From Armatimonadota bacterium (GTDB taxonomy: Bacteria > Armatimonadota > Chthonomonadetes > Chthonomonadales > CAJBBX01): 55,144 bases of DNA. Position numbers and translations under genes: made by a program. Shown in pieces: positions 1 through 55,144 of the stretch. The stretch lies in the NCBI GenBank assembly GCA_026392115.1, contig JAPLCQ010000026.1:1-55144 (forward strand), given 5' to 3'. Within the stretch, counting starts at the first letter, position 1, and each line of letters opens with the position of its first letter. The notes beneath the pieces are model-generated. The model was not told the origin of the DNA, made no database searches, and saw nothing but the letters and a program-made list of their open reading frames with translations.

Positions 1-51
1 CCGGCGAATCTCCAGCGCCGCGCCCGGCGCCGGGATGACCGCGGCGCGCAC
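1..51 (-). CDS. Start of a Zn-type alcohol dehydrogenase-like protein (cut by window edge)
   Basis: Only 17 codons are visible, read from a GTG at base 51 toward base 1. They give MRAAVIPAPGAALEIRR, which closely resembles the first beta strand of medium-chain Zn-dependent alcohol dehydrogenases (usually M-K/R-A-A-V-x-x-x-P-G-x-x-L-x-I/V). The start lies 16 bases after the tldE stop on the same strand, so it would be the last visible member of the ABC-tldD-tldE operon. There is no clear Shine-Dalgarno site, so translation could depend on coupling. The family call rests on 17 residues; no catalytic residue is in the window. Confidence 0.4.
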   Translation of the reverse strand, partial: MRAAVIPAPGAALEIRR

Positions 52-67
52 CGTGCCGGAGTGACCG

Positions 68-1384
68 CTACCCGCCTGAGCTGACACTCACGCCCTCCAG
101 CATTATCCACGGCCAGCCCGTCAGGGGATCCACGTCGGAGCTTGCTTCGAACCCGCCCCTGAGCAACTCGTAGAGGTTGGCGGCGACCATGGTGTTCTTG
201 ACGCGGCCCACAGTCGCGCCGTTCTCCACTCGGTAGCCCAGGGCGACATTGCCAGCGATGTCGCCGTTCATCAGGTTGGACTGGCCGAAGCCCATGAGGT
301 TCTTGACGATCAGCCCTTCCGACAGCCCGTTCAGCATCTCGGCCGAAGTCCGACCGCCGGGTTGCAGCCGCATCTGAACCGGGCGGCAACCGGCGTGGCC
401 GGTGGGATCGACTCCCGCCATGGCGGCCGTGTCCATATCGTACATGAACGCTTGCAGCACGCCGCGCTCCACCAGCGTGAATGGGCGCGTGGGTACTCCG
501 CAGTCGTCCATCGCCGCGGATTCGGTGGCCCAGTCCACGTGCGGCTGGTCAGTTATGTCTAGAGACGACGAGCCGATGGCCTCGCCGAGTTTGTCGCGGA
601 GCGGCGACTCGCCCTTCAGGACGCTTCTGCCGCTGCATGCCATGGCCAGCGGCGCCAGGAGCATGGCGGCCGCCTCCGGCGGCGCCAGGACCGTCACCAT
701 GCCCGTGGGGGGCGGAGCGGTTCGCTCGGCCAGGCGGAGGTCCTGCAGCGTCTCCCGCGCCACCCAGTCGGCGTCGAACCAGTCGTTGAGCCGGCGCCAC
801 TGCCGCCCTGCCCCGCAGAAGAGCATATCGGTGCCGTCGGTCTTCTGGGCATAGCCGCCCAGGTTCCATCGCGTCGTGGTTGCGCTGTGAAGCAGGCCTG
901 AACTGTGGGCGATGACGGCTTCGGCTTCCGAGCGTCCCGCCTCGGCGCCGATGTAGAGGCCACTGGAGTAGGCGCGGATGCCCTCCACGACGCGCTGGCC
1001 GGCCTCGATCAGCCGTTCACGTGGCAGCGAGGCCGTCTCGGGGCAGTGACGGAGGATCTGCGCGCACTCCGACGGCTGCGGATAGGCGGAGAAGTGGGCC
1101 GCTGCGCCGATCTCCACCAGCGCCACGGCGCGTGCGGCCAAAGCCGGAATATCGCCGGGGTCGTTGCAGGTCACGGTGGCGCGCTTGCCGTTCCGGATCA
1201 CCTCCAGTGACAGCGCTCGGCCCTGCTCGCTGCTGGTCGCCTTCAGGACGCCCGCCTCAAACTCGCAACTGATCGATTCGGTCTGCGCAAAGCGCGCCTT
1301 GGCGGCCTGGGCCCCGAGCCGGGTCGCCTCCTGCACCGCCTGCTGCACGGCGTCGGCCATGCGGTCCAGCATTGGTCTTCTCAT
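68..1384 (-). CDS. tldE: TldE/PmbA metalloprotease subunit
   Basis: A 438-aa protein of the TldD/PmbA family, about the usual length. TldE pairs with TldD in a cytoplasmic heterodimeric protease that degrades unfolded peptides and, in known systems, removes leaders of modified peptides or matures gyrase-targeting peptides. Visible support is the family architecture of an N-terminal alpha/beta half and a Gly-rich C-terminal half (NGDIAGNVALGYRVENG near the end). There is no HExxxH motif, as expected for the TldE partner rather than the catalytic TldD. The ATG at 1384 lies 9 bases after the tldD stop. Methionines at residues 5 and 9 are alternative starts, because the purine-rich stretch upstream (GGAGATAGGGGG) fits several. 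Order and spacing imply co-transcription with tldD. Confidence 0.88.
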   Translation of the reverse strand: MRRPMLDRMADAVQQAVQEATRLGAQAAKARFAQTESISCEFEAGVLKATSSEQGRALSLEVIRNGKRATVTCNDPGDIPALAARAVALVEIGAAAHFSAYPQPSECAQILRHCPETASLPRERLIEAGQRVVEGIRAYSSGLYIGAEAGRSEAEAVIAHSSGLLHSATTTRWNLGGYAQKTDGTDMLFCGAGRQWRRLNDWFDADWVARETLQDLRLAERTAPPPTGMVTVLAPPEAAAMLLAPLAMACSGRSVLKGESPLRDKLGEAIGSSSLDITDQPHVDWATESAAMDDCGVPTRPFTLVERGVLQAFMYDMDTAAMAGVDPTGHAGCRPVQMRLQPGGRTSAEMLNGLSEGLIVKNLMGFGQSNLMNGDIAGNVALGYRVENGATVGRVKNTMVAANLYELLRGGFEASSDVDPLTGWPWIMLEGVSVSSGG

Positions 1385-1393
1385 GCCGGCCCC

Positions 1394-2761
1394 CTATCTC
1401 CCACCGATCACGACGTCGCGGATGCGGATATGCGGCGACCCGTGCGATACGGGCAGCGGCGCCTGGCCCCCTTTGCCGCAACCGCCGGGACCGTTGGCGA
1501 TGACCAGGTCGTCGGCGATCCCGTCAATGGCGTGGAGCGTACGGAACAGGTTGCCGGTGAGCACGATGTCGCGCACCAGGTCACCGATCTGGCCGTTCTC
1601 GATCCGGTACCCGTACCCCGCCGAGAAGGTGAACTCCTCCATCATGGTCTGGCCGCCAAGGGCGTCGCAGGCGTAGATGCCCTTGTCGATTCCGGCTATC
1701 AGCTCCTGTACGGTGGCGGGTCCCGGCTCGATGTAGGTGTTGGTCATACGCACCAGGGGCCTGTCGGACTGCCGCACGGCCCGTGCGTTGCCCGTCACTG
1801 GCTCGCCCATCTTGGCCGCGGTTTCCAGCGAGTGGAGCCGACCCGCCAGGAGGCCGTTGCGGATCAGGTAGGTCTTGCGCGTCGGTGTGCCCTCATCGTC
1901 GAAGGGATGCGTGCCCTGGGCGCCCGGCATGGAACCGTCGTCGACGATGCTCAGCTCCGGCCCGCCCATCTCGCGGCCAAGGACCATCAGCTCGCGCATC
2001 TGCGGGTTCTCGTAGATGAAGTCGGCCTCGCTCATGTGGCCGAACGCCTCGTGGGCGAAGACGCCCGCAAGCCGGTTGTCCAGCACGGTCGTGTGGGCGC
2101 CGCCGGGGCAGGGCGGGGCCTTCGTGAGCGCCACGGCGCGGCGCGCCAGTTCCTCGGCCAGGCCCTCCAGACCGACTGCGGCGTCGTAGGTCTCCAGTGA
2201 GGCGCGTCCGTCGAAGCACTGTTGCACCAGGGAGCCGTCGCGGGCGACTGCGCCCAGGAAGAGGTCCACGCGCGGCCGCTCTTCCATGAAGGAGGCGCCG
2301 CGCGTGGAGGCGAAGGCCACCGTGCGGAAGACCTCGGAGTAGCCCGCATAGGACGTTTCCACGCCGGGGACGCTGCGCAGCAGGATGTCGTTGTACGCCG
2401 CCACCAGGGCGATCTTGTCCGCCACCGGGATGCCCCTGAAGTCGCGAAGCAGCGCGGCGCGATGCTCCGAGGGAGGCGCAACCGGTGCGTCGGCGATCTG
2501 CGTCGTGGTCGTGCCGACCAGGGCGGCGCACTCGCAAGCCTCGCGGACGTGGTGGTCGAGATCGTCCAAGCTGTCGAAGTTTGACGAACCCCATCCGCCG
2601 CGCACGCAGGCCCGGACGACGCCGCCTGAGAGGCGCGCCGATCGCACCTGCTCCGGCTCGGGGCCGCGGTACATGACCGAAGTCGCGTCGTCGACGCTGA
2701 AGCGAACCTCGGCGTAGTCGGCCTTGGCGCGGCTCAGCGCGTCGGCCAGTCTGTCTCTCAT
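1394..2761 (-). CDS. tldD: TldD metalloprotease, catalytic subunit
   Basis: A 455-aa TldD-family protease. The zinc motif HExxxH is present as HEAFGH (H237, E238, H242), and the Gly-rich C-terminal region of the family follows. With TldE it forms a barrel-like heterodimer that cleaves small or unfolded peptides in the cytoplasm. I start it at the ATG at 2761 because GGAGGT sits 8 bases upstream; the open frame extends 34 codons further, but that extension has no support and runs into the intergenic space. The gene is 28 bases downstream of the ABC permease on the same strand. Exporter plus TldD/TldE is an arrangement also seen around peptide-maturation systems, but no precursor peptide is recognisable here. 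Confidence 0.92.
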   Translation of the reverse strand: MRDRLADALSRAKADYAEVRFSVDDATSVMYRGPEPEQVRSARLSGGVVRACVRGGWGSSNFDSLDDLDHHVREACECAALVGTTTTQIADAPVAPPSEHRAALLRDFRGIPVADKIALVAAYNDILLRSVPGVETSYAGYSEVFRTVAFASTRGASFMEERPRVDLFLGAVARDGSLVQQCFDGRASLETYDAAVGLEGLAEELARRAVALTKAPPCPGGAHTTVLDNRLAGVFAHEAFGHMSEADFIYENPQMRELMVLGREMGGPELSIVDDGSMPGAQGTHPFDDEGTPTRKTYLIRNGLLAGRLHSLETAAKMGEPVTGNARAVRQSDRPLVRMTNTYIEPGPATVQELIAGIDKGIYACDALGGQTMMEEFTFSAGYGYRIENGQIGDLVRDIVLTGNLFRTLHAIDGIADDLVIANGPGGCGKGGQAPLPVSHGSPHIRIRDVVIGGR

Positions 2762-2789
2762 GCCACCTCCATGCGGCGTCCGATGCAAG

Positions 2790-4445
2790 TCAGAGCGCCA
2801 GCCTGTCCAGGGCGCCCGCGGCCCGCCTGGCGAGCCAGGCAACGCCTGCAAGCATACCAACATTGAGCGCGATCACGCCCGCATAGACCACGCCGGCCGG
2901 CTGGCCGAGCCTGGCGCAGAGGACCATCAGGCCCACGTTCAGCGCGAGCGGCGCCAGTCCCGCGCCCATGCTGAGTACGACGTTCAGGTTCTGCTTTACG
3001 GCCTGAACCGTGTCTTTCCAGTCGAGTTTCGGCCGCATACAGTCGATGGAGAGGCCGATAAGGCCGCTGTAGGCGATGATCAGCGTGCTCAAGGTAGCCA
3101 GATAGAGCCAGGCGAGTCCGTGGAGCGGGAGCGCGATCACGGCCAGCGCCACGGTGAGTATGTGCAGCGGCATGACCAGCGCCATGCCCGCGATGAACTT
3201 GCCCAACATGATCGTGACCGGCGGGATGGGCAGGCACTTCTCGGTCCACAGGCGCTTGCCGTCCTTGCTGTAGGAGGCGGAGAAGAGCGATGAGCCCGTG
3301 CCGAACACCGCCAGCGCCATGGCTATGCCGGTCAGGACGTAGGGCAGATGCTCCTGGAATGCCGGCGAGTGCGCGGCCGCCATCAGTTGCCCGATTACAT
3401 CGACCTTGCCCTTGCTCTGGACCTTCATGACCGTATAGGTCACGGCCAGGATTGGCAGGCTGATGTAACCGCCCAGGCTGTTCATCGCCACGGACGGATC
3501 GCGCAGTACGCAGGCCGTCTCCTTGTTCACCAGGGAGCGGACCATGCCGATCCGCACCGCCGCGGCCGCCTTGTGGCCCTTCCGCCGACGCTTGCCCTCG
3601 CCGCCGCTGAGGATGGGCCCAAGGTAGAGCGTCTGCCCAACGAAGAGCGCCGTTCCCGCGTAGCAGGCCGCGGCGCCGGCGAACGCCGCCAACTGCAACC
3701 AGGCCTCCAAGCCATGGCTCGTCACAGCGCGGAACCCGAAGGCCGCGCCGGGGAAGAGGCGGCCGACGCGCTCCATCTGGGCCATCCGGACACGGACGAT
3801 ATCGGTCATCTCCCCGCCGGCGCCGGCGCTGGACAGCATGCTCAGCGTCAGCGAAAGCGATAGCATGGCGCTCAGGACCAACGCGACCCAGAGCCAGCGG
3901 TTGCGCCCGACCCCAGGTATGGCCGCAATGAGGAGCGAGACGGTGGAGGCCACCGCCACAGGCAGCACCGGGAGCAGAAGCATCGTAAGGATGCCCACCG
4001 GGACGTCCGCCGGGCCGGCGAAGCCGTGCCGCAGGTAGAGCGCGTACGTCGGAGTGCAGAGCGCGACACAGGCGACCAGCTCGATGGCGTAGGTCACGAG
4101 CAGTTTGGCGCTGACGATCTGCCATGGACGGTAGGGAAGCGGCAGAAGGATGCTCAGGTCGCGCGACTGGAGCAGCGTCGAGTAGACCACGGGAACGCCG
4201 GCCAGCAGGGCCATCATCATGGCCATGGCGTAGGTGCCTGCCAACTGCACGTCCTGCAGCGGAAGTCGGCTGGCGGCGAGGAACTCGAACGCCTTCACCT
4301 GCAGCATCACCCAGCCGCCGTATGAGGGCGAGATGGCCAGCAGCACCAGCAGGAACATGCCCACGTGCCGGGCGCGCCTCTTGCCCATGCGCCAAGCGTT
4401 GATGTTGAGCCCGACCATGAGCTGGGTCTTGAGCAGCGAGATCAT
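2790..4445 (-). CDS. ABC transporter permease, ABC-2-like exporter type
   Basis: A 551-aa integral membrane protein with about twelve hydrophobic segments in two halves, for example around residues 28-48, 70-90, 115-135, 150-175 and several more after residue 330. A basic, cytoplasmic-looking loop lies near residue 280 (GGEGKRRRKGHK). The length and duplicated look match large exporter permeases encoded next to one ATPase. Its start overlaps the ATPase stop by 4 bases (ATGA at 4442-4445), so the two are translationally coupled and should form one transporter. The substrate is unknown; the tldD/tldE genes downstream make a peptide a reasonable guess but not evidence. Confidence 0.8.
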   Translation of the reverse strand: MISLLKTQLMVGLNINAWRMGKRRARHVGMFLLVLLAISPSYGGWVMLQVKAFEFLAASRLPLQDVQLAGTYAMAMMMALLAGVPVVYSTLLQSRDLSILLPLPYRPWQIVSAKLLVTYAIELVACVALCTPTYALYLRHGFAGPADVPVGILTMLLLPVLPVAVASTVSLLIAAIPGVGRNRWLWVALVLSAMLSLSLTLSMLSSAGAGGEMTDIVRVRMAQMERVGRLFPGAAFGFRAVTSHGLEAWLQLAAFAGAAACYAGTALFVGQTLYLGPILSGGEGKRRRKGHKAAAAVRIGMVRSLVNKETACVLRDPSVAMNSLGGYISLPILAVTYTVMKVQSKGKVDVIGQLMAAAHSPAFQEHLPYVLTGIAMALAVFGTGSSLFSASYSKDGKRLWTEKCLPIPPVTIMLGKFIAGMALVMPLHILTVALAVIALPLHGLAWLYLATLSTLIIAYSGLIGLSIDCMRPKLDWKDTVQAVKQNLNVVLSMGAGLAPLALNVGLMVLCARLGQPAGVVYAGVIALNVGMLAGVAWLARRAAGALDRLAL

Positions 4446-5155
4446 GGCTCGATCAGATCCAGGAAGAAGGACTCCAGTGTCTCGTTGGCTCCGTCGCGCA
4501 GCTCGTCCAGCGTGCCGCAGGCCACCAGCTTGCCCTTGACGATGATGCCCACTCGGTCGCAGAGCTTCTCCGCCACCTCGAGGATATGCGTCGAGAAGAA
4601 GACGCTGTTGCCTCCGTCGGCGTGGCGGCGCATCATGGCCTTGAGCGTGAACGCCGCCTTGGGGTCGAGACCCACCAGCGGCTCATCCAGCACCCAGACC
4701 CGCGGCTGGTGTACGAGCGCCGCGATGAGGACCGTCTTCTGGCGCATACCGTGGGAGTAGCTCTCGATCAGGTCGCCCAGCGCGTCGGTCAGCTCAAAGG
4801 CGTCGGCCAGCTCCCGCACACGCTCGCCGCGCACTCCCGTGGGCACCTGGTACGCATCCGACATGAAGTTGATGAACTGCATGCCCGTGAGCTTCTCGTA
4901 GACGTCGGGTGTATCGGGGACGTAGCCCATCTCCATCTTGGCGCGCAGGGGATCGGCCGCGACATCGATGCCGTTCACCAGGACGGCTCCGGCATTGGGC
5001 CTCAGCAGGCCCACGGTCATCTTGATCGTCGTGGTCTTCCCGGCGCCGTTGGGCCCGATGAAGCCGAAGATCTCCCCGTCTCGCACTTCAAGATTGAGGC
5101 CGTCCACGGCGGTATGGTCGCCGTACGCCTTCCGAACGCCCCTGATCTCGATCAC
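4442..5155 (-). CDS. ABC transporter ATP-binding protein
   Basis: A 237-aa nucleotide-binding subunit. Walker A is GPNGAGKT at residues 34-41, the signature is a variant (YSHGMRQK), Walker B is VWVLDEP and the H-loop is STH. It would power the permease encoded by the overlapping next gene. The start is a GTG at 5155 preceded by AAGGAGG at a good distance; an ATG four bases further upstream is out of frame and would give only a 23-aa peptide. It is the first gene of a minus-strand operon (ATPase, permease, tldD, tldE, dehydrogenase) that diverges from the GH106-like gene across about 140 bases. No convincing promoter was found there. Confidence 0.92.
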   Translation of the reverse strand: MIEIRGVRKAYGDHTAVDGLNLEVRDGEIFGFIGPNGAGKTTTIKMTVGLLRPNAGAVLVNGIDVAADPLRAKMEMGYVPDTPDVYEKLTGMQFINFMSDAYQVPTGVRGERVRELADAFELTDALGDLIESYSHGMRQKTVLIAALVHQPRVWVLDEPLVGLDPKAAFTLKAMMRRHADGGNSVFFSTHILEVAEKLCDRVGIIVKGKLVACGTLDELRDGANETLESFFLDLIEP

Positions 5156-5298
5156 TCATCGCCTCCTTGGCGGGCCACATCAACGCTGGACAGACTACGA
5201 CCGAAGCGTCGTTCGGGTTCGCCGTCGCCGACTCTCTGTGACGTGCGTGGGCTATGCTGTACCAACCGTCCGCTCGACGGTCGGGAAAGGCGGTTCCT

Positions 5299-8079
5299 AT
5301 GCTACCCGTACTCATGGCTGTACAGGTGATGGCGGCACTGCCGGCGCCCCCGGCGCGGTCCGGCATGCCCGGTACTCCGAAAGCGAGGAGCGCCATGGCG
5401 GCGAAGGCAAGCGGCCCAGGGCTTGGCGCACGATGGCAGCGCCCGCCCGCCGCGTCGCGAATGCTGAAGATCATCCACGGCTGGCCCGACGACGCCGCGG
5501 CGCAGGATGCGTTGATCGCGCGCCTGCAGTCGCAGGGCTTCGGCGGGGTGGTCTGCAACGTCTCGTTCACGGAGTACCTGCGAAGCGAGCCGCGCTGGGC
5601 GGCCTTCACGCGCGCCGTGCGCACGGCTCATGATGCCGGCATGGCCATGTGGCTCTACGACGAGAGGGGCTACCCCTCCGGTGCGGCCGGCGGCCTCACG
5701 CTGGCGGGCCATCCCGAGTGGCAGGCACGCGGGATTCTCTTCAACGACGCATCGGCGGAGGGTGGCGAGGTTCGCCTCGATGTGCCTCCCGGCCGCCTGC
5801 TGCTGGCCGCGGCCTATCCGGTACGCGGAGCCGGGATCGAGCTGGGAAAGCCCACGGACTTGACGGCATCGGTCGTCGCCGGGAAGCTCGTCTGGCAGGC
5901 CCCGCAGGGCAAGTGGCGCGTCGTGGTCGCCGCCGAGGGCCTCCTCTACGAGAACACGCACGCGGCCATGAGCCTGGGCGACAAGCTGCCGTATATCAAC
6001 ATGCTCATGCCCGAGCCCACCCGCCGCTACCTCGAGCTGACGCACGACGAGTACGCCCGTCGGCTGGGCGGCAACCTTGGAAGCCTGTTCGTCTCCACCT
6101 TTACCGATGAGCCCTCGCTCATGTCGCTCTGGATGAAGCGCTCCCCGTGGCGCGTCGTGCCATGGTCGTCGGGGCTGGAGGAGGTGTACCGCAAGCGGCG
6201 CAACTACGACTTGATGCCGCACCTGGCCGCCCTGGTGGCCGACGCCGGGCCCATGGGCCGCCGCGTGCGCCACGACTTCTGGCTCACGGTGGGTGAGATG
6301 ACCGCCGAGGGTTTCTTCGCGCCGATCCAGGAGTGGTGCAAGAGACACGACATCCGCTCGGGCGGGCATCTGCTGGCGGAGGAGATGCTCCAGTCGCACG
6401 TGCCGCTGTATGGCGACTTCTTCAAGTGCGCCCGGCGGCTGGACGCTCCGAGCATCGACTGCCTCACCAGCGTGCCTTCCGAGGTCCCCTGGTCCATCGC
6501 CAGGCTGCTCGCGTCCGTGGGCGAACTGGAGGGCAAGTCGGTGGTCATGTGCGAGACCTCGGACTTCGTCCAGCGCTACCGCCCGGACGGTGACCAGCGG
6601 CCCATACGCGTCGTCACCGAGGCCGAAATCCGCGGCACGGTGAACCGGCTCGTGCTCGGCGGTGTGAACAGCATTACGAGCTACTATGCCTTCGATGGGC
6701 TGGACGATGCCGCGCTGCGCCGCCTCAACGAGTACATCGGCCGGTGCTGCGCCGCGATGGCCGGTGGGCGCTTGGCTGCGGATGTGGCGGTGCTCTATCC
6801 GGCAAACAGCCTCTGGCCGCGGTTCCGTCCCGCCCATCTGTGGGCGTCGGAGGACCCGGAGTGCGCCCGCATCGAGGCAGTCTACAACGCCGTCAGCGAG
6901 CAGCTATTCGCGGCCCGGCGCGACTTCCTGTATGTCGATGCCCAGGCCCTCTCCGAAGGCCGCGTCTTGAATGGCGCGCTGGAGCATGGAGGCCATCGTT
7001 GGCGCGTCGTGGTGCTTCCGTCGGCCGACACGCTCCCCATGCAGGCTTGGAGGAACCTGGCGGAGCTTGTGGCTTCGGGCGGGATCGTGGTGGCCGCCGG
7101 ACGGCTGCCGGCCAACACCGACAAGCAGTTCCCGTCGCCGGCGGTGGCCAAGCTGGCCGCATCGCTGTTCGGTACCGGAGGAGGCGCCCGGGTCTGCCCG
7201 TCGCGGGCCGGAGGCGCCGCCGTCTACCTGCCCGCCGGCCTGGAGGGTCTGACGGCCCGAGCCATCGACGCCGCACTCGAGCCCACCGTGCAGGTCTCAG
7301 ACGCCGCCGCGCCCATACGTTCGGCGCACAGGCGCGTGGACGGCCAGGAGGTTACCATGCTGGCCAACGACGGATCGAAGCCGTGGGCCGGCCGCGTACG
7401 CACGGCGGGGCAGGGCGCCGGCGAGTTGTGGGACCCGCTGACCGGTCGGAGCGTTGCCGTGCGGGGCGGAGGCTGGGTCGACCTGCGACTGGAGCCATAC
7501 GCCGCCGTGCTGCTGCGCACCGCGTCCGCCAAGGCGCCGTCTATCGTCAAGCTCAAGGCGGGGCCGCTGCCCGGCATCACCGCGCGGCCCATGGCCGTGG
7601 CTCCGCCCACCGCGGCTCCGGCCGTCGATGTGGCGCTGGAGCCGGTTCCGGCAGGCAGTGGCGGCGCCTGGAGCTTCGCCGGAAGCGTAACTAAGTCCAA
7701 CGTGGATACGTTCCTGTTCGCCGTTTTCGCCTTGTCGAAACCTGCCGACCTGAGCCGGAGCGACGGCCTTGCCCTTGACGTATCTATCGATGCGACGGGC
7801 GCGGGACCCGCCAAGCTCTTCTGCTTCGTACAGGATGCATCGGGAGTGGAGTACATCGCCGACGTGGGACGGCAGATGTCGGCGCCGGGCGTCGAGCGGA
7901 GCTTCCTGTCGAAGTCCTCATTCGCGCAGTTCGGTCCATCGAGCGGACCTTCGGGTAGTCTGGACTGGAGCAGGATCACATCGGTTCGACTGGGCTGGGG
8001 CGGATACTTCGGGACGGCGGGGGAGCGGCTATCGTTCAGGGTGTCGGCGCCGATGTCTGTCGAATGGCGGGGGCGCTGA
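5299..8079 (+). CDS. Secreted GH106-like glycoside hydrolase (possible alpha-L-rhamnosidase)
   Basis: A 926-aa protein with a short hydrophobic N-terminus that looks like a signal peptide. Two motifs recall the GH106 rhamnosidase group: WLYDERGYPSG with D121/E122, and FTDEP with D270/E271. A TIM-barrel region (about residues 55-450) is followed by a Rossmann/amidotransferase-like region (about 480-640) and C-terminal beta domains. The ATG at 5299 is preferred over an in-frame ATG at 5254 because it gives the signal-like sequence and has AAAGG upstream; the upstream one has no ribosome site. The gene is followed 25 bases later by a beta-helix protein, suggesting a two-gene secreted unit acting on rhamnose-containing polysaccharide. 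The family is inferred from motifs, and substrate specificity cannot be read from them. Confidence 0.6.
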   Translation: MLPVLMAVQVMAALPAPPARSGMPGTPKARSAMAAKASGPGLGARWQRPPAASRMLKIIHGWPDDAAAQDALIARLQSQGFGGVVCNVSFTEYLRSEPRWAAFTRAVRTAHDAGMAMWLYDERGYPSGAAGGLTLAGHPEWQARGILFNDASAEGGEVRLDVPPGRLLLAAAYPVRGAGIELGKPTDLTASVVAGKLVWQAPQGKWRVVVAAEGLLYENTHAAMSLGDKLPYINMLMPEPTRRYLELTHDEYARRLGGNLGSLFVSTFTDEPSLMSLWMKRSPWRVVPWSSGLEEVYRKRRNYDLMPHLAALVADAGPMGRRVRHDFWLTVGEMTAEGFFAPIQEWCKRHDIRSGGHLLAEEMLQSHVPLYGDFFKCARRLDAPSIDCLTSVPSEVPWSIARLLASVGELEGKSVVMCETSDFVQRYRPDGDQRPIRVVTEAEIRGTVNRLVLGGVNSITSYYAFDGLDDAALRRLNEYIGRCCAAMAGGRLAADVAVLYPANSLWPRFRPAHLWASEDPECARIEAVYNAVSEQLFAARRDFLYVDAQALSEGRVLNGALEHGGHRWRVVVLPSADTLPMQAWRNLAELVASGGIVVAAGRLPANTDKQFPSPAVAKLAASLFGTGGGARVCPSRAGGAAVYLPAGLEGLTARAIDAALEPTVQVSDAAAPIRSAHRRVDGQEVTMLANDGSKPWAGRVRTAGQGAGELWDPLTGRSVAVRGGGWVDLRLEPYAAVLLRTASAKAPSIVKLKAGPLPGITARPMAVAPPTAAPAVDVALEPVPAGSGGAWSFAGSVTKSNVDTFLFAVFALSKPADLSRSDGLALDVSIDATGAGPAKLFCFVQDASGVEYIADVGRQMSAPGVERSFLSKSSFAQFGPSSGPSGSLDWSRITSVRLGWGGYFGTAGERLSFRVSAPMSVEWRGR

Positions 8080-8104
8080 CAAGCGCATTGCGGGAGGCTG
8101 ATGG

Positions 8105-9478
8105 ATGAGCAGTACACCGGACGGGCTCTATTCCAGGCGTGCGGCCATGGCGCTCGTCGCCGCTGGCGCGGCCGCGTTGCCGGAAGCGGCAGGCGCCTCT
8201 GTGCAACCGTTCGGTCCGGCCGGCGCCACGCCGTACGGCTTCGTGGTGGCGGCGGTCGATGCTCCTGCCGACCTGAAGGCGGCCACGCCCTACGTCTGCA
8301 CCGGCAACAACGACCAGAACGTGATCAACGCGGCCATCGCCGCGTTGCCCGCGGCCACGGGTGCGGGAAGGGGAGGAGCCATCTTTCTCTCGGCGGGCAC
8401 CTTCGGTATCAACTCCCCGATCAAGCTTCGCGGCTACATGTCCATCGAAGGCGCCATGATCGGCGTCACCTATGTCGGCAACCGGCCTACCGCCGCCGGC
8501 GACATGATGGCGTTCGATGCGGCGGCGAACGAGCAGGGCATCTTCTTGCGTATCGCTCGAATGCACCTTGGCGGCAACCGCAAGTGGGTGCGCCGGGGCT
8601 CATGCATCCGGATCACGGGCGCCGGCATCTTCGACTTGGTGATCGAGGATGTGTGGGCCTACGGAGCCGAGGAGGACGGCGTCTACCTCGAGCAGACCTG
8701 GGGGGCAAATTTCCACAACCTCATCAGCGAGTACAACGGCCGAGACGGGCTGCATGTGGAGCGCAACGCCTTCGACTCGGCGGTCGAGGGGCCCAAGATC
8801 GTCCAATCGAAGATGGTGCGCAACGGTCGGCACGGCGTCTTCCTGGGCCGCTACGTGAATGACGCTCTGATCGCCACCAGTGAGATGGCCGGCGGCGCCT
8901 ACTACTCCGGTTACGGCCTCTATGTCGACAGGGGCACCGGCCACCAGGTCACGGCCTGCCGGTTCGTGAGCCACGACAACGGCTGTTCCGGCGGAGTCGC
9001 GCTGGACGCCGCCATGCAGTGCAGCATCTCCGGCAATGTGTTCCGTAGCCTGCCCACGGCTCGCTGCCCGGTGGCGGTCGACATCCTGGCCAGCTCCACC
9101 CGCAACGTTGTATCCGGCAACACCTTCAACCTCTCGGTGGGCGATACCGCCATCGTCGACGCGACCGGTCGGAACGTGTTGGCGTCCAACTCCGGTTGGG
9201 CGTCGAGGTCTGCCGGTGTGGTGGTTCGGACGCACGATGCCGGCGACCGACGGCGCATAACGATCGCCCACAGGCTGGGGCAGCCCAAGCCGGTCGGCTC
9301 GGCGGTGGTCTGCACCGTGCAGCCCGCGGACGCCGCCAGCTCTGAGTTGAGCTGGTTCGTGGAGACGGCCGATGCGACATCGGTGGTGGTCCGCACGACG
9401 TCTGACATGGCCGACGGCGTGGAGTACCGGCTGCAGGTGATCATCGAGTATTCGAACCGCGAGGCCGCGCCGGCCTGA
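8105..9478 (+). CDS. Secreted right-handed beta-helix protein (pectate-lyase-3-like)
   Basis: A 457-aa protein with an N-terminus of Tat-like character (SRRAAMALVAAGAAALP). A segment resembling the start of pectate-lyase/tail-spike beta helices follows (NDQNVINAAIAALP, then GGAIFLSAGTFGI). Short repeating beta-helix rungs run from about residue 100 to 360, with Asn and Gly at turns (YNGRDGLHVERN, SGNVFRSL, VSGNTFNL). A small C-terminal beta domain ends the protein. Such folds bind or cleave acidic polysaccharides; no catalytic set can be assigned. The GGGAGG upstream supports the ATG. The close spacing to the GH106-like gene suggests co-expression. A phage tail-spike is unlikely because no phage genes are nearby. 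Confidence 0.7.
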   Translation: MSSTPDGLYSRRAAMALVAAGAAALPEAAGASVQPFGPAGATPYGFVVAAVDAPADLKAATPYVCTGNNDQNVINAAIAALPAATGAGRGGAIFLSAGTFGINSPIKLRGYMSIEGAMIGVTYVGNRPTAAGDMMAFDAAANEQGIFLRIARMHLGGNRKWVRRGSCIRITGAGIFDLVIEDVWAYGAEEDGVYLEQTWGANFHNLISEYNGRDGLHVERNAFDSAVEGPKIVQSKMVRNGRHGVFLGRYVNDALIATSEMAGGAYYSGYGLYVDRGTGHQVTACRFVSHDNGCSGGVALDAAMQCSISGNVFRSLPTARCPVAVDILASSTRNVVSGNTFNLSVGDTAIVDATGRNVLASNSGWASRSAGVVVRTHDAGDRRRITIAHRLGQPKPVGSAVVCTVQPADAASSELSWFVETADATSVVVRTTSDMADGVEYRLQVIIEYSNREAAPA

Positions 9479-9505
9479 ACGAGCGCGGCATCTGCCCCGA
9501 CTGCA

Positions 9506-9535
9506 TTGACAGTCGCGAGTCGCATGGTCTATAAC
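9506..9535 (+). promoter_or_regulatory. Sigma70-type promoter of the folate/sugar operon
   Basis: TTGACA (9506-9511), an 18-base spacer, then TATAAC (9530-9535), about 60 bases before the ATG at 9595. A perfect inverted repeat, CGACTG-N6-CAGTCG (9498-9515), straddles the -35 box and could be an operator. There is room for only a short leader, and no riboswitch-like fold is apparent. Confidence 0.65.
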
Positions 9536-9594
9536 GACACCCAGCGGCCCGCCCGCATCGCTTAACCACACATCCCCGGGGAGTAAGCCACGCC

Positions 9595-10419
9595 ATGCTC
9601 ATCGTCGGCGAGCGCATCAACACCAGTCGCAAGGTCAAGTCGGAGCGCGTGATCGAGGCCATGGTCGTCAACCGCGACGCGGAGGCGATCCAGAAGCTGG
9701 CCAGGTCGCAGCAGGACGCAGGCTCCGCGTACATCGATATCAATGCCGGAACCCTGACTTCGGGCGAGCCCGAGGCGCTGGAGTGGCTGACCCAGGTCGT
9801 GCAGGAAGCGGTCACGGTTCCGATCTGCTTCGACACGCCCAATCCGCAGGCCCTGGAGTTGGCCTTGGCCGCGTATGATCGGAGCAAGGGGCAGCCCTTC
9901 ATCAACTCCATCACCGCCGAAGCCGACCGCTACTCGACCATCCTGCCCTTCGTGCTGGAGCAGAAGAGCAAGGTCATCGCCCTGGCCATGGACGACACGG
10001 GTATCCAGCCGGACGCCTCCAAGCGGCTCGACGTGGCCCGAAAGCTCGTCAGCGATCTGGCCGCCGCCGGCGTGCCCCTGGCCGACATCTATGTCGATCC
10101 GCTGACCTTTCCCATCGGCTCCGGCGGCGACGTGGCCATCGCCATGATGTCCGTGCTTGAGGCGATCCAGTCCGAGTTCCCCGGCGTGCAGACCATCGCC
10201 GGCCTCAGCAACGTCTCGCACGGCATGCCCGCCCGCAAGTTCCTGAACTCGGCCATGACGGTCCTCTGCCTGGGCAAGGGGCTGGACGCCGGTATCATCG
10301 ACCCCAACGACAAGATGCTGATGGCCCTCATCGCCGCCGCCGAGGCGCTGATGGGGCGCGACGAGTATTGCGCCGGCTATATCAAGCTCCACCGCAAGGG
10401 CTTCTTCGAGGGGCTATAG
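9595..10419 (+). CDS. Pterin-dependent methyltransferase (AcsE/MtgA/MetH-pterin-domain family)
   Basis: A 274-aa protein that is essentially one pterin-binding TIM barrel of the DHPS/MetH/AcsE type. It opens with IVGERINTSRK, then has DINAG near residue 50, a D-x-P-N segment near 84, FINSIT near 100, and GLSNVSHGMPAR near 200; all are typical of methyl-THF:corrinoid methyltransferases. These transfer a methyl group between tetrahydrofolate and a corrinoid protein. No corrinoid protein is encoded in the window, so direction and partner are open. It is the first gene of a tight run with metF, metV and fhs, separated from metF by one base. The length agrees with AcsE and MtgA (about 260-280 aa) rather than with full MetH. 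Confidence 0.82.
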   Translation: MLIVGERINTSRKVKSERVIEAMVVNRDAEAIQKLARSQQDAGSAYIDINAGTLTSGEPEALEWLTQVVQEAVTVPICFDTPNPQALELALAAYDRSKGQPFINSITAEADRYSTILPFVLEQKSKVIALAMDDTGIQPDASKRLDVARKLVSDLAAAGVPLADIYVDPLTFPIGSGGDVAIAMMSVLEAIQSEFPGVQTIAGLSNVSHGMPARKFLNSAMTVLCLGKGLDAGIIDPNDKMLMALIAAAEALMGRDEYCAGYIKLHRKGFFEGL

Positions 10420-10420
10420 C

Positions 10421-11380
10421 ATGGCTCAGCTGGGCAGGCTGGAGAGCGTCCTCCGCGCGGGCCACTTCGCCGTCTGCGGCGAAATGGGCCCGCCTCAGGG
10501 CGCCGACAAGGGCGCGATCCTCAAGAAGTGCGGCAACTTCCGCAACGTGGCCGACGCCGTCAACCTGACCGATAACCAGACCGCCATCGTGCGCATGAGC
10601 TCGGTGATGAGCAGCGTCTTCGCCATCGAAGGCGGCATTGAGCCCATCATGCAGATGACGTGCCGCGACCGCAACCGACTGGCGCAGCAGTCCGATATCC
10701 TGGGCGCTTATGCGGCCGGGGTGCGCAATCTGCTCTGCCTCTCGGGCGACTACATGTCCTTCGGCAACCACCCGGACGCCAAAGGCGTGTTCGACCTGGA
10801 CTCAGTGCAGCTGATCCACACGGTCGCCGAGATGAACGCCGGACGGTTCCTTTCGGGCGACGAGATGAAGTCGCCTCCCCGCATGTTCATCGGCGGGGCG
10901 GCCAACCCGTTCGCGCCCCCCATGGAGTTGCGGGTTATGCGGCTGGCGAAGAAAATCTCCGCCGGAGCGCAGTTCATCCAGACGCAGCCGGTCTTCGACT
11001 TCCCGCGGTTCGAGCGCTGGCTCAGCCTGGTGCGCGATCAGGGGTTGGAGAAGAAGGTCTTCATCCTGGCCGGCGTCATGCCCGTACGCTCCGTCAAGGC
11101 TCTCCTGCACATGCGCGACAACGTGCCGGGGATGACCGTGGCCGACGAGTACATCAAGCGCATGGAATCCGCCGCCGATCCCAAGGAGGAGGGCGTCGCG
11201 ATCTGCGTTGAGATGATGAAGCGCCTGGCCCAGACGCCCGGCATCAGCGGCGTCCACATCATGCCCGTGATGTGGGAATCGATCACGCCCCGGTTGGTCG
11301 AGGAGGCCGGATTGCTGCCCAGGCCCGAGCCGCCCGCCGAGACATCCGATGCCGCAGCCACCAAGGATGCCGCCGCATGA
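10421..11380 (+). CDS. metF: Methylenetetrahydrofolate reductase
   Basis: A 319-aa FAD-dependent TIM-barrel enzyme that interconverts methylene-THF and methyl-THF. Typical segments are CGEMGPPQGAD near the start (family catalytic Glu), NLTDNQ, MQMTCRDRN, NLLCLSGDY, and GAQFIQTQPVFD near residue 190. The C-terminus carries an Ala/Pro-rich tail of about 20 residues. The stop overlaps the metV start (ATGA at 11377-11380). In acetogens and related bacteria a MetF paired with MetV uses donors other than NADH alone, so this pairing suggests a two-subunit reductase. Confidence 0.92.
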   Translation: MAQLGRLESVLRAGHFAVCGEMGPPQGADKGAILKKCGNFRNVADAVNLTDNQTAIVRMSSVMSSVFAIEGGIEPIMQMTCRDRNRLAQQSDILGAYAAGVRNLLCLSGDYMSFGNHPDAKGVFDLDSVQLIHTVAEMNAGRFLSGDEMKSPPRMFIGGAANPFAPPMELRVMRLAKKISAGAQFIQTQPVFDFPRFERWLSLVRDQGLEKKVFILAGVMPVRSVKALLHMRDNVPGMTVADEYIKRMESAADPKEEGVAICVEMMKRLAQTPGISGVHIMPVMWESITPRLVEEAGLLPRPEPPAETSDAAATKDAAA

Positions 11381-11826
11381 GCGCCTTCACCAAGAAGTTC
11401 GCCGCCTTTGTCGAGCGCCACCCGACCCTCTACAAGCTTGTGCTACTGCTTGAGAACGCCGTCAAGAAGCCCGCGCTGAACTGCCAGTCCTGCGGGCAGT
11501 GCGTGCTCAGCTACAACGCCTTCACGTGCCCCATGCGCTGCCCCAAGCAGCTCCGGAACGGCCCCTGCGGCGGCACCCGCGAGAACGGGCGCTGCGAGGT
11601 CTACCCGGAGAAGGACTGCATCTGGTTCCTCATCAACGAGCGAGCTACGAAGCTGGGCCGCGAGAAGAAACTGCTGAAGTTCCATAAGCCCGTAGACCGG
11701 CGCCTACAGGGCACAAGCGCCTGGATCAATATGTGGGCCGGTCGCATCGAAGGCATGTCGTGGAGCAAGGATCTTGAGGAAAAGGACGTCCAACCCGGTG
11801 GGAGCAAGCGTGACACCAAATCCTGA
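11377..11826 (+). CDS. metV: MetV-like methylene-THF reductase partner, Cys-rich
   Basis: A 149-aa protein with eight cysteines in the pattern C36-x2-C39-x2-C42-x8-C51-x3-C55-x8-C64-x8-C73-x7-C81 and an NGPCGG signature, as in the MTHFR_C/MetV zinc and iron-sulfur family. MetV forms a complex with MetF and is needed for electron delivery in acetogen-type methylene-THF reductases. The start overlaps the metF stop by 4 bases, and the last 17 bases overlap the start of fhs, consistent with one translational unit. The C-terminal tail after residue 120 is polar and probably flexible. Confidence 0.87.
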   Translation: MSAFTKKFAAFVERHPTLYKLVLLLENAVKKPALNCQSCGQCVLSYNAFTCPMRCPKQLRNGPCGGTRENGRCEVYPEKDCIWFLINERATKLGREKKLLKFHKPVDRRLQGTSAWINMWAGRIEGMSWSKDLEEKDVQPGGSKRDTKS

Positions 11827-13507
11827 GGCCCAGGAGCCTCTGACCGACGTAGATATCGCCCAGCGCGCCACGGCACGGCCCATCGCCGACGTGGCTTCCG
11901 AGCTGGGCCTGGCCGCCGACGAAATCCTGCCGTTCGGCGCCGACAAGGCGAAGGTGCGTCTCGAGGTCATCGATCGACTGGCCGCGGCGCGCAAGCCCGG
12001 CAAGCTGATCCTCGTCACCGCCATCACGCCTACGCCTGCGGGCGAAGGCAAGACCACAACGGCGGTGGGGCTCGGCGACGCCCTGCGGAGCCTGGGGGTA
12101 TCGACCTGCATCGCCATCCGCGAGCCCTCGCTGGGGCCATGCTTCGGCGTGAAGGGCGGAGCGGCCGGCGGAGGCTATGCCCAGGTCATCCCGATGACCG
12201 ACATCAACCTCCACTTCACGGGCGACTTCCACGCCGTCACCACGGCGCACAACCTGCTGGCGGCGCTCCTGAACAACCACATGCACCACGGCAACGAGCT
12301 GGGGATCGACGGTCGTACCGTCACCTGGCGGCGCGTCATGGACATGAACGACCGCTCCCTGCGCGACATCGTGACGGGACTGGGCGGCGGCACTAACGGC
12401 ATGATCCAGGAGACCGGCTTCGATATCACCGCCGCCTCCGAGATCATGGCCCTCCTCTGCCTGGCCCGCGACCGCGACGACCTCAGGACGCGCCTGGGCC
12501 GCACCGTTGTCGCGCTGAACAGGGCCGGCGAAGCCGTCACCGCCGCCGACCTGCATGCCGACGGCGCCATGGCCGTGATCCTGAAGGACGCCATCCTGCC
12601 GAACATCGTACAGACGCTGGAGGGCACTCCCGCCTTCGTGCATGGCGGCCCATTCGGCAACATCGCCCACGGCTGTAACTCCGTCATCGCCACCAACATG
12701 GCGCTGCACCTGGCCGACTACGTCGTCACCGAGGCCGGCTTCGGCAGCGATCTGGGCGCGGAGAAGTTCTGCGATATCAAGTGCCGCGTGGCCGACCTGA
12801 AGCCCGAGGCGGCCGTGGTGGTAGCCACCGTGCGGGCGCTGAAGATGCATGGCGGCGTGCCGCTGGCGCAGCTCCGCACCGAGAACGTGGAAGCGGTGCA
12901 CCGAGGGCTGGACAACCTGGAGAAGCACTGCGAGAACATGCGCCTCTTCGGGCTGGAGCCCGTGGTGGCGATCAACGCGTTCCCCACGGATACCAAGGCG
13001 GAGCAACAGACGATCGCCGACTGGTGCGCGGGCCACAACATCAAGTTCGCGCTCTCCGAGGTCTGGGCCAAGGGCGGGGCAGGGGGCGTGGAGCTGGCCA
13101 AGCTGGTCATGGCCGCCTGCCAGGCGCCCTCCAGCTTCCATACCGCCTACCCGTTGCAGATGCCGATCCGCGAGAAGGCGGAGATCGTTGCTCGGACCGT
13201 CTACGGCGCCGATGGCGTGGACTTCTCGCCCGCCGCCGCCCGGCAGGTGCGCGAGATCGAGCGGCTCGGTTTCCGCGAACTGCCCATCTGCGTTGCAAAG
13301 ACCCAGAACTCGTTGTCGGACGACGCCTCGTTGCAGAACCGGCCGCGCAACTTCCGCATCACTGTGCGGGGCGCCAAGGTCTGCGCGGGCTCGGGCATGG
13401 TGGTGCTCTACGCGGGCAACATCATGACCATGCCGGGCCTATCCAAGGTCCCGTCGGCCAACAAGATCGGGATGCACCCGAACGGCGAGATCTACGGTCT
13501 GTTCTAG
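11810..13507 (+). CDS. fhs: Formate--tetrahydrofolate ligase
   Basis: A 565-aa ATP-dependent enzyme making 10-formyl-THF from formate and THF, or the reverse with ATP gain. The P-loop is TPTPAGEGKTTTAVGLGDAL, followed by REPSLGPCFGVKGGAAGGG and DINLHFTGDFHAVT, which are hallmarks of the family; the length is right. I choose the GTG at 11810, with GGGAG just upstream; a TTG at 11774 in the same frame would overlap metV by more than 50 bases. It completes the formyl and methyl ends of the THF pathway. FolD, which links them, is not in this window. Confidence 0.92.
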   Translation: MTPNPEAQEPLTDVDIAQRATARPIADVASELGLAADEILPFGADKAKVRLEVIDRLAAARKPGKLILVTAITPTPAGEGKTTTAVGLGDALRSLGVSTCIAIREPSLGPCFGVKGGAAGGGYAQVIPMTDINLHFTGDFHAVTTAHNLLAALLNNHMHHGNELGIDGRTVTWRRVMDMNDRSLRDIVTGLGGGTNGMIQETGFDITAASEIMALLCLARDRDDLRTRLGRTVVALNRAGEAVTAADLHADGAMAVILKDAILPNIVQTLEGTPAFVHGGPFGNIAHGCNSVIATNMALHLADYVVTEAGFGSDLGAEKFCDIKCRVADLKPEAAVVVATVRALKMHGGVPLAQLRTENVEAVHRGLDNLEKHCENMRLFGLEPVVAINAFPTDTKAEQQTIADWCAGHNIKFALSEVWAKGGAGGVELAKLVMAACQAPSSFHTAYPLQMPIREKAEIVARTVYGADGVDFSPAAARQVREIERLGFRELPICVAKTQNSLSDDASLQNRPRNFRITVRGAKVCAGSGMVVLYAGNIMTMPGLSKVPSANKIGMHPNGEIYGLF

Positions 13508-13539
13508 CCGCCGCACCATGCGGCTTCCGGAGGTTGCCA

Positions 13540-14271
13540 ATGTCGAGGCTGACGGGTTCCTTCGCAGACAGGCAGGGCGGTCCTGGCGGCCGCCCGGCCG
13601 CTCCGGCGTTCAGCGCCTCCACCGGGCCGGTAACGGACTGGACGCGGCCGGCGCCGATCTACGAGTACAAGCTGGTCGGGACCACCAACGCGCTGCTCCA
13701 TGTGGAGCGCAAGGTGCCCGACCGGCCCGGCCTCGTCATGGCGATCGGCGACTGGCTGGCCGACCATCAGTTGGAGCTGGAGGAGTGCGTCTACTCGCCC
13801 TGCCCCGGCGGCGTGGCCGACGTCGAGGTCGTGGCGGGCGGACCGCGCTCCGATGTTCTTCGGGCGCTGAGGGCCGCTTCCGGCCCGGACTCGCTCTTCG
13901 ATGTGGCCCATACCGACGCCAGCGTGCCGGAGAAGCGCCATACGGCCCGCTGCACCCTCTACATGCCCGAGGGCATTCTGGCGGGCAATGTGCTGTCGCC
14001 CGTGGGCGAGGCCGCGTTCCAACCCGGCGCCACGGAGTATCCAGGCTTGCCCTACGCGAATATCAGCCACCTCACCGTGGAGCGCGTCCCCTATGCCCTG
14101 GGCGTGCCCGGCTACCAGGTGGACGTGTTCCTGACGGCCGATGCGCCCGAGGTCCTCTCCGCCGTGCTGGCCCGACTTGAGGCGATCCGCGAACCCATGG
14201 GCCAGGCGGACGCGTGGACGTTCCGCGTTTGGCCCTGCGCCTGCCCGAGTTGCGCGCCCGAGTCTGCATAG
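13540..14271 (+). CDS. Unknown protein with an ACT-like domain
   Basis: A 243-aa soluble protein. After a low-complexity N-terminus (to about residue 38), residues 42-100 look like an ACT domain, with a VPDRPGLVMAIGDWLADH core resembling the PDRPGI start of formyl-THF deformylase and other amino-acid- or folate-linked ACT domains. A second alpha/beta unit (about 130-230) follows, then a C-terminal Cys cluster (CACPSC). A good ribosome site (GGAGGT) precedes the ATG. It lies 32 bases after fhs, so a regulatory or ligand-sensing role in C1 metabolism is plausible. The full-length family is not one I recognise, and no PurU catalytic domain is present. Confidence 0.55.
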   Translation: MSRLTGSFADRQGGPGGRPAAPAFSASTGPVTDWTRPAPIYEYKLVGTTNALLHVERKVPDRPGLVMAIGDWLADHQLELEECVYSPCPGGVADVEVVAGGPRSDVLRALRAASGPDSLFDVAHTDASVPEKRHTARCTLYMPEGILAGNVLSPVGEAAFQPGATEYPGLPYANISHLTVERVPYALGVPGYQVDVFLTADAPEVLSAVLARLEAIREPMGQADAWTFRVWPCACPSCAPESA

Positions 14272-14356
14272 GGCCGGCCGAGGCAGGAGTTCGCGCTCCG
14301 CGTGGCGAAGCGCCATACCTTGTGGCGGGCTCCCTGCCGCCTTCGGAGGCGAAGCC

Positions 14357-14827
14357 ATGAAGAGCTTTCCAATCAGCCCGGGCTCGGGCGGCGCTGTGGC
14401 GATGGTGGTCATGCTGGCCCTCGTGATGCTGGGCCTGATGGCGCTCATCGCCTCGTTCGGCTGGTCCGCCAAGCACGCCAGCTTTGAGGTGAGCCGCCAT
14501 GGATTGCGGATCGCCGGGGCGATCTACGGCCGGACCATCGCTCTGAAGGACCTCGATACGGACGGCGCTCGTGTCGTTGACCTCCGCGAGAACCCGGACC
14601 TGGCTCTGGTCGTACGAACCAATGGCTGCGGGATGCCGGGCTACGCGGCTGGATGGTTCCGGACGCGGTCACGCCAGAAGGCGCTGGCCTTTGTCACTGA
14701 CCCCTCGCACGTCGCCTGCATTCCCACCCGACTGGGCTATACCCTGATGCTCAGCACGCCGGAGCCCGCCCGGCTGATCGACGCCTTGCGCGACGCATCG
14801 CGCGAGGACAACATGCCTCCGACCTGA
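14357..14827 (+). CDS. Small membrane protein with a PH-like domain
   Basis: A 156-aa protein with one strong transmembrane segment (about residues 12-36, rich in A, V, L, M). The beta-rich C-terminal part resembles bacterial PH domains (FEVSRHGLRIAGAIYGRTI, then RTRSRQKALAFVTDP and GYTLMLSTPEPARLIDALR). Such proteins are usually membrane-bound and of unknown role. It stands 85 bases after the ACT-like gene and 15 bases before the aldolase on the same strand. The stem CTTCG/CGAAG places the GGAGG ribosome site in its loop (14343-14356), which may temper translation. No functional link to the neighbours can be read from the sequence. Confidence 0.6.
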   Translation: MKSFPISPGSGGAVAMVVMLALVMLGLMALIASFGWSAKHASFEVSRHGLRIAGAIYGRTIALKDLDTDGARVVDLRENPDLALVVRTNGCGMPGYAAGWFRTRSRQKALAFVTDPSHVACIPTRLGYTLMLSTPEPARLIDALRDASREDNMPPT

Positions 14828-14842
14828 CCCAAGGAGTCGCTC

Positions 14843-15781
14843 TTGCCATCGAACCGATCCGACCGCCTGGCACGCCTCATGCGGGCGGCTGCCGAGAACG
14901 GCATCGCCGTGCCGGCGTTCAACGTGCCCTACCTGCCTCTCGTGCGGCCGATCTGCGAGGCGTTGGAGCGCCACGGCGCGTTCGGCCTCGTGGAGGTGGC
15001 TCGGCTTGAGCTCTACAAGTTCGAGTCGCGCTCCCTGGCCGCCGTGGCCGAGGAATACGACCGTTGGGCCAACCGGCGCAACGACGCCCTGCACCTGGAC
15101 CACGTGCCCGTCATCGACGAGGACAACTTGGCCGTCGACTACACGGCCCTGATCGCCGAAGGCATCGCTCTGGGTTACGACTCGGTGATGGTGGACGGCT
15201 CGCGGCTCGCCTTTGAGGGGAACATCGACGCCGCGGCCCAGGTCGTCGCCATGGCGCACCCGGAAGGCGTCCTGGTTGAGGCCGAGTTGGGCGCCGTGCT
15301 GGGGCACGAGTCAGGGCCCATGCCGCCCTACGACGAGCTGTTTGCCACCAAGCGCGGCTTCACGGAGGCCGACCAGGCGCGGGTGTTCGTCGAGAAGTCC
15401 GGCGTCGACTGGCTTTCGGTCTCGGTGGGGTCGGTGCACGGCGCCATCGCGCCCTCCACCAAGGGGCAGACCAAGGTGACCGCGCGGCTGGATGTGGAGC
15501 GCGTGTCGGAACTGCGCGTGGCCACGGGCGTGCCGCTGGTGCTGCACGGCGGCTCCGGCATCGCGGTGGAGTATCTCCGGGCGGCGATCGGCGCGGGCAT
15601 GGCAAAGGTGAACGTGGCCACGGACATACGCCAGCCCTACGAGCGCGCACTGGCGGCCGGCGGCTCCCTGGCGGACGGGCAGTCTGCGGCCGCGCAGGCG
15701 CTGGACCGGCTGCTCACCGACGTGCTGCAGCTGGACGGCTCGCTGGCCATGCTTCAGAGCCTCATCGGAGAGCGATCGTGA
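14843..15781 (+). CDS. Class II ketose-(bis)phosphate aldolase (GatY/KbaY/IolJ/FbaA family)
   Basis: A 312-aa zinc aldolase of the F_bP_aldolase family. Motifs include the zinc/catalytic HLDH (followed by VP instead of the usual G), GYDSVMVDGS, EAELGAVLGHES and LHGGSGI, with KVNVATDI near the C-terminus. The family cleaves ketose 1,6-bisphosphates or related phosphates to DHAP or a keto acid and an aldehyde. The start is a TTG at 14843 with AAGGAG six bases upstream. The end overlaps the kinase start (GTGA at 15778-15781). With an FGGY kinase and a FucI-like isomerase downstream, the likely substrate is a ketose phosphate made by these two, yet canonical fucose or ribulose pathways use the unrelated FucA/AraD-type aldolase. 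Confidence 0.83.
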   Translation: MPSNRSDRLARLMRAAAENGIAVPAFNVPYLPLVRPICEALERHGAFGLVEVARLELYKFESRSLAAVAEEYDRWANRRNDALHLDHVPVIDEDNLAVDYTALIAEGIALGYDSVMVDGSRLAFEGNIDAAAQVVAMAHPEGVLVEAELGAVLGHESGPMPPYDELFATKRGFTEADQARVFVEKSGVDWLSVSVGSVHGAIAPSTKGQTKVTARLDVERVSELRVATGVPLVLHGGSGIAVEYLRAAIGAGMAKVNVATDIRQPYERALAAGGSLADGQSAAAQALDRLLTDVLQLDGSLAMLQSLIGERS

Positions 15782-17295
15782 GCTTCCTGGGCGTCGATGT
15801 CGGCACAACGGGCGTCAAGGCCGTAGCCTTCAGCGCCGACGGCGCCCAGATCGCCTCGGCCTACGAGGAGTACCCGCTGCTCTTCCCGTTTCGGGGCGCC
15901 GCGGAGCTGGACAGCGCGCGTGTGATCGCCGCCGCCCGCCGCGTCATCGCCACCGCCGCCGCACAGGCGGTTGCCGATCCGGTGCAGAGCATCGGCATCG
16001 CGTCGCAGGGGGAGGCCTTCACGCCGCTGGCGGGCGACGGTTCCGTGCTGGGTAACGGCATGGTCTCGTCGGACACGCGGGCCGCCGACCTTGTATCGGC
16101 CTTCTCCGAGGCTTTCGGGGCCGAGAGGCTCTACGGCATCACCGGCCACACGCCGTACCCGATGTACTCGCTCTACAAGCTGCTCTGGCTCCGCGACAAC
16201 CAGCCGGAAGTCTGGCGCGGCATGTCGCGCATCCTCTTCATGCAGGACCTAGTGGCCTGCGCCCTCACCGGCGAGATGGCCACCGACCCCAGCATGGCCG
16301 CGCGCTCGATGCTATACGACGTGTCGGCGGGTGCCTGGTCGCCGGAGGTGCTGGAGGCGCTGGACCTTGACGCCGGTCGCCTGCCGCGGATCGTCCAGTC
16401 CGGGACGCCCTGCGGCGGCGTCACGGCCGAGGCCGCCTCCGAGCTGGGCCTTGCCGCCGGCATCCCGGTGGCCTGCTGCGGGCATGACCAGCCCGTGGGC
16501 GCCGTGGGCTGCGGAGCCTCGAATCCGGGCGTCGCGGCCTTCTCCATTGGCACCGTGGAGTGCATCTGCCCGGCGCTGGATCGGCTCATCCTGGACCCCC
16601 TGCTCATGCGGAGCAACCTGGCGTCGTACCCGCATGTGGTCGGCGGTCTATGGACCACGGTCTTGTTCAGCATCACCGCCGGCAGCGTGCTCCGCTGGCT
16701 GCGCGACCAGGTGGCCGTCTCGGAGGCCGAGCAGGCGGCTGCCGACGGCGTGGACGCATACACCCGCATCATGGAGGCGGCTTCGACCGAGCCGTCGCGT
16801 CTGGTGGTCCTGCCGCACTTCGGTCCCACCGGGACGCCGCACTTCGACCCCGACGGCGCCGGGGCCGTGTTCGGCCTGAAGCTCTCCACCACCCGCGCGG
16901 AGCTGTTCCGGGGCTTCCTGGAGGGCATCTCCTACGAGATGAAGTGGAACCTGGACACGCTGGCCGGGGCGGGGCTCAACGTCACCGAGCTGCGAGCCGT
17001 GGGCGGCGGCGCCCGGAGCCCCATCTGGATGCAGATCAAGTCCGACATCCTGGGCGTGCCGCTCTCCACCATGCGGGTCTCCGAGAGCACCTGCCTCGGC
17101 GCGGCCCGGCTGGCCGGCGTCGGTGCGGGCCTGCTCCAGCAGGATGCCGCCGAGGCCTGGGCCGTCGTGGGCCGCACCTTCGATCCCGATCCCATCCGCA
17201 CCGCCCTCTACGAGGAGCGGTTCGCCATCTATCGTGACCTCTGTCAGTCGATGGGGGGCGCCCGCAAGGCCCTCCGCACCATGAAAGGAGACTAG
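15778..17295 (+). CDS. FGGY-family carbohydrate kinase (xylulokinase-like)
   Basis: A 505-aa sugar kinase. The N-terminal phosphate motif is FLGVDVGTTGVKA. Further family features are SIGIASQGEAFTPL, the VSSDTRAADL segment where xylulokinases have a catalytic Asp, and the C-terminal VGGGARSPIWMQIKSDILG (ATP binding). FGGY kinases phosphorylate ketoses such as xylulose, fuculose, rhamnulose or ribulose. It begins at a GTG overlapping the aldolase stop and ends two bases before the isomerase. Flanked by isomerase and aldolase, it most likely phosphorylates the ketose made by the isomerase. The exact sugar is not predictable by eye. Confidence 0.85.
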   Translation: MSFLGVDVGTTGVKAVAFSADGAQIASAYEEYPLLFPFRGAAELDSARVIAAARRVIATAAAQAVADPVQSIGIASQGEAFTPLAGDGSVLGNGMVSSDTRAADLVSAFSEAFGAERLYGITGHTPYPMYSLYKLLWLRDNQPEVWRGMSRILFMQDLVACALTGEMATDPSMAARSMLYDVSAGAWSPEVLEALDLDAGRLPRIVQSGTPCGGVTAEAASELGLAAGIPVACCGHDQPVGAVGCGASNPGVAAFSIGTVECICPALDRLILDPLLMRSNLASYPHVVGGLWTTVLFSITAGSVLRWLRDQVAVSEAEQAAADGVDAYTRIMEAASTEPSRLVVLPHFGPTGTPHFDPDGAGAVFGLKLSTTRAELFRGFLEGISYEMKWNLDTLAGAGLNVTELRAVGGGARSPIWMQIKSDILGVPLSTMRVSESTCLGAARLAGVGAGLLQQDAAEAWAVVGRTFDPDPIRTALYEERFAIYRDLCQSMGGARKALRTMKGD

Positions 17296-17296
17296 C

Positions 17297-18718
17297 ATGG
17301 GCCTAGGCGCCAAGCCGAGATTCGCCCTCTTCTTCGGTAACCGGGGCTTCTTCCCCGGATCCCTCATGGCTTCCGCGCGGCAGGAGGTGAAGGCCGCCGT
17401 TGAAGCGCAGGGCTACGAGACGCTGATGTTGGACGCCGATGCCACGCGCTTCGGCGCCGTCGAGACCCCCGCCGAGGGCGCCGTCTACGCCCGCTTCCTC
17501 AAGGAGAACGAGGGCAAGTTCGATGGCGTCATTCTCAGCCTGCCCAACTTCGGCGACGAGACCGGCGCCGTGGCGGCGCTGCAGCACGCGGGCGTACCCA
17601 TCCTGATCCAGGCCTATCCCGACACCATGGACCGCATGGAGCCCGCCCTTCGCCGGGACTCCTTCTGCGGCAAGTTCTCCATCATGGATGTCTTCTGCCA
17701 GACCGGCGTGAAGTTCACCGCGCTCAAGCCCCACACCGCAGCGCCCGACAGCGCGGCGTTCAAGGCCAACGTGGACCACTTCGCCCGCGTCTGCTCGGTC
17801 ACGTCGGCCTTCAAGGGTCTCGTGGTCGGAGCCATCGGCGCCCGGACCACGGCCTTCAAGACCGTCCGCATCGACGAGCTGGCCCTGCAGAAGCACGGCA
17901 TCACCATGGAGACCTACGACCTCTCCGAGGTCTTCTGCCGCGTCCGCGCCCTGACGGATGCCGACGCCGCCGTAAAGGAGAAGGCCGCCACGCTGAAGGC
18001 GTACGCCGACTTCAGCCGCGTGCCGGACGAGAGCTTCTCGACCATCACCCGCATGGGCGTCGTCTTCGACCAGATCATCGAGGAGAACAACCTCGACGCG
18101 GTGGCGATCCGCTGCTGGGTCGAGATGCAGCGCGAGATGGGCATCTCCCCCTGCGTGCTGCTCAGCGAACTGAACAACCGCGGCGTCGTGGCGGCCTGCG
18201 AGGTCGACATGGGCAACGCGGTGGCCATGCACGCCCTGGCCGCGGCCTCCGGCGCTCCGGCCACATGCCTCGACTGGAACAACAACTACGGCGATGATGA
18301 GGACAAGTGCATCCTCTTCCACTGCGGGCCCGTGCCGCAGGACCTGATGACCGGCCGCGGCACCGTGACCAACCACGCCATCCTGGACAACGCGCCCGGC
18401 ATCAACGCGTCGTTCGGCTGCAACGTGGGACGAATCAAGCCGCAGGACTTCTCCTTCTCCAGCATGACCACGCAGGAAGGCAGGCTGAAGTTCTACGTCG
18501 GCGAGGGCCGCTTCACGCCGGACCCGATCCCCGCGGTCTTCTTCGGCTGCGCCGGCGTCGCCCAGATCGGCGGCCTGCAGGACGTTCTCCGCTACATCGG
18601 CTACAACGGGCATCGGCACCATGTGGGCATCACGCCCGGCAGCGTGGCAGCGCCCGTTCGCGAGGCCCTGGGCTACTACCTGGGCTACGACGTGGCCTAC
18701 CCGCAGATCGGCGAGTAG
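17297..18718 (+). CDS. L-fucose/L-arabinose isomerase-family protein
   Basis: A 473-aa cytoplasmic protein of the FucI/AraA-like family. Metal-ligand positions are recognisable as the Glu in RCWVEMQ, the Asp in CEVDMGNAVAM and a His-rich stretch near the C-terminus (NGHRHHVGITPG). It is shorter than E. coli FucI (591 aa) and resembles the FucI-like proteins found widely in Gram-positive and environmental bacteria. It would convert an aldose such as L-fucose, D-arabinose or another pentose/deoxyhexose to the ketose for the FGGY kinase just upstream. It is the last gene before a strong hairpin. The nearby GH29 fucosidase makes fucose a candidate substrate. Confidence 0.75.
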   Translation: MGLGAKPRFALFFGNRGFFPGSLMASARQEVKAAVEAQGYETLMLDADATRFGAVETPAEGAVYARFLKENEGKFDGVILSLPNFGDETGAVAALQHAGVPILIQAYPDTMDRMEPALRRDSFCGKFSIMDVFCQTGVKFTALKPHTAAPDSAAFKANVDHFARVCSVTSAFKGLVVGAIGARTTAFKTVRIDELALQKHGITMETYDLSEVFCRVRALTDADAAVKEKAATLKAYADFSRVPDESFSTITRMGVVFDQIIEENNLDAVAIRCWVEMQREMGISPCVLLSELNNRGVVAACEVDMGNAVAMHALAAASGAPATCLDWNNNYGDDEDKCILFHCGPVPQDLMTGRGTVTNHAILDNAPGINASFGCNVGRIKPQDFSFSSMTTQEGRLKFYVGEGRFTPDPIPAVFFGCAGVAQIGGLQDVLRYIGYNGHRHHVGITPGSVAAPVREALGYYLGYDVAYPQIGE

Positions 18719-18730
18719 ACGCATCGGGCC

Positions 18731-18760
18731 GGACTGAACGGCGGTGCCGCCGTTCAGTCC
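18731..18760. terminator. Perfect 14-bp hairpin after the isomerase gene
   Basis: GGACTGAACGGCGG, the two bases TG, then its exact reverse complement. It begins 12 bases after the isomerase stop and ends 14 bases before the photolyase ATG. There is no T-run, so it is either a terminator of the U-less type, an RNA-stability stem for the preceding operon, or both. Confidence 0.6.
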
Positions 18761-18774
18761 GGCCTTCAGCCCCA

Positions 18775-20196
18775 ATGTCGACCACCCTCGTCTGGTTCCG
18801 GCGCGACCTGCGCCTGGACGACAACCCCGCATTGGCCGCCGCAGCCGCGCGCGGCCCTGTGGCGCCGCTTTTCGTGTGGGCTCCGGACGAGGAGGCGCCC
18901 TGGGCTCCCGGCGCAGCGAGCCGCTGGTGGCTGCACCAGAGCCTGGCCGCGCTCTCGACCGAACTGGCGCACGCCAGCGTCCCGTTGCGCCTATCACGAG
19001 GCCCCAGCGTCGAGGCCCTCCTGGCAGAGTGCCGCCGAACCGGCGCCCGCCGCGTCGTCTGGAACCGCCTCCCCGAGCCGCACCTTCGAGGCCGTGACGA
19101 GGCCATGGCCCGTGCGCTGGCTTCGGCGGGCATCGAGGCGGCCGCGTTCGACGCCTGCACCCTCTGGCGGCCCGGCTCCATCAGGAACGGCTCCGGCAAC
19201 GGCTTCCAGGTCTTCACGCCCTTCTGGCGCACCGCGGCGGCCATGCCCGTGGACGCCCCGTGTCCGCGGTCGGTGCGCCTGCGTGGTGTGGAGGATGATG
19301 GGGAGGGGCTGCCCCTTGCCGACCTCGGCCTGCTCCCGGCAGTCGCCTGGGCCTCGGGGCTGCGCGCTGCGTGGAGGCCAGGCGAGCAGTGGGCGCTGGA
19401 TACGCTGCAGGCGTTCGCCGCCGGCCCCGTGGCCCGTTACGCCGCCGACCGGGACCTACCGGCCCTGCCCGGCGTGTCGCGATTGGCGCCGCACCTCCAC
19501 TTCGGCGAGGTGAGCCCCCGCCGGGTCTGGCACGACCTCTGCGCGGGCCCTCCGCAGGGCGCACCGGCGGAGCCCTTCCTGCGGCAGCTGGCCTGGCGGG
19601 AGTTCGCGCATGACCTGCTGGCGCGCCACCCCGAGACCGACGCCGAGCCGCTGCGGCCCGAGTTCGCCCGCTTCCCGTGGCGCTCCGACCCCGACGGCCT
19701 GCGCCGGTGGCAGCGCGGGCAGACGGGTTACCCCATCGTCGACGCCGGGATGCGCGAGCTCTGGGCCACGGGTTGGATGCACAACCGGGTCCGGATGATC
19801 GCCGCCTCGTTCCTCGTGAAGGACCTTCTCATCCCGTGGCAGGAGGGCGCCCGCTGGTTCTGGGAGACCCTGGTGGACGCCGACCTGGCCAACAACACCA
19901 TGGGTTGGCAGTGGGTCGCCGGCTGTGGCGCCGACGCCGCGCCCTACTTCCGCGTCTTCAACCCGACCCTGCAGGGCGCGAAGTTCGACCCGACCGGCGC
20001 CTACGTCCGCCGGTGGGTCCCCGAACTGGCGGGCCTGCCCGACCGCTGGCTCCACGCGCCCTGGGATGCGCCGCCCGAGGTCCTGCGCTCTGCGGGAGTG
20101 GAACTGGGGCGCAGCGTTCCGCGCCCCATGGTCGACCACGCCGAGGCCCGGCAGGCAGCGCTGGCGGCGTACAAGGCGATAACCGCCGGCCGCTGA
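18775..20196 (+). CDS. phrB: Deoxyribodipyrimidine photolyase (class I CPD type)
   Basis: A 473-aa flavoprotein that repairs UV-made pyrimidine dimers using light. The N-terminus TTLVWFRRDLRLDDNPAL is the photolyase Rossmann domain. The FAD domain has TGYPIVDAGMRELWATGWMHN, NRVRMIAASFLVKDLL, the DADLANNTMGWQWVAG segment and the FNPTLQGAKFDP motif near the end. The start follows the 14-bp hairpin by 14 bases with no clear ribosome site; the frame is open further upstream, but that sequence overlaps the isomerase gene. It is convergent with the GH29 gene. Sunlight exposure is a fair inference about the habitat. Confidence 0.93.
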   Translation: MSTTLVWFRRDLRLDDNPALAAAAARGPVAPLFVWAPDEEAPWAPGAASRWWLHQSLAALSTELAHASVPLRLSRGPSVEALLAECRRTGARRVVWNRLPEPHLRGRDEAMARALASAGIEAAAFDACTLWRPGSIRNGSGNGFQVFTPFWRTAAAMPVDAPCPRSVRLRGVEDDGEGLPLADLGLLPAVAWASGLRAAWRPGEQWALDTLQAFAAGPVARYAADRDLPALPGVSRLAPHLHFGEVSPRRVWHDLCAGPPQGAPAEPFLRQLAWREFAHDLLARHPETDAEPLRPEFARFPWRSDPDGLRRWQRGQTGYPIVDAGMRELWATGWMHNRVRMIAASFLVKDLLIPWQEGARWFWETLVDADLANNTMGWQWVAGCGADAAPYFRVFNPTLQGAKFDPTGAYVRRWVPELAGLPDRWLHAPWDAPPEVLRSAGVELGRSVPRPMVDHAEARQAALAAYKAITAGR

Positions 20197-20219
20197 GCCC
20201 GCCGGGCCGTCAGCGCTCC

Positions 20220-21557
20220 TTACTGCGTGTCCAGCACCACCACGGTGTCAACCGCGTCCGGCGCCGTCGTCGGGCCTGCGAGCGTCACGTCTCTGCCCGT
20301 GCGGAGCACCTTCAGCATGGTCCCGCGGTCGGCCAGGAGCGAGGCGCGCTTGATGAAGGCGGGCAGCCCCTTTACCACGATGCGCCCGTCGGCGGGCCAG
20401 TTGAAGACGTGGAGGTAGACCTTGGAGCCCTTCTTCGTGGCGCGTCCCCAGTCGGGGCGACCGATCGGGCTGGCGGAGGTCCCGTGGATGCTCTCGGCGT
20501 TCTTGCGCATCCAGGCGCCCATGGCCTCGAGCCGTTCCACGCTGGCCTCGGGGATGAGCCCCTCGGCGGTGGGGCCCACGTTGAGCAGCAGGTTGCCGCC
20601 CTTGGACGCCACATCAACGAGCATGCGGATCAGGTCAGTGGCCGATTTCCAGTTGGTGTCGTTCTTCCTGAAACCCCAGGTGTAGTTCATCGTGATACAC
20701 GACTCCCAGTCCACTCCGGGCAGGCCGGAGGCGGGCACTTCCTGCTCGGGCGTGCCGTAGTCGCCGGCGAAGTCGCCCTCCTTGTTCAGGCCCTGCATCC
20801 CCTGGCGGCCCTTGTCGACGCGGTTGTTGACGATGATGCTGGGCTGCAGGCTCCGCACGTAGCTGTATAGTTCCTTGCCCATGTCATGCGTCCAGGTGCT
20901 CTCCCACTCGCCGTCGAACCACATGATGCCCAGCGGGCCGTACTCCTTCACGAGTTGCTTCAGCTGGGCCTTCATGTACTCGATGTACGCCGGGAAGCTG
21001 GCCGGGTCGGCGGGGCGCTTGTCCCACGGTCGGCGGGGCAGGTAGTCGGGCTCGTGCCAGTCCATGATGGAGTGGTAGAAGCAGAGCCGCATGCCCTCGG
21101 ACTTGCAGGCCACGGCCAGCTCCTTCAGGATGTCGCGCTTGAAGGGCGTGGACATGACGTCCCAGTCGCTGTTCTTCGCGTCGAAGAGGCAGAAGCCGTC
21201 GTGGTGCTTGCTGGTGATGACGACGTACTTCATGCCGGCGCGCTTGGCCAGCTTCACCCACTGGAGGGCGTTGAACTTGACGGGGTTGAACTGGGCCAGC
21301 AGCGGCTCGTAGTCCGGCACCGGTATTTGGGCGTTGGTCATGATCCACTCGCCTGTGCCGCCGGTCTGCTTGCCCTGCCACTCGCCGGCCGGGATGGCGT
21401 AGAGGCCCCAGTGGATGAAGAGGCCGAAGCGGGCGTCGCGGAACCAGCCCATCCGCTTGTCGCGCTCGGCGGGCGTCTCCGAGGGCGTCTGGGCCAGGGC
21501 GGGCGGCATGATCGAGGCCAGGCAGGCGGCCAGTACGGGCAGGCAGAGGCGTCGCAT
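20220..21557 (-). CDS. Secreted alpha-L-fucosidase, GH29
   Basis: A 445-aa protein with a signal peptide (MRRLCLPVLAACLASIMPPALAQ). The GH29 core follows: MGWFRDARFGLFIHWGLYAIP, then MKYVVITSKHHDGFCLFD, and the nucleophile Asp215 in IMWFDGEWE. Another family motif is GGNLLLNVGPTAEG. It removes terminal alpha-L-fucose from glycans outside the cytoplasm. A small C-terminal beta domain follows. The gene begins 3 bases after the GH51 stop with AAGGAAG upstream, so the two form an operon. Released fucose could feed the FucI-like isomerase module encoded on the opposite strand. Confidence 0.92.
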   Translation of the reverse strand: MRRLCLPVLAACLASIMPPALAQTPSETPAERDKRMGWFRDARFGLFIHWGLYAIPAGEWQGKQTGGTGEWIMTNAQIPVPDYEPLLAQFNPVKFNALQWVKLAKRAGMKYVVITSKHHDGFCLFDAKNSDWDVMSTPFKRDILKELAVACKSEGMRLCFYHSIMDWHEPDYLPRRPWDKRPADPASFPAYIEYMKAQLKQLVKEYGPLGIMWFDGEWESTWTHDMGKELYSYVRSLQPSIIVNNRVDKGRQGMQGLNKEGDFAGDYGTPEQEVPASGLPGVDWESCITMNYTWGFRKNDTNWKSATDLIRMLVDVASKGGNLLLNVGPTAEGLIPEASVERLEAMGAWMRKNAESIHGTSASPIGRPDWGRATKKGSKVYLHVFNWPADGRIVVKGLPAFIKRASLLADRGTMLKVLRTGRDVTLAGPTTAPDAVDTVVVLDTQ

Positions 21558-21560
21558 GGG

Positions 21561-23051
21561 CTACTTCCTTTCGATGGTCGCGCGGGCGGAGACGAAGCCC
21601 AGGGCGGGTACGGTGACGCGGAGGCGGCCATCCTGCGCGGCGGCCTGCCAGGGCGTCGGCTCCACGGCGTTCGGGGCCTCCCAGCTGTTGGCGGCCCTGG
21701 GGTCGCTGCCGTGCAGGGCGTCGGCGCCGGTGGCGGCCGTCACGACGGCGTCGTTCAGGCGCACGTCCAGCGTCACGGCGTCGGTCTGGCTCCTGTTCAC
21801 GGCGAAGAGGGCCAGGCGGCCTTCGTCATCCAGGCAGGCCGAGACGTCGAGTGCAGGCGTCTCGCCCCGCGAACCCGCCTTGTACGTGGGGCAGTCGAGT
21901 TGCGTGCGGAGGGAGCGCCCCGCCGTGTGCCGGGCCATCAGGGCGAAGGGATGGTAGATGCTCTGGATGAGCAGTCCGTCGGGCCGCGTGAGCATGGGCG
22001 CGATGATGTTGACGATCTGCGCGATGCAAGCCACCTTGACCACGTCGGCGCGGCGGATGAACGCATTGAGGTACTGGGCGCAGACCAGCGCGTCCTCCAG
22101 GTTGTAGACCTCTTCGATCAGGTGCGGGGCCTTGGTCCAGCGGCCGTCCATCTCCATGGCCTTGTACCAGACGTTCCACTCATCGAAGGAGAGGTGGACC
22201 CGCTTGTCGGACCGCTTCATGCCCCGTACGTAGTCGAAGAGGCCCGCGTAGTCCGCGATGATCCGGTCGATCTCGACGCCCTCGGCGAGGTACCAGGCCG
22301 TATCGCCGGCGTGGTTGGAGCTGTAGCGGTGCGCCGAGACGTAGCTGACGTGGTCCCAGCAGTACTCCAGCACTTCGCGGTCGTAGGCCAGATACGTACC
22401 CATGGACCGCCCCGACGAGCCGCAGGCCACCAGCTCGATCGTCGGGTCGAGGCCGCGCATGAGCTTGGCCGCCTGGTCGGCCCGGCGGGCATACTCCGCC
22501 GCGGGCACATGCCCGGCCTGCCAGGGGCCGTCCATCTCGTTGCCCAGGCACCAGACCTTGACGCCGTAGGGTTCGCGCCGCCCATTGGCCACGCGCCGGT
22601 CGGCCCAGTAGGTGCCGGCGGGCATATTGCAGTATTCGACCAGCGCCTGCGCCTCCATGGCTCCCCGGGTGCCCAGGTTCACGGCCATCATGGGCGCGGT
22701 GTCGGCCTTGCGGCACCACTGCATGAACTCATCGACGCCGAACTGGTTGGTCTCGACGCTCTTCCAGGCGTAGTCGGGTCGGGCGGGCCGCTGGTCGCGC
22801 GGGCCGATGCCGTCGGTCCAGTCGTAGCTGCTGACGAAGTTGCCGCCCGGGTAGCGCATCAGCGGCATGCGCAGACCGCGAACGGCCTCCAACACGTCGG
22901 TGCGGAACCCGTCATCGTCGGCCAGAGGGCTGTCGGGGTCGTAGACGCCCTCGTAGACGGCGCGGCCCATATGCTCCAGAAAGCCGCTGAAGATGCGCGG
23001 ATCGATGGGCCCGGCGTGGAACTCGGTGTCAAGGGTAAGCGTGGCAAGCAT
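21561..23051 (-). CDS. Intracellular alpha-L-arabinofuranosidase, GH51
   Basis: A 496-aa protein without a signal peptide. GH51 marks are IDPRIFSGFLEHMGRAVYEG at the start, RYPGGNFVSSYDW, the acid/base Glu172 in CLGNEMDGPW, and the nucleophile Glu291 in SFDEWNVWY. The C-terminal beta domain is complete. It hydrolyses arabinofuranosyl oligosaccharides after uptake. Its ribosome site and first four codons (AGGAGCGCCGC, ATGCTTGCCACG) reappear 1.45 kb away, upstream of the CPBP gene, which looks like a duplication. The GH29 gene follows 3 bases later. Confidence 0.93.
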   Translation of the reverse strand: MLATLTLDTEFHAGPIDPRIFSGFLEHMGRAVYEGVYDPDSPLADDDGFRTDVLEAVRGLRMPLMRYPGGNFVSSYDWTDGIGPRDQRPARPDYAWKSVETNQFGVDEFMQWCRKADTAPMMAVNLGTRGAMEAQALVEYCNMPAGTYWADRRVANGRREPYGVKVWCLGNEMDGPWQAGHVPAAEYARRADQAAKLMRGLDPTIELVACGSSGRSMGTYLAYDREVLEYCWDHVSYVSAHRYSSNHAGDTAWYLAEGVEIDRIIADYAGLFDYVRGMKRSDKRVHLSFDEWNVWYKAMEMDGRWTKAPHLIEEVYNLEDALVCAQYLNAFIRRADVVKVACIAQIVNIIAPMLTRPDGLLIQSIYHPFALMARHTAGRSLRTQLDCPTYKAGSRGETPALDVSACLDDEGRLALFAVNRSQTDAVTLDVRLNDAVVTAATGADALHGSDPRAANSWEAPNAVEPTPWQAAAQDGRLRVTVPALGFVSARATIERK

Positions 23052-23064
23052 GTGCGGCGCTCCT
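23040..23064 (-). repeat. 25-bp repeat, copy 1 (start of the GH51 gene)
   Basis: This segment spans the GH51 ribosome site and first four codons. It matches 24 of 25 bases of the segment at 24496-24520; the only difference is one base just before the ATG. Confidence 0.85.
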
Positions 23065-23152
23065 CAGATGCGCAATAGCGTTTCAGCGTCTATGTTCGGC
23101 AGTGATCGGGCATGTACCTGCGTGTCTGCGAGGTTCGGACGCTGCGCGGTGG

Positions 23153-24409
23153 CTAGCCGCGCTCGAGGAGTGAGATGGCGTTGAACACCATGTGCGTTAC
23201 GGTGGGCGCCACAAGGCTGCGCGTTCGCAGGAACTGCACGGCGTAGACGATGCCTGCCCATGTGAGCCGGTAGTAGTCGTCCAGGCGATTGTGGCAGCCG
23301 GCGAACACGAGGGCGCTGAAGACAACGCCGAACACCGGCCCTCCTGCCCGGACCAGACGGGGCAGAATCGTCCGTCGGAAGAGAACCTCCTGGACCGCCG
23401 GCGAGATGAGCACGGCGTCGATGAACGACAGCAGGGCCATCGGATCGCGATGCCCGACCACGCCAGTGGGCCAGTGTAGGCTGAATGTTTCTACCGCGCA
23501 TTTGAGCCCCACACCTGCTACGATCACTGCGGCACAGGCGGCAACCCGTTGCAGTCGAGAAAACGTAGGTGCGTTCGGGAGTCGCCGCTCCTCACTGGGT
23601 CCGTCCGCGGCGCGGCTGACAAGCCACAGGCGACTGATGATCCACGCCGCGGAAAGCATCATCAGGTTGGTTGCAAGCACCGACGCCACTCCAGCGGCAG
23701 GCCCGGTGTGCGTGCCCGCGAGCACGGCCATCGGATCGCCGTACAGGAGCCTTCCATTGGCTGCGCGAATGATCTGGCCGAAGGCGAAGAACACGAGCGG
23801 CGTCAGGCAAAGCAGTGCGCATCGATCGCCGGTCCGCCCGAACCACTTCGACCTTCGCCGCCAGTCGGTCGCCAGCCACAGACAGAGCCAGAGCGAGCAC
23901 GAGATGAGCGATCGCACGACTACCGGCGCCTCGGTTCTGAGGGTCGATGACGCGTACAGCCGCCACGCCTCTCGACGCTGCCCACGTCCTACCCGGATGG
24001 CGAGTCTGCCATGGTCTGCCCAACTGCGCCAGGCCTCGCCGTCGTAGGGGTGGGCGGCGAGGCTCCATGCCAGCGTTCGCCTGTAGGCAGCCTCGGCGGC
24101 CTCGTAACTCTTGAGCTCAAGGTATGCGTCAGTTTGGCAGCAGCGAATCGCTGTCGATCCAGCGTCCGGCGCATCGGCGAGCCCGCGCCTGATCGCACCC
24201 TCGCAGGTCGCGACGAATGCCGCCATCCTGGCGCGGATGGGCCTGCCGTCGCGGGCGAAGCATCGTGTCTTGTACGCTCGGACCCAAAGATCGCGGCTCC
24301 GACTACCCAGAAGGTCGCTGAAGGTGTCGGGGGGCGCGCAGCGGGCAGCAGGGCACGCAGCGAGCAGGCCGAGCACACCGAGGATGTGCCTACAGCCTCT
24401 CGAGGTCAA
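23153..24409 (-). CDS. CPBP/Rce1-type membrane protein with an altered active site
   Basis: About 418 aa. After a likely signal or first transmembrane segment come a soluble, Cys-containing region (about residues 25-160) and then at least seven hydrophobic segments. The C-terminal part shows the CPBP/Rce1 prenyl-protease motifs: QExxxR as QEVLFR (Q340), FxxxH as FAGCH, and HxxxN as HMVFN. The family motif is EExxxR, so the first Glu is replaced by Gln (CAG for GAG), which should impair proteolysis. I start it at a TTG at 24409 that forms a TTGA overlap with a 33-codon ORF upstream; an in-frame ATG at 24454 is an alternative but gives a poor N-terminus. Confidence 0.65.
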   Translation of the reverse strand: MTSRGCRHILGVLGLLAACPAARCAPPDTFSDLLGSRSRDLWVRAYKTRCFARDGRPIRARMAAFVATCEGAIRRGLADAPDAGSTAIRCCQTDAYLELKSYEAAEAAYRRTLAWSLAAHPYDGEAWRSWADHGRLAIRVGRGQRREAWRLYASSTLRTEAPVVVRSLISCSLWLCLWLATDWRRRSKWFGRTGDRCALLCLTPLVFFAFGQIIRAANGRLLYGDPMAVLAGTHTGPAAGVASVLATNLMMLSAAWIISRLWLVSRAADGPSEERRLPNAPTFSRLQRVAACAAVIVAGVGLKCAVETFSLHWPTGVVGHRDPMALLSFIDAVLISPAVQEVLFRRTILPRLVRAGGPVFGVVFSALVFAGCHNRLDDYYRLTWAGIVYAVQFLRTRSLVAPTVTHMVFNAISLLERG

Positions 24410-24507
24410 TGTGATGCCCCCACCGTGGAGGCGGCGCCCGCCCCGCGGCGCCACTGGATGGTCCGATCGGCGCCGAATCCGGCTTCAGACGTGATCGTGG
24501 CAAGCAT
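24406..24507 (-). other. 33-codon ORF beginning like the GH51 gene (relic or leader)
   Basis: Starts with MLAT after AGGAGCG, identical in DNA to the start of the GH51 gene, then diverges (ITSEAGFGAD) and stops at a TGA. The TGA overlaps a TTG that could start the CPBP gene (TTGA at 24406-24409). It may be the remnant of a duplicated GH51-type gene or a short translated leader that couples translation into the next gene. No function is assigned. Confidence 0.4.
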
Positions 24508-24520
24508 GAGCGGCGCTCCT
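24496..24520 (-). repeat. 25-bp repeat, copy 2 (upstream of the CPBP gene)
   Basis: The second copy of the GH51 ribosome site and first codons, in the same orientation as copy 1 and about 1.45 kb from it. The two copies bracket the CPBP gene. Confidence 0.85.
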
Positions 24521-24597
24521 GTTCCGGTAGTTGGCCGGTATAGGTTCGCCGCCGAAGCCGTCGTTCCCTGCCGTGCGGCGGGCGGGCGGGCGTGGCG

Positions 24598-25605
24598 TCA
24601 CATCCCCAGAATCCGCCGCAGCCGGTCGGCCAGCGATGGGCTGTACTCCGGTTCGGGCGCGTCCTCGGTGTCGGCGTCAAGCCAGAAGAGGCGCATGAGG
24701 CTGTTGATCATGATCTGGACGTGGATGCCGGGCCTGTAGGCGATGTCGGGAATGAACGCCACATGGGTCAGGCCGATCTGTCCCGTGCACCACGAGCCGA
24801 AGGCCCAGCCGTTGGGCGCCTCTTCGCGCTCCCGCTGGTTCAGACGCAGGGCCTCCGCCACGGTGTTCGGGTGCATCCGCGGGGGCAGGCTGAGGAGGCA
24901 GAGGAGTCCGTTCCCGAGGTTGGGGTTCCGCGCCGCCGCGTTCAGGACCAGCGTCGCTTTGGAGGCTCCATAGGCGGCTTCTATGGAGAGCATGCTCGGG
25001 GTCGGGCTCACCTTGAGCACGCGGGGGTTCCCCCGGAGCAGACCGGCCGCCGCCGCCAGACCCCCACCTGCGAAGCGAGGCGGCTCGTTGAGGCTCTTGG
25101 CGTAGTCGGGCAGGTTCAGCATGTCGTCGCGCTTGGTGCGCATGCCCGTGCGGGGATGGCCGCTGGGGCTGGGCGCCCCGCCCGCGGCCCTGGCGAAGGC
25201 GGGCGCCAGGTCCGCGGCCTCGCGAGCCTGAAACGCCGCCGCGATACCGAGCAGGGGAACCAGCCACTCCAGATTGTCCTCGTTGGCGTAGGCGCTGCAG
25301 GCGAGGCGCCATGTGGTGGGCGATTTCGTGTCGTGGACCGGCCCGCTCAGGGACATACCGCGCAGTTCGGGGGTAAGCGCCCCGCCCACGTCGGCGCATA
25401 GGTCGCCACCGTGCACCAGGTCGGTCTCGACGTGGATGCGCGAAAGCTCGAACTCGTCATCCTGCCGGCACGGCTCCGCCCAAATCCGCTGGGCATGGTT
25501 CCCGCGCCACCATTTGAAGCCCCTGGTCTCGTCGAGGCTCCACTCCGCATCGACCTGCAACTGCTGGCGTAGCTGCTTGACGGCGGCTAGTCCGATGTCG
25601 TTCAT
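24598..25605 (-). CDS. Hypothetical protein, possibly with a YbjN/chaperone-like fold
   Basis: A 335-aa soluble protein, acidic at the C-terminus (WLDADTEDAPEPEYSP), with an Ala/Gly-rich middle. Two parts look alike in style: an N-terminal alpha/beta stretch (residues 1-140) and a C-terminal one with GWAFGSWCTGQIGLTHVAFI and a long amphipathic helix (IHVQIMINSLMRLFWLD). The latter recalls the YbjN/type III chaperone-like group, but this is only an impression. The ATG has GGAGATGAG upstream, and a promoter candidate lies at 25641-25670. There is no signal peptide and no catalytic motif I can name. Confidence 0.55.
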   Translation of the reverse strand: MNDIGLAAVKQLRQQLQVDAEWSLDETRGFKWWRGNHAQRIWAEPCRQDDEFELSRIHVETDLVHGGDLCADVGGALTPELRGMSLSGPVHDTKSPTTWRLACSAYANEDNLEWLVPLLGIAAAFQAREAADLAPAFARAAGGAPSPSGHPRTGMRTKRDDMLNLPDYAKSLNEPPRFAGGGLAAAAGLLRGNPRVLKVSPTPSMLSIEAAYGASKATLVLNAAARNPNLGNGLLCLLSLPPRMHPNTVAEALRLNQREREEAPNGWAFGSWCTGQIGLTHVAFIPDIAYRPGIHVQIMINSLMRLFWLDADTEDAPEPEYSPSLADRLRRILGM

Positions 25606-26041
25606 ATCTCATCTCCAAGTATCAACGGATTGATCTGCATAGCATACGAACAGCGTGACATCTCTGTGAATCGTCATGCGGCCCGCCTGCTTGGGTGAAG
25701 ACGCCTAACCAACAACGGTATAGCACACGGCGCGAAGACTGTCCATGCCGCCTGCCGCCCATTGCAGTCGACGACCACAAGAGGCGCGAAGCGCACGTTC
25801 GGGCGCTGGAGAGGCCATCGGCGACGGGCCGCAGGCCAGGCGCGGGTGTCAAGCTGCTCACTTTCCTATGGTAGGGAACTGAACACCTTGACCGCCTTGG
25901 GAGCGGTCCACTGCGCGCGGAACGGACTCCCCGCGTTCTGCGGTTGTCTGCGGACGGATCGCCGCGCTCACGCCGTACAATAGCCGTGGCGCCGCCGGCC
26001 CGGGCGTCTGCCGCGTACCGATCTTCCCAAGGAGTGTCGCC
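25606..26041. other. Divergent intergenic region, 436 bp
   Basis: Lies between the minus-strand hypothetical gene and the plus-strand dioxygenase gene. It carries the promoter candidate listed separately. An inverted repeat (about 25887-25910, TGACCGC and GCGGTCC arms) is also visible. Short open frames here have no ribosome site and no recognisable product, so I see no gene. Confidence 0.5.
25641..25670 (-). promoter_or_regulatory. Promoter candidate for the hypothetical gene
   Basis: On the minus strand TTCACA (25670-25665), an 18-base spacer, then TATGCT (25646-25641), about 36 bases before the ATG at 25605. Both boxes deviate from consensus, but the spacing equals that of the two better promoters in this window. 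Confidence 0.4.
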
Positions 26042-26818
26042 ATGCCCACCATGCCCGCCCTGTTTCTGGGGCACGGGAACCCGGTGTTCGCCCTCGCCGA
26101 CAACGCCTTCACGCGGGGATGGTCCGCCATCGGCCTGGCCCTTCCTCGGCCGTCGGCCATCCTGTGCGTGTCGGCGCACTGGTACATCGGCGAGACCGCC
26201 GTGACCGCGATGGCGCAGCCGCGGACCATCCACGACTTTGGCGGCTTCCCGCGGGAGCTGTTCGAGTGCCGATACCCGGCCCCCGGCGATCCTGCCCTGG
26301 CGGAGCGGGTCCGGGCGCTGCTCGAACCCGTGCCGGTGCGGCTGGACCAGGAGTGGGGCCTCGACCACGGGACCTGGGCTCCGCTCTGCAAGGTCTATCC
26401 GCAGGCCGACATCCCCGTCGTCCAGCTCAGCATCGACGCCACAGGGCCGCCGTCGTTCCACTACGAGGTGGGCCAGCGGCTCTCTCTCCTTCGCGACGAG
26501 GGGGTCCTGCTCGTGGGGAGCGGCAACGTCGTCCACAACCTGCGCCGCTACGCCTGGGACGGGAGCATGTCCGGCCCCTACGACTGGGCGTTGCGGTTCG
26601 ACACTCGCGTCCGCGAACTCCTGCAGGCGGGCGACGACGCGGCCCTGGTTGAGTACGAGGCGCTGGGCCCCGACGGCTGGCTCGCGATCCCAACGCCCGA
26701 CCACTACCTGCCTCTGCTGCCCCTGCTGGGCGCCAGGCGCGCCGACGAACCGGTCACCTTCCCGGTGGAAGGCTTCGATGGCGGCTCCATGTCCATGCTG
26801 GCCGTCAGGCTCGGGTAG
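26042..26818 (+). CDS. ygiD: 4,5-DOPA extradiol dioxygenase-like protein (LigB/YgiD family)
   Basis: A 258-aa protein of the DODA/YgiD branch of class III extradiol dioxygenases. Metal-binding His positions are visible: H11 in LGHGNP, H46 in VSAHWY, and a third near the C-terminus in PTPDHYLPLLPLLG. LDHGTW near residue 110 is a family signature, and GSGNVVHNLR near 165 is also typical. The family opens catechol rings; bacterial YgiD makes betalamic-type products from DOPA in vitro, but its physiological substrate is unclear. It stands alone, with AAGGAG upstream. The AbrB-like antitoxin gene begins 55 bases after its stop. Confidence 0.88.
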   Translation: MPTMPALFLGHGNPVFALADNAFTRGWSAIGLALPRPSAILCVSAHWYIGETAVTAMAQPRTIHDFGGFPRELFECRYPAPGDPALAERVRALLEPVPVRLDQEWGLDHGTWAPLCKVYPQADIPVVQLSIDATGPPSFHYEVGQRLSLLRDEGVLLVGSGNVVHNLRRYAWDGSMSGPYDWALRFDTRVRELLQAGDDAALVEYEALGPDGWLAIPTPDHYLPLLPLLGARRADEPVTFPVEGFDGGSMSMLAVRLG

Positions 26819-26873
26819 GGGACGCGGGGCTCGGGTATTCCCGTCTTGGATCATGCTGCAAGGAGGTGGACCC

Positions 26874-27137
26874 ATGGCGCCGATCGTTACGACTCGCCTC
26901 ACCCAACGGGGTCAGGTCGTCATCCCCCGGGCCGTTCGTGAGCAGTTGGGTCTCACCAAGGGCGCGGGGTTCGCCGTCGTCGCCACGGAGAACACCATCG
27001 TGCTCCGGAGGCTGGATGAGCCCGTGGCGGCTGAGTTTGACGCGGTGGTTGGCGCGCTGCGGAGACAGGCGAAGGCCGCCGGCATCAGGCCTACCGATTT
27101 GGAGGAGGCCGTGGAGCAGGCCAGGACCCCGGCGTGA
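26874..27137 (+). CDS. AbrB/SpoVT-type antitoxin
   Basis: An 87-aa protein. Residues 1-47 form a swapped-hairpin AbrB domain (TTRLTQRGQVVIPRAVREQL, with G near residue 28), and the C-terminal helix would wrap the toxin. The start has an ideal AAGGAGGTG site. The stop overlaps the toxin start (GTGA at 27134-27137). It would neutralise the PIN protein and repress the pair's own transcription, as is usual for this class; no operator could be picked out. Confidence 0.85.
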   Translation: MAPIVTTRLTQRGQVVIPRAVREQLGLTKGAGFAVVATENTIVLRRLDEPVAAEFDAVVGALRRQAKAAGIRPTDLEEAVEQARTPA

Positions 27138-27538
27138 AGGTCGTGCTCGACACGAACGGGATCCTGTCGGCGGCGCTCGTCGGTGGCCTGTCGGGCCGAA
27201 TCCTGGATGCGTGGCGCAACGGTGCGCTCGTGCTGACCGTGTCCGCCGAAATCATGCAGGAGTACGAGAGGGCCGGCGCGGCGCTGGAGCGGCGCTACCC
27301 CGGAGTCTGTGTTGCGCCGTTCCTACGGTTGGTGGAGCGGCTTGCTCAGGTCGTCACGCCTGCCGCGCCATTCGCATCGGTCTGCCGTGACCCGAATGAC
27401 GGCAAGTTCCTGGCGTGTGCGGAGGCCGGCGGCGCGGCGGTCATCGTGTCGGGCGACAAGGACCTGTTGGCCGTGGGCGAGTACGCCGGGGTCTGCGTTC
27501 TGACGCCTCGCGCCTTCGTGGAGGCCCACCTGTCCTAG
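27134..27538 (+). CDS. PIN-domain toxin, PIN_3/COG1569 type
   Basis: A 134-aa PIN nuclease with the acidic set D6 (VLDTN), E43 (MQEYE), and Asp residues in CRDPNDGKFL and SGDKDLL. Proteins of this type cut RNA with Mg or Mn and are paired with AbrB-like antitoxins. It begins at a GTG overlapping the antitoxin stop, the classic toxin-antitoxin arrangement. All catalytic acids appear intact. Confidence 0.87.
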   Translation: MKVVLDTNGILSAALVGGLSGRILDAWRNGALVLTVSAEIMQEYERAGAALERRYPGVCVAPFLRLVERLAQVVTPAAPFASVCRDPNDGKFLACAEAGGAAVIVSGDKDLLAVGEYAGVCVLTPRAFVEAHLS

Positions 27539-27578
27539 CCTTAGCCAGGGCTGCCACGCATACTACCTCTCGGACGAA

Positions 27579-27643
27579 TGGGACGTATGCGATTGGGCGC
27601 GGATGCCTCCAACGGGCCGATCGCATAGGGCGTCTCCGTCCCA
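27579..27643. terminator. Interrupted inverted repeat between convergent genes
   Basis: TGGGACGTATGCGAT (27579-27593) pairs with ATCGCATA (27620-27627) and CGTCCCA (27637-27643), with a 9-base bulge on the right arm and a 26-base loop. Its place between the PIN gene and the oppositely oriented hydrolase suggests a shared terminator or a stable RNA end. There is no T-tract. Confidence 0.4.
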
Positions 27644-27658
27644 TGCGTGCCATTCGCC

Positions 27659-30385
27659 CTACCGCCGCTCCTCCGCGTACACCCCCAGCGCCTCCTTTGT
27701 GAACGCCGTCGTCACGACCCATTGGCCCAGGCCGTCAGCCACGCGGCTCGGGTCAGTCTGCGCCTGTCTCCGCACGTCCGGCGGGCAGAGCCGCCCGGTG
27801 GCGTAGCATACGGCGCCCTCGCGGACGCATCGGCGGATCGCCTCCAGCGTCTCCGGAGTCACCTCGATCCCGCAGAGGATGATCGTCGCCGCGCCCTTCA
27901 GCGTCTCGTAACCGACCCGGTGGTCGTAGATCGCCGTCCGCGGCGCGGGGATGTCGAACCGCCAGGCGTAGCGGTCATAGACGCCGCTGTTGGTGTTCAC
28001 CGAGCCGGGGTGCGTGGCGCCGCCGGTCAGCCAGTGCCAGGCCTGCAGCCACTCGCGCGTCTCGGGCGTCGATCGCAGGTTCTCCGCCCCGTAGAGCGTG
28101 TTCCAGTAGCTGCCCGTGGCCTGGCCCCAGTCGCTGTCCGGGAAGCGGACCATGGCTAGCTCGGGCGCGAAGTCGCGGTAAGGCTTCGCCGCCGGCTCCG
28201 AGGCTTGCCGGGCGATGTGGCGGCGCAGGACGGCGCCGTACTCCGACAGGTCGTACTGGGTGGCGCCGTAGGGCGCGAGGCAGGTCGTGAACTCGGTGTA
28301 GACGTGGTCCACGCCGGCGGCGCGGGCCAGTTCCAGCGCCTGGCGGTACTCCGTGGCCGAGTGGCCGGGGAACTGGTCGATGTGCCAGAGGTCCGGGCTG
28401 AACCAGAGTTCCGCCCCGTACTGCCGGGCCGCGCCCAGAGCCTGGGCCAGCACGACCGGGTGAATGTCCTCCTTGAGCAGCTTGGGGCAGAGCGTGAAGC
28501 CCGAGCGGGCCAGCGGATGCCAGAGCGCCGGGAAGACGCTCTCCACCAGCGTCCGTGCGCCATGGCTCCGGTTAGATGCCGCCACACGCCCCGCAGCCTC
28601 CACGAGCGCCTCGTATGCCTGCGGCAGTGTCATGCCGGTGGTCTCCACGAGGTAGGGCTTCCGATGCACCGGGTCGGGGAGGCCCGAGTAGGCGTTCCGC
28701 GACATCTGCATGTGCTCGCCTTCGTCGTAGACCACCCCCTCGAAGAGGCCCGTGGCCGCCGCCTCCTCAAGCGCCTCGGGCTCGATGTCCCACCGGTGGC
28801 ACCCGGCCGCCGCGGCGAAGCGGTTGCGGCCCTGCTTGTCCAGCGCTTCGGGGGACCAGTTCGCGGTCTCGTTGTTCAGGGCGAACCGAGTCCTGGTGGC
28901 TTTGCAGAAAGCCAGCAGCTCGCGGAACTGGCCGTTGTCGAGTTGCGCAGGGTCCAGGTGGAACTGAAGGAAGTTGACGCCCAGGTCGCGCAGGGAGAGG
29001 AGCAGCGCGGGGCTGTCGACGTAGCCCAGGTCGACGCCCTGCAGCCCCCGGCGCACGGTACTGAAGGGGCCCAGCGTGTCGAACAGATCGCTCACGCGCT
29101 TCTGGCCGGGACCGAGCAGCGCCAGCGCGGTTCGGTGCGCCTGCACGTTCCGCGAGCCGGGCAACTCGGCCTCCAGCGTGTAGAGGCCCCTGGGAAGGGG
29201 CTTCAGCCGCGCCGAGGCCTTGCCGCGCGTCAGTGCCAGCGGGAGCCGTTGGACCGCCCGGCGCCGCCAGTCGCGCACGGTGACGACGCACCCGGGCGCG
29301 TGGCCCGGCGCCGCGTCCCAGACGCTCACATCCACGGGCAACGCGCGTCCAGCCGCCGCCCGGTCGGCGCCGTCGGCCACTCGCACGGAGGTCGTCGCGG
29401 CCACGGGCCGCCCGCCGGTGTCGCCGGTGTGGCGGATGTCGATGGGCCAGTAGGCGATGTGCAGCCAGTCGGGGCATGGCGGGCGTATGGTCTGCAGGGG
29501 CTTGGCGCCGTCCACGCTCCAGTGCGGGCCGCTGACTAGCCGTCCCAGTTCGCGGCTCCCGGCGAAGGCGCGAAGGTCCAGGGCCAGGCGCTGGGCCGGC
29601 GCCGGAGAGAAGTCGTAGGCCGCTCGAAAGCTCGTCCCCTCGGCGTGGACGCGGCACCTGAGTGCGTCGCCCTGGCCGTCGGCGATGCGCCAGCCCTCCG
29701 CGCCGCCCAAGTTGCGCACGCCGGTGGGTCCGTCCAGGGCCACCCGGTCGAAGGTGACCGAGCCGCTTGGATCGCGCCCGGTGCGCTTCTGGTCGATGCG
29801 GATGCGGACGCGCGCCACGCGCTCCAGGTCGCACCCCGCCGCGCCGATCGGCATGCGGTCCGCCGACCACAGGTCGATCGCATGCAGGGCCGGTTGTCCC
29901 GAGTCGCCCAACTGCAGCGTCGGGTCGGTGCGCTCGGGGCAGAAGTAGCCCGACGAGCGGCCCGCGGCGTCGAGGCACTCGATGTAGAGCCACTCAAACC
30001 GGCGGGCGCCCGACGTGGCGATCATCAGCGTCCGTGCCTGCATGGGCGGGTCGACGGCGCGTTCGACCACCATCCAGCAGTTCTCGGGCTGGCGAACGAC
30101 CTCGGAGGCCACCTCCACACGCACGCTGTTTCGGCCCGCCCGCAGGCCGCTCGTCAGGCGGCGCACGTCGGCCCAGGGCCGGTCGCCCACGTCGACGGCG
30201 GAGCCGTTGATCCAGACCCGGTACCGGTCTTGCGCCGTGGTCCGCAGCAGGGCGTGGGTGGGACGGGAGGGTAGCTCCAGCGACGCCTCGAAGGTCGCGG
30301 TGGTGCGCGCGAGGTCGGGCGGCGGCGCGATCCAGACCGGCAGCGGACCGGCGGCGGCGAGCAGCAGCGCGGGCAGGGCGTTCAT
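27659..30385 (-). CDS. Large secreted glycoside-hydrolase-like protein, family unassigned
   Basis: A 908-aa protein with a signal-like N-terminus (ALPALLLAAAGPLPVWIA). A beta-sandwich comes first (about 25-120, with DRYRVWINGSAVDVGDRPW, as in GH2 and rhamnosidase jelly rolls). Beta-rich regions run to about 430. A TIM-barrel region (about 440-800) carries acidic candidates in GVVYDEGEHM and VYTEFTT. A Rossmann-like end (TIILCGIEVTPETLEAIRRCVREGAVC) recalls the third domain of GH42-type enzymes. Together this points to a carbohydrate-active enzyme, but I cannot name the family or substrate. The start overlaps the uridine-kinase-like gene by 4 bases (ATGA). Confidence 0.6.
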   Translation of the reverse strand: MNALPALLLAAAGPLPVWIAPPPDLARTTATFEASLELPSRPTHALLRTTAQDRYRVWINGSAVDVGDRPWADVRRLTSGLRAGRNSVRVEVASEVVRQPENCWMVVERAVDPPMQARTLMIATSGARRFEWLYIECLDAAGRSSGYFCPERTDPTLQLGDSGQPALHAIDLWSADRMPIGAAGCDLERVARVRIRIDQKRTGRDPSGSVTFDRVALDGPTGVRNLGGAEGWRIADGQGDALRCRVHAEGTSFRAAYDFSPAPAQRLALDLRAFAGSRELGRLVSGPHWSVDGAKPLQTIRPPCPDWLHIAYWPIDIRHTGDTGGRPVAATTSVRVADGADRAAAGRALPVDVSVWDAAPGHAPGCVVTVRDWRRRAVQRLPLALTRGKASARLKPLPRGLYTLEAELPGSRNVQAHRTALALLGPGQKRVSDLFDTLGPFSTVRRGLQGVDLGYVDSPALLLSLRDLGVNFLQFHLDPAQLDNGQFRELLAFCKATRTRFALNNETANWSPEALDKQGRNRFAAAAGCHRWDIEPEALEEAAATGLFEGVVYDEGEHMQMSRNAYSGLPDPVHRKPYLVETTGMTLPQAYEALVEAAGRVAASNRSHGARTLVESVFPALWHPLARSGFTLCPKLLKEDIHPVVLAQALGAARQYGAELWFSPDLWHIDQFPGHSATEYRQALELARAAGVDHVYTEFTTCLAPYGATQYDLSEYGAVLRRHIARQASEPAAKPYRDFAPELAMVRFPDSDWGQATGSYWNTLYGAENLRSTPETREWLQAWHWLTGGATHPGSVNTNSGVYDRYAWRFDIPAPRTAIYDHRVGYETLKGAATIILCGIEVTPETLEAIRRCVREGAVCYATGRLCPPDVRRQAQTDPSRVADGLGQWVVTTAFTKEALGVYAEERR

Positions 30386-31020
30386 GTGGCCTCCTCAGCC
30401 GACAGGGCAGGTCCGCCGGGCAGCAGTGCGGCCCCGGCGATGATCGCCCGCAGCGCCTCGTGCAGGTCGCCGTCGCCACGCACGGTGATGTCGGCGTGTC
30501 GGGCCGAGGGCAACACGTACCGGCGGGCCATGGGCTCCACTTGCTCGGTGAACTGGCGCCGCACGTCGGTCTCGGTGCGCTCGCGTTCGCGGGTGTCCCG
30601 GTCGATGCGGCGCTGCAGGCAGAGCTCGAGCGGGCATTCCACGAAGACGCGAAGGTCGGCGGTCGAGCGCAACTCGGGCCAGTGGAGCGCCAGGATGCCC
30701 TCGGCGACCACGACATGGGCGGGCTCGACGCGCATCACTTCGCCGGTGCGGGTGTGGGTGGCGAAGGAGTAGACCGGCGTATCGATCGCGCTCCCGTCGG
30801 CCAGTGCCCGCAGGTGGCGGGCGGCCGTCTCGTGGTCGATGGCGGCGGGGTCGTCGAAGTTGGTCAGCGCCCGCTCCTCGAAGGGCACATGCGCCAGGTC
30901 GCGGTAGTAGTTGTCGACGCAGAGCGGCGCGCACCGCCCGCGCCACGCCCCTGCCAGCCCGGCGGCCAGGGCGCTCTTGCCCGACCCGCTGACCCCCGCG
31001 ATGAGCACGACGAACGCCAT
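30382..31020 (-). CDS. udk: Uridine kinase/phosphoribulokinase-family P-loop kinase
   Basis: A 212-aa kinase with P-loop GVSGSGKS (9-16), the VDNYYRD segment typical of uridine kinases, NFDDPAAIDHE, and the lid/base region VECPLELCLQRRIDRDTRERER. Family members phosphorylate uridine/cytidine or related substrates. The ATG at 31020 is chosen because GGAGGAG precedes it and the P-loop then falls near residue 10; the longer open frame has no support. Being coupled by an ATGA overlap to a secreted hydrolase is unusual, so a sugar or nucleoside other than uridine should stay open. Confidence 0.75.
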   Translation of the reverse strand: MAFVVLIAGVSGSGKSALAAGLAGAWRGRCAPLCVDNYYRDLAHVPFEERALTNFDDPAAIDHETAARHLRALADGSAIDTPVYSFATHTRTGEVMRVEPAHVVVAEGILALHWPELRSTADLRVFVECPLELCLQRRIDRDTRERERTETDVRRQFTEQVEPMARRYVLPSARHADITVRGDGDLHEALRAIIAGAALLPGGPALSAEEAT

Positions 31021-31177
31021 CCCGCTAGCCACTCCTCCGCGTAGTGGGCCTGAGTGTAGCAGGTGTGGCGCGAGCGTTGAAGTCGCGGCGGCCCGGGCTT
31101 GCATGGCTCCGGTACACTGATAGGGTGTTGCGTGGCCGCCATCAGGCGCGCGTGCGTGGCCGGAGAAGGAGAGGACC

Positions 31178-33595
31178 TTGGTACTGACCTTGCTGTTGCT
31201 CGCCGCTGCGGGGCTCTGCGCCGCCGCAATCTCCGCCACGGAGCGAAACCAGCCGCTGAATGACGACTGGCGGTTCCACTGCGGCGATGAGCCCGACGCC
31301 TTGCAGCCCTCGTTCGACGACCGCGCGTGGCGCATGGTGGACGTGCCGCACGACTGGTCCATCGAGGACCTGCCCGAGGCGCCCGGTTTCTCCGGCCCCT
31401 TCGACCCCCAGAGCCCCGGCGCCCGGGATACGGGCTACACGGTGGGCGGAGTGGGCTGGTACCGCAAGACCTTCAAGCTCCCGTCAGCCGCTCGCGGCAA
31501 GCGCGTGAGCCTGATGTTCGACGGCGCGTACATGGACGCCACGGTCTGGCTGAACGGCGTCCAGATCGCCCGCCACCCCTACGGCTACACGGCCTTCCAC
31601 ATGGACCTGACGCCGCACGCCCTCTACGGCCCCAAACCCAACGTGCTGGCGGTTCGGCTCGATTCGTCCGGCCGGACCAGCCGCTGGTACAGCGGGTCGG
31701 GCATCACGCGATGCGTCGAGGTCTGCGTCACGCACTCGGTTCACGCGCAGCCCTGGGGCATCGCCATCTCGTCGCTACGCTCCGGCGCCCATGACGCGGA
31801 CGTATCGGTGAAGACCGTGGTGGTGAACGACGGCCAGAGCGAGCGTAGCGTGACCGTCGCCTCGCGCATCGTCGACCCGCGTGGCGACACGGTGGCGTCG
31901 GTCTCCTCGTCGCTCAGGCTGGCCGCCGGAGCCGAGGAGGAGTTCGCCCAGAGCATGCTGGTAGCCAAGCCCCTGCTCTGGTCGCTGGAGAAGCCGCACA
32001 TGCACCACCTCGTGACCACGGTGGTGGCCAACGGCCACATCGCCGACGTGCTGGCCACCGAGTTCGGCATCCGCTTCATCGACGTCTGCCCGGAGACGGG
32101 CCTGCGCCTCAACGGAGCGCCCATCAAGCTCCGGGGCGGCTGCGTCCACCACGACAACGGTTGCCTGGGCGCCCGCGCCCTTCCACGCGCCGAGGAGCGC
32201 CGCGTGGCCCTGCTCAAGGCCAGCGGCTTCAACGCCATCCGCACGGCCCACAACCCGCCCTCCACGGCCTTTCTGGACGCGTGCGACCGGCTGGGCATGC
32301 TGGTTCTGGACGAGGCCTTCGACTGCTGGTCCGAGGGCAAGAACCCCGAGGACTACGGCCGCTTCTTCAATGAGCATTGGCGCGAGGACGTCGACGCCAT
32401 GGTGCTCCGCGACCGGAACCACCCCTGCGTCTTCGCCTGGTCCGTCGGCAACGAGATACCCAACCAGCACGTGCAGTCCGCCGCCGCCGCCGCCATGCTG
32501 GTACACCGGGTCCGCGGCATCGACCCCAGCCGACCGGTGGCCGTGGCCGCCCTGCCGGACGCCGAGAACTGGGAGAAGCTGGACGGCCTCTTCGCGCAGG
32601 TCGACCTGGCGGGCTACAACTACCGCTGGCAGCAGTACGACGCCGACCACAAGCGCGTCCCCGGCCGCCTCATCTTCGGCTCGGAGTCCTTCTCCCACGC
32701 CTCGGAGGCCTTCGAGAGCTGGATGGGCGTCTTCGACCGCTCGTGGGTGCTGGGCGACTTCGTCTGGACCGCCATGGACCACCTGGGCGAGGCCTGCCTC
32801 GGCTCCGTGTACGTCGAGGGCGAACCGGGCCCCGAGGGTTGGCCCTGGACGGTCTCGAACTGCGGCGACCTCGACCTCATCGGCATGAAGCGCCCGCAGT
32901 CCTACTACCGCGACGCGCTCTGGGGCGTGGGCACGGCGGTCTCGTGCTTCGTCGAGCCTCCCGCGCGCATCTTCGGCGGACGGCAGCTCGTGAAGGGCTG
33001 GGGCTGGCGCGATGAGAGGGCTTGCTGGACCTGGCCGGGCGCCGAGGGCGACGATGTCACCGTCCGCGTCTACTCCTCGCGCTCGCAGGTCCGGCTCTAC
33101 CTGAATGGCCGCGACCTTGGCGTCCAGCCAGTGGACCGCGGCACCCGCTTCGAGGCCATCTACACCGTGCCCTACGAGCCCGGCGAGCTCTGCGCCGTGG
33201 CCTATGCGGGCAACGGCAAGGAGGCCGGACGCTGGGTCCTTCGCACCGCCGGTTCCGCCGCCGGACTACGCCTCCGGGCTGACCGGTCGGCCATGCTCTG
33301 CGATGGGCAGGACCTCGCCTTCGTCACCGTGGAGGTGGTCGATGCCGCTGGCGTCCTCGCCCCCGGCCCTGACGTGGAGGTCTCATTCGGCGTTACCGGC
33401 CCGGCCCGCATCGCCGCCGTGGGCAACGCCGATCCCACGTCGGTCGCGAGCTTCATGCAGCCCCGCCGGCGCACGTTCCGCGGCCGCTGCCTGGTGGTGG
33501 TGCAGGCGAGCCGCAAGCCCGGAGCCGTGACCCTGACCGCCACAGCCGACGGCCTGGCGCCGTCGCAGGTGACGCTGAACACAGATTACGACTAG
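31178..33595 (+). CDS. Secreted GH2 beta-galactosidase-type enzyme
   Basis: An 805-aa GH2 protein with a signal peptide (MVLTLLLLAAAGLCAAAISA). The sugar-binding jelly roll, Ig-like domain and TIM barrel are in the usual order. The acid/base is E426 (WSVGNEIPN) and the nucleophile E503 (FGSESF); DVPHDWSIE and RTAHNPPS are further marks. A C-terminal DUF4982/invasin-like beta region follows. The start is a TTG with GGAGAAGGAGAGG immediately upstream, and no ATG could replace it without losing the signal peptide. It may cleave beta-galactosides or related linkages in the periplasm or outside. A hairpin and an oxidoreductase gene follow. Confidence 0.9.
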   Translation: MVLTLLLLAAAGLCAAAISATERNQPLNDDWRFHCGDEPDALQPSFDDRAWRMVDVPHDWSIEDLPEAPGFSGPFDPQSPGARDTGYTVGGVGWYRKTFKLPSAARGKRVSLMFDGAYMDATVWLNGVQIARHPYGYTAFHMDLTPHALYGPKPNVLAVRLDSSGRTSRWYSGSGITRCVEVCVTHSVHAQPWGIAISSLRSGAHDADVSVKTVVVNDGQSERSVTVASRIVDPRGDTVASVSSSLRLAAGAEEEFAQSMLVAKPLLWSLEKPHMHHLVTTVVANGHIADVLATEFGIRFIDVCPETGLRLNGAPIKLRGGCVHHDNGCLGARALPRAEERRVALLKASGFNAIRTAHNPPSTAFLDACDRLGMLVLDEAFDCWSEGKNPEDYGRFFNEHWREDVDAMVLRDRNHPCVFAWSVGNEIPNQHVQSAAAAAMLVHRVRGIDPSRPVAVAALPDAENWEKLDGLFAQVDLAGYNYRWQQYDADHKRVPGRLIFGSESFSHASEAFESWMGVFDRSWVLGDFVWTAMDHLGEACLGSVYVEGEPGPEGWPWTVSNCGDLDLIGMKRPQSYYRDALWGVGTAVSCFVEPPARIFGGRQLVKGWGWRDERACWTWPGAEGDDVTVRVYSSRSQVRLYLNGRDLGVQPVDRGTRFEAIYTVPYEPGELCAVAYAGNGKEAGRWVLRTAGSAAGLRLRADRSAMLCDGQDLAFVTVEVVDAAGVLAPGPDVEVSFGVTGPARIAAVGNADPTSVASFMQPRRRTFRGRCLVVVQASRKPGAVTLTATADGLAPSQVTLNTDYD

Positions 33596-33598
33596 AAC

Positions 33599-33620
33599 CG
33601 GCGACCCGAGGGGGTCGCCG
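33599..33620. other. 9-bp intercistronic hairpin
   Basis: CGGCGACCC, loop GAGG, then the exact reverse complement GGGTCGCCG. It starts 3 bases after the GH2 stop (33593-33595) and sits before the ribosome site of the oxidoreductase gene. With no T-run it is more likely an RNA-processing or stability element than a full terminator. Confidence 0.5.
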
Positions 33621-33636
33621 CTGCAAGGAGCGAAAC

Positions 33637-34731
33637 GTGGTTCGACTGGGCATCATCGGTGCGGGCGGCATGGCCAACGCGCACATGGACCGTTACCGTG
33701 AGATCGAGGGCTGTACCGTAGTGGCCTGCTGCGATGTCGTCCCCGGCAAGGCGGCGAAGTTCGCGCAGGATCGCGGAGTGCCCAGCAGCTACGAAGACTA
33801 CCGCGCCATGCTCGACCACGAGGCGCTGGACGCCGTGGCCGTGGTCACCACCGACGCCACCCACGCCGAGTGCTCGCTGGAGGCGCTGGGCCGAGGCCTG
33901 CACGTGCTCTGCGAGAAGCCCCTGGCCACATCGCTGGAGGACGCCCTCCGCATGACTGAGGCCGCCCGGGCGTCCGGTCGTATCAACATGGTCAATTTCT
34001 CCTACCGCAACTCGGCCGCCGTCCAGGGCGCCGCCGCCGCGATCAGGGCAGGGGCCATCGGGCGCGTCCTGCACGTCGAGGCGAGCTACCTCCAGAGCTG
34101 GCTCGTCAGCCGCGAGTGGGGCGATTGGCGCACGGGCAACCACCTCACGTGGCGGCTCTCCACGCGCCACGGCAGCGCCGGCGTGCTGGGCGACATCGGC
34201 TGCCACATCTATGATATGGTCAGCTACCTCTGCGGCGATATTGCCGAGATTCAGTGCCGCCTCCGGACCTTCAGCAAGGGCGAGCCCAACGAGATGGTGG
34301 GCGAATACGCGCTGGACGCGAACGACAGCTTCGTCAGCGCCGCCTCCTTCTGCAACGGGGCCATGGGCGCCGTTCATTCGACGCGCTGGGCGTCGGGGCA
34401 GGTGAACAGCCTGCGGGCCAGGATCTACGGTGACGGCGGGGCCATCGACGTGGAGCTGGACCGATCGTGGGACGAGTACCGCACCTGCACCGGCCAGGAG
34501 GCCATCGACCGCCACGACTGGCGCACCGAGGTCTGTCCGCCGTCGCCCAACAACTACCAGAGGTTCATCACCGCCATCCAGACCGGCTGTCCCGATCCCT
34601 GCGACTTCGCCGTCGGCGCGCGCGTGCAGGCCTACCTGCACTACAGCCAGGAGTCCGATCGCTTGGGAGCGGCTTGCCCCATCCGGATGACGGCTGGCTA
34701 TCTCGCAGGAGGTCCGCTCCATGTTGCGTAA
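33637..34731 (+). CDS. Gfo/Idh/MocA-family oxidoreductase
   Basis: A 364-aa NAD(P)-dependent dehydrogenase. The nucleotide motif is LGIIGAGGMANAH near residue 4, with the family EKPLA motif near residue 95 and a GDIGCHIYDM segment in the C-terminal substrate domain. Members oxidise sugars, inositols or their derivatives. The start is a GTG with AAGGAG upstream. The end overlaps the next gene by 11 bases. There is no signal peptide, so it acts in the cytoplasm, probably on a product of the neighbouring hydrolases. Confidence 0.85.
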   Translation: MVRLGIIGAGGMANAHMDRYREIEGCTVVACCDVVPGKAAKFAQDRGVPSSYEDYRAMLDHEALDAVAVVTTDATHAECSLEALGRGLHVLCEKPLATSLEDALRMTEAARASGRINMVNFSYRNSAAVQGAAAAIRAGAIGRVLHVEASYLQSWLVSREWGDWRTGNHLTWRLSTRHGSAGVLGDIGCHIYDMVSYLCGDIAEIQCRLRTFSKGEPNEMVGEYALDANDSFVSAASFCNGAMGAVHSTRWASGQVNSLRARIYGDGGAIDVELDRSWDEYRTCTGQEAIDRHDWRTEVCPPSPNNYQRFITAIQTGCPDPCDFAVGARVQAYLHYSQESDRLGAACPIRMTAGYLAGGPLHVA

Positions 34732-35728
34732 CGCTCTTCTCGCCGCCACGTTGGCGGTCGTCGCGCTCTCCGCCGCGGCGTCTCCGATCACCTGGTCGCC
34801 CGACGGCAAGCAGGTTGCCGCGGCCTTCAAGGACGGCGTCGCGGTCGCCGCAGCCGACGGCTCCGGCGGTTGGACGCTTGCCGGGCCCGGCGGCAAGTGC
34901 CCGGTCTGGTCCCCCGACGGCGGCTCCATCGTCTACAGCCTGCCGGGGAACGGCGTCGCCGCGGCGTGGGTCTTCGACGTGAAGAAGGGCCGCACCCGCA
35001 AGGTCGCGGCCGAAGTGGGCCCGCCCTACGCCTGGCGCGAGGACGGCCAGCGCTTCGTGGGCTTCAGCCGTCTGCCCGAGGGCGCCGTGGAGGCCGTCTG
35101 GTACAACCTCACCGACCGGGGCGTGACCCAGCGCCGGGCCCTCCCGTGCGCCGCGGTGCAGGAGGACTCGGGCGACGTGGTCTGGCTACCGGAGACCGAT
35201 GACATCGCCTTCGTGGGCCGCGACGGCGCCCAGGCCGATGTCTACATCGTGGAGTCCGGCGACGTAACCCGCGTCACGCGCACCGGCGACATCATCGGCT
35301 TCGCGCTCTCCAGGGACCGCAAGGAGCTGGTCTGGGGCCGCAGGGGGCCGAACCCGAAGTACATCCTGGCCACGCTCTACGCGCTGAACCTGGAGAGCCG
35401 CGGTTCGCGCCGTCTGCCCCTACCGGACCGCATCCCGTTGCTGAACCCCAATCCTCGGCAGGCGCCTCTGTCCGTCTCTCGGGTGATCCCCTCGGCGGGT
35501 CTGGACGCCCTGGCCGTTATGGTCGCCATGCCCACCGCCGGGGCGCAGACATCGGCCTGCTGGGTCGGCAAGATTGACGGGTCGGGCTCGCTGGTCCGCA
35601 GTTGGAAGGGAGCCACGGGGGGCGTGGCCCTGACGTGGTCGCCCGACGGCCGCCGGGTGGCCCTCTTCGACGGCACGGTCACGCTGGTCGGCCTCGACGG
35701 ATCGCAGTCCAAGCTGCCTGCGCGCTAG
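34721..35728 (+). CDS. Secreted PD40/TolB-like beta-propeller protein
   Basis: A 335-aa protein with a signal peptide (MLRNALLAATLAVVALSAAAS). It has repeated WSPDG motifs (ITWSPDGKQVA, PVWSPDGGSIV, LTWSPDGRRVA) typical of PD40 propeller blades as in TolB. Such propellers bind other proteins or ligands, and no catalytic domain is present. It starts within the last 11 bases of the oxidoreductase gene behind AGGAGG. It is convergent with the serine hydrolase gene, only 9 bases apart. Confidence 0.75.
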   Translation: MLRNALLAATLAVVALSAAASPITWSPDGKQVAAAFKDGVAVAAADGSGGWTLAGPGGKCPVWSPDGGSIVYSLPGNGVAAAWVFDVKKGRTRKVAAEVGPPYAWREDGQRFVGFSRLPEGAVEAVWYNLTDRGVTQRRALPCAAVQEDSGDVVWLPETDDIAFVGRDGAQADVYIVESGDVTRVTRTGDIIGFALSRDRKELVWGRRGPNPKYILATLYALNLESRGSRRLPLPDRIPLLNPNPRQAPLSVSRVIPSAGLDALAVMVAMPTAGAQTSACWVGKIDGSGSLVRSWKGATGGVALTWSPDGRRVALFDGTVTLVGLDGSQSKLPAR

Positions 35729-35737
35729 GCGTCGGGG

Positions 35738-36922
35738 TCAGGGCTTGGGCTCGGCGGCGAGGGCGTCCTTCAGCGCCTTGACCAGGTTGGCGCGGATGCC
35801 CTCGATGCCGGCTCCCTCGCCGCCCTTGGTGGCCGGGCTGGGGTAGACCCGGTTCGTCAGGAAGATGACATACGCCCCGGCGGCGTGGTCCATCCAGATG
35901 GACGTGCCGGTGTAGCCCGTGTGACCGATGGAAGTGTGCGCCTGGTCTCCGTCGGCGGTCTCCGCGTAGGGCGGCTTGGTGTAGACCGCCCAGCCCACGC
36001 TCCTCGGGCTCGCGATGGCTGGCGGCGTGGAGATCGTGAACGCCAGTCGCGCCGTCTCCGGCCGCAGGATCACCCTCCGCCCGCGCCTGCCGTCGACCAG
36101 CATCATCCGCACGAAGCGCTCCAGGTCCGGCCCTGTGGAGAAGAGCCCCGCGTTGCCGGGGCAGGTCCGCTCCGCCGTGTGGTACCTGGCGAGCGGGTCG
36201 TGGATCACGCCGCGCACCGGCTTCGCATCGGTGGTAGCCGCCGTCGGGGCGGCTCGCCGTACCTGTGCAGGCGTGGGCCGGTAGGTCGTGTCGCGCATCC
36301 CAAGCGGACCCCAGAGGCGGCGTCGCAGCAGCGTCTCGGTATCTTCGCCGGCCACGCGCTGCAGCAGTCCCGCCAGCGTCTGCATGTTGAGGCAGCTGTA
36401 GACCATCTTTGTGCCGGTGGGGTAGGAGAGCGGCAGGTCGGCGTAGCGGCGGAGCAGGGCGGCATCCGTCGTCTCGTCCGGACGCCGGCCCTTCTCCACT
36501 ACGGTGAAGCTCTCGTAGGCCTTGAGGCCCGAGACGTGCGTGGCGAGGTGCCGGAGCGTGACGCCTTCTTTGCCCCGCGCGGCAAACTCGGGCAGGTAAC
36601 GCGACACGGGCTGATCCAGCTCCAGAGCGCCGTCCTGCAGCAGGAGCATGGCGGCAGGCGTCGTGGCCACGACCTTGGTCAGCGAGGCCAGGTCGAAGAG
36701 CGTGCTGACCCGCATGCGCGGCGCATTCGGCCCGTAGGTCTGCGACCCGTAGCTTCGGCGAAGCAGTGTCCGGTTGCCCCGGCCCATCACCACCACGGCG
36801 CCGGGGTACCTCTGCTCCCGGATGCCGGCCGACACCAGGGCCTCCACCTGCCGCGGCAGCGTGGCCCGCGCGGCCACGGGGCCGGTCGGAAGGGCCAGGG
36901 CGATCAGTGCGGCCAGAAGCAT
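35738..36922 (-). CDS. Secreted class-C beta-lactamase-fold serine hydrolase
   Basis: A 394-aa protein with a signal peptide (MLLAALIALALPTGPVAARA). The SxxK motif is SLTK (S80, K83), the second motif is YSCLN, and the third is HTGYTG in place of KTG. The family includes esterases, D-peptidases and class C beta-lactamases; the HTG form suits esterase or peptidase activity and gives no ground to expect resistance. I start it at the ATG at 36922, which has GAGGAG upstream; the frame continues 21 codons further without support. It is divergent from the dehydrogenase operon across about 80 bases containing a palindrome. Confidence 0.82.
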   Translation of the reverse strand: MLLAALIALALPTGPVAARATLPRQVEALVSAGIREQRYPGAVVVMGRGNRTLLRRSYGSQTYGPNAPRMRVSTLFDLASLTKVVATTPAAMLLLQDGALELDQPVSRYLPEFAARGKEGVTLRHLATHVSGLKAYESFTVVEKGRRPDETTDAALLRRYADLPLSYPTGTKMVYSCLNMQTLAGLLQRVAGEDTETLLRRRLWGPLGMRDTTYRPTPAQVRRAAPTAATTDAKPVRGVIHDPLARYHTAERTCPGNAGLFSTGPDLERFVRMMLVDGRRGRRVILRPETARLAFTISTPPAIASPRSVGWAVYTKPPYAETADGDQAHTSIGHTGYTGTSIWMDHAAGAYVIFLTNRVYPSPATKGGEGAGIEGIRANLVKALKDALAAEPKP

Positions 36923-36974
36923 GGGGTGTCTCCTCGGTCTATTTGCCGGCGCGCAGGGCGGCCCCGCGCAGGCA

Positions 36975-36986
36975 TGTGGTACCACA
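36975..36986. promoter_or_regulatory. Perfect 12-bp palindrome, possible operator
   Basis: TGTGGTACCACA, centred between the divergent serine hydrolase and alcohol dehydrogenase genes and 19 bases before the latter's ATG. Its core TGGTACCA fits the GT-x-AC symmetry typical of FadR-type GntR operators. No regulator gene lies next to it. Confidence 0.45.
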
Positions 36987-37005
36987 ATGGCAGGGAGATG
37001 CCACC

Positions 37006-38115
37006 ATGCGATCCGCGGATGCCGCCGTCTTTGTCGGTTGTGATAGGGGACTGGAGGTCCGGTCGCTGCCGGTGCTGCCGCCGGCGGAGGGGCGCGCCGT
37101 GGTGGACCTGGTTGCCTCCGGTGTCTGCGGCACGGACGTACACATCCTTGAAGGGGCCATCGGCATTCCCGCGCCGTTCATCCCCGGCCATGAGTTCCTC
37201 GGTCGCGTCTCGGACCTGGGCGACGGCCCGCACGTCGACTGCCTGGGCCGACCGGTGAAGCCCGGCGATCTCGTGGCCGTGAACGTCATCGAGCCCTGCG
37301 GCTCCTGCCTGCTCTGCGCCACCGGCGGCGCGGCCTCCTGCCTGAACCTCATGGCCTCGCTATCCTACATCGCCGACCCCGATGTGGCCCCCCACCTGCA
37401 CGGCGGGTATGCCGAGGCGACCAACTGCCCCATGCGCTACCTGCAGCTCCTGCCGCCGGGCCTCGATCCCATGGTCGCCTCCGCCTTCCTGTGTGCCGGG
37501 CCCACGGTCGTTCGCGCCATGGCCTACGCCGGCGGCGTCCGCTCTGGAGAGCACGTCGTGGTGATCGGCTCCGGTCCCGTGGGGCTCTTCGGCGTGCTTT
37601 GGGCCACCCGGCACGGAGCGGCCTCCGTCACCATGGTGGGCTCTTCGTCGAACCCGCTGCGCCTGGAGCTTGCCCGTGCGCTGGGCGCCACGGCGACCCT
37701 CGACATCCGAGCCTCCACGGCGGCGGAGCGGCTCGACGCCGTCCGCGCCGTCACCGCAGGCGTGGGCGCCGACCTGGTCCTGGAGGGCGCCGGCGCTCCG
37801 GACGCCTTCGCCGAGGGCCTCGCCCTGCTCCGCCCGCGCGGCAGGCTGGCGCTGGCCGGGCAGTACTCCGACCGTGGCGCGGCCTCAATCGCGCCGCAGT
37901 TGCTGACGTGCAACGCCCTGCAGGTCTTCGGCTCCGCCCAGTTCACGGCCGAGGACCGCGAGGCCTGCTTCGAGTTTCTGCTCTCGGTCCGCGATGCCTG
38001 GCCCACGATCCTCCGCGTCGTGACCCATCGCGCGACCGTTCGCGACGCCGCATCTCTGATGTCGGCCGCGCGCTCCGGGAAGGCCGTCAAGGCCCTGCTG
38101 GTTCCAGAAGGGTAG
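37006..38115 (+). CDS. Zn-dependent medium-chain alcohol/polyol dehydrogenase
   Basis: A 369-aa enzyme. The catalytic zinc set is C41, H62, E63 (CGTD, GHEF). The structural zinc site C98-x2-C101-x2-C104-x7-C112 is intact. The Rossmann motif is VVVIGSGPVGLFG, and GADLVLEGAG follows. It would oxidise an alcohol or polyol or reduce an aldehyde with NAD(P). The ATG at 37006 is supported by GGGAG; longer starts would overlap the divergent gene. It is the first gene of a three-gene unit with the 111-aa protein (4 bases later) and the glycyl radical enzyme, which suggests linked alcohol, aldehyde and radical chemistry. Confidence 0.88.
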   Translation: MRSADAAVFVGCDRGLEVRSLPVLPPAEGRAVVDLVASGVCGTDVHILEGAIGIPAPFIPGHEFLGRVSDLGDGPHVDCLGRPVKPGDLVAVNVIEPCGSCLLCATGGAASCLNLMASLSYIADPDVAPHLHGGYAEATNCPMRYLQLLPPGLDPMVASAFLCAGPTVVRAMAYAGGVRSGEHVVVIGSGPVGLFGVLWATRHGAASVTMVGSSSNPLRLELARALGATATLDIRASTAAERLDAVRAVTAGVGADLVLEGAGAPDAFAEGLALLRPRGRLALAGQYSDRGAASIAPQLLTCNALQVFGSAQFTAEDREACFEFLLSVRDAWPTILRVVTHRATVRDAASLMSAARSGKAVKALLVPEG

Positions 38116-38119
38116 GCCA

Positions 38120-38455
38120 ATGGCCAGTGCAGAGCCGGAGGGGCCCTGGGTGCAGGTGCTGCTGCAGGGCCGCTACGTGGGCGACCCATCCACCACCATC
38201 GGCATCCTCGAGGACGAGGACCCGGCGTTCGTCTACCTGCGCCTATCGGACGGAGAGACCATGGTGCTGCCGAAGCAAGCCATCGCGAGGATCGTCCCGC
38301 TCCCGCCCCGCGATGATCGGCCCGTCGACCGTCTGGTGCGTCCAGCCGAGGCGCCTGATGACACGGATCGGCTGGTTCGACCGGTCGGTTTCGCGCCCGA
38401 CGAAGACGCGCACCTGGCCCGACCTGCCCATGCGCCGGAGGAGAAGCGACGATGA
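38120..38455 (+). CDS. Unknown 111-aa protein with C-terminal peptide repeats, coupled to the glycyl radical enzyme
   Basis: Residues 8-60 look like a small beta barrel (VQVLLQGRYVG, GILEDEDPAFVYLRLSDG, TMVLPKQAIARIV), SH3- or Sm-like in pattern. The C-terminal half holds three degenerate units of the form DRLVRP-x2-x-APD/E: DRLVRPAEAPDD, DRLVRPVGFAPDED and AHLARPAHAPEE. It contains no cysteine, so it differs from the small Fe-S subunits known for some glycyl radical enzymes. Its stop overlaps the next start (ATGA at 38452-38455), so the two are probably made together. I do not recognise the family; a structural or targeting partner is a guess. Confidence 0.6.
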   Translation: MASAEPEGPWVQVLLQGRYVGDPSTTIGILEDEDPAFVYLRLSDGETMVLPKQAIARIVPLPPRDDRPVDRLVRPAEAPDDTDRLVRPVGFAPDEDAHLARPAHAPEEKRR

Positions 38456-40602
38456 GCCTGCCGAAGCACCTGCCCGCCGAGCATCTGGCCGCAGCCACGC
38501 TGGCGCTGCAGGATGTGCGACCGCACTACGTCGCGTCGCTCTGGAGGGCCGCCTCGTTCGCCGAGACGGAGGGGCAGCCCATGCCGCTGCGGCGCGCGCA
38601 CGCCCTGAACGCCGTCCTTCGCCAGTGCGACCTTCCCATGACGCCTGGTGAGCTGCTGGTCGGTTCCGGCCTCGGTCGCCTGGCCGAACGCGCCGACGCG
38701 CCGGCGCTCGCCGCTGCCTCCGAGGCCCTGAGGCCCTTCGCCGGACGCCACTTCGGCACCCACTCCGACCATGCGGCGCCAGACTATGCCTCGCTGCTGC
38801 GCGACGGCGTCGGCGGGCTCATGGTGCGCACTCGGTCCGCCGCCGCCACGTTGCCCCGAGAGCCCTTCATCGCGTCGGAGAGGCACACCTTCCTGTCGGC
38901 CGTCATGGTGGCGCTTCAGGGTGCGCAGGCCTTCGTGCTTCGCTGGGCCGACGCCGTTTCATCCGCGTCGGAGGAGCCCTTCGCCGGGTTGGCCGCGCGG
39001 CAGGAGGCCATGCTGCGCCGCCTGGCCCTGGAGCCGCCACAGACCTACCACGAGGCCCTGCAACTGACCCTCCTCGCGCACCACATGATGCAGCTCGATG
39101 ACCGCTTCGCCATGGCGCTGGGCCGGGCAGACCAGTTCCTCTGGCCCTTCCTGCGCGACGATCTGGCGGCAGGCCGTCTGGACGAAGAGGATGCCCAGGC
39201 CCTCACCGATGCCTTCATCGCCAAGCTGGTGCACCGGGGCGATATCCAGAACGTCTGTGTGGGCGGCCTGACACCGTCCGGCGAAGACGCGGTGAACGCG
39301 CTGAGCCTCATGCTCGTCCGCTCCGTGGGCACGATTCGGCGGCCGGGCCCCAACCTCACCGCCCGGATCGCCTCTTGCTCGCCGGACGCCTTCGTCCGGG
39401 CCTGCGCCGAGTGCGTGCGGACGGGCATCGGCTTCCCGGCGGTCTACAACGACGATGTGCAGGTGCCCGCCCTGGCTGATCAGGGCTATGCGCTCGAAGA
39501 CGCCCGCGACTACTGCTTTGTCGGCTGCATCGAGGCCCACATCCAGGGCAAGCAGGCGCCCTGGGCCGACAGCCGCTTCAATCTGCTCCGGTGCGCCGAC
39601 CTGGCCCTTCGCGGCGGCATCGACGGCCTGACGGGCGAGCGTACAGGCCCCGACACCGGTGAACCGGTCGACTGGGAGGCCTTCTACGCGGCCTTCGCGC
39701 GCCAGATGGAGCACGGCCTCGACGCCCACTGCGGTTGGATCTGCGACATGGAGCGCGAGGCCGACGCCCGCGCCTTCGACCTGGCCTCGCCGCTGCTCAG
39801 CGCCTTGACGGCCGACTGCATTGAGCGCGGCCTGGACATCAACGACGGCGGCGCCCGCTACGAGGCCTGCCACGGTGTGGCGGGCATGGGCATCGGCTCC
39901 GTGGCGGACACGCTGGCGGCGGTGCGCCGGTTCATCTACCGGCAGGCGCGCTGGACGCTGCCCGAGCTTCGCGAGATGCTCGACGCCGACTTCGCGGGCT
40001 TCGAGGCCGAGCGGGCCGTGGTGCTGCGCGAGGCGCCCAAGTACGGCAACGATGACGAGGAGGTGGACGGCCTGGCCGTGCGAGTGGCCGCCGACTTCGG
40101 CGCATCGCTCCTGCGCCGCCGCCTGCCGCGCGGAGGCCGCTTCTGGGGCCTCATGGCGGCGAACGTGCAGAACGTGGCTGCCGGGCTTGAGGTGGGCGCC
40201 ACGCCCGACGGCCGCAAATCCCGGGAGCCGCTCAGCGATGCCGCATCGCCCTCCTTCGGCCGAGATCGCAACGGGCCCACCGCCGTGGCCCGCTCGGTGG
40301 CCAAGCTCGACTACAAGCTGGCTCCCGGCGGCAACGTGGTCAACATGAAGTTTCATCCCTCCGCGCTGGCAGGCGACGAGGGTGTGGCGGCGCTGGCGGC
40401 GCTTATCCGGACCTGCTTTGGGTTGGGCGGAGTGCAGCTGCAGTTCAACACCGCCGGAGTGGAGATGCTGCGAGCGGCCATGGAGAAGCCTCAGGACTAT
40501 GCCGACCTTGTGGTTCGCGTCAGCGGATTCTCTGCCTACTTCACCCGGCTGGACCGCGCCGTGCAGGAGGACGTGCTGGCGCGCACCGAGCATACTTTCT
40601 AG
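38452..40602 (+). CDS. Glycyl radical enzyme, eliminase/decarboxylase type (PFL-like family)
   Basis: A 716-aa glycyl radical enzyme. The glycyl loop is RVSGFSAYF with G692, 24 residues from the end, as in the family (Phe replaces the common Tyr after Gly). The thiyl site is GCIE with C359 and E361. A single Cys followed by x-Glu matches glycerol/diol dehydratases and related eliminases, not pyruvate formate-lyase, which has two adjacent Cys. PAVYNDDVQVPAL and PNLTARI are further family segments. It is shorter than most (about 760-850 aa). The radical-SAM activase it needs is not in the window. Upstream partners are an alcohol dehydrogenase and an unknown small protein. The substrate is unknown; a diol or related alcohol is plausible. 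Confidence 0.88.
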   Translation: MSLPKHLPAEHLAAATLALQDVRPHYVASLWRAASFAETEGQPMPLRRAHALNAVLRQCDLPMTPGELLVGSGLGRLAERADAPALAAASEALRPFAGRHFGTHSDHAAPDYASLLRDGVGGLMVRTRSAAATLPREPFIASERHTFLSAVMVALQGAQAFVLRWADAVSSASEEPFAGLAARQEAMLRRLALEPPQTYHEALQLTLLAHHMMQLDDRFAMALGRADQFLWPFLRDDLAAGRLDEEDAQALTDAFIAKLVHRGDIQNVCVGGLTPSGEDAVNALSLMLVRSVGTIRRPGPNLTARIASCSPDAFVRACAECVRTGIGFPAVYNDDVQVPALADQGYALEDARDYCFVGCIEAHIQGKQAPWADSRFNLLRCADLALRGGIDGLTGERTGPDTGEPVDWEAFYAAFARQMEHGLDAHCGWICDMEREADARAFDLASPLLSALTADCIERGLDINDGGARYEACHGVAGMGIGSVADTLAAVRRFIYRQARWTLPELREMLDADFAGFEAERAVVLREAPKYGNDDEEVDGLAVRVAADFGASLLRRRLPRGGRFWGLMAANVQNVAAGLEVGATPDGRKSREPLSDAASPSFGRDRNGPTAVARSVAKLDYKLAPGGNVVNMKFHPSALAGDEGVAALAALIRTCFGLGGVQLQFNTAGVEMLRAAMEKPQDYADLVVRVSGFSAYFTRLDRAVQEDVLARTEHTF

Positions 40603-40653
40603 TTGAAAGTCTAAAGGGGAAAGTCGAAGGCGACGGCTGCGGCGTGCTTCAGG

Positions 40654-41475
40654 CTACTCCTTACGGCCGGACAGGCGCACCTTCACGTACTGGCGCGCGA
40701 TGGTTCGGAAGATGATGGGGAAGACCTCGGCCAGCGCCAGCGTGGCTGCCCCGCCCGGTGCGAATACGACACGCTCGCGGGGGCGCCGTGCGCAGCGGAC
40801 CATGGCCCTGGCGACGACCTCGGCGGGCATGGCGCGGACGAGGTGCGTTCCCGTGGGGCCCACCTTGTCAACCATCGCCGCGAAGAAGCCCGTATCGGTG
40901 AGGCCCGGCATCACCGTGGTGACGTCGATGCCTGAGCCCTCCAGCTCCGCGCCCAGGGACTGCCCCAGCGCGTTCAGCGCGTGCTTGCTGGCCGCGTAAG
41001 CGGCGTTCAGGGGCAGTGCGTATCGGCCGGCCAGCGACGAGACGTTCATGATGTGACCGTGGCCCTGCCGTCGCATGGGCTCCAGCGCCGCCTGGCATCC
41101 GTGGAACGAACCCATCAGATTGGTCCGCCAGATGGCCTCCAAATCCTCCGCGCACAACTCCTCGAAGCGCGCCACCATGCCGTAGCCTGCGTTGTTCACC
41201 CAGATGTCGAGCTTGCCAGAGGCGGCCAGCGCCGCGTCTCGGAGCGCGTAGACCTGCTCTCGCGAGCGCACGTCGGTGGGCACGGCGAGGCACCGTACAC
41301 CCCTGGCCTCCAGCTCTGCGCGGGTCTGCGCCAGCGGCTCCGGGCGGCGTCCCGAGATGACGACCGTACAGCCCGCCGCTCCGAACTCCAGAGCGCATGC
41401 CCGCCCGATGCCGGACGAGCCGCCCGTGATGACGACCGTGCGACCCCGCAGGTCACGATTGGGGCGCACCGGCAT
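40654..41475 (-). CDS. Short-chain dehydrogenase/reductase
   Basis: A 273-aa classical SDR. The cofactor motif is TGGSSGIG (17-24), NNAG is near residue 93, and the catalytic Ser and YxxxK appear as NVSSLAG and YAASK. The C-terminus is hydrophobic and basic (FPIIFRTIARQYVKVRLSGRKE), which hints at membrane association. It begins 10 bases after the TPR gene stop on the same strand, with only a weak ribosome site, so it may be translated by coupling. The substrate cannot be predicted. Confidence 0.87.
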   Translation of the reverse strand: MPVRPNRDLRGRTVVITGGSSGIGRACALEFGAAGCTVVISGRRPEPLAQTRAELEARGVRCLAVPTDVRSREQVYALRDAALAASGKLDIWVNNAGYGMVARFEELCAEDLEAIWRTNLMGSFHGCQAALEPMRRQGHGHIMNVSSLAGRYALPLNAAYAASKHALNALGQSLGAELEGSGIDVTTVMPGLTDTGFFAAMVDKVGPTGTHLVRAMPAEVVARAMVRCARRPRERVVFAPGGAATLALAEVFPIIFRTIARQYVKVRLSGRKE

Positions 41476-41485
41476 GCTCTTCGAA

Positions 41486-43009
41486 CTAGGGCCGCGCGGT
41501 GCGGCTGGTGAGCGACTTCAGCTTCTTGGCCGCTTCCGTCATCTGCCGCTGGGCCTCCATACGCAGGATGGTGGCCTCCTTGTCGTCGCTCTCTTCCTGC
41601 GTCTCGAGGAAGGTGAGCATGGCCTCGCAGGCCTGCGCGCTGAGGGCCGCGGCCTGGGCGTAGAGCGCCTGTGCCGGAACGTAGCCCTGGGGCGGAGCCA
41701 CGGCGTTCACATAGTCGCCGATGGCCGTCAGCGCCGTCTTCTGGGCTCCGACTTCCTTGAACGCCCCTTCGCGGTTCAACGCGCCCTGCACGAACTCCTT
41801 GCGCACCTGCTGCACCCGCGTCAGGGCGTCGGTCATGAAGCCCTCACAGATGGTCAGCAGCGAGGCATAGTCCTGCTCCAGCGCGTCGGCGTCGGCATCG
41901 GTGGTGCGTTCGCCGGCCGCCTTCATGGCCGCCGCGGATTCGGCGAAGGCCCTTCGGTGCGCATGGACGCGGGCGATGCGGCGGTACGGGAGCGCCCCTG
42001 CGCCCGATATGGCCGCAGCCGCAGTGTAGGCCTCCAGGCTCTGGGCGGGCTTACCGGAGTTCCAGTAGGCATCGCCGATGGCCACGCGCGCGCTCGCATC
42101 CTTCGGGTTGGCCTTGACTGCCTCGGCGTAGGCGGCGATGGCGCCCTCGAAGTCGCCTGCATCCACCAGGGCATCGGCCATCAGGCGCCGGATATCGCCG
42201 TCGCCGGGGACCATGGCAGCTGCGCGGGCCGCTTCGGCCTGGGCCTGTTGGGTGTCGCCGCGCTCACGGAGGGCGATGATCAGGTCGCGGCGCAGGTGTC
42301 CGTCACGCGGGGAGGCGTCGATGGCACGGCGCAGGGCAACCACGAGATTGGCCAGATCGCCCTGGCGGCGGTACTTGCCCACCAGCACCTCGAACGGGCT
42401 CGTCGCCTCAGGCGCCGCCGCGCCGGGGCCGGCAGGCTTGGGTGTCGTCGGCGCCACGGTCTCGGCGGGGTCGGCTTGCTGCGTCCGCGGCGGGGCCCCC
42501 GTGATGCGTGTGACGATGGAGGTCACGTGGGCGTTGATGCCCTCCAGCAGCGCGCCCTTGCGGTTCTTGGATCGGTAGGGCTGTAGCCCTATGCTGAACG
42601 TGGAGCTCCATCGGCCCTGCGAAACGCGCGTCTCCAGGTCGGCCTGACCGGCCACTCCGTCGCGGGTGCTCCAACCGCTCACCATGAGCAGGGCGGCGGC
42701 GCCCAGCGTGTCGGCGGCGTTCCGGGCGGCGTCCTGGGTCACGGGCGGCGCGATGCGCGTGGCGGAAATCTTGTTGGCGTCGATGGCGGCCTTGACGGCG
42801 GGGTCCGTCGGCTTGAGCATCACGATCTGGTATGTGCCCGCTTCCTGGAGCGCGCGCTGCAGGTAGTAGGTCATGTCCAGCGCCTCGGCCTTCGGCGGTC
42901 GGACCGCATCGGTGGCGCAGAGCACCAGGATGGGCTTCGGCTGGGCCGACTGGCCGTGGGCCGGCAGGGCGGCCAGACATAGGATCAGCGCCGCGAGCGC
43001 TCTTGGCAT
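41486..43009 (-). CDS. Secreted TPR protein
   Basis: A 507-aa protein with a signal peptide (MPRALAALILCLAALPAHG). An N-terminal alpha/beta region (about 25-165, with ILVLCATDAVRPPKAEALDM and AADTLGAAALLMVSGW) recalls predicted lipoprotein-like binding domains. An Ala/Pro-rich linker and then TPR repeats follow (about 210-350, for example GDFEGAIAAYAEAVKANPKD). A helical C-terminus ends the protein. GGGAG supports the ATG at 43009. It follows the zinc-ribbon TPR protein by 20 bases and probably works with it at the envelope. Confidence 0.72.
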   Translation of the reverse strand: MPRALAALILCLAALPAHGQSAQPKPILVLCATDAVRPPKAEALDMTYYLQRALQEAGTYQIVMLKPTDPAVKAAIDANKISATRIAPPVTQDAARNAADTLGAAALLMVSGWSTRDGVAGQADLETRVSQGRWSSTFSIGLQPYRSKNRKGALLEGINAHVTSIVTRITGAPPRTQQADPAETVAPTTPKPAGPGAAAPEATSPFEVLVGKYRRQGDLANLVVALRRAIDASPRDGHLRRDLIIALRERGDTQQAQAEAARAAAMVPGDGDIRRLMADALVDAGDFEGAIAAYAEAVKANPKDASARVAIGDAYWNSGKPAQSLEAYTAAAAISGAGALPYRRIARVHAHRRAFAESAAAMKAAGERTTDADADALEQDYASLLTICEGFMTDALTRVQQVRKEFVQGALNREGAFKEVGAQKTALTAIGDYVNAVAPPQGYVPAQALYAQAAALSAQACEAMLTFLETQEESDDKEATILRMEAQRQMTEAAKKLKSLTSRTARP

Positions 43010-43029
43010 GTTTGGGTCTCCCGGGGCCG

Positions 43030-44397
43030 CTATCGAATGGCCCGAATGCCGGCCTCGCAGGCGCGAATGCCCTGCTGCGCGGATTCGGGGCTCTTGCCGG
43101 CTGCAAGCTGTTCTTGGAATGCCTTGATCGCCTCGTTGTAGTGCGAGACGGCCTTCTCGGCGTCCGGTATTCGCTGGTAGCAGAGGGCGATCTTCTGGTG
43201 GATGACCGCCGTATCGTCGCCGGCGCCGTCGAGGGCGCGCGTGTATTCGCGGGCCGCCTTGGCGAACTGCCCCTGCATCTGCAGGTCCTGTGCAATGGCG
43301 CGTCGTGTCCTGGAGTCCATGGCGGCAGTCGAGCCGGTTCCGGTCGCCGGCCGGTTCGGGTTCGCAGGCGCCGGTGATCCGCCGGCCGGAGCCACCTCGA
43401 TGATGATCCGGCCCGGTCCCAGCGGCGCCTGGTTGGAGCCCGACTTGGTGGCGCCCGGATCGGCGGGAGGCGCGCCGCCCTGGCTGGAGTTGCCGGTCTC
43501 GGGCGTAAAGAAGGTCTCGCCGCTGCCGTTGCGTCCAGTGGGCTGTGTACGCGGTGTGCCCCCGAACGGCGGAGCTTGCACGCTGACCGGCGGCACGGCG
43601 CGTGTACCGAAGTCGGCGGGATCGATGGGCGGGGCCACTCGGGAGTAACTGGGCTGCAGGCCGGCGGTGGCCGGGCCTTGCGGCGGCAAGGCAGGACCGG
43701 GCGAGGCTTGCAGCGGGGTCTGTGTCGGCGCCGCGGACGTCAGAGCGGGCGCGGCCGGCGGCGTGATGGCGGCCCCTGCCGGGGCGGATGCCATGCGGAT
43801 GGGCTCGCGGACGCGCTTCTCCCGCTGTGACGCCTGCCACCAGACCGTGCCGCTCACCACCATCAGAACCATGAGGCAGGCCGCAACAGCCCAGACCACC
43901 GGACTCATCGGGCCTTCGTAGAACGTGGTCGTGGAGGGCTCGCGTGTGGGCACGATGGTTCTCGGCGTCACCTGCGCCACGCCGGCGCGCAGCATCTCCA
44001 GCTTCTCTTTGTCATCGAGGCTGTCAGGCTTCAGCCGCAGCACGGCCTCGCGCTCGGCGATGGCCTCGGCGATCTCGCCGCGCTTCTCATGGATGGCGCT
44101 GCGCAGGGCGTGGGCGTCGACGTTGTCAGGCGCCAGCTCGAGCGACTCGGTGCAGGCCTCGGCGGCAGCGGCGTACTCATGGTGCTCGAAGAGGCGCAAG
44201 GCGCTTCGGTGGAGGGCCTCCGCGCGCTCCTTCTTCTGCTCTGGGCTCGGTTCCGGCGGAGGGGCGTTGGCCGCCGCGTGCGCGGGCTCGGCTGCGGGAG
44301 GCGCGGTTGAGGGCTCCGGCGGCTCCATCGTCCGGCCGCACTGCTTGCAGTAGCGCGCGCTCTCCGGGTTCTTGGTTCCGCAGTCCACGCAGAACAT
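43030..44397 (-). CDS. Zinc-ribbon, TPR and single-TM protein
   Basis: A 455-aa protein built of parts in order: a zinc ribbon (C3, C6, C17, C20), a Pro/Ala linker, TPR repeats (about 58-130), a transmembrane segment (about 165-190, MSPVVWAVAACLMVLMVVSG), a long Pro/Ser/Thr-rich region (about 205-345), and a C-terminal TPR-like region (about 355-455). The zinc ribbon and first TPRs should be cytoplasmic and the rest outside. AAGGAG precedes the ATG. It starts an operon with the secreted TPR protein and the SDR. An AT-rich patch (TATAGTAT) about 35 bases upstream may be a -10 element. Confidence 0.7.
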   Translation of the reverse strand: MFCVDCGTKNPESARYCKQCGRTMEPPEPSTAPPAAEPAHAAANAPPPEPSPEQKKERAEALHRSALRLFEHHEYAAAAEACTESLELAPDNVDAHALRSAIHEKRGEIAEAIAEREAVLRLKPDSLDDKEKLEMLRAGVAQVTPRTIVPTREPSTTTFYEGPMSPVVWAVAACLMVLMVVSGTVWWQASQREKRVREPIRMASAPAGAAITPPAAPALTSAAPTQTPLQASPGPALPPQGPATAGLQPSYSRVAPPIDPADFGTRAVPPVSVQAPPFGGTPRTQPTGRNGSGETFFTPETGNSSQGGAPPADPGATKSGSNQAPLGPGRIIIEVAPAGGSPAPANPNRPATGTGSTAAMDSRTRRAIAQDLQMQGQFAKAAREYTRALDGAGDDTAVIHQKIALCYQRIPDAEKAVSHYNEAIKAFQEQLAAGKSPESAQQGIRACEAGIRAIR

Positions 44398-44462
44398 ATC
44401 GCCTCACTCCTTGGTTCGTGGTCCGTCCAATACTATACTACGTCTACCGCCCCGGACCCGTG

Positions 44463-46724
44463 TTACGGAGCCGCGACCGGAATGGCCGGCGCCTCGTCGA
44501 TCACCCAGTCGCTCCATACCGGGCCGAGCCCGGCCGCCGCAAGGCGGATGGCCCTGGCCATCTCGGCGGTGGTCACGGGCCGATCCGCCTGGAAGAGCAG
44601 GGCTCCGGAGCCGTCGCCGGGGGCCAGCGCGTCGAAGAGCCGAGGATCGATGCGCCAGTGCCGCAGAGCCCGCGCGGCCTCGCCGAGAGCCGAACCGGCA
44701 GGCAGGTCCGGGTACGGTGGCGTATCGGCCGCCGCGCTCCAGCCCGTGAACGGCTCACGGACCAGACGGTCCCGCAACCAGTCCAGGAGGCGGACCGCCT
44801 CGAAGACGGTGGCGACCTCCCGCGGCTTCAGGGGCGCGGCCTCCAGTCCGCTCTTCGCGGTGGTCTTGGCCGGGGCTGGGCAGGGCCACGCGCCCCGCGC
44901 CGCCATCCACATGACGGGTGCGTACCAGATCGCGCCCCTGTCGAGGTCGGTGAACATGTAAGTCAGGCACGGCTCCCGCAGGCCGCCCGGCGATCCGGCG
45001 CCCAGCCGCGCCGGCAGGCCGGGCTCGGGTCCGAGGACCTTGAGCAGTTCCGCCTGGATCAACCCCCTGGGCGCGCTATGCGTTGTAGCTCCGTGCCGGA
45101 TGCAGACCACTGCCGCAACGCCCGCCGCCGCGCCGAAGTGCATGCGGACCGGCTCCATGCGATAGGTCCCGTACGCCACGTGCGTGGCCGAGATCGCCGT
45201 GGGCGTCAGGAGGTTGTCGACGCCCGTGGGCGTCATAATGCGGAACGGAATCTGGTGCCAGGGCGTGAGTTGCGGCAGGTAGAACTCGCCCTCACCCATG
45301 TCGTCATCGTCCCAGTTCGTCTTCGGCCGTACCGCATGGCTGTCCATGGCATAGTCGCCGACGCCGATGGCGTCGGGACGGACCAGCTTTCGGGCGTTCA
45401 GGATGTCGGTCTCGTCGACCCGAACCGAGGCCTGGAAGCGCCGGGCTTCGCGCACATAGAGCCCCTGTGGCCAGCCGCCGGTGTCGCGGTAGTCGTCCTC
45501 GGATAGCCCGATGTTGCGTCTTCCCTCAACGGTCTGGATGTAGTAGAGGTAGCCGAGCGCGTGTGCGCGGAAGCCGGCCTCGATGCGCCTGCGCTCGGCG
45601 TAGGTCGCATCCGGGTAGGCGTAGTTCGTGCCCTGTAGGTCGCCGCCGTGGGGATGCTGGTTGATCTCGAACTTGCGGTTCGGCAGCGTGCCGCTGCTGG
45701 TGGCCCAACTGACCTGCCACTTGGGCGCGTGGTCGTACTTGGCGGGGTCGTAGCCTTCCGGGCGTGTGATGGTTTTGTCGGCGCCCGGCCCGAAGTCCTT
45801 CACGGTCATCAGGTACGAGTAGGCTTGCAGTCGTCGATCACCCGCGCCCGTGCTGCCTGGCAGGCGCGAGGCCGAGCCCCTGTCGTAGTAGATGACGCCG
45901 GCATGCGGCTCGCGGGCCGACCGCGGCTCGCGGCCCACGCGGTACCGGGCGCCGGACCATGCGGCCACGTCGCCGCACTCCGTGGCATCCACCACGATCC
46001 TCGGCTCAAAGATGCATCGCTGCCCGGTGCGCACGGACTCGGCGGTGACACTGGCGATGGTTCCGTTTCGCATGCCGACAGCCACGGGCCGCACCTCGCG
46101 ATGCACCTCCAGCCGATCCTCAGCCCAGATGAGCTCCTTCATGGCCTGATGCGCCACGCGCGGCTCGTACTTCAGGCCGGCGCCGGTGGTGTCTCCGTAG
46201 ATCTCCTGCACGCGATGCCGGAACTCCTCGAAGAAGCCCGACGAGTGCTCCACGGATCGGATGTCGCTTGCGCCCAACCCGTTAACCGACATGCCACCCA
46301 GCCTGCGCGTCTCCTCGATGAGCGTCACGTCGAGCCCGTACCGCGCCGCTACGACAGCGGCCGAGACGCCCGCCGTGGTGGCGCCGACCACCAGCACATC
46401 GCATCGCCGCCGGGCAGGCAGGACCGCTCTGGTGCGCTCGACATACGGGCGGCAGGGCGACGATGCGGCTCCGGCTCGTCGGACCTCGTACCTGTAGGTC
46501 GTCGCGGGCGCGGCCCTGGCGTCGAGGAACTGACCCGCGGACTCGTTCACCGTACCGATGACGGCGCCGTCCCGCAGGATCTCTACCGAGCCGGCCGATC
46601 CCGCGGTCCAGAAGACGCGCACTTCTGTCTCGCTCTGCGCCGCCGCCTCCACAGCCGACGGCAATGCGCCTGCCGGCCCGGCGACCGCCATCGCTGCGAT
46701 GGCGATGAGATAGGATCGAATCAA
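44463..46724 (-). CDS. Secreted FAD-dependent oxidoreductase with an N-terminal Fn3-like domain
   Basis: A 753-aa protein with a signal peptide (MIRSYLIAIAAMAVAGPAGA). An Fn3-like domain (about 28-100) comes first. The FAD-binding segment DVLVVGATTAGVSAAVVAARYGLDVTLIEE follows, with GATTAG in place of GxGxxG. RRLGGMSVNGLG and VVDATECGDVAAWSGA are typical of the FAD_oxidored family. The C-terminus adds a helical region with AAGVAAVVCIRHG. The start is a TTG with GGGAGGTG upstream. The substrate is unknown. Such proteins are frequent among the secreted enzymes of polysaccharide degraders. Confidence 0.8.
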   Translation of the reverse strand: MIRSYLIAIAAMAVAGPAGALPSAVEAAAQSETEVRVFWTAGSAGSVEILRDGAVIGTVNESAGQFLDARAAPATTYRYEVRRAGAASSPCRPYVERTRAVLPARRRCDVLVVGATTAGVSAAVVAARYGLDVTLIEETRRLGGMSVNGLGASDIRSVEHSSGFFEEFRHRVQEIYGDTTGAGLKYEPRVAHQAMKELIWAEDRLEVHREVRPVAVGMRNGTIASVTAESVRTGQRCIFEPRIVVDATECGDVAAWSGARYRVGREPRSAREPHAGVIYYDRGSASRLPGSTGAGDRRLQAYSYLMTVKDFGPGADKTITRPEGYDPAKYDHAPKWQVSWATSSGTLPNRKFEINQHPHGGDLQGTNYAYPDATYAERRRIEAGFRAHALGYLYYIQTVEGRRNIGLSEDDYRDTGGWPQGLYVREARRFQASVRVDETDILNARKLVRPDAIGVGDYAMDSHAVRPKTNWDDDDMGEGEFYLPQLTPWHQIPFRIMTPTGVDNLLTPTAISATHVAYGTYRMEPVRMHFGAAAGVAAVVCIRHGATTHSAPRGLIQAELLKVLGPEPGLPARLGAGSPGGLREPCLTYMFTDLDRGAIWYAPVMWMAARGAWPCPAPAKTTAKSGLEAAPLKPREVATVFEAVRLLDWLRDRLVREPFTGWSAAADTPPYPDLPAGSALGEAARALRHWRIDPRLFDALAPGDGSGALLFQADRPVTTAEMARAIRLAAAGLGPVWSDWVIDEAPAIPVAAP

Positions 46725-46725
46725 C

Positions 46726-46755
46726 TTGACACCTCCCGCCCGAGATGCGTAGAAT
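46726..46755 (+). promoter_or_regulatory. Sigma70-type promoter for the gene at 46788
   Basis: TTGACA (46726-46731), 18 bases, TAGAAT (46750-46755), 32 bases before the ATG. The -35 box directly abuts the start codon of the divergent FAD oxidoreductase gene, and the spacer overlaps that gene's ribosome site. Confidence 0.65.
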
Positions 46756-46787
46756 CGGTGCACGCCCCGGAGGGGACGCGGAAAGCC

Positions 46788-47273
46788 ATGGATTCGACAC
46801 CTTCTCGCATAGCCATCATACAGACCTCGCCACCCGCCGAAGCGCGGCCGGTTCCGTTTGCGCCCATCGCCGAAGCGACGGTTCTCTGCTGCTTCTTCGG
46901 CAGCGATCCGGATCGTGAGGCCTTCCTGCGCACCTTGCGCGATGCCGCCGGACAGGCGGCACGCCTTGCCGATACGCCCGCCCACACCCGTGACGAGGCC
47001 ACTGCCGAGTGCGCCGCCCTGTTCGGGTCGGGCGACGAGGTTGAGGCTGTGACCGCCGCCGTCGCTTGGCGTGCGCAGGCTCTGAACCTCGGATATCATA
47101 CCTACCGGTTCAAGCATGGGTTTGGGCCCTATAGAAGCGCCTGCATGATCTCCTTCGGTGAACTGACGCCGAAGGCCGCCCATGTGAACCGCGACACGGC
47201 GTTGGCCGTCCTCGGCCGGCGCCGCGACCGGCTGGCCGACCAGTTCGGCCTAACCGGCGGAGGCGCGCCGTAG
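46788..47273 (+). CDS. Hypothetical protein
   Basis: A 161-aa soluble protein with no signal peptide or transmembrane segment. It starts MDSTPSRIAIIQTSPP and has an acidic, Ala-rich middle and the motif ALNLGYHTYRFKHGFGPYRS near residue 105. GGAGGGG precedes the ATG and a good promoter lies just upstream, so it is very likely a real gene. I do not recognise the family. It is followed about 95 bases later by the large hydrolase gene on the same strand. Confidence 0.6.
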   Translation: MDSTPSRIAIIQTSPPAEARPVPFAPIAEATVLCCFFGSDPDREAFLRTLRDAAGQAARLADTPAHTRDEATAECAALFGSGDEVEAVTAAVAWRAQALNLGYHTYRFKHGFGPYRSACMISFGELTPKAAHVNRDTALAVLGRRRDRLADQFGLTGGGAP

Positions 47274-47367
47274 AAGCGGGCCGTTGCGCGCCTCTCCGTC
47301 CAGCGCGCGGCGCCGGTTTGGCGGATGGAGCCGGTGCGTACCGGTCCGTGCGCGGAAGGCGGGCGGT

Positions 47368-50300
47368 TTGAGACCCACGAGTTGCGCTGGTCTGTGCGCT
47401 CTGGCGGCCCTCCTCGGCACTGCGGGCGCCCTCAGGGGCGTCGCCCTGCCGGGTCGGCCGCATCCCGTCGTGCACACATCGGCGCCTTCAGCGCTCATCA
47501 AGCCCGATACGGCTCGCTGGTGCCTTCCACCACTAGGGGCGGGATCCGACGGCGAGTGGCGGCTCCGGCGCGCATTCCGGTTGGTGGCTCAGCCGAAGCG
47601 GGTTCGCCTGAAGGTTGAGGCGGCGCACCCGGTTGAGATTCGCCTCAACGGTTCACTGGCCTGCCGCGGATCGGGCCTCACCGAGGTTGAGCTGCCTCCG
47701 GCGAACTTGCGCGTGGGTGTCAACGTGCTTACGGCCGAGGTCCGCGGGGGCGCCGTCGGGTTCCGGGTCACGGTTGAGACTGGTTCGGGCCGCACGGCTG
47801 ATATTGCGTCCGGGAGGATGGAGCGGGCCTCTGTGGCTGCGCCGCCCGGCTGGTCGGCAGCCGAATTCGATGATCGCCGCTGGCCGGCTGTGCGGCTCGG
47901 CGGAGCATGGGATCGCCCAGATCAGGCGGAGCCCGCTGGGCCCGTCGCCACGCAGCCCGTCCTCTCGGCGCAGCCCAGGCCGACCGAGGACGCCGTCGAA
48001 CTGCCGCCGGCCGATCTGGACACAGGCAGGATCATTCGCGTCTGGGAGGCCGGAGCCCCGCCCGATCCGACGGGTCGTAGGGTTGAGCCCGGGGGCAGGA
48101 TGTGGCAGATAACCGGCATGCCGGCCGTGCGGGATCTGCGGGCCGTCGCCTCGGCGGGCTTCACGACGCTCCAGACGGACAGCGACAGCCTCTCCACCGA
48201 TGAGAGGCGTCCGGCCGAGTGGGACTACTCGACCGCCGAAACAGAGTCGTCGGTGGCTCGCCGCTTCGGCTTCGACTGGAGTTACTTTCCGCATTTCGCC
48301 TTCCCGCCGCTCTGGTATGATCGCGCCGCGTTCACGCCGATCCAGTGCCTGGAGCATGGCCAGACCGTGAGGGCCTTCTCGCCGTGGGACAAGCGATTCG
48401 GCGCCTTCGTGCAGCATGGCTATACGGCCCTCGGCACAAGGTTCCCGCCGTCGCGGCTCCAGGCCCTGTGCGTGGGCGTACACGGCGACGGTGGCGAGTG
48501 CGGGCTTCCGGCGGGAGCGCGCCTGTCGGAGCCGGGTCAGCGGGACGACTGGCGCGCACGTTTCGGCAACCTGCACAACCACCCGGGCTGGTGGTGCGCT
48601 GATCCGCAGGCCCGCGCCGCCTTCAGGGAGGCCATGCTCCGCAAGTACGGGTCCGTGGCCGGCGTCCGGACGGCATGGCGGTTGCCTCGTCTGGCCGAGG
48701 AGGAGATCGCCTTTCCCGCGTCGCCCGCGGCCACGCGCACGGGTTGGCTGGACTTCGTGGACTGGTACCTGGGCAGCGTCAGTTCCATGGCCGATTCCGT
48801 GGCCCGTGTTGCCCGCCGGGCCTATCCCGCCACACCGCTCATGCTGCCCGCCGGATCGGGAGGCGATGATCCGCGGGAGGGCAACGATCTCAGCATGGTC
48901 GCCAAGGTGGCCGCCAGGCACGGAGCCGCGGTGCGCTCTGCCCACGGCGGTCTCTACGCCTTCGCTCGCAATCAGGCCACGATGCTGGGCCGCCTGGCCT
49001 CGGCTTGCCGGTTCTACGGTGCGCCGCTTATCCTTGAGCCGCCGGGAGCCGTAGCCGGTGACCGGCAGGTGGGGCGCATCTACGAGGCCGCGTCTCAGGG
49101 CGCGCAGGGCTATGCCGACCTGCCGGCCGGGGTCACGGCCTCACGGGAGGTCTACTACCGCTACGGCAAGCACCTGCGTGCCGAGAAGCGCATTGTGGAC
49201 GTGGCGATGCTCTGGCCCACCACCTCGCGCCTCCTGAAGCCCGGACTGCCCGGCGGGCAGGTCTTCGAGCGCGGCTGCACCGCCGTTCGTGACCTGCTCG
49301 ACTACGACACCGTCGATGAGCGGATGGTGAGCGACGGCGCACTGAGCCGGTACCGGTTGCTCGTGATGTGGGAGGGGCCCGTCTACGGCGCCGAGACGTT
49401 GGCGGCGATCCGTGCGTGGGTGAACGAGGGCGGCGTGCTGCTGGCCTATGACTTCGGCAAAGTCGAGACGCCCGACGGCGACCAGGCCTGGCACCGGGAA
49501 ATGCTCGGGCACGGTGGGCGGCTGGCCCAGGCCCGCATGCGTCCGGTCTTCGACCTGCCCGCCGGCCGGGAGATGCCCGCGTCCTACCGCGTCCAGGTCG
49601 GCGACCCGGCATCGTCAAGTTTTCTCGACGGCGACTGGTATCCCTCCGAGCTGGTCGGGCCGGCGACGCGGCGATGGACGGGCGCGCAGGCATCGGTGCG
49701 TCTGCCGCTCGACCCCCGCAAGCGCTACCGGGTCAGCCTCCGCGCGTCGGTTCCCGCCGAGGCCCTGAGCAAGCGGCACCGGGTACTCCTCAACGGCGTT
49801 GAGATCGGCGCGCTGAACCAGGTTGGCGACCATCTCTATACGTTCGCGGCGCCGGCTCAGGCCCTCGTCGGCCGTTCGGTCTCCGCGCTGACGCTGGACT
49901 CGGAGACCATACAACCGTCGGCCGGTGACCCCCGCACGCTGGGTGTCTGGGTCACCTATGTGCGGGTCGACCCGGAGGTCGGCCCGGTGACGCCGGAGCC
50001 CGTAGCCCTCTCCGGTCGCATGGAGACGGAGATCGACATCGATCGCCTCAAGACCGAGTGGGCCAAGCCGGTGGGGAAGGGCTGGTCCGTCTACTTCCCT
50101 GGGCGTCGGGCCCAGATGGCGGGATACCTCGAGGCGGTGCGGTACCTCTGCTACCACCTCTCCGACCTGGCGCCCGGTGCGCGTGACGCCATCGCCGTGG
50201 ACGACGCCTGGGACGGTGTCTACGCCACACTCATGGCGGACAAGGTGCTCTACTACAATCCCGGCCCGCGCGATGTGCCGCGGACGGTGATCCTCTCGCC

Positions 50301-50835
50301 CGCATCTCTGACGGCGTGGCCGGAGGTGCTGGCGCCGACGGAGAACACGCACCAGTTGACCTTGGCCGCCGACAGCATTGTGGCGCTGAACCTGACGCAG
50401 CCCCTGCCCGAGATGCTGCTGGAGTGCGAGGGCTTTCTGGACCTCGGCTCGCTGAAGCCTGCCGAGGGGGCCGCCTTCAGCCCCGGACAGGGACCATCGC
50501 ATGTGCTGGTGCCGCGCGGGGGTTCGGCGTCTACGCGGTTCCGGTGCGATGCCGACGGCTCCTACCGGGTGCACGTCAGGGCCGTCCGCCGCGGCCTGCC
50601 GGCCGATGCGGTGGTCCTGATGGATGGTCGGCCGCTCAAGCCCTCGGCGAGTCGGCCGCGGCCGGGGATGCTCACGCGGTGCGCCGGAGCCGTAGACCTG
50701 AAGAAGGGCGTCCACAGCCTCACCATCAAGCCGCGGAAGGGCGAGGATGTCCGGGTCGACTACGTCGTGCTCAGCGCGGATCGCACCGTGGCGGGCTATG
50801 CTTTCGCCGTCCGCGAACCCTCGGCGCGGCGCTGA
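47368..50835 (+). CDS. Very large secreted hydrolase-like protein (GH42/GHL-like layout)
   Basis: About 1155 aa. A signal-like N-terminus follows a TTG at 47368 (LRPTSCAGLCALAALLGTAG) with GGAAGG upstream; a TTG at 47284 in the same frame would add a basic stretch of 28 residues. A jelly-roll region (about 50-170, with VEIRLNGSLACRG) precedes a TIM-barrel region (about 230-600, YFPHFAFPPLWYD, WCADPQARAAFREAM). A Rossmann-like domain (RYRLLVMWEGPVYG, IRAWVNEGGVLLAYDFG) is like the trimerisation domain of GH42, and further beta domains follow. It looks like a carbohydrate-active enzyme, but catalytic acids cannot be assigned and the family is uncertain. Confidence 0.6.
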   Translation: MRPTSCAGLCALAALLGTAGALRGVALPGRPHPVVHTSAPSALIKPDTARWCLPPLGAGSDGEWRLRRAFRLVAQPKRVRLKVEAAHPVEIRLNGSLACRGSGLTEVELPPANLRVGVNVLTAEVRGGAVGFRVTVETGSGRTADIASGRMERASVAAPPGWSAAEFDDRRWPAVRLGGAWDRPDQAEPAGPVATQPVLSAQPRPTEDAVELPPADLDTGRIIRVWEAGAPPDPTGRRVEPGGRMWQITGMPAVRDLRAVASAGFTTLQTDSDSLSTDERRPAEWDYSTAETESSVARRFGFDWSYFPHFAFPPLWYDRAAFTPIQCLEHGQTVRAFSPWDKRFGAFVQHGYTALGTRFPPSRLQALCVGVHGDGGECGLPAGARLSEPGQRDDWRARFGNLHNHPGWWCADPQARAAFREAMLRKYGSVAGVRTAWRLPRLAEEEIAFPASPAATRTGWLDFVDWYLGSVSSMADSVARVARRAYPATPLMLPAGSGGDDPREGNDLSMVAKVAARHGAAVRSAHGGLYAFARNQATMLGRLASACRFYGAPLILEPPGAVAGDRQVGRIYEAASQGAQGYADLPAGVTASREVYYRYGKHLRAEKRIVDVAMLWPTTSRLLKPGLPGGQVFERGCTAVRDLLDYDTVDERMVSDGALSRYRLLVMWEGPVYGAETLAAIRAWVNEGGVLLAYDFGKVETPDGDQAWHREMLGHGGRLAQARMRPVFDLPAGREMPASYRVQVGDPASSSFLDGDWYPSELVGPATRRWTGAQASVRLPLDPRKRYRVSLRASVPAEALSKRHRVLLNGVEIGALNQVGDHLYTFAAPAQALVGRSVSALTLDSETIQPSAGDPRTLGVWVTYVRVDPEVGPVTPEPVALSGRMETEIDIDRLKTEWAKPVGKGWSVYFPGRRAQMAGYLEAVRYLCYHLSDLAPGARDAIAVDDAWDGVYATLMADKVLYYNPGPRDVPRTVILSPASLTAWPEVLAPTENTHQLTLAADSIVALNLTQPLPEMLLECEGFLDLGSLKPAEGAAFSPGQGPSHVLVPRGGSASTRFRCDADGSYRVHVRAVRRGLPADAVVLMDGRPLKPSASRPRPGMLTRCAGAVDLKKGVHSLTIKPRKGEDVRVDYVVLSADRTVAGYAFAVREPSARR

Positions 50836-51457
50836 TGCGCCCGTCGGCGCTCCATCCGTGCGCCTAACGCGGGAGACCGCCGCCCTCCTGCATCTCCAAA
50901 TGGCCGAGAGGCTCTGGCGCGAGGATCGGCTTGAGCAGGCTGCCGTAGCCATGCAGGCGGCGTTCGATGCGGGCTTGCCCGCCTCGCACCAGTTCGACCT
51001 GCAGCGCATGATCGACGCCGAGCTGGCCACCCGCCGCCGCTGCCGGCGCGTGCGCGTCTCCGAGGAGCTTGAGCTGGAGGCGGCCGCGATGCAGCCTGCG
51101 TGGCTGGCCGCGGTGGGCGTCGTTGCCGGTCGGGCGCTACGCGACGTGACCCGGGCCCTTGATGTCCGGTGGCCCATGCCCGTCCTGCTCACGCTGGTGC
51201 CCGACAGCAACTGGGTGACCTTCGTTCACGCCAGGTATGGGTACTACGCCACCCGGTCCGAGCGCCTCAAGGTGGTCCTGCCCCCCGCATCGGCGCAGTT
51301 GGGCGGCTGCCTCCGTGTGGCCGCCCTGCACGAGATGGCGCACGCGGGTGTTGCGGTTGTGGCTCAAGGCCGGGCGCCCCGCTGGCTCGACGAGGGCATC
51401 GCGGTCTGGGTTGAGTCGGACGGCCGGCCATCTGGCGACATCGCGGGAGCGTGGCCC

Positions 51458-55144
<3,687 letters not shown>

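Follow-up and report, generated by a model that had tools for sequence, protein, structure and literature searches.

The locus described here encodes an oxygen-sensitive glycyl radical enzyme (GRE) which, judged from its sequence, represents an uncharacterised clade of eliminase GREs with a remodelled substrate pocket and is encoded in one compact gene cluster with a Zn-dependent alcohol dehydrogenase (ADH). The favoured reading, to which we assign a probability of about 0.6, is that the clade works with a clade-specific Zn-ADH, the GRE being a new dehydratase that would feed its carbonyl product to this dedicated partner.

The window, i.e., the whole stretch of 55,144 nucleotides analysed, corresponds to the complete contig C103 of a 5.7 Mb Armatimonadota genome (G000; 98.6 % complete), and its closest named relatives, with a GRE that is 93 % identical, are uncultured Chthonomonas-type Armatimonadota. 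The features of the locus are:

37006..38115, + strand: Zn-dependent medium-chain alcohol/polyol dehydrogenase, 369 aa (Pfam ADH_N and ADH_zinc_N; co-occurrence with the GRE clade)
38120..38455, + strand: 111-aa protein, predicted 5-stranded Sm/SH3-like barrel with disordered tail (model, homologue distribution)
38452..40602, + strand: GRE, eliminase type, short N-terminal form, 716 aa (PF02901 and PF01228; predicted structure)
38665..38769, + strand: site of the N-terminal shortening of the clade, residues 72-106 (length comparison with characterised eliminases)
39526..39534, + strand: Cys loop C359-I360-E361, thiyl Cys and catalytic Glu of the CxE motif (alignments)
40516..40533, + strand: glycyl-radical loop R689-V-S-G692-F-S694 (alignment; fits the RVxG[FWY] fingerprint of GREs)

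The tight packing of the three genes noted in the preliminary description is exact in the sequence: the ADH stop codon is separated from the next ATG by 4 bases (38116-38119), the small ORF and the GRE gene share an ATGA overlap (38452-38455), and all three ORFs are retained by codon-usage gene calling. Divergent from the ADH gene lies a homologue of class-C beta-lactamase-fold hydrolases (35738-36985). Genes for a class II aldolase, an FGGY kinase and an L-fucose-isomerase-like protein follow each other at 14879-18718, and the window also encodes GH29 (20220-21557), a GH106-type protein (5461-8079) and a protein with an arabinofuranosidase C-terminal domain (21561-23051); together these genes constitute deoxysugar/hemicellulose catabolism. 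One run of genes (9595-13507) for a pterin-binding/CdhD-like protein, MTHFR, DUF5981 (the C-terminal partner of MTHFR) and formate-THF ligase is a folate one-carbon branch, unusual company in a lineage that is often thought to be aerobic.

Affiliation of the 716-aa protein with the GREs is based on its PFL-like (E 1.6e-112) and Gly_radical (E 9.9e-30) domains, the conserved Cys (C359) and the sequence RVSGF, which fits the GRE fingerprint (PMC11528403). The C359-I-E361 sequence in the Cys loop is the CxE motif that defines GRE eliminases (PMC7077986). The single thiyl Cys with x-Glu and the radical-bearing G692 recognized at the outset are intact, and C359, I360, E361 and G692 are invariant in the alignment of 20 clade members. 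The predicted structure (pLDDT 91.2) displays a complete GRE fold, with best matches to solved GREs at Z 42-47 over about 700 residues. Highest among these ranks the A. fulgidus GRE 2f3o (Z 47.1, 30 % identity), a 776-aa protein with no assigned function and with a lower sequence score than glycerol dehydratase (GD). The best PDB sequence matches are the GD 1r8w and propanediol dehydratases (PD).

In a tree of 51 GREs, the window GRE falls into a clade of 20 sequences (100/100 support) from Armatimonadota, one Chloroflexota MAG and gut Clostridia. This clade stands apart from glycerol dehydratase, RiDD, Pdu-type GRE, 9rco (a 1,2-propanediol dehydratase by its PDB title), PflD, CutC, HypD and PflB, and holds none of the characterised enzymes sampled, in agreement with the preliminary description. 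PDB members entered the tree as three partial sequences taken from alignments, together with annotated plasmid-borne GREs, and the sampling left out IslA, BSS/X-succinate synthases, HPAD, arylacetate decarboxylases and 2f3o; the PDB sequence scores of isethionate sulfite-lyase, X-succinate synthases and arylacetate decarboxylases, all families outside this sampling, are below that of GD. None of the NCBIfam equivalog cut-offs considered (HypD, CutC, PflD-type PRK09983, HpsG/HpfG, HPAD, IAD) was passed, with bit scores versus cut-offs of 361/1100 for HypD, 360/1109 for PRK09983, 324/1050 for CutC and 343/1000 for HpfG; the PFL2-3 subfamily TIGR01774 was likewise matched (445 bits) below its cut-off (678). 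The PflD/YbiW sugar-phosphate dehydratases (8id0 with 1,5-anhydromannitol-6-P, and 8id7) share the GRE fold (Z 40-42) and, in the case of PflD, an Asn at the N301 position, but differ by their place on another branch and by the low PRK09983 score of the window GRE. A literature search retrieved no biochemistry for the clade and nothing on GREs in Armatimonadetes or on biochemically studied anhydroglucitol-type GREs.

The B12-independent glycerol/1,2-propanediol dehydratases (1r8w, 5i2g, 9rco) resemble the window GRE in fold (Z 42-43; 32-34 % identity over 700 residues), in the CxE motif and in the equivalents of H164, W445 and D447. They differ in forming a separate clade, in about 54 additional residues between the positions of G71 and H107, and in their pocket; moreover, no microcompartment gene was found among the scanned neighbours of the window GRE. 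Pocket residues were read off the sequence alignment, with no substrate-bound structure behind them: in GD numbering, H164, C433, E435, W445, D447 and G763 are kept in the clade, while N156, H281, S282 and Y640 are replaced, the last by Ala. Hence only H164 and D447 remain of the six reference residues (N156, H164, H281, S282, D447, Y640) common to 1r8w, 5i2a, 9rco and the Pdu-type GRE. Of the initial assignment as diol dehydratase or related eliminase, the eliminase type therefore stands by virtue of the CxE motif, whereas a diol dehydratase in the narrow meaning of the term is not supported, given the replaced pocket residues.

These data also bear on the possibility that the GRE dehydrates 1,2-propanediol within a fucose/rhamnose pathway, with the ADH forming propanediol from lactaldehyde or propanol from propanal by reduction. 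The aldolase, kinase, isomerase-like, GH29 and GH106 genes of the window would suit such a pathway, as would the top PDB sequence matches and the retained equivalents of H164, E435 and D447. The fucose/rhamnose genes, however, lie at a distance of 20 kb and were not encountered at the GRE loci of three other genomes (G007, G196, G239), four pocket positions are altered, and the clade lies outside a GD/PD group that is itself supported at 100/100, so that we regard this pathway assignment as unlikely. For the preferred new dehydratase, the pocket residues disfavour plain propanediol, and the substrate is probably neither 1,2-propanediol nor glycerol; it is probably larger than propanediol, since Tyr at position 640 has given way to Ala and H281/S282 are lost. 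A sugar-derived polyol is likely, because fucose/rhamnose- and hemicellulose-type genes are present in the window and several relatives are encoded close to glycan genes.

The length of 716 aa is below that of the full-length GRE chains among the PDB matches listed (759 aa or more) and typical of the clade (about 709-728 aa). It results mostly from a shorter segment between G71 and H107, with about 35-37 residues in the clade versus about 88-92 in characterised eliminases. The protein had been described as shorter than known classes; the short length is real, but it is a trait of the whole clade and recurs elsewhere. A second, likewise uncharacterised GRE group (C17b-type; L004, L066, L118), with one copy in the window's own genome, is shortened in the same N-terminal place.

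The ADH possesses the residues of Zn-type enzymes (catalytic C41/H62-E63; structural C98, C101, C104 and C112) and a GxGxxG motif at 188. Among 291 Armatimonadota genomes, 14 contain the window-type GRE clade; 11 have the ADH homologue, each of them a GRE carrier; no ADH orthologue was found in any of these genomes without the GRE. The nominal hypergeometric p, which ignores shared ancestry, is 1e-17 by genome and 1.5e-9 by genus. The ADH gene adjoins the GRE gene in eight Armatimonadota genomes and two Clostridia, in the order ADH-small gene-GRE in three congeners (G000, G001, G002), ADH-GRE without the small gene in G195 and G196, and GRE-ADH in G239, G240 and the two Clostridia. It also adjoins an activase gene in four genomes, once together with the GRE gene (activase-ADH-GRE, G007) and otherwise away from the window-type GRE (G006, G009, G011). 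An adjacent ADH was missing in most Clostridia members found, some of whose contigs are short. Thus, the full three-gene order is confined to three congeners, while the linkage of dehydrogenase and GRE proposed in the preliminary description is wider and recurrent. That the two genes are neighbours by chance and their products unconnected is hardly credible: three clade genomes (G031, G040, G238) carry the GRE with no ADH at threshold, but the two genes are repeatedly found linked, in either order and in two phyla, the ADH gene is also linked to that of the activase, and every ADH genome carries the GRE. The ADH-GRE partnership is real, and joint action of the two enzymes is supported above all by this recurrent linkage.

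The order in which they act could be reversed, with the ADH oxidizing a sugar or polyol to its keto form before the GRE acts. In line with this are the similarity of the ADH to polyol/inosose and threonine dehydrogenases (best PDB match, the zinc ADH 1vj0) and a Gfo/Idh/MocA sugar dehydrogenase encoded nearby (33637-34731). In characterised GRE dehydratase systems, however, reduction of the product is the usual task of the partner dehydrogenase, and an ADH acting first appears rather unlikely.

That the small ORF is a genuine gene follows from its counterparts in two sister species (88 % and 73 % identical) and from purifying selection within the genus (dN/dS about 0.15-0.2). Its product matches no Pfam or NCBIfam family (a single chance-level match, E 0.23) and is modelled (pLDDT 67) with moderate confidence as a 5-stranded Sm/SH3-like barrel (residues 10-60), followed by a predicted disordered tail with L-V/M-R-P..AP motifs. 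The barrel matches Hfq/Sm-like barrels (Z about 7); such matches are common, and no function is claimed from them. A 63-aa barrel homologue in genome G102 (L143:5768-5959) has a sub-threshold match to DUF6897, which hints at a wider family. A small protein encoded beside the GRE is also known from X-succinate synthases and HPAD, whose small subunits are Cys-rich Fe-S proteins. The 111-aa protein, by contrast, contains no Cys, hence no Cys-ligated Fe-S cluster, and its distribution does not track that of the GRE, so that an Fe-S-type GRE subunit is ruled out. A role as regulatory or assembly subunit could be read from the ATGA translational coupling and the purifying selection, yet is quite improbable: the gene and that of the GRE are adjacent in just three species, all from one genus, and the small gene was not found at GRE loci elsewhere in the clade, the G001 version stops at 66 aa and lacks the tail, and homologues in G007 (112 aa) and G006 (93 aa) reside on contigs other than those of the GRE, the latter overlapping a gene for a class-C beta-lactamase-fold (serine) hydrolase, of which the window gene divergent from the ADH is a homologue. 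Of the Cys-free protein originally described as coupled to the GRE, the lack of Cys was borne out; the coupling was not supported. Our conclusion is that the window GRE does not have this protein as a subunit; the best explanation is that an unrelated barrel protein was inserted within this genus as a passenger.

No radical-SAM activase is encoded within the window, as had been recognized, and the genome contains a single TIGR02494 activase above cut-off, on contig C87. This protein is 60 % identical to, and the orthologue of, the activase encoded with this GRE type in G007, where one GRE and one activase share one operon with the ADH, which makes that pair natural partners. A second TIGR02494 match (42 bits, contig C54) lies beside a MEMO1-like gene and was rejected, since by eye it looks AmmeMemoRadiSam-type; a PF13353 search yielded no further clear activase candidate in the genome. 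G000, G001 and G002 each harbour nine GRE loci and one TIGR02494 activase over cut-off, one G000 locus being split in two frames. At L080:6705-8400 (contig C85), a HypD-like GRE occupies two open frames, the C-terminal part scoring 654 bits to HypD; G001 and G002 hold closely similar GREs with longer frames. A similar surplus of GREs relative to activases was observed in G009 and G040. According to one published account (PMC11528403), GREs are served by dedicated activases, in most cases encoded close by, and a pair of enzymes next to a single activase is atypical; set against this norm, one activase versus nine GREs makes a "hub" activase a hypothesis worth testing. The extended proposal, i.e., a new GRE dehydratase for a sugar-/polyol-sized substrate with its dedicated Zn-ADH and a single hub activase serving about nine divergent GREs, is put forward only tentatively.

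For the favoured dehydratase, the operon linkage in G007 suggests that the C87 activase would generate the glycyl radical at G692, which, going by the motif, would then move to C359. By homology to glycerol dehydratase, the thiyl radical would abstract a hydrogen atom from a carbon that carries a hydroxyl group in a polyol-type substrate, E361 would accept the proton of this group, and the hydroxyl next to it would depart as water, possibly aided by H107 and D373, to yield an aldehyde or ketone. The ADH may then reduce this carbonyl to the alcohol and so act as an electron sink, unless the two steps run in reverse order.

GREs, whose substrates are not easily predicted from sequence, perform difficult dehydrations in anaerobic metabolism. 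A well-delimited uncharacterised GRE clade is now available with a conserved ADH partner and an identified activase, rendering its chemistry directly testable. Genomes with one activase and nine GREs would probe the specificity of GRE activation, and a hub activase, if true, would depart from the usual one-to-one pairing of GRE and activase.
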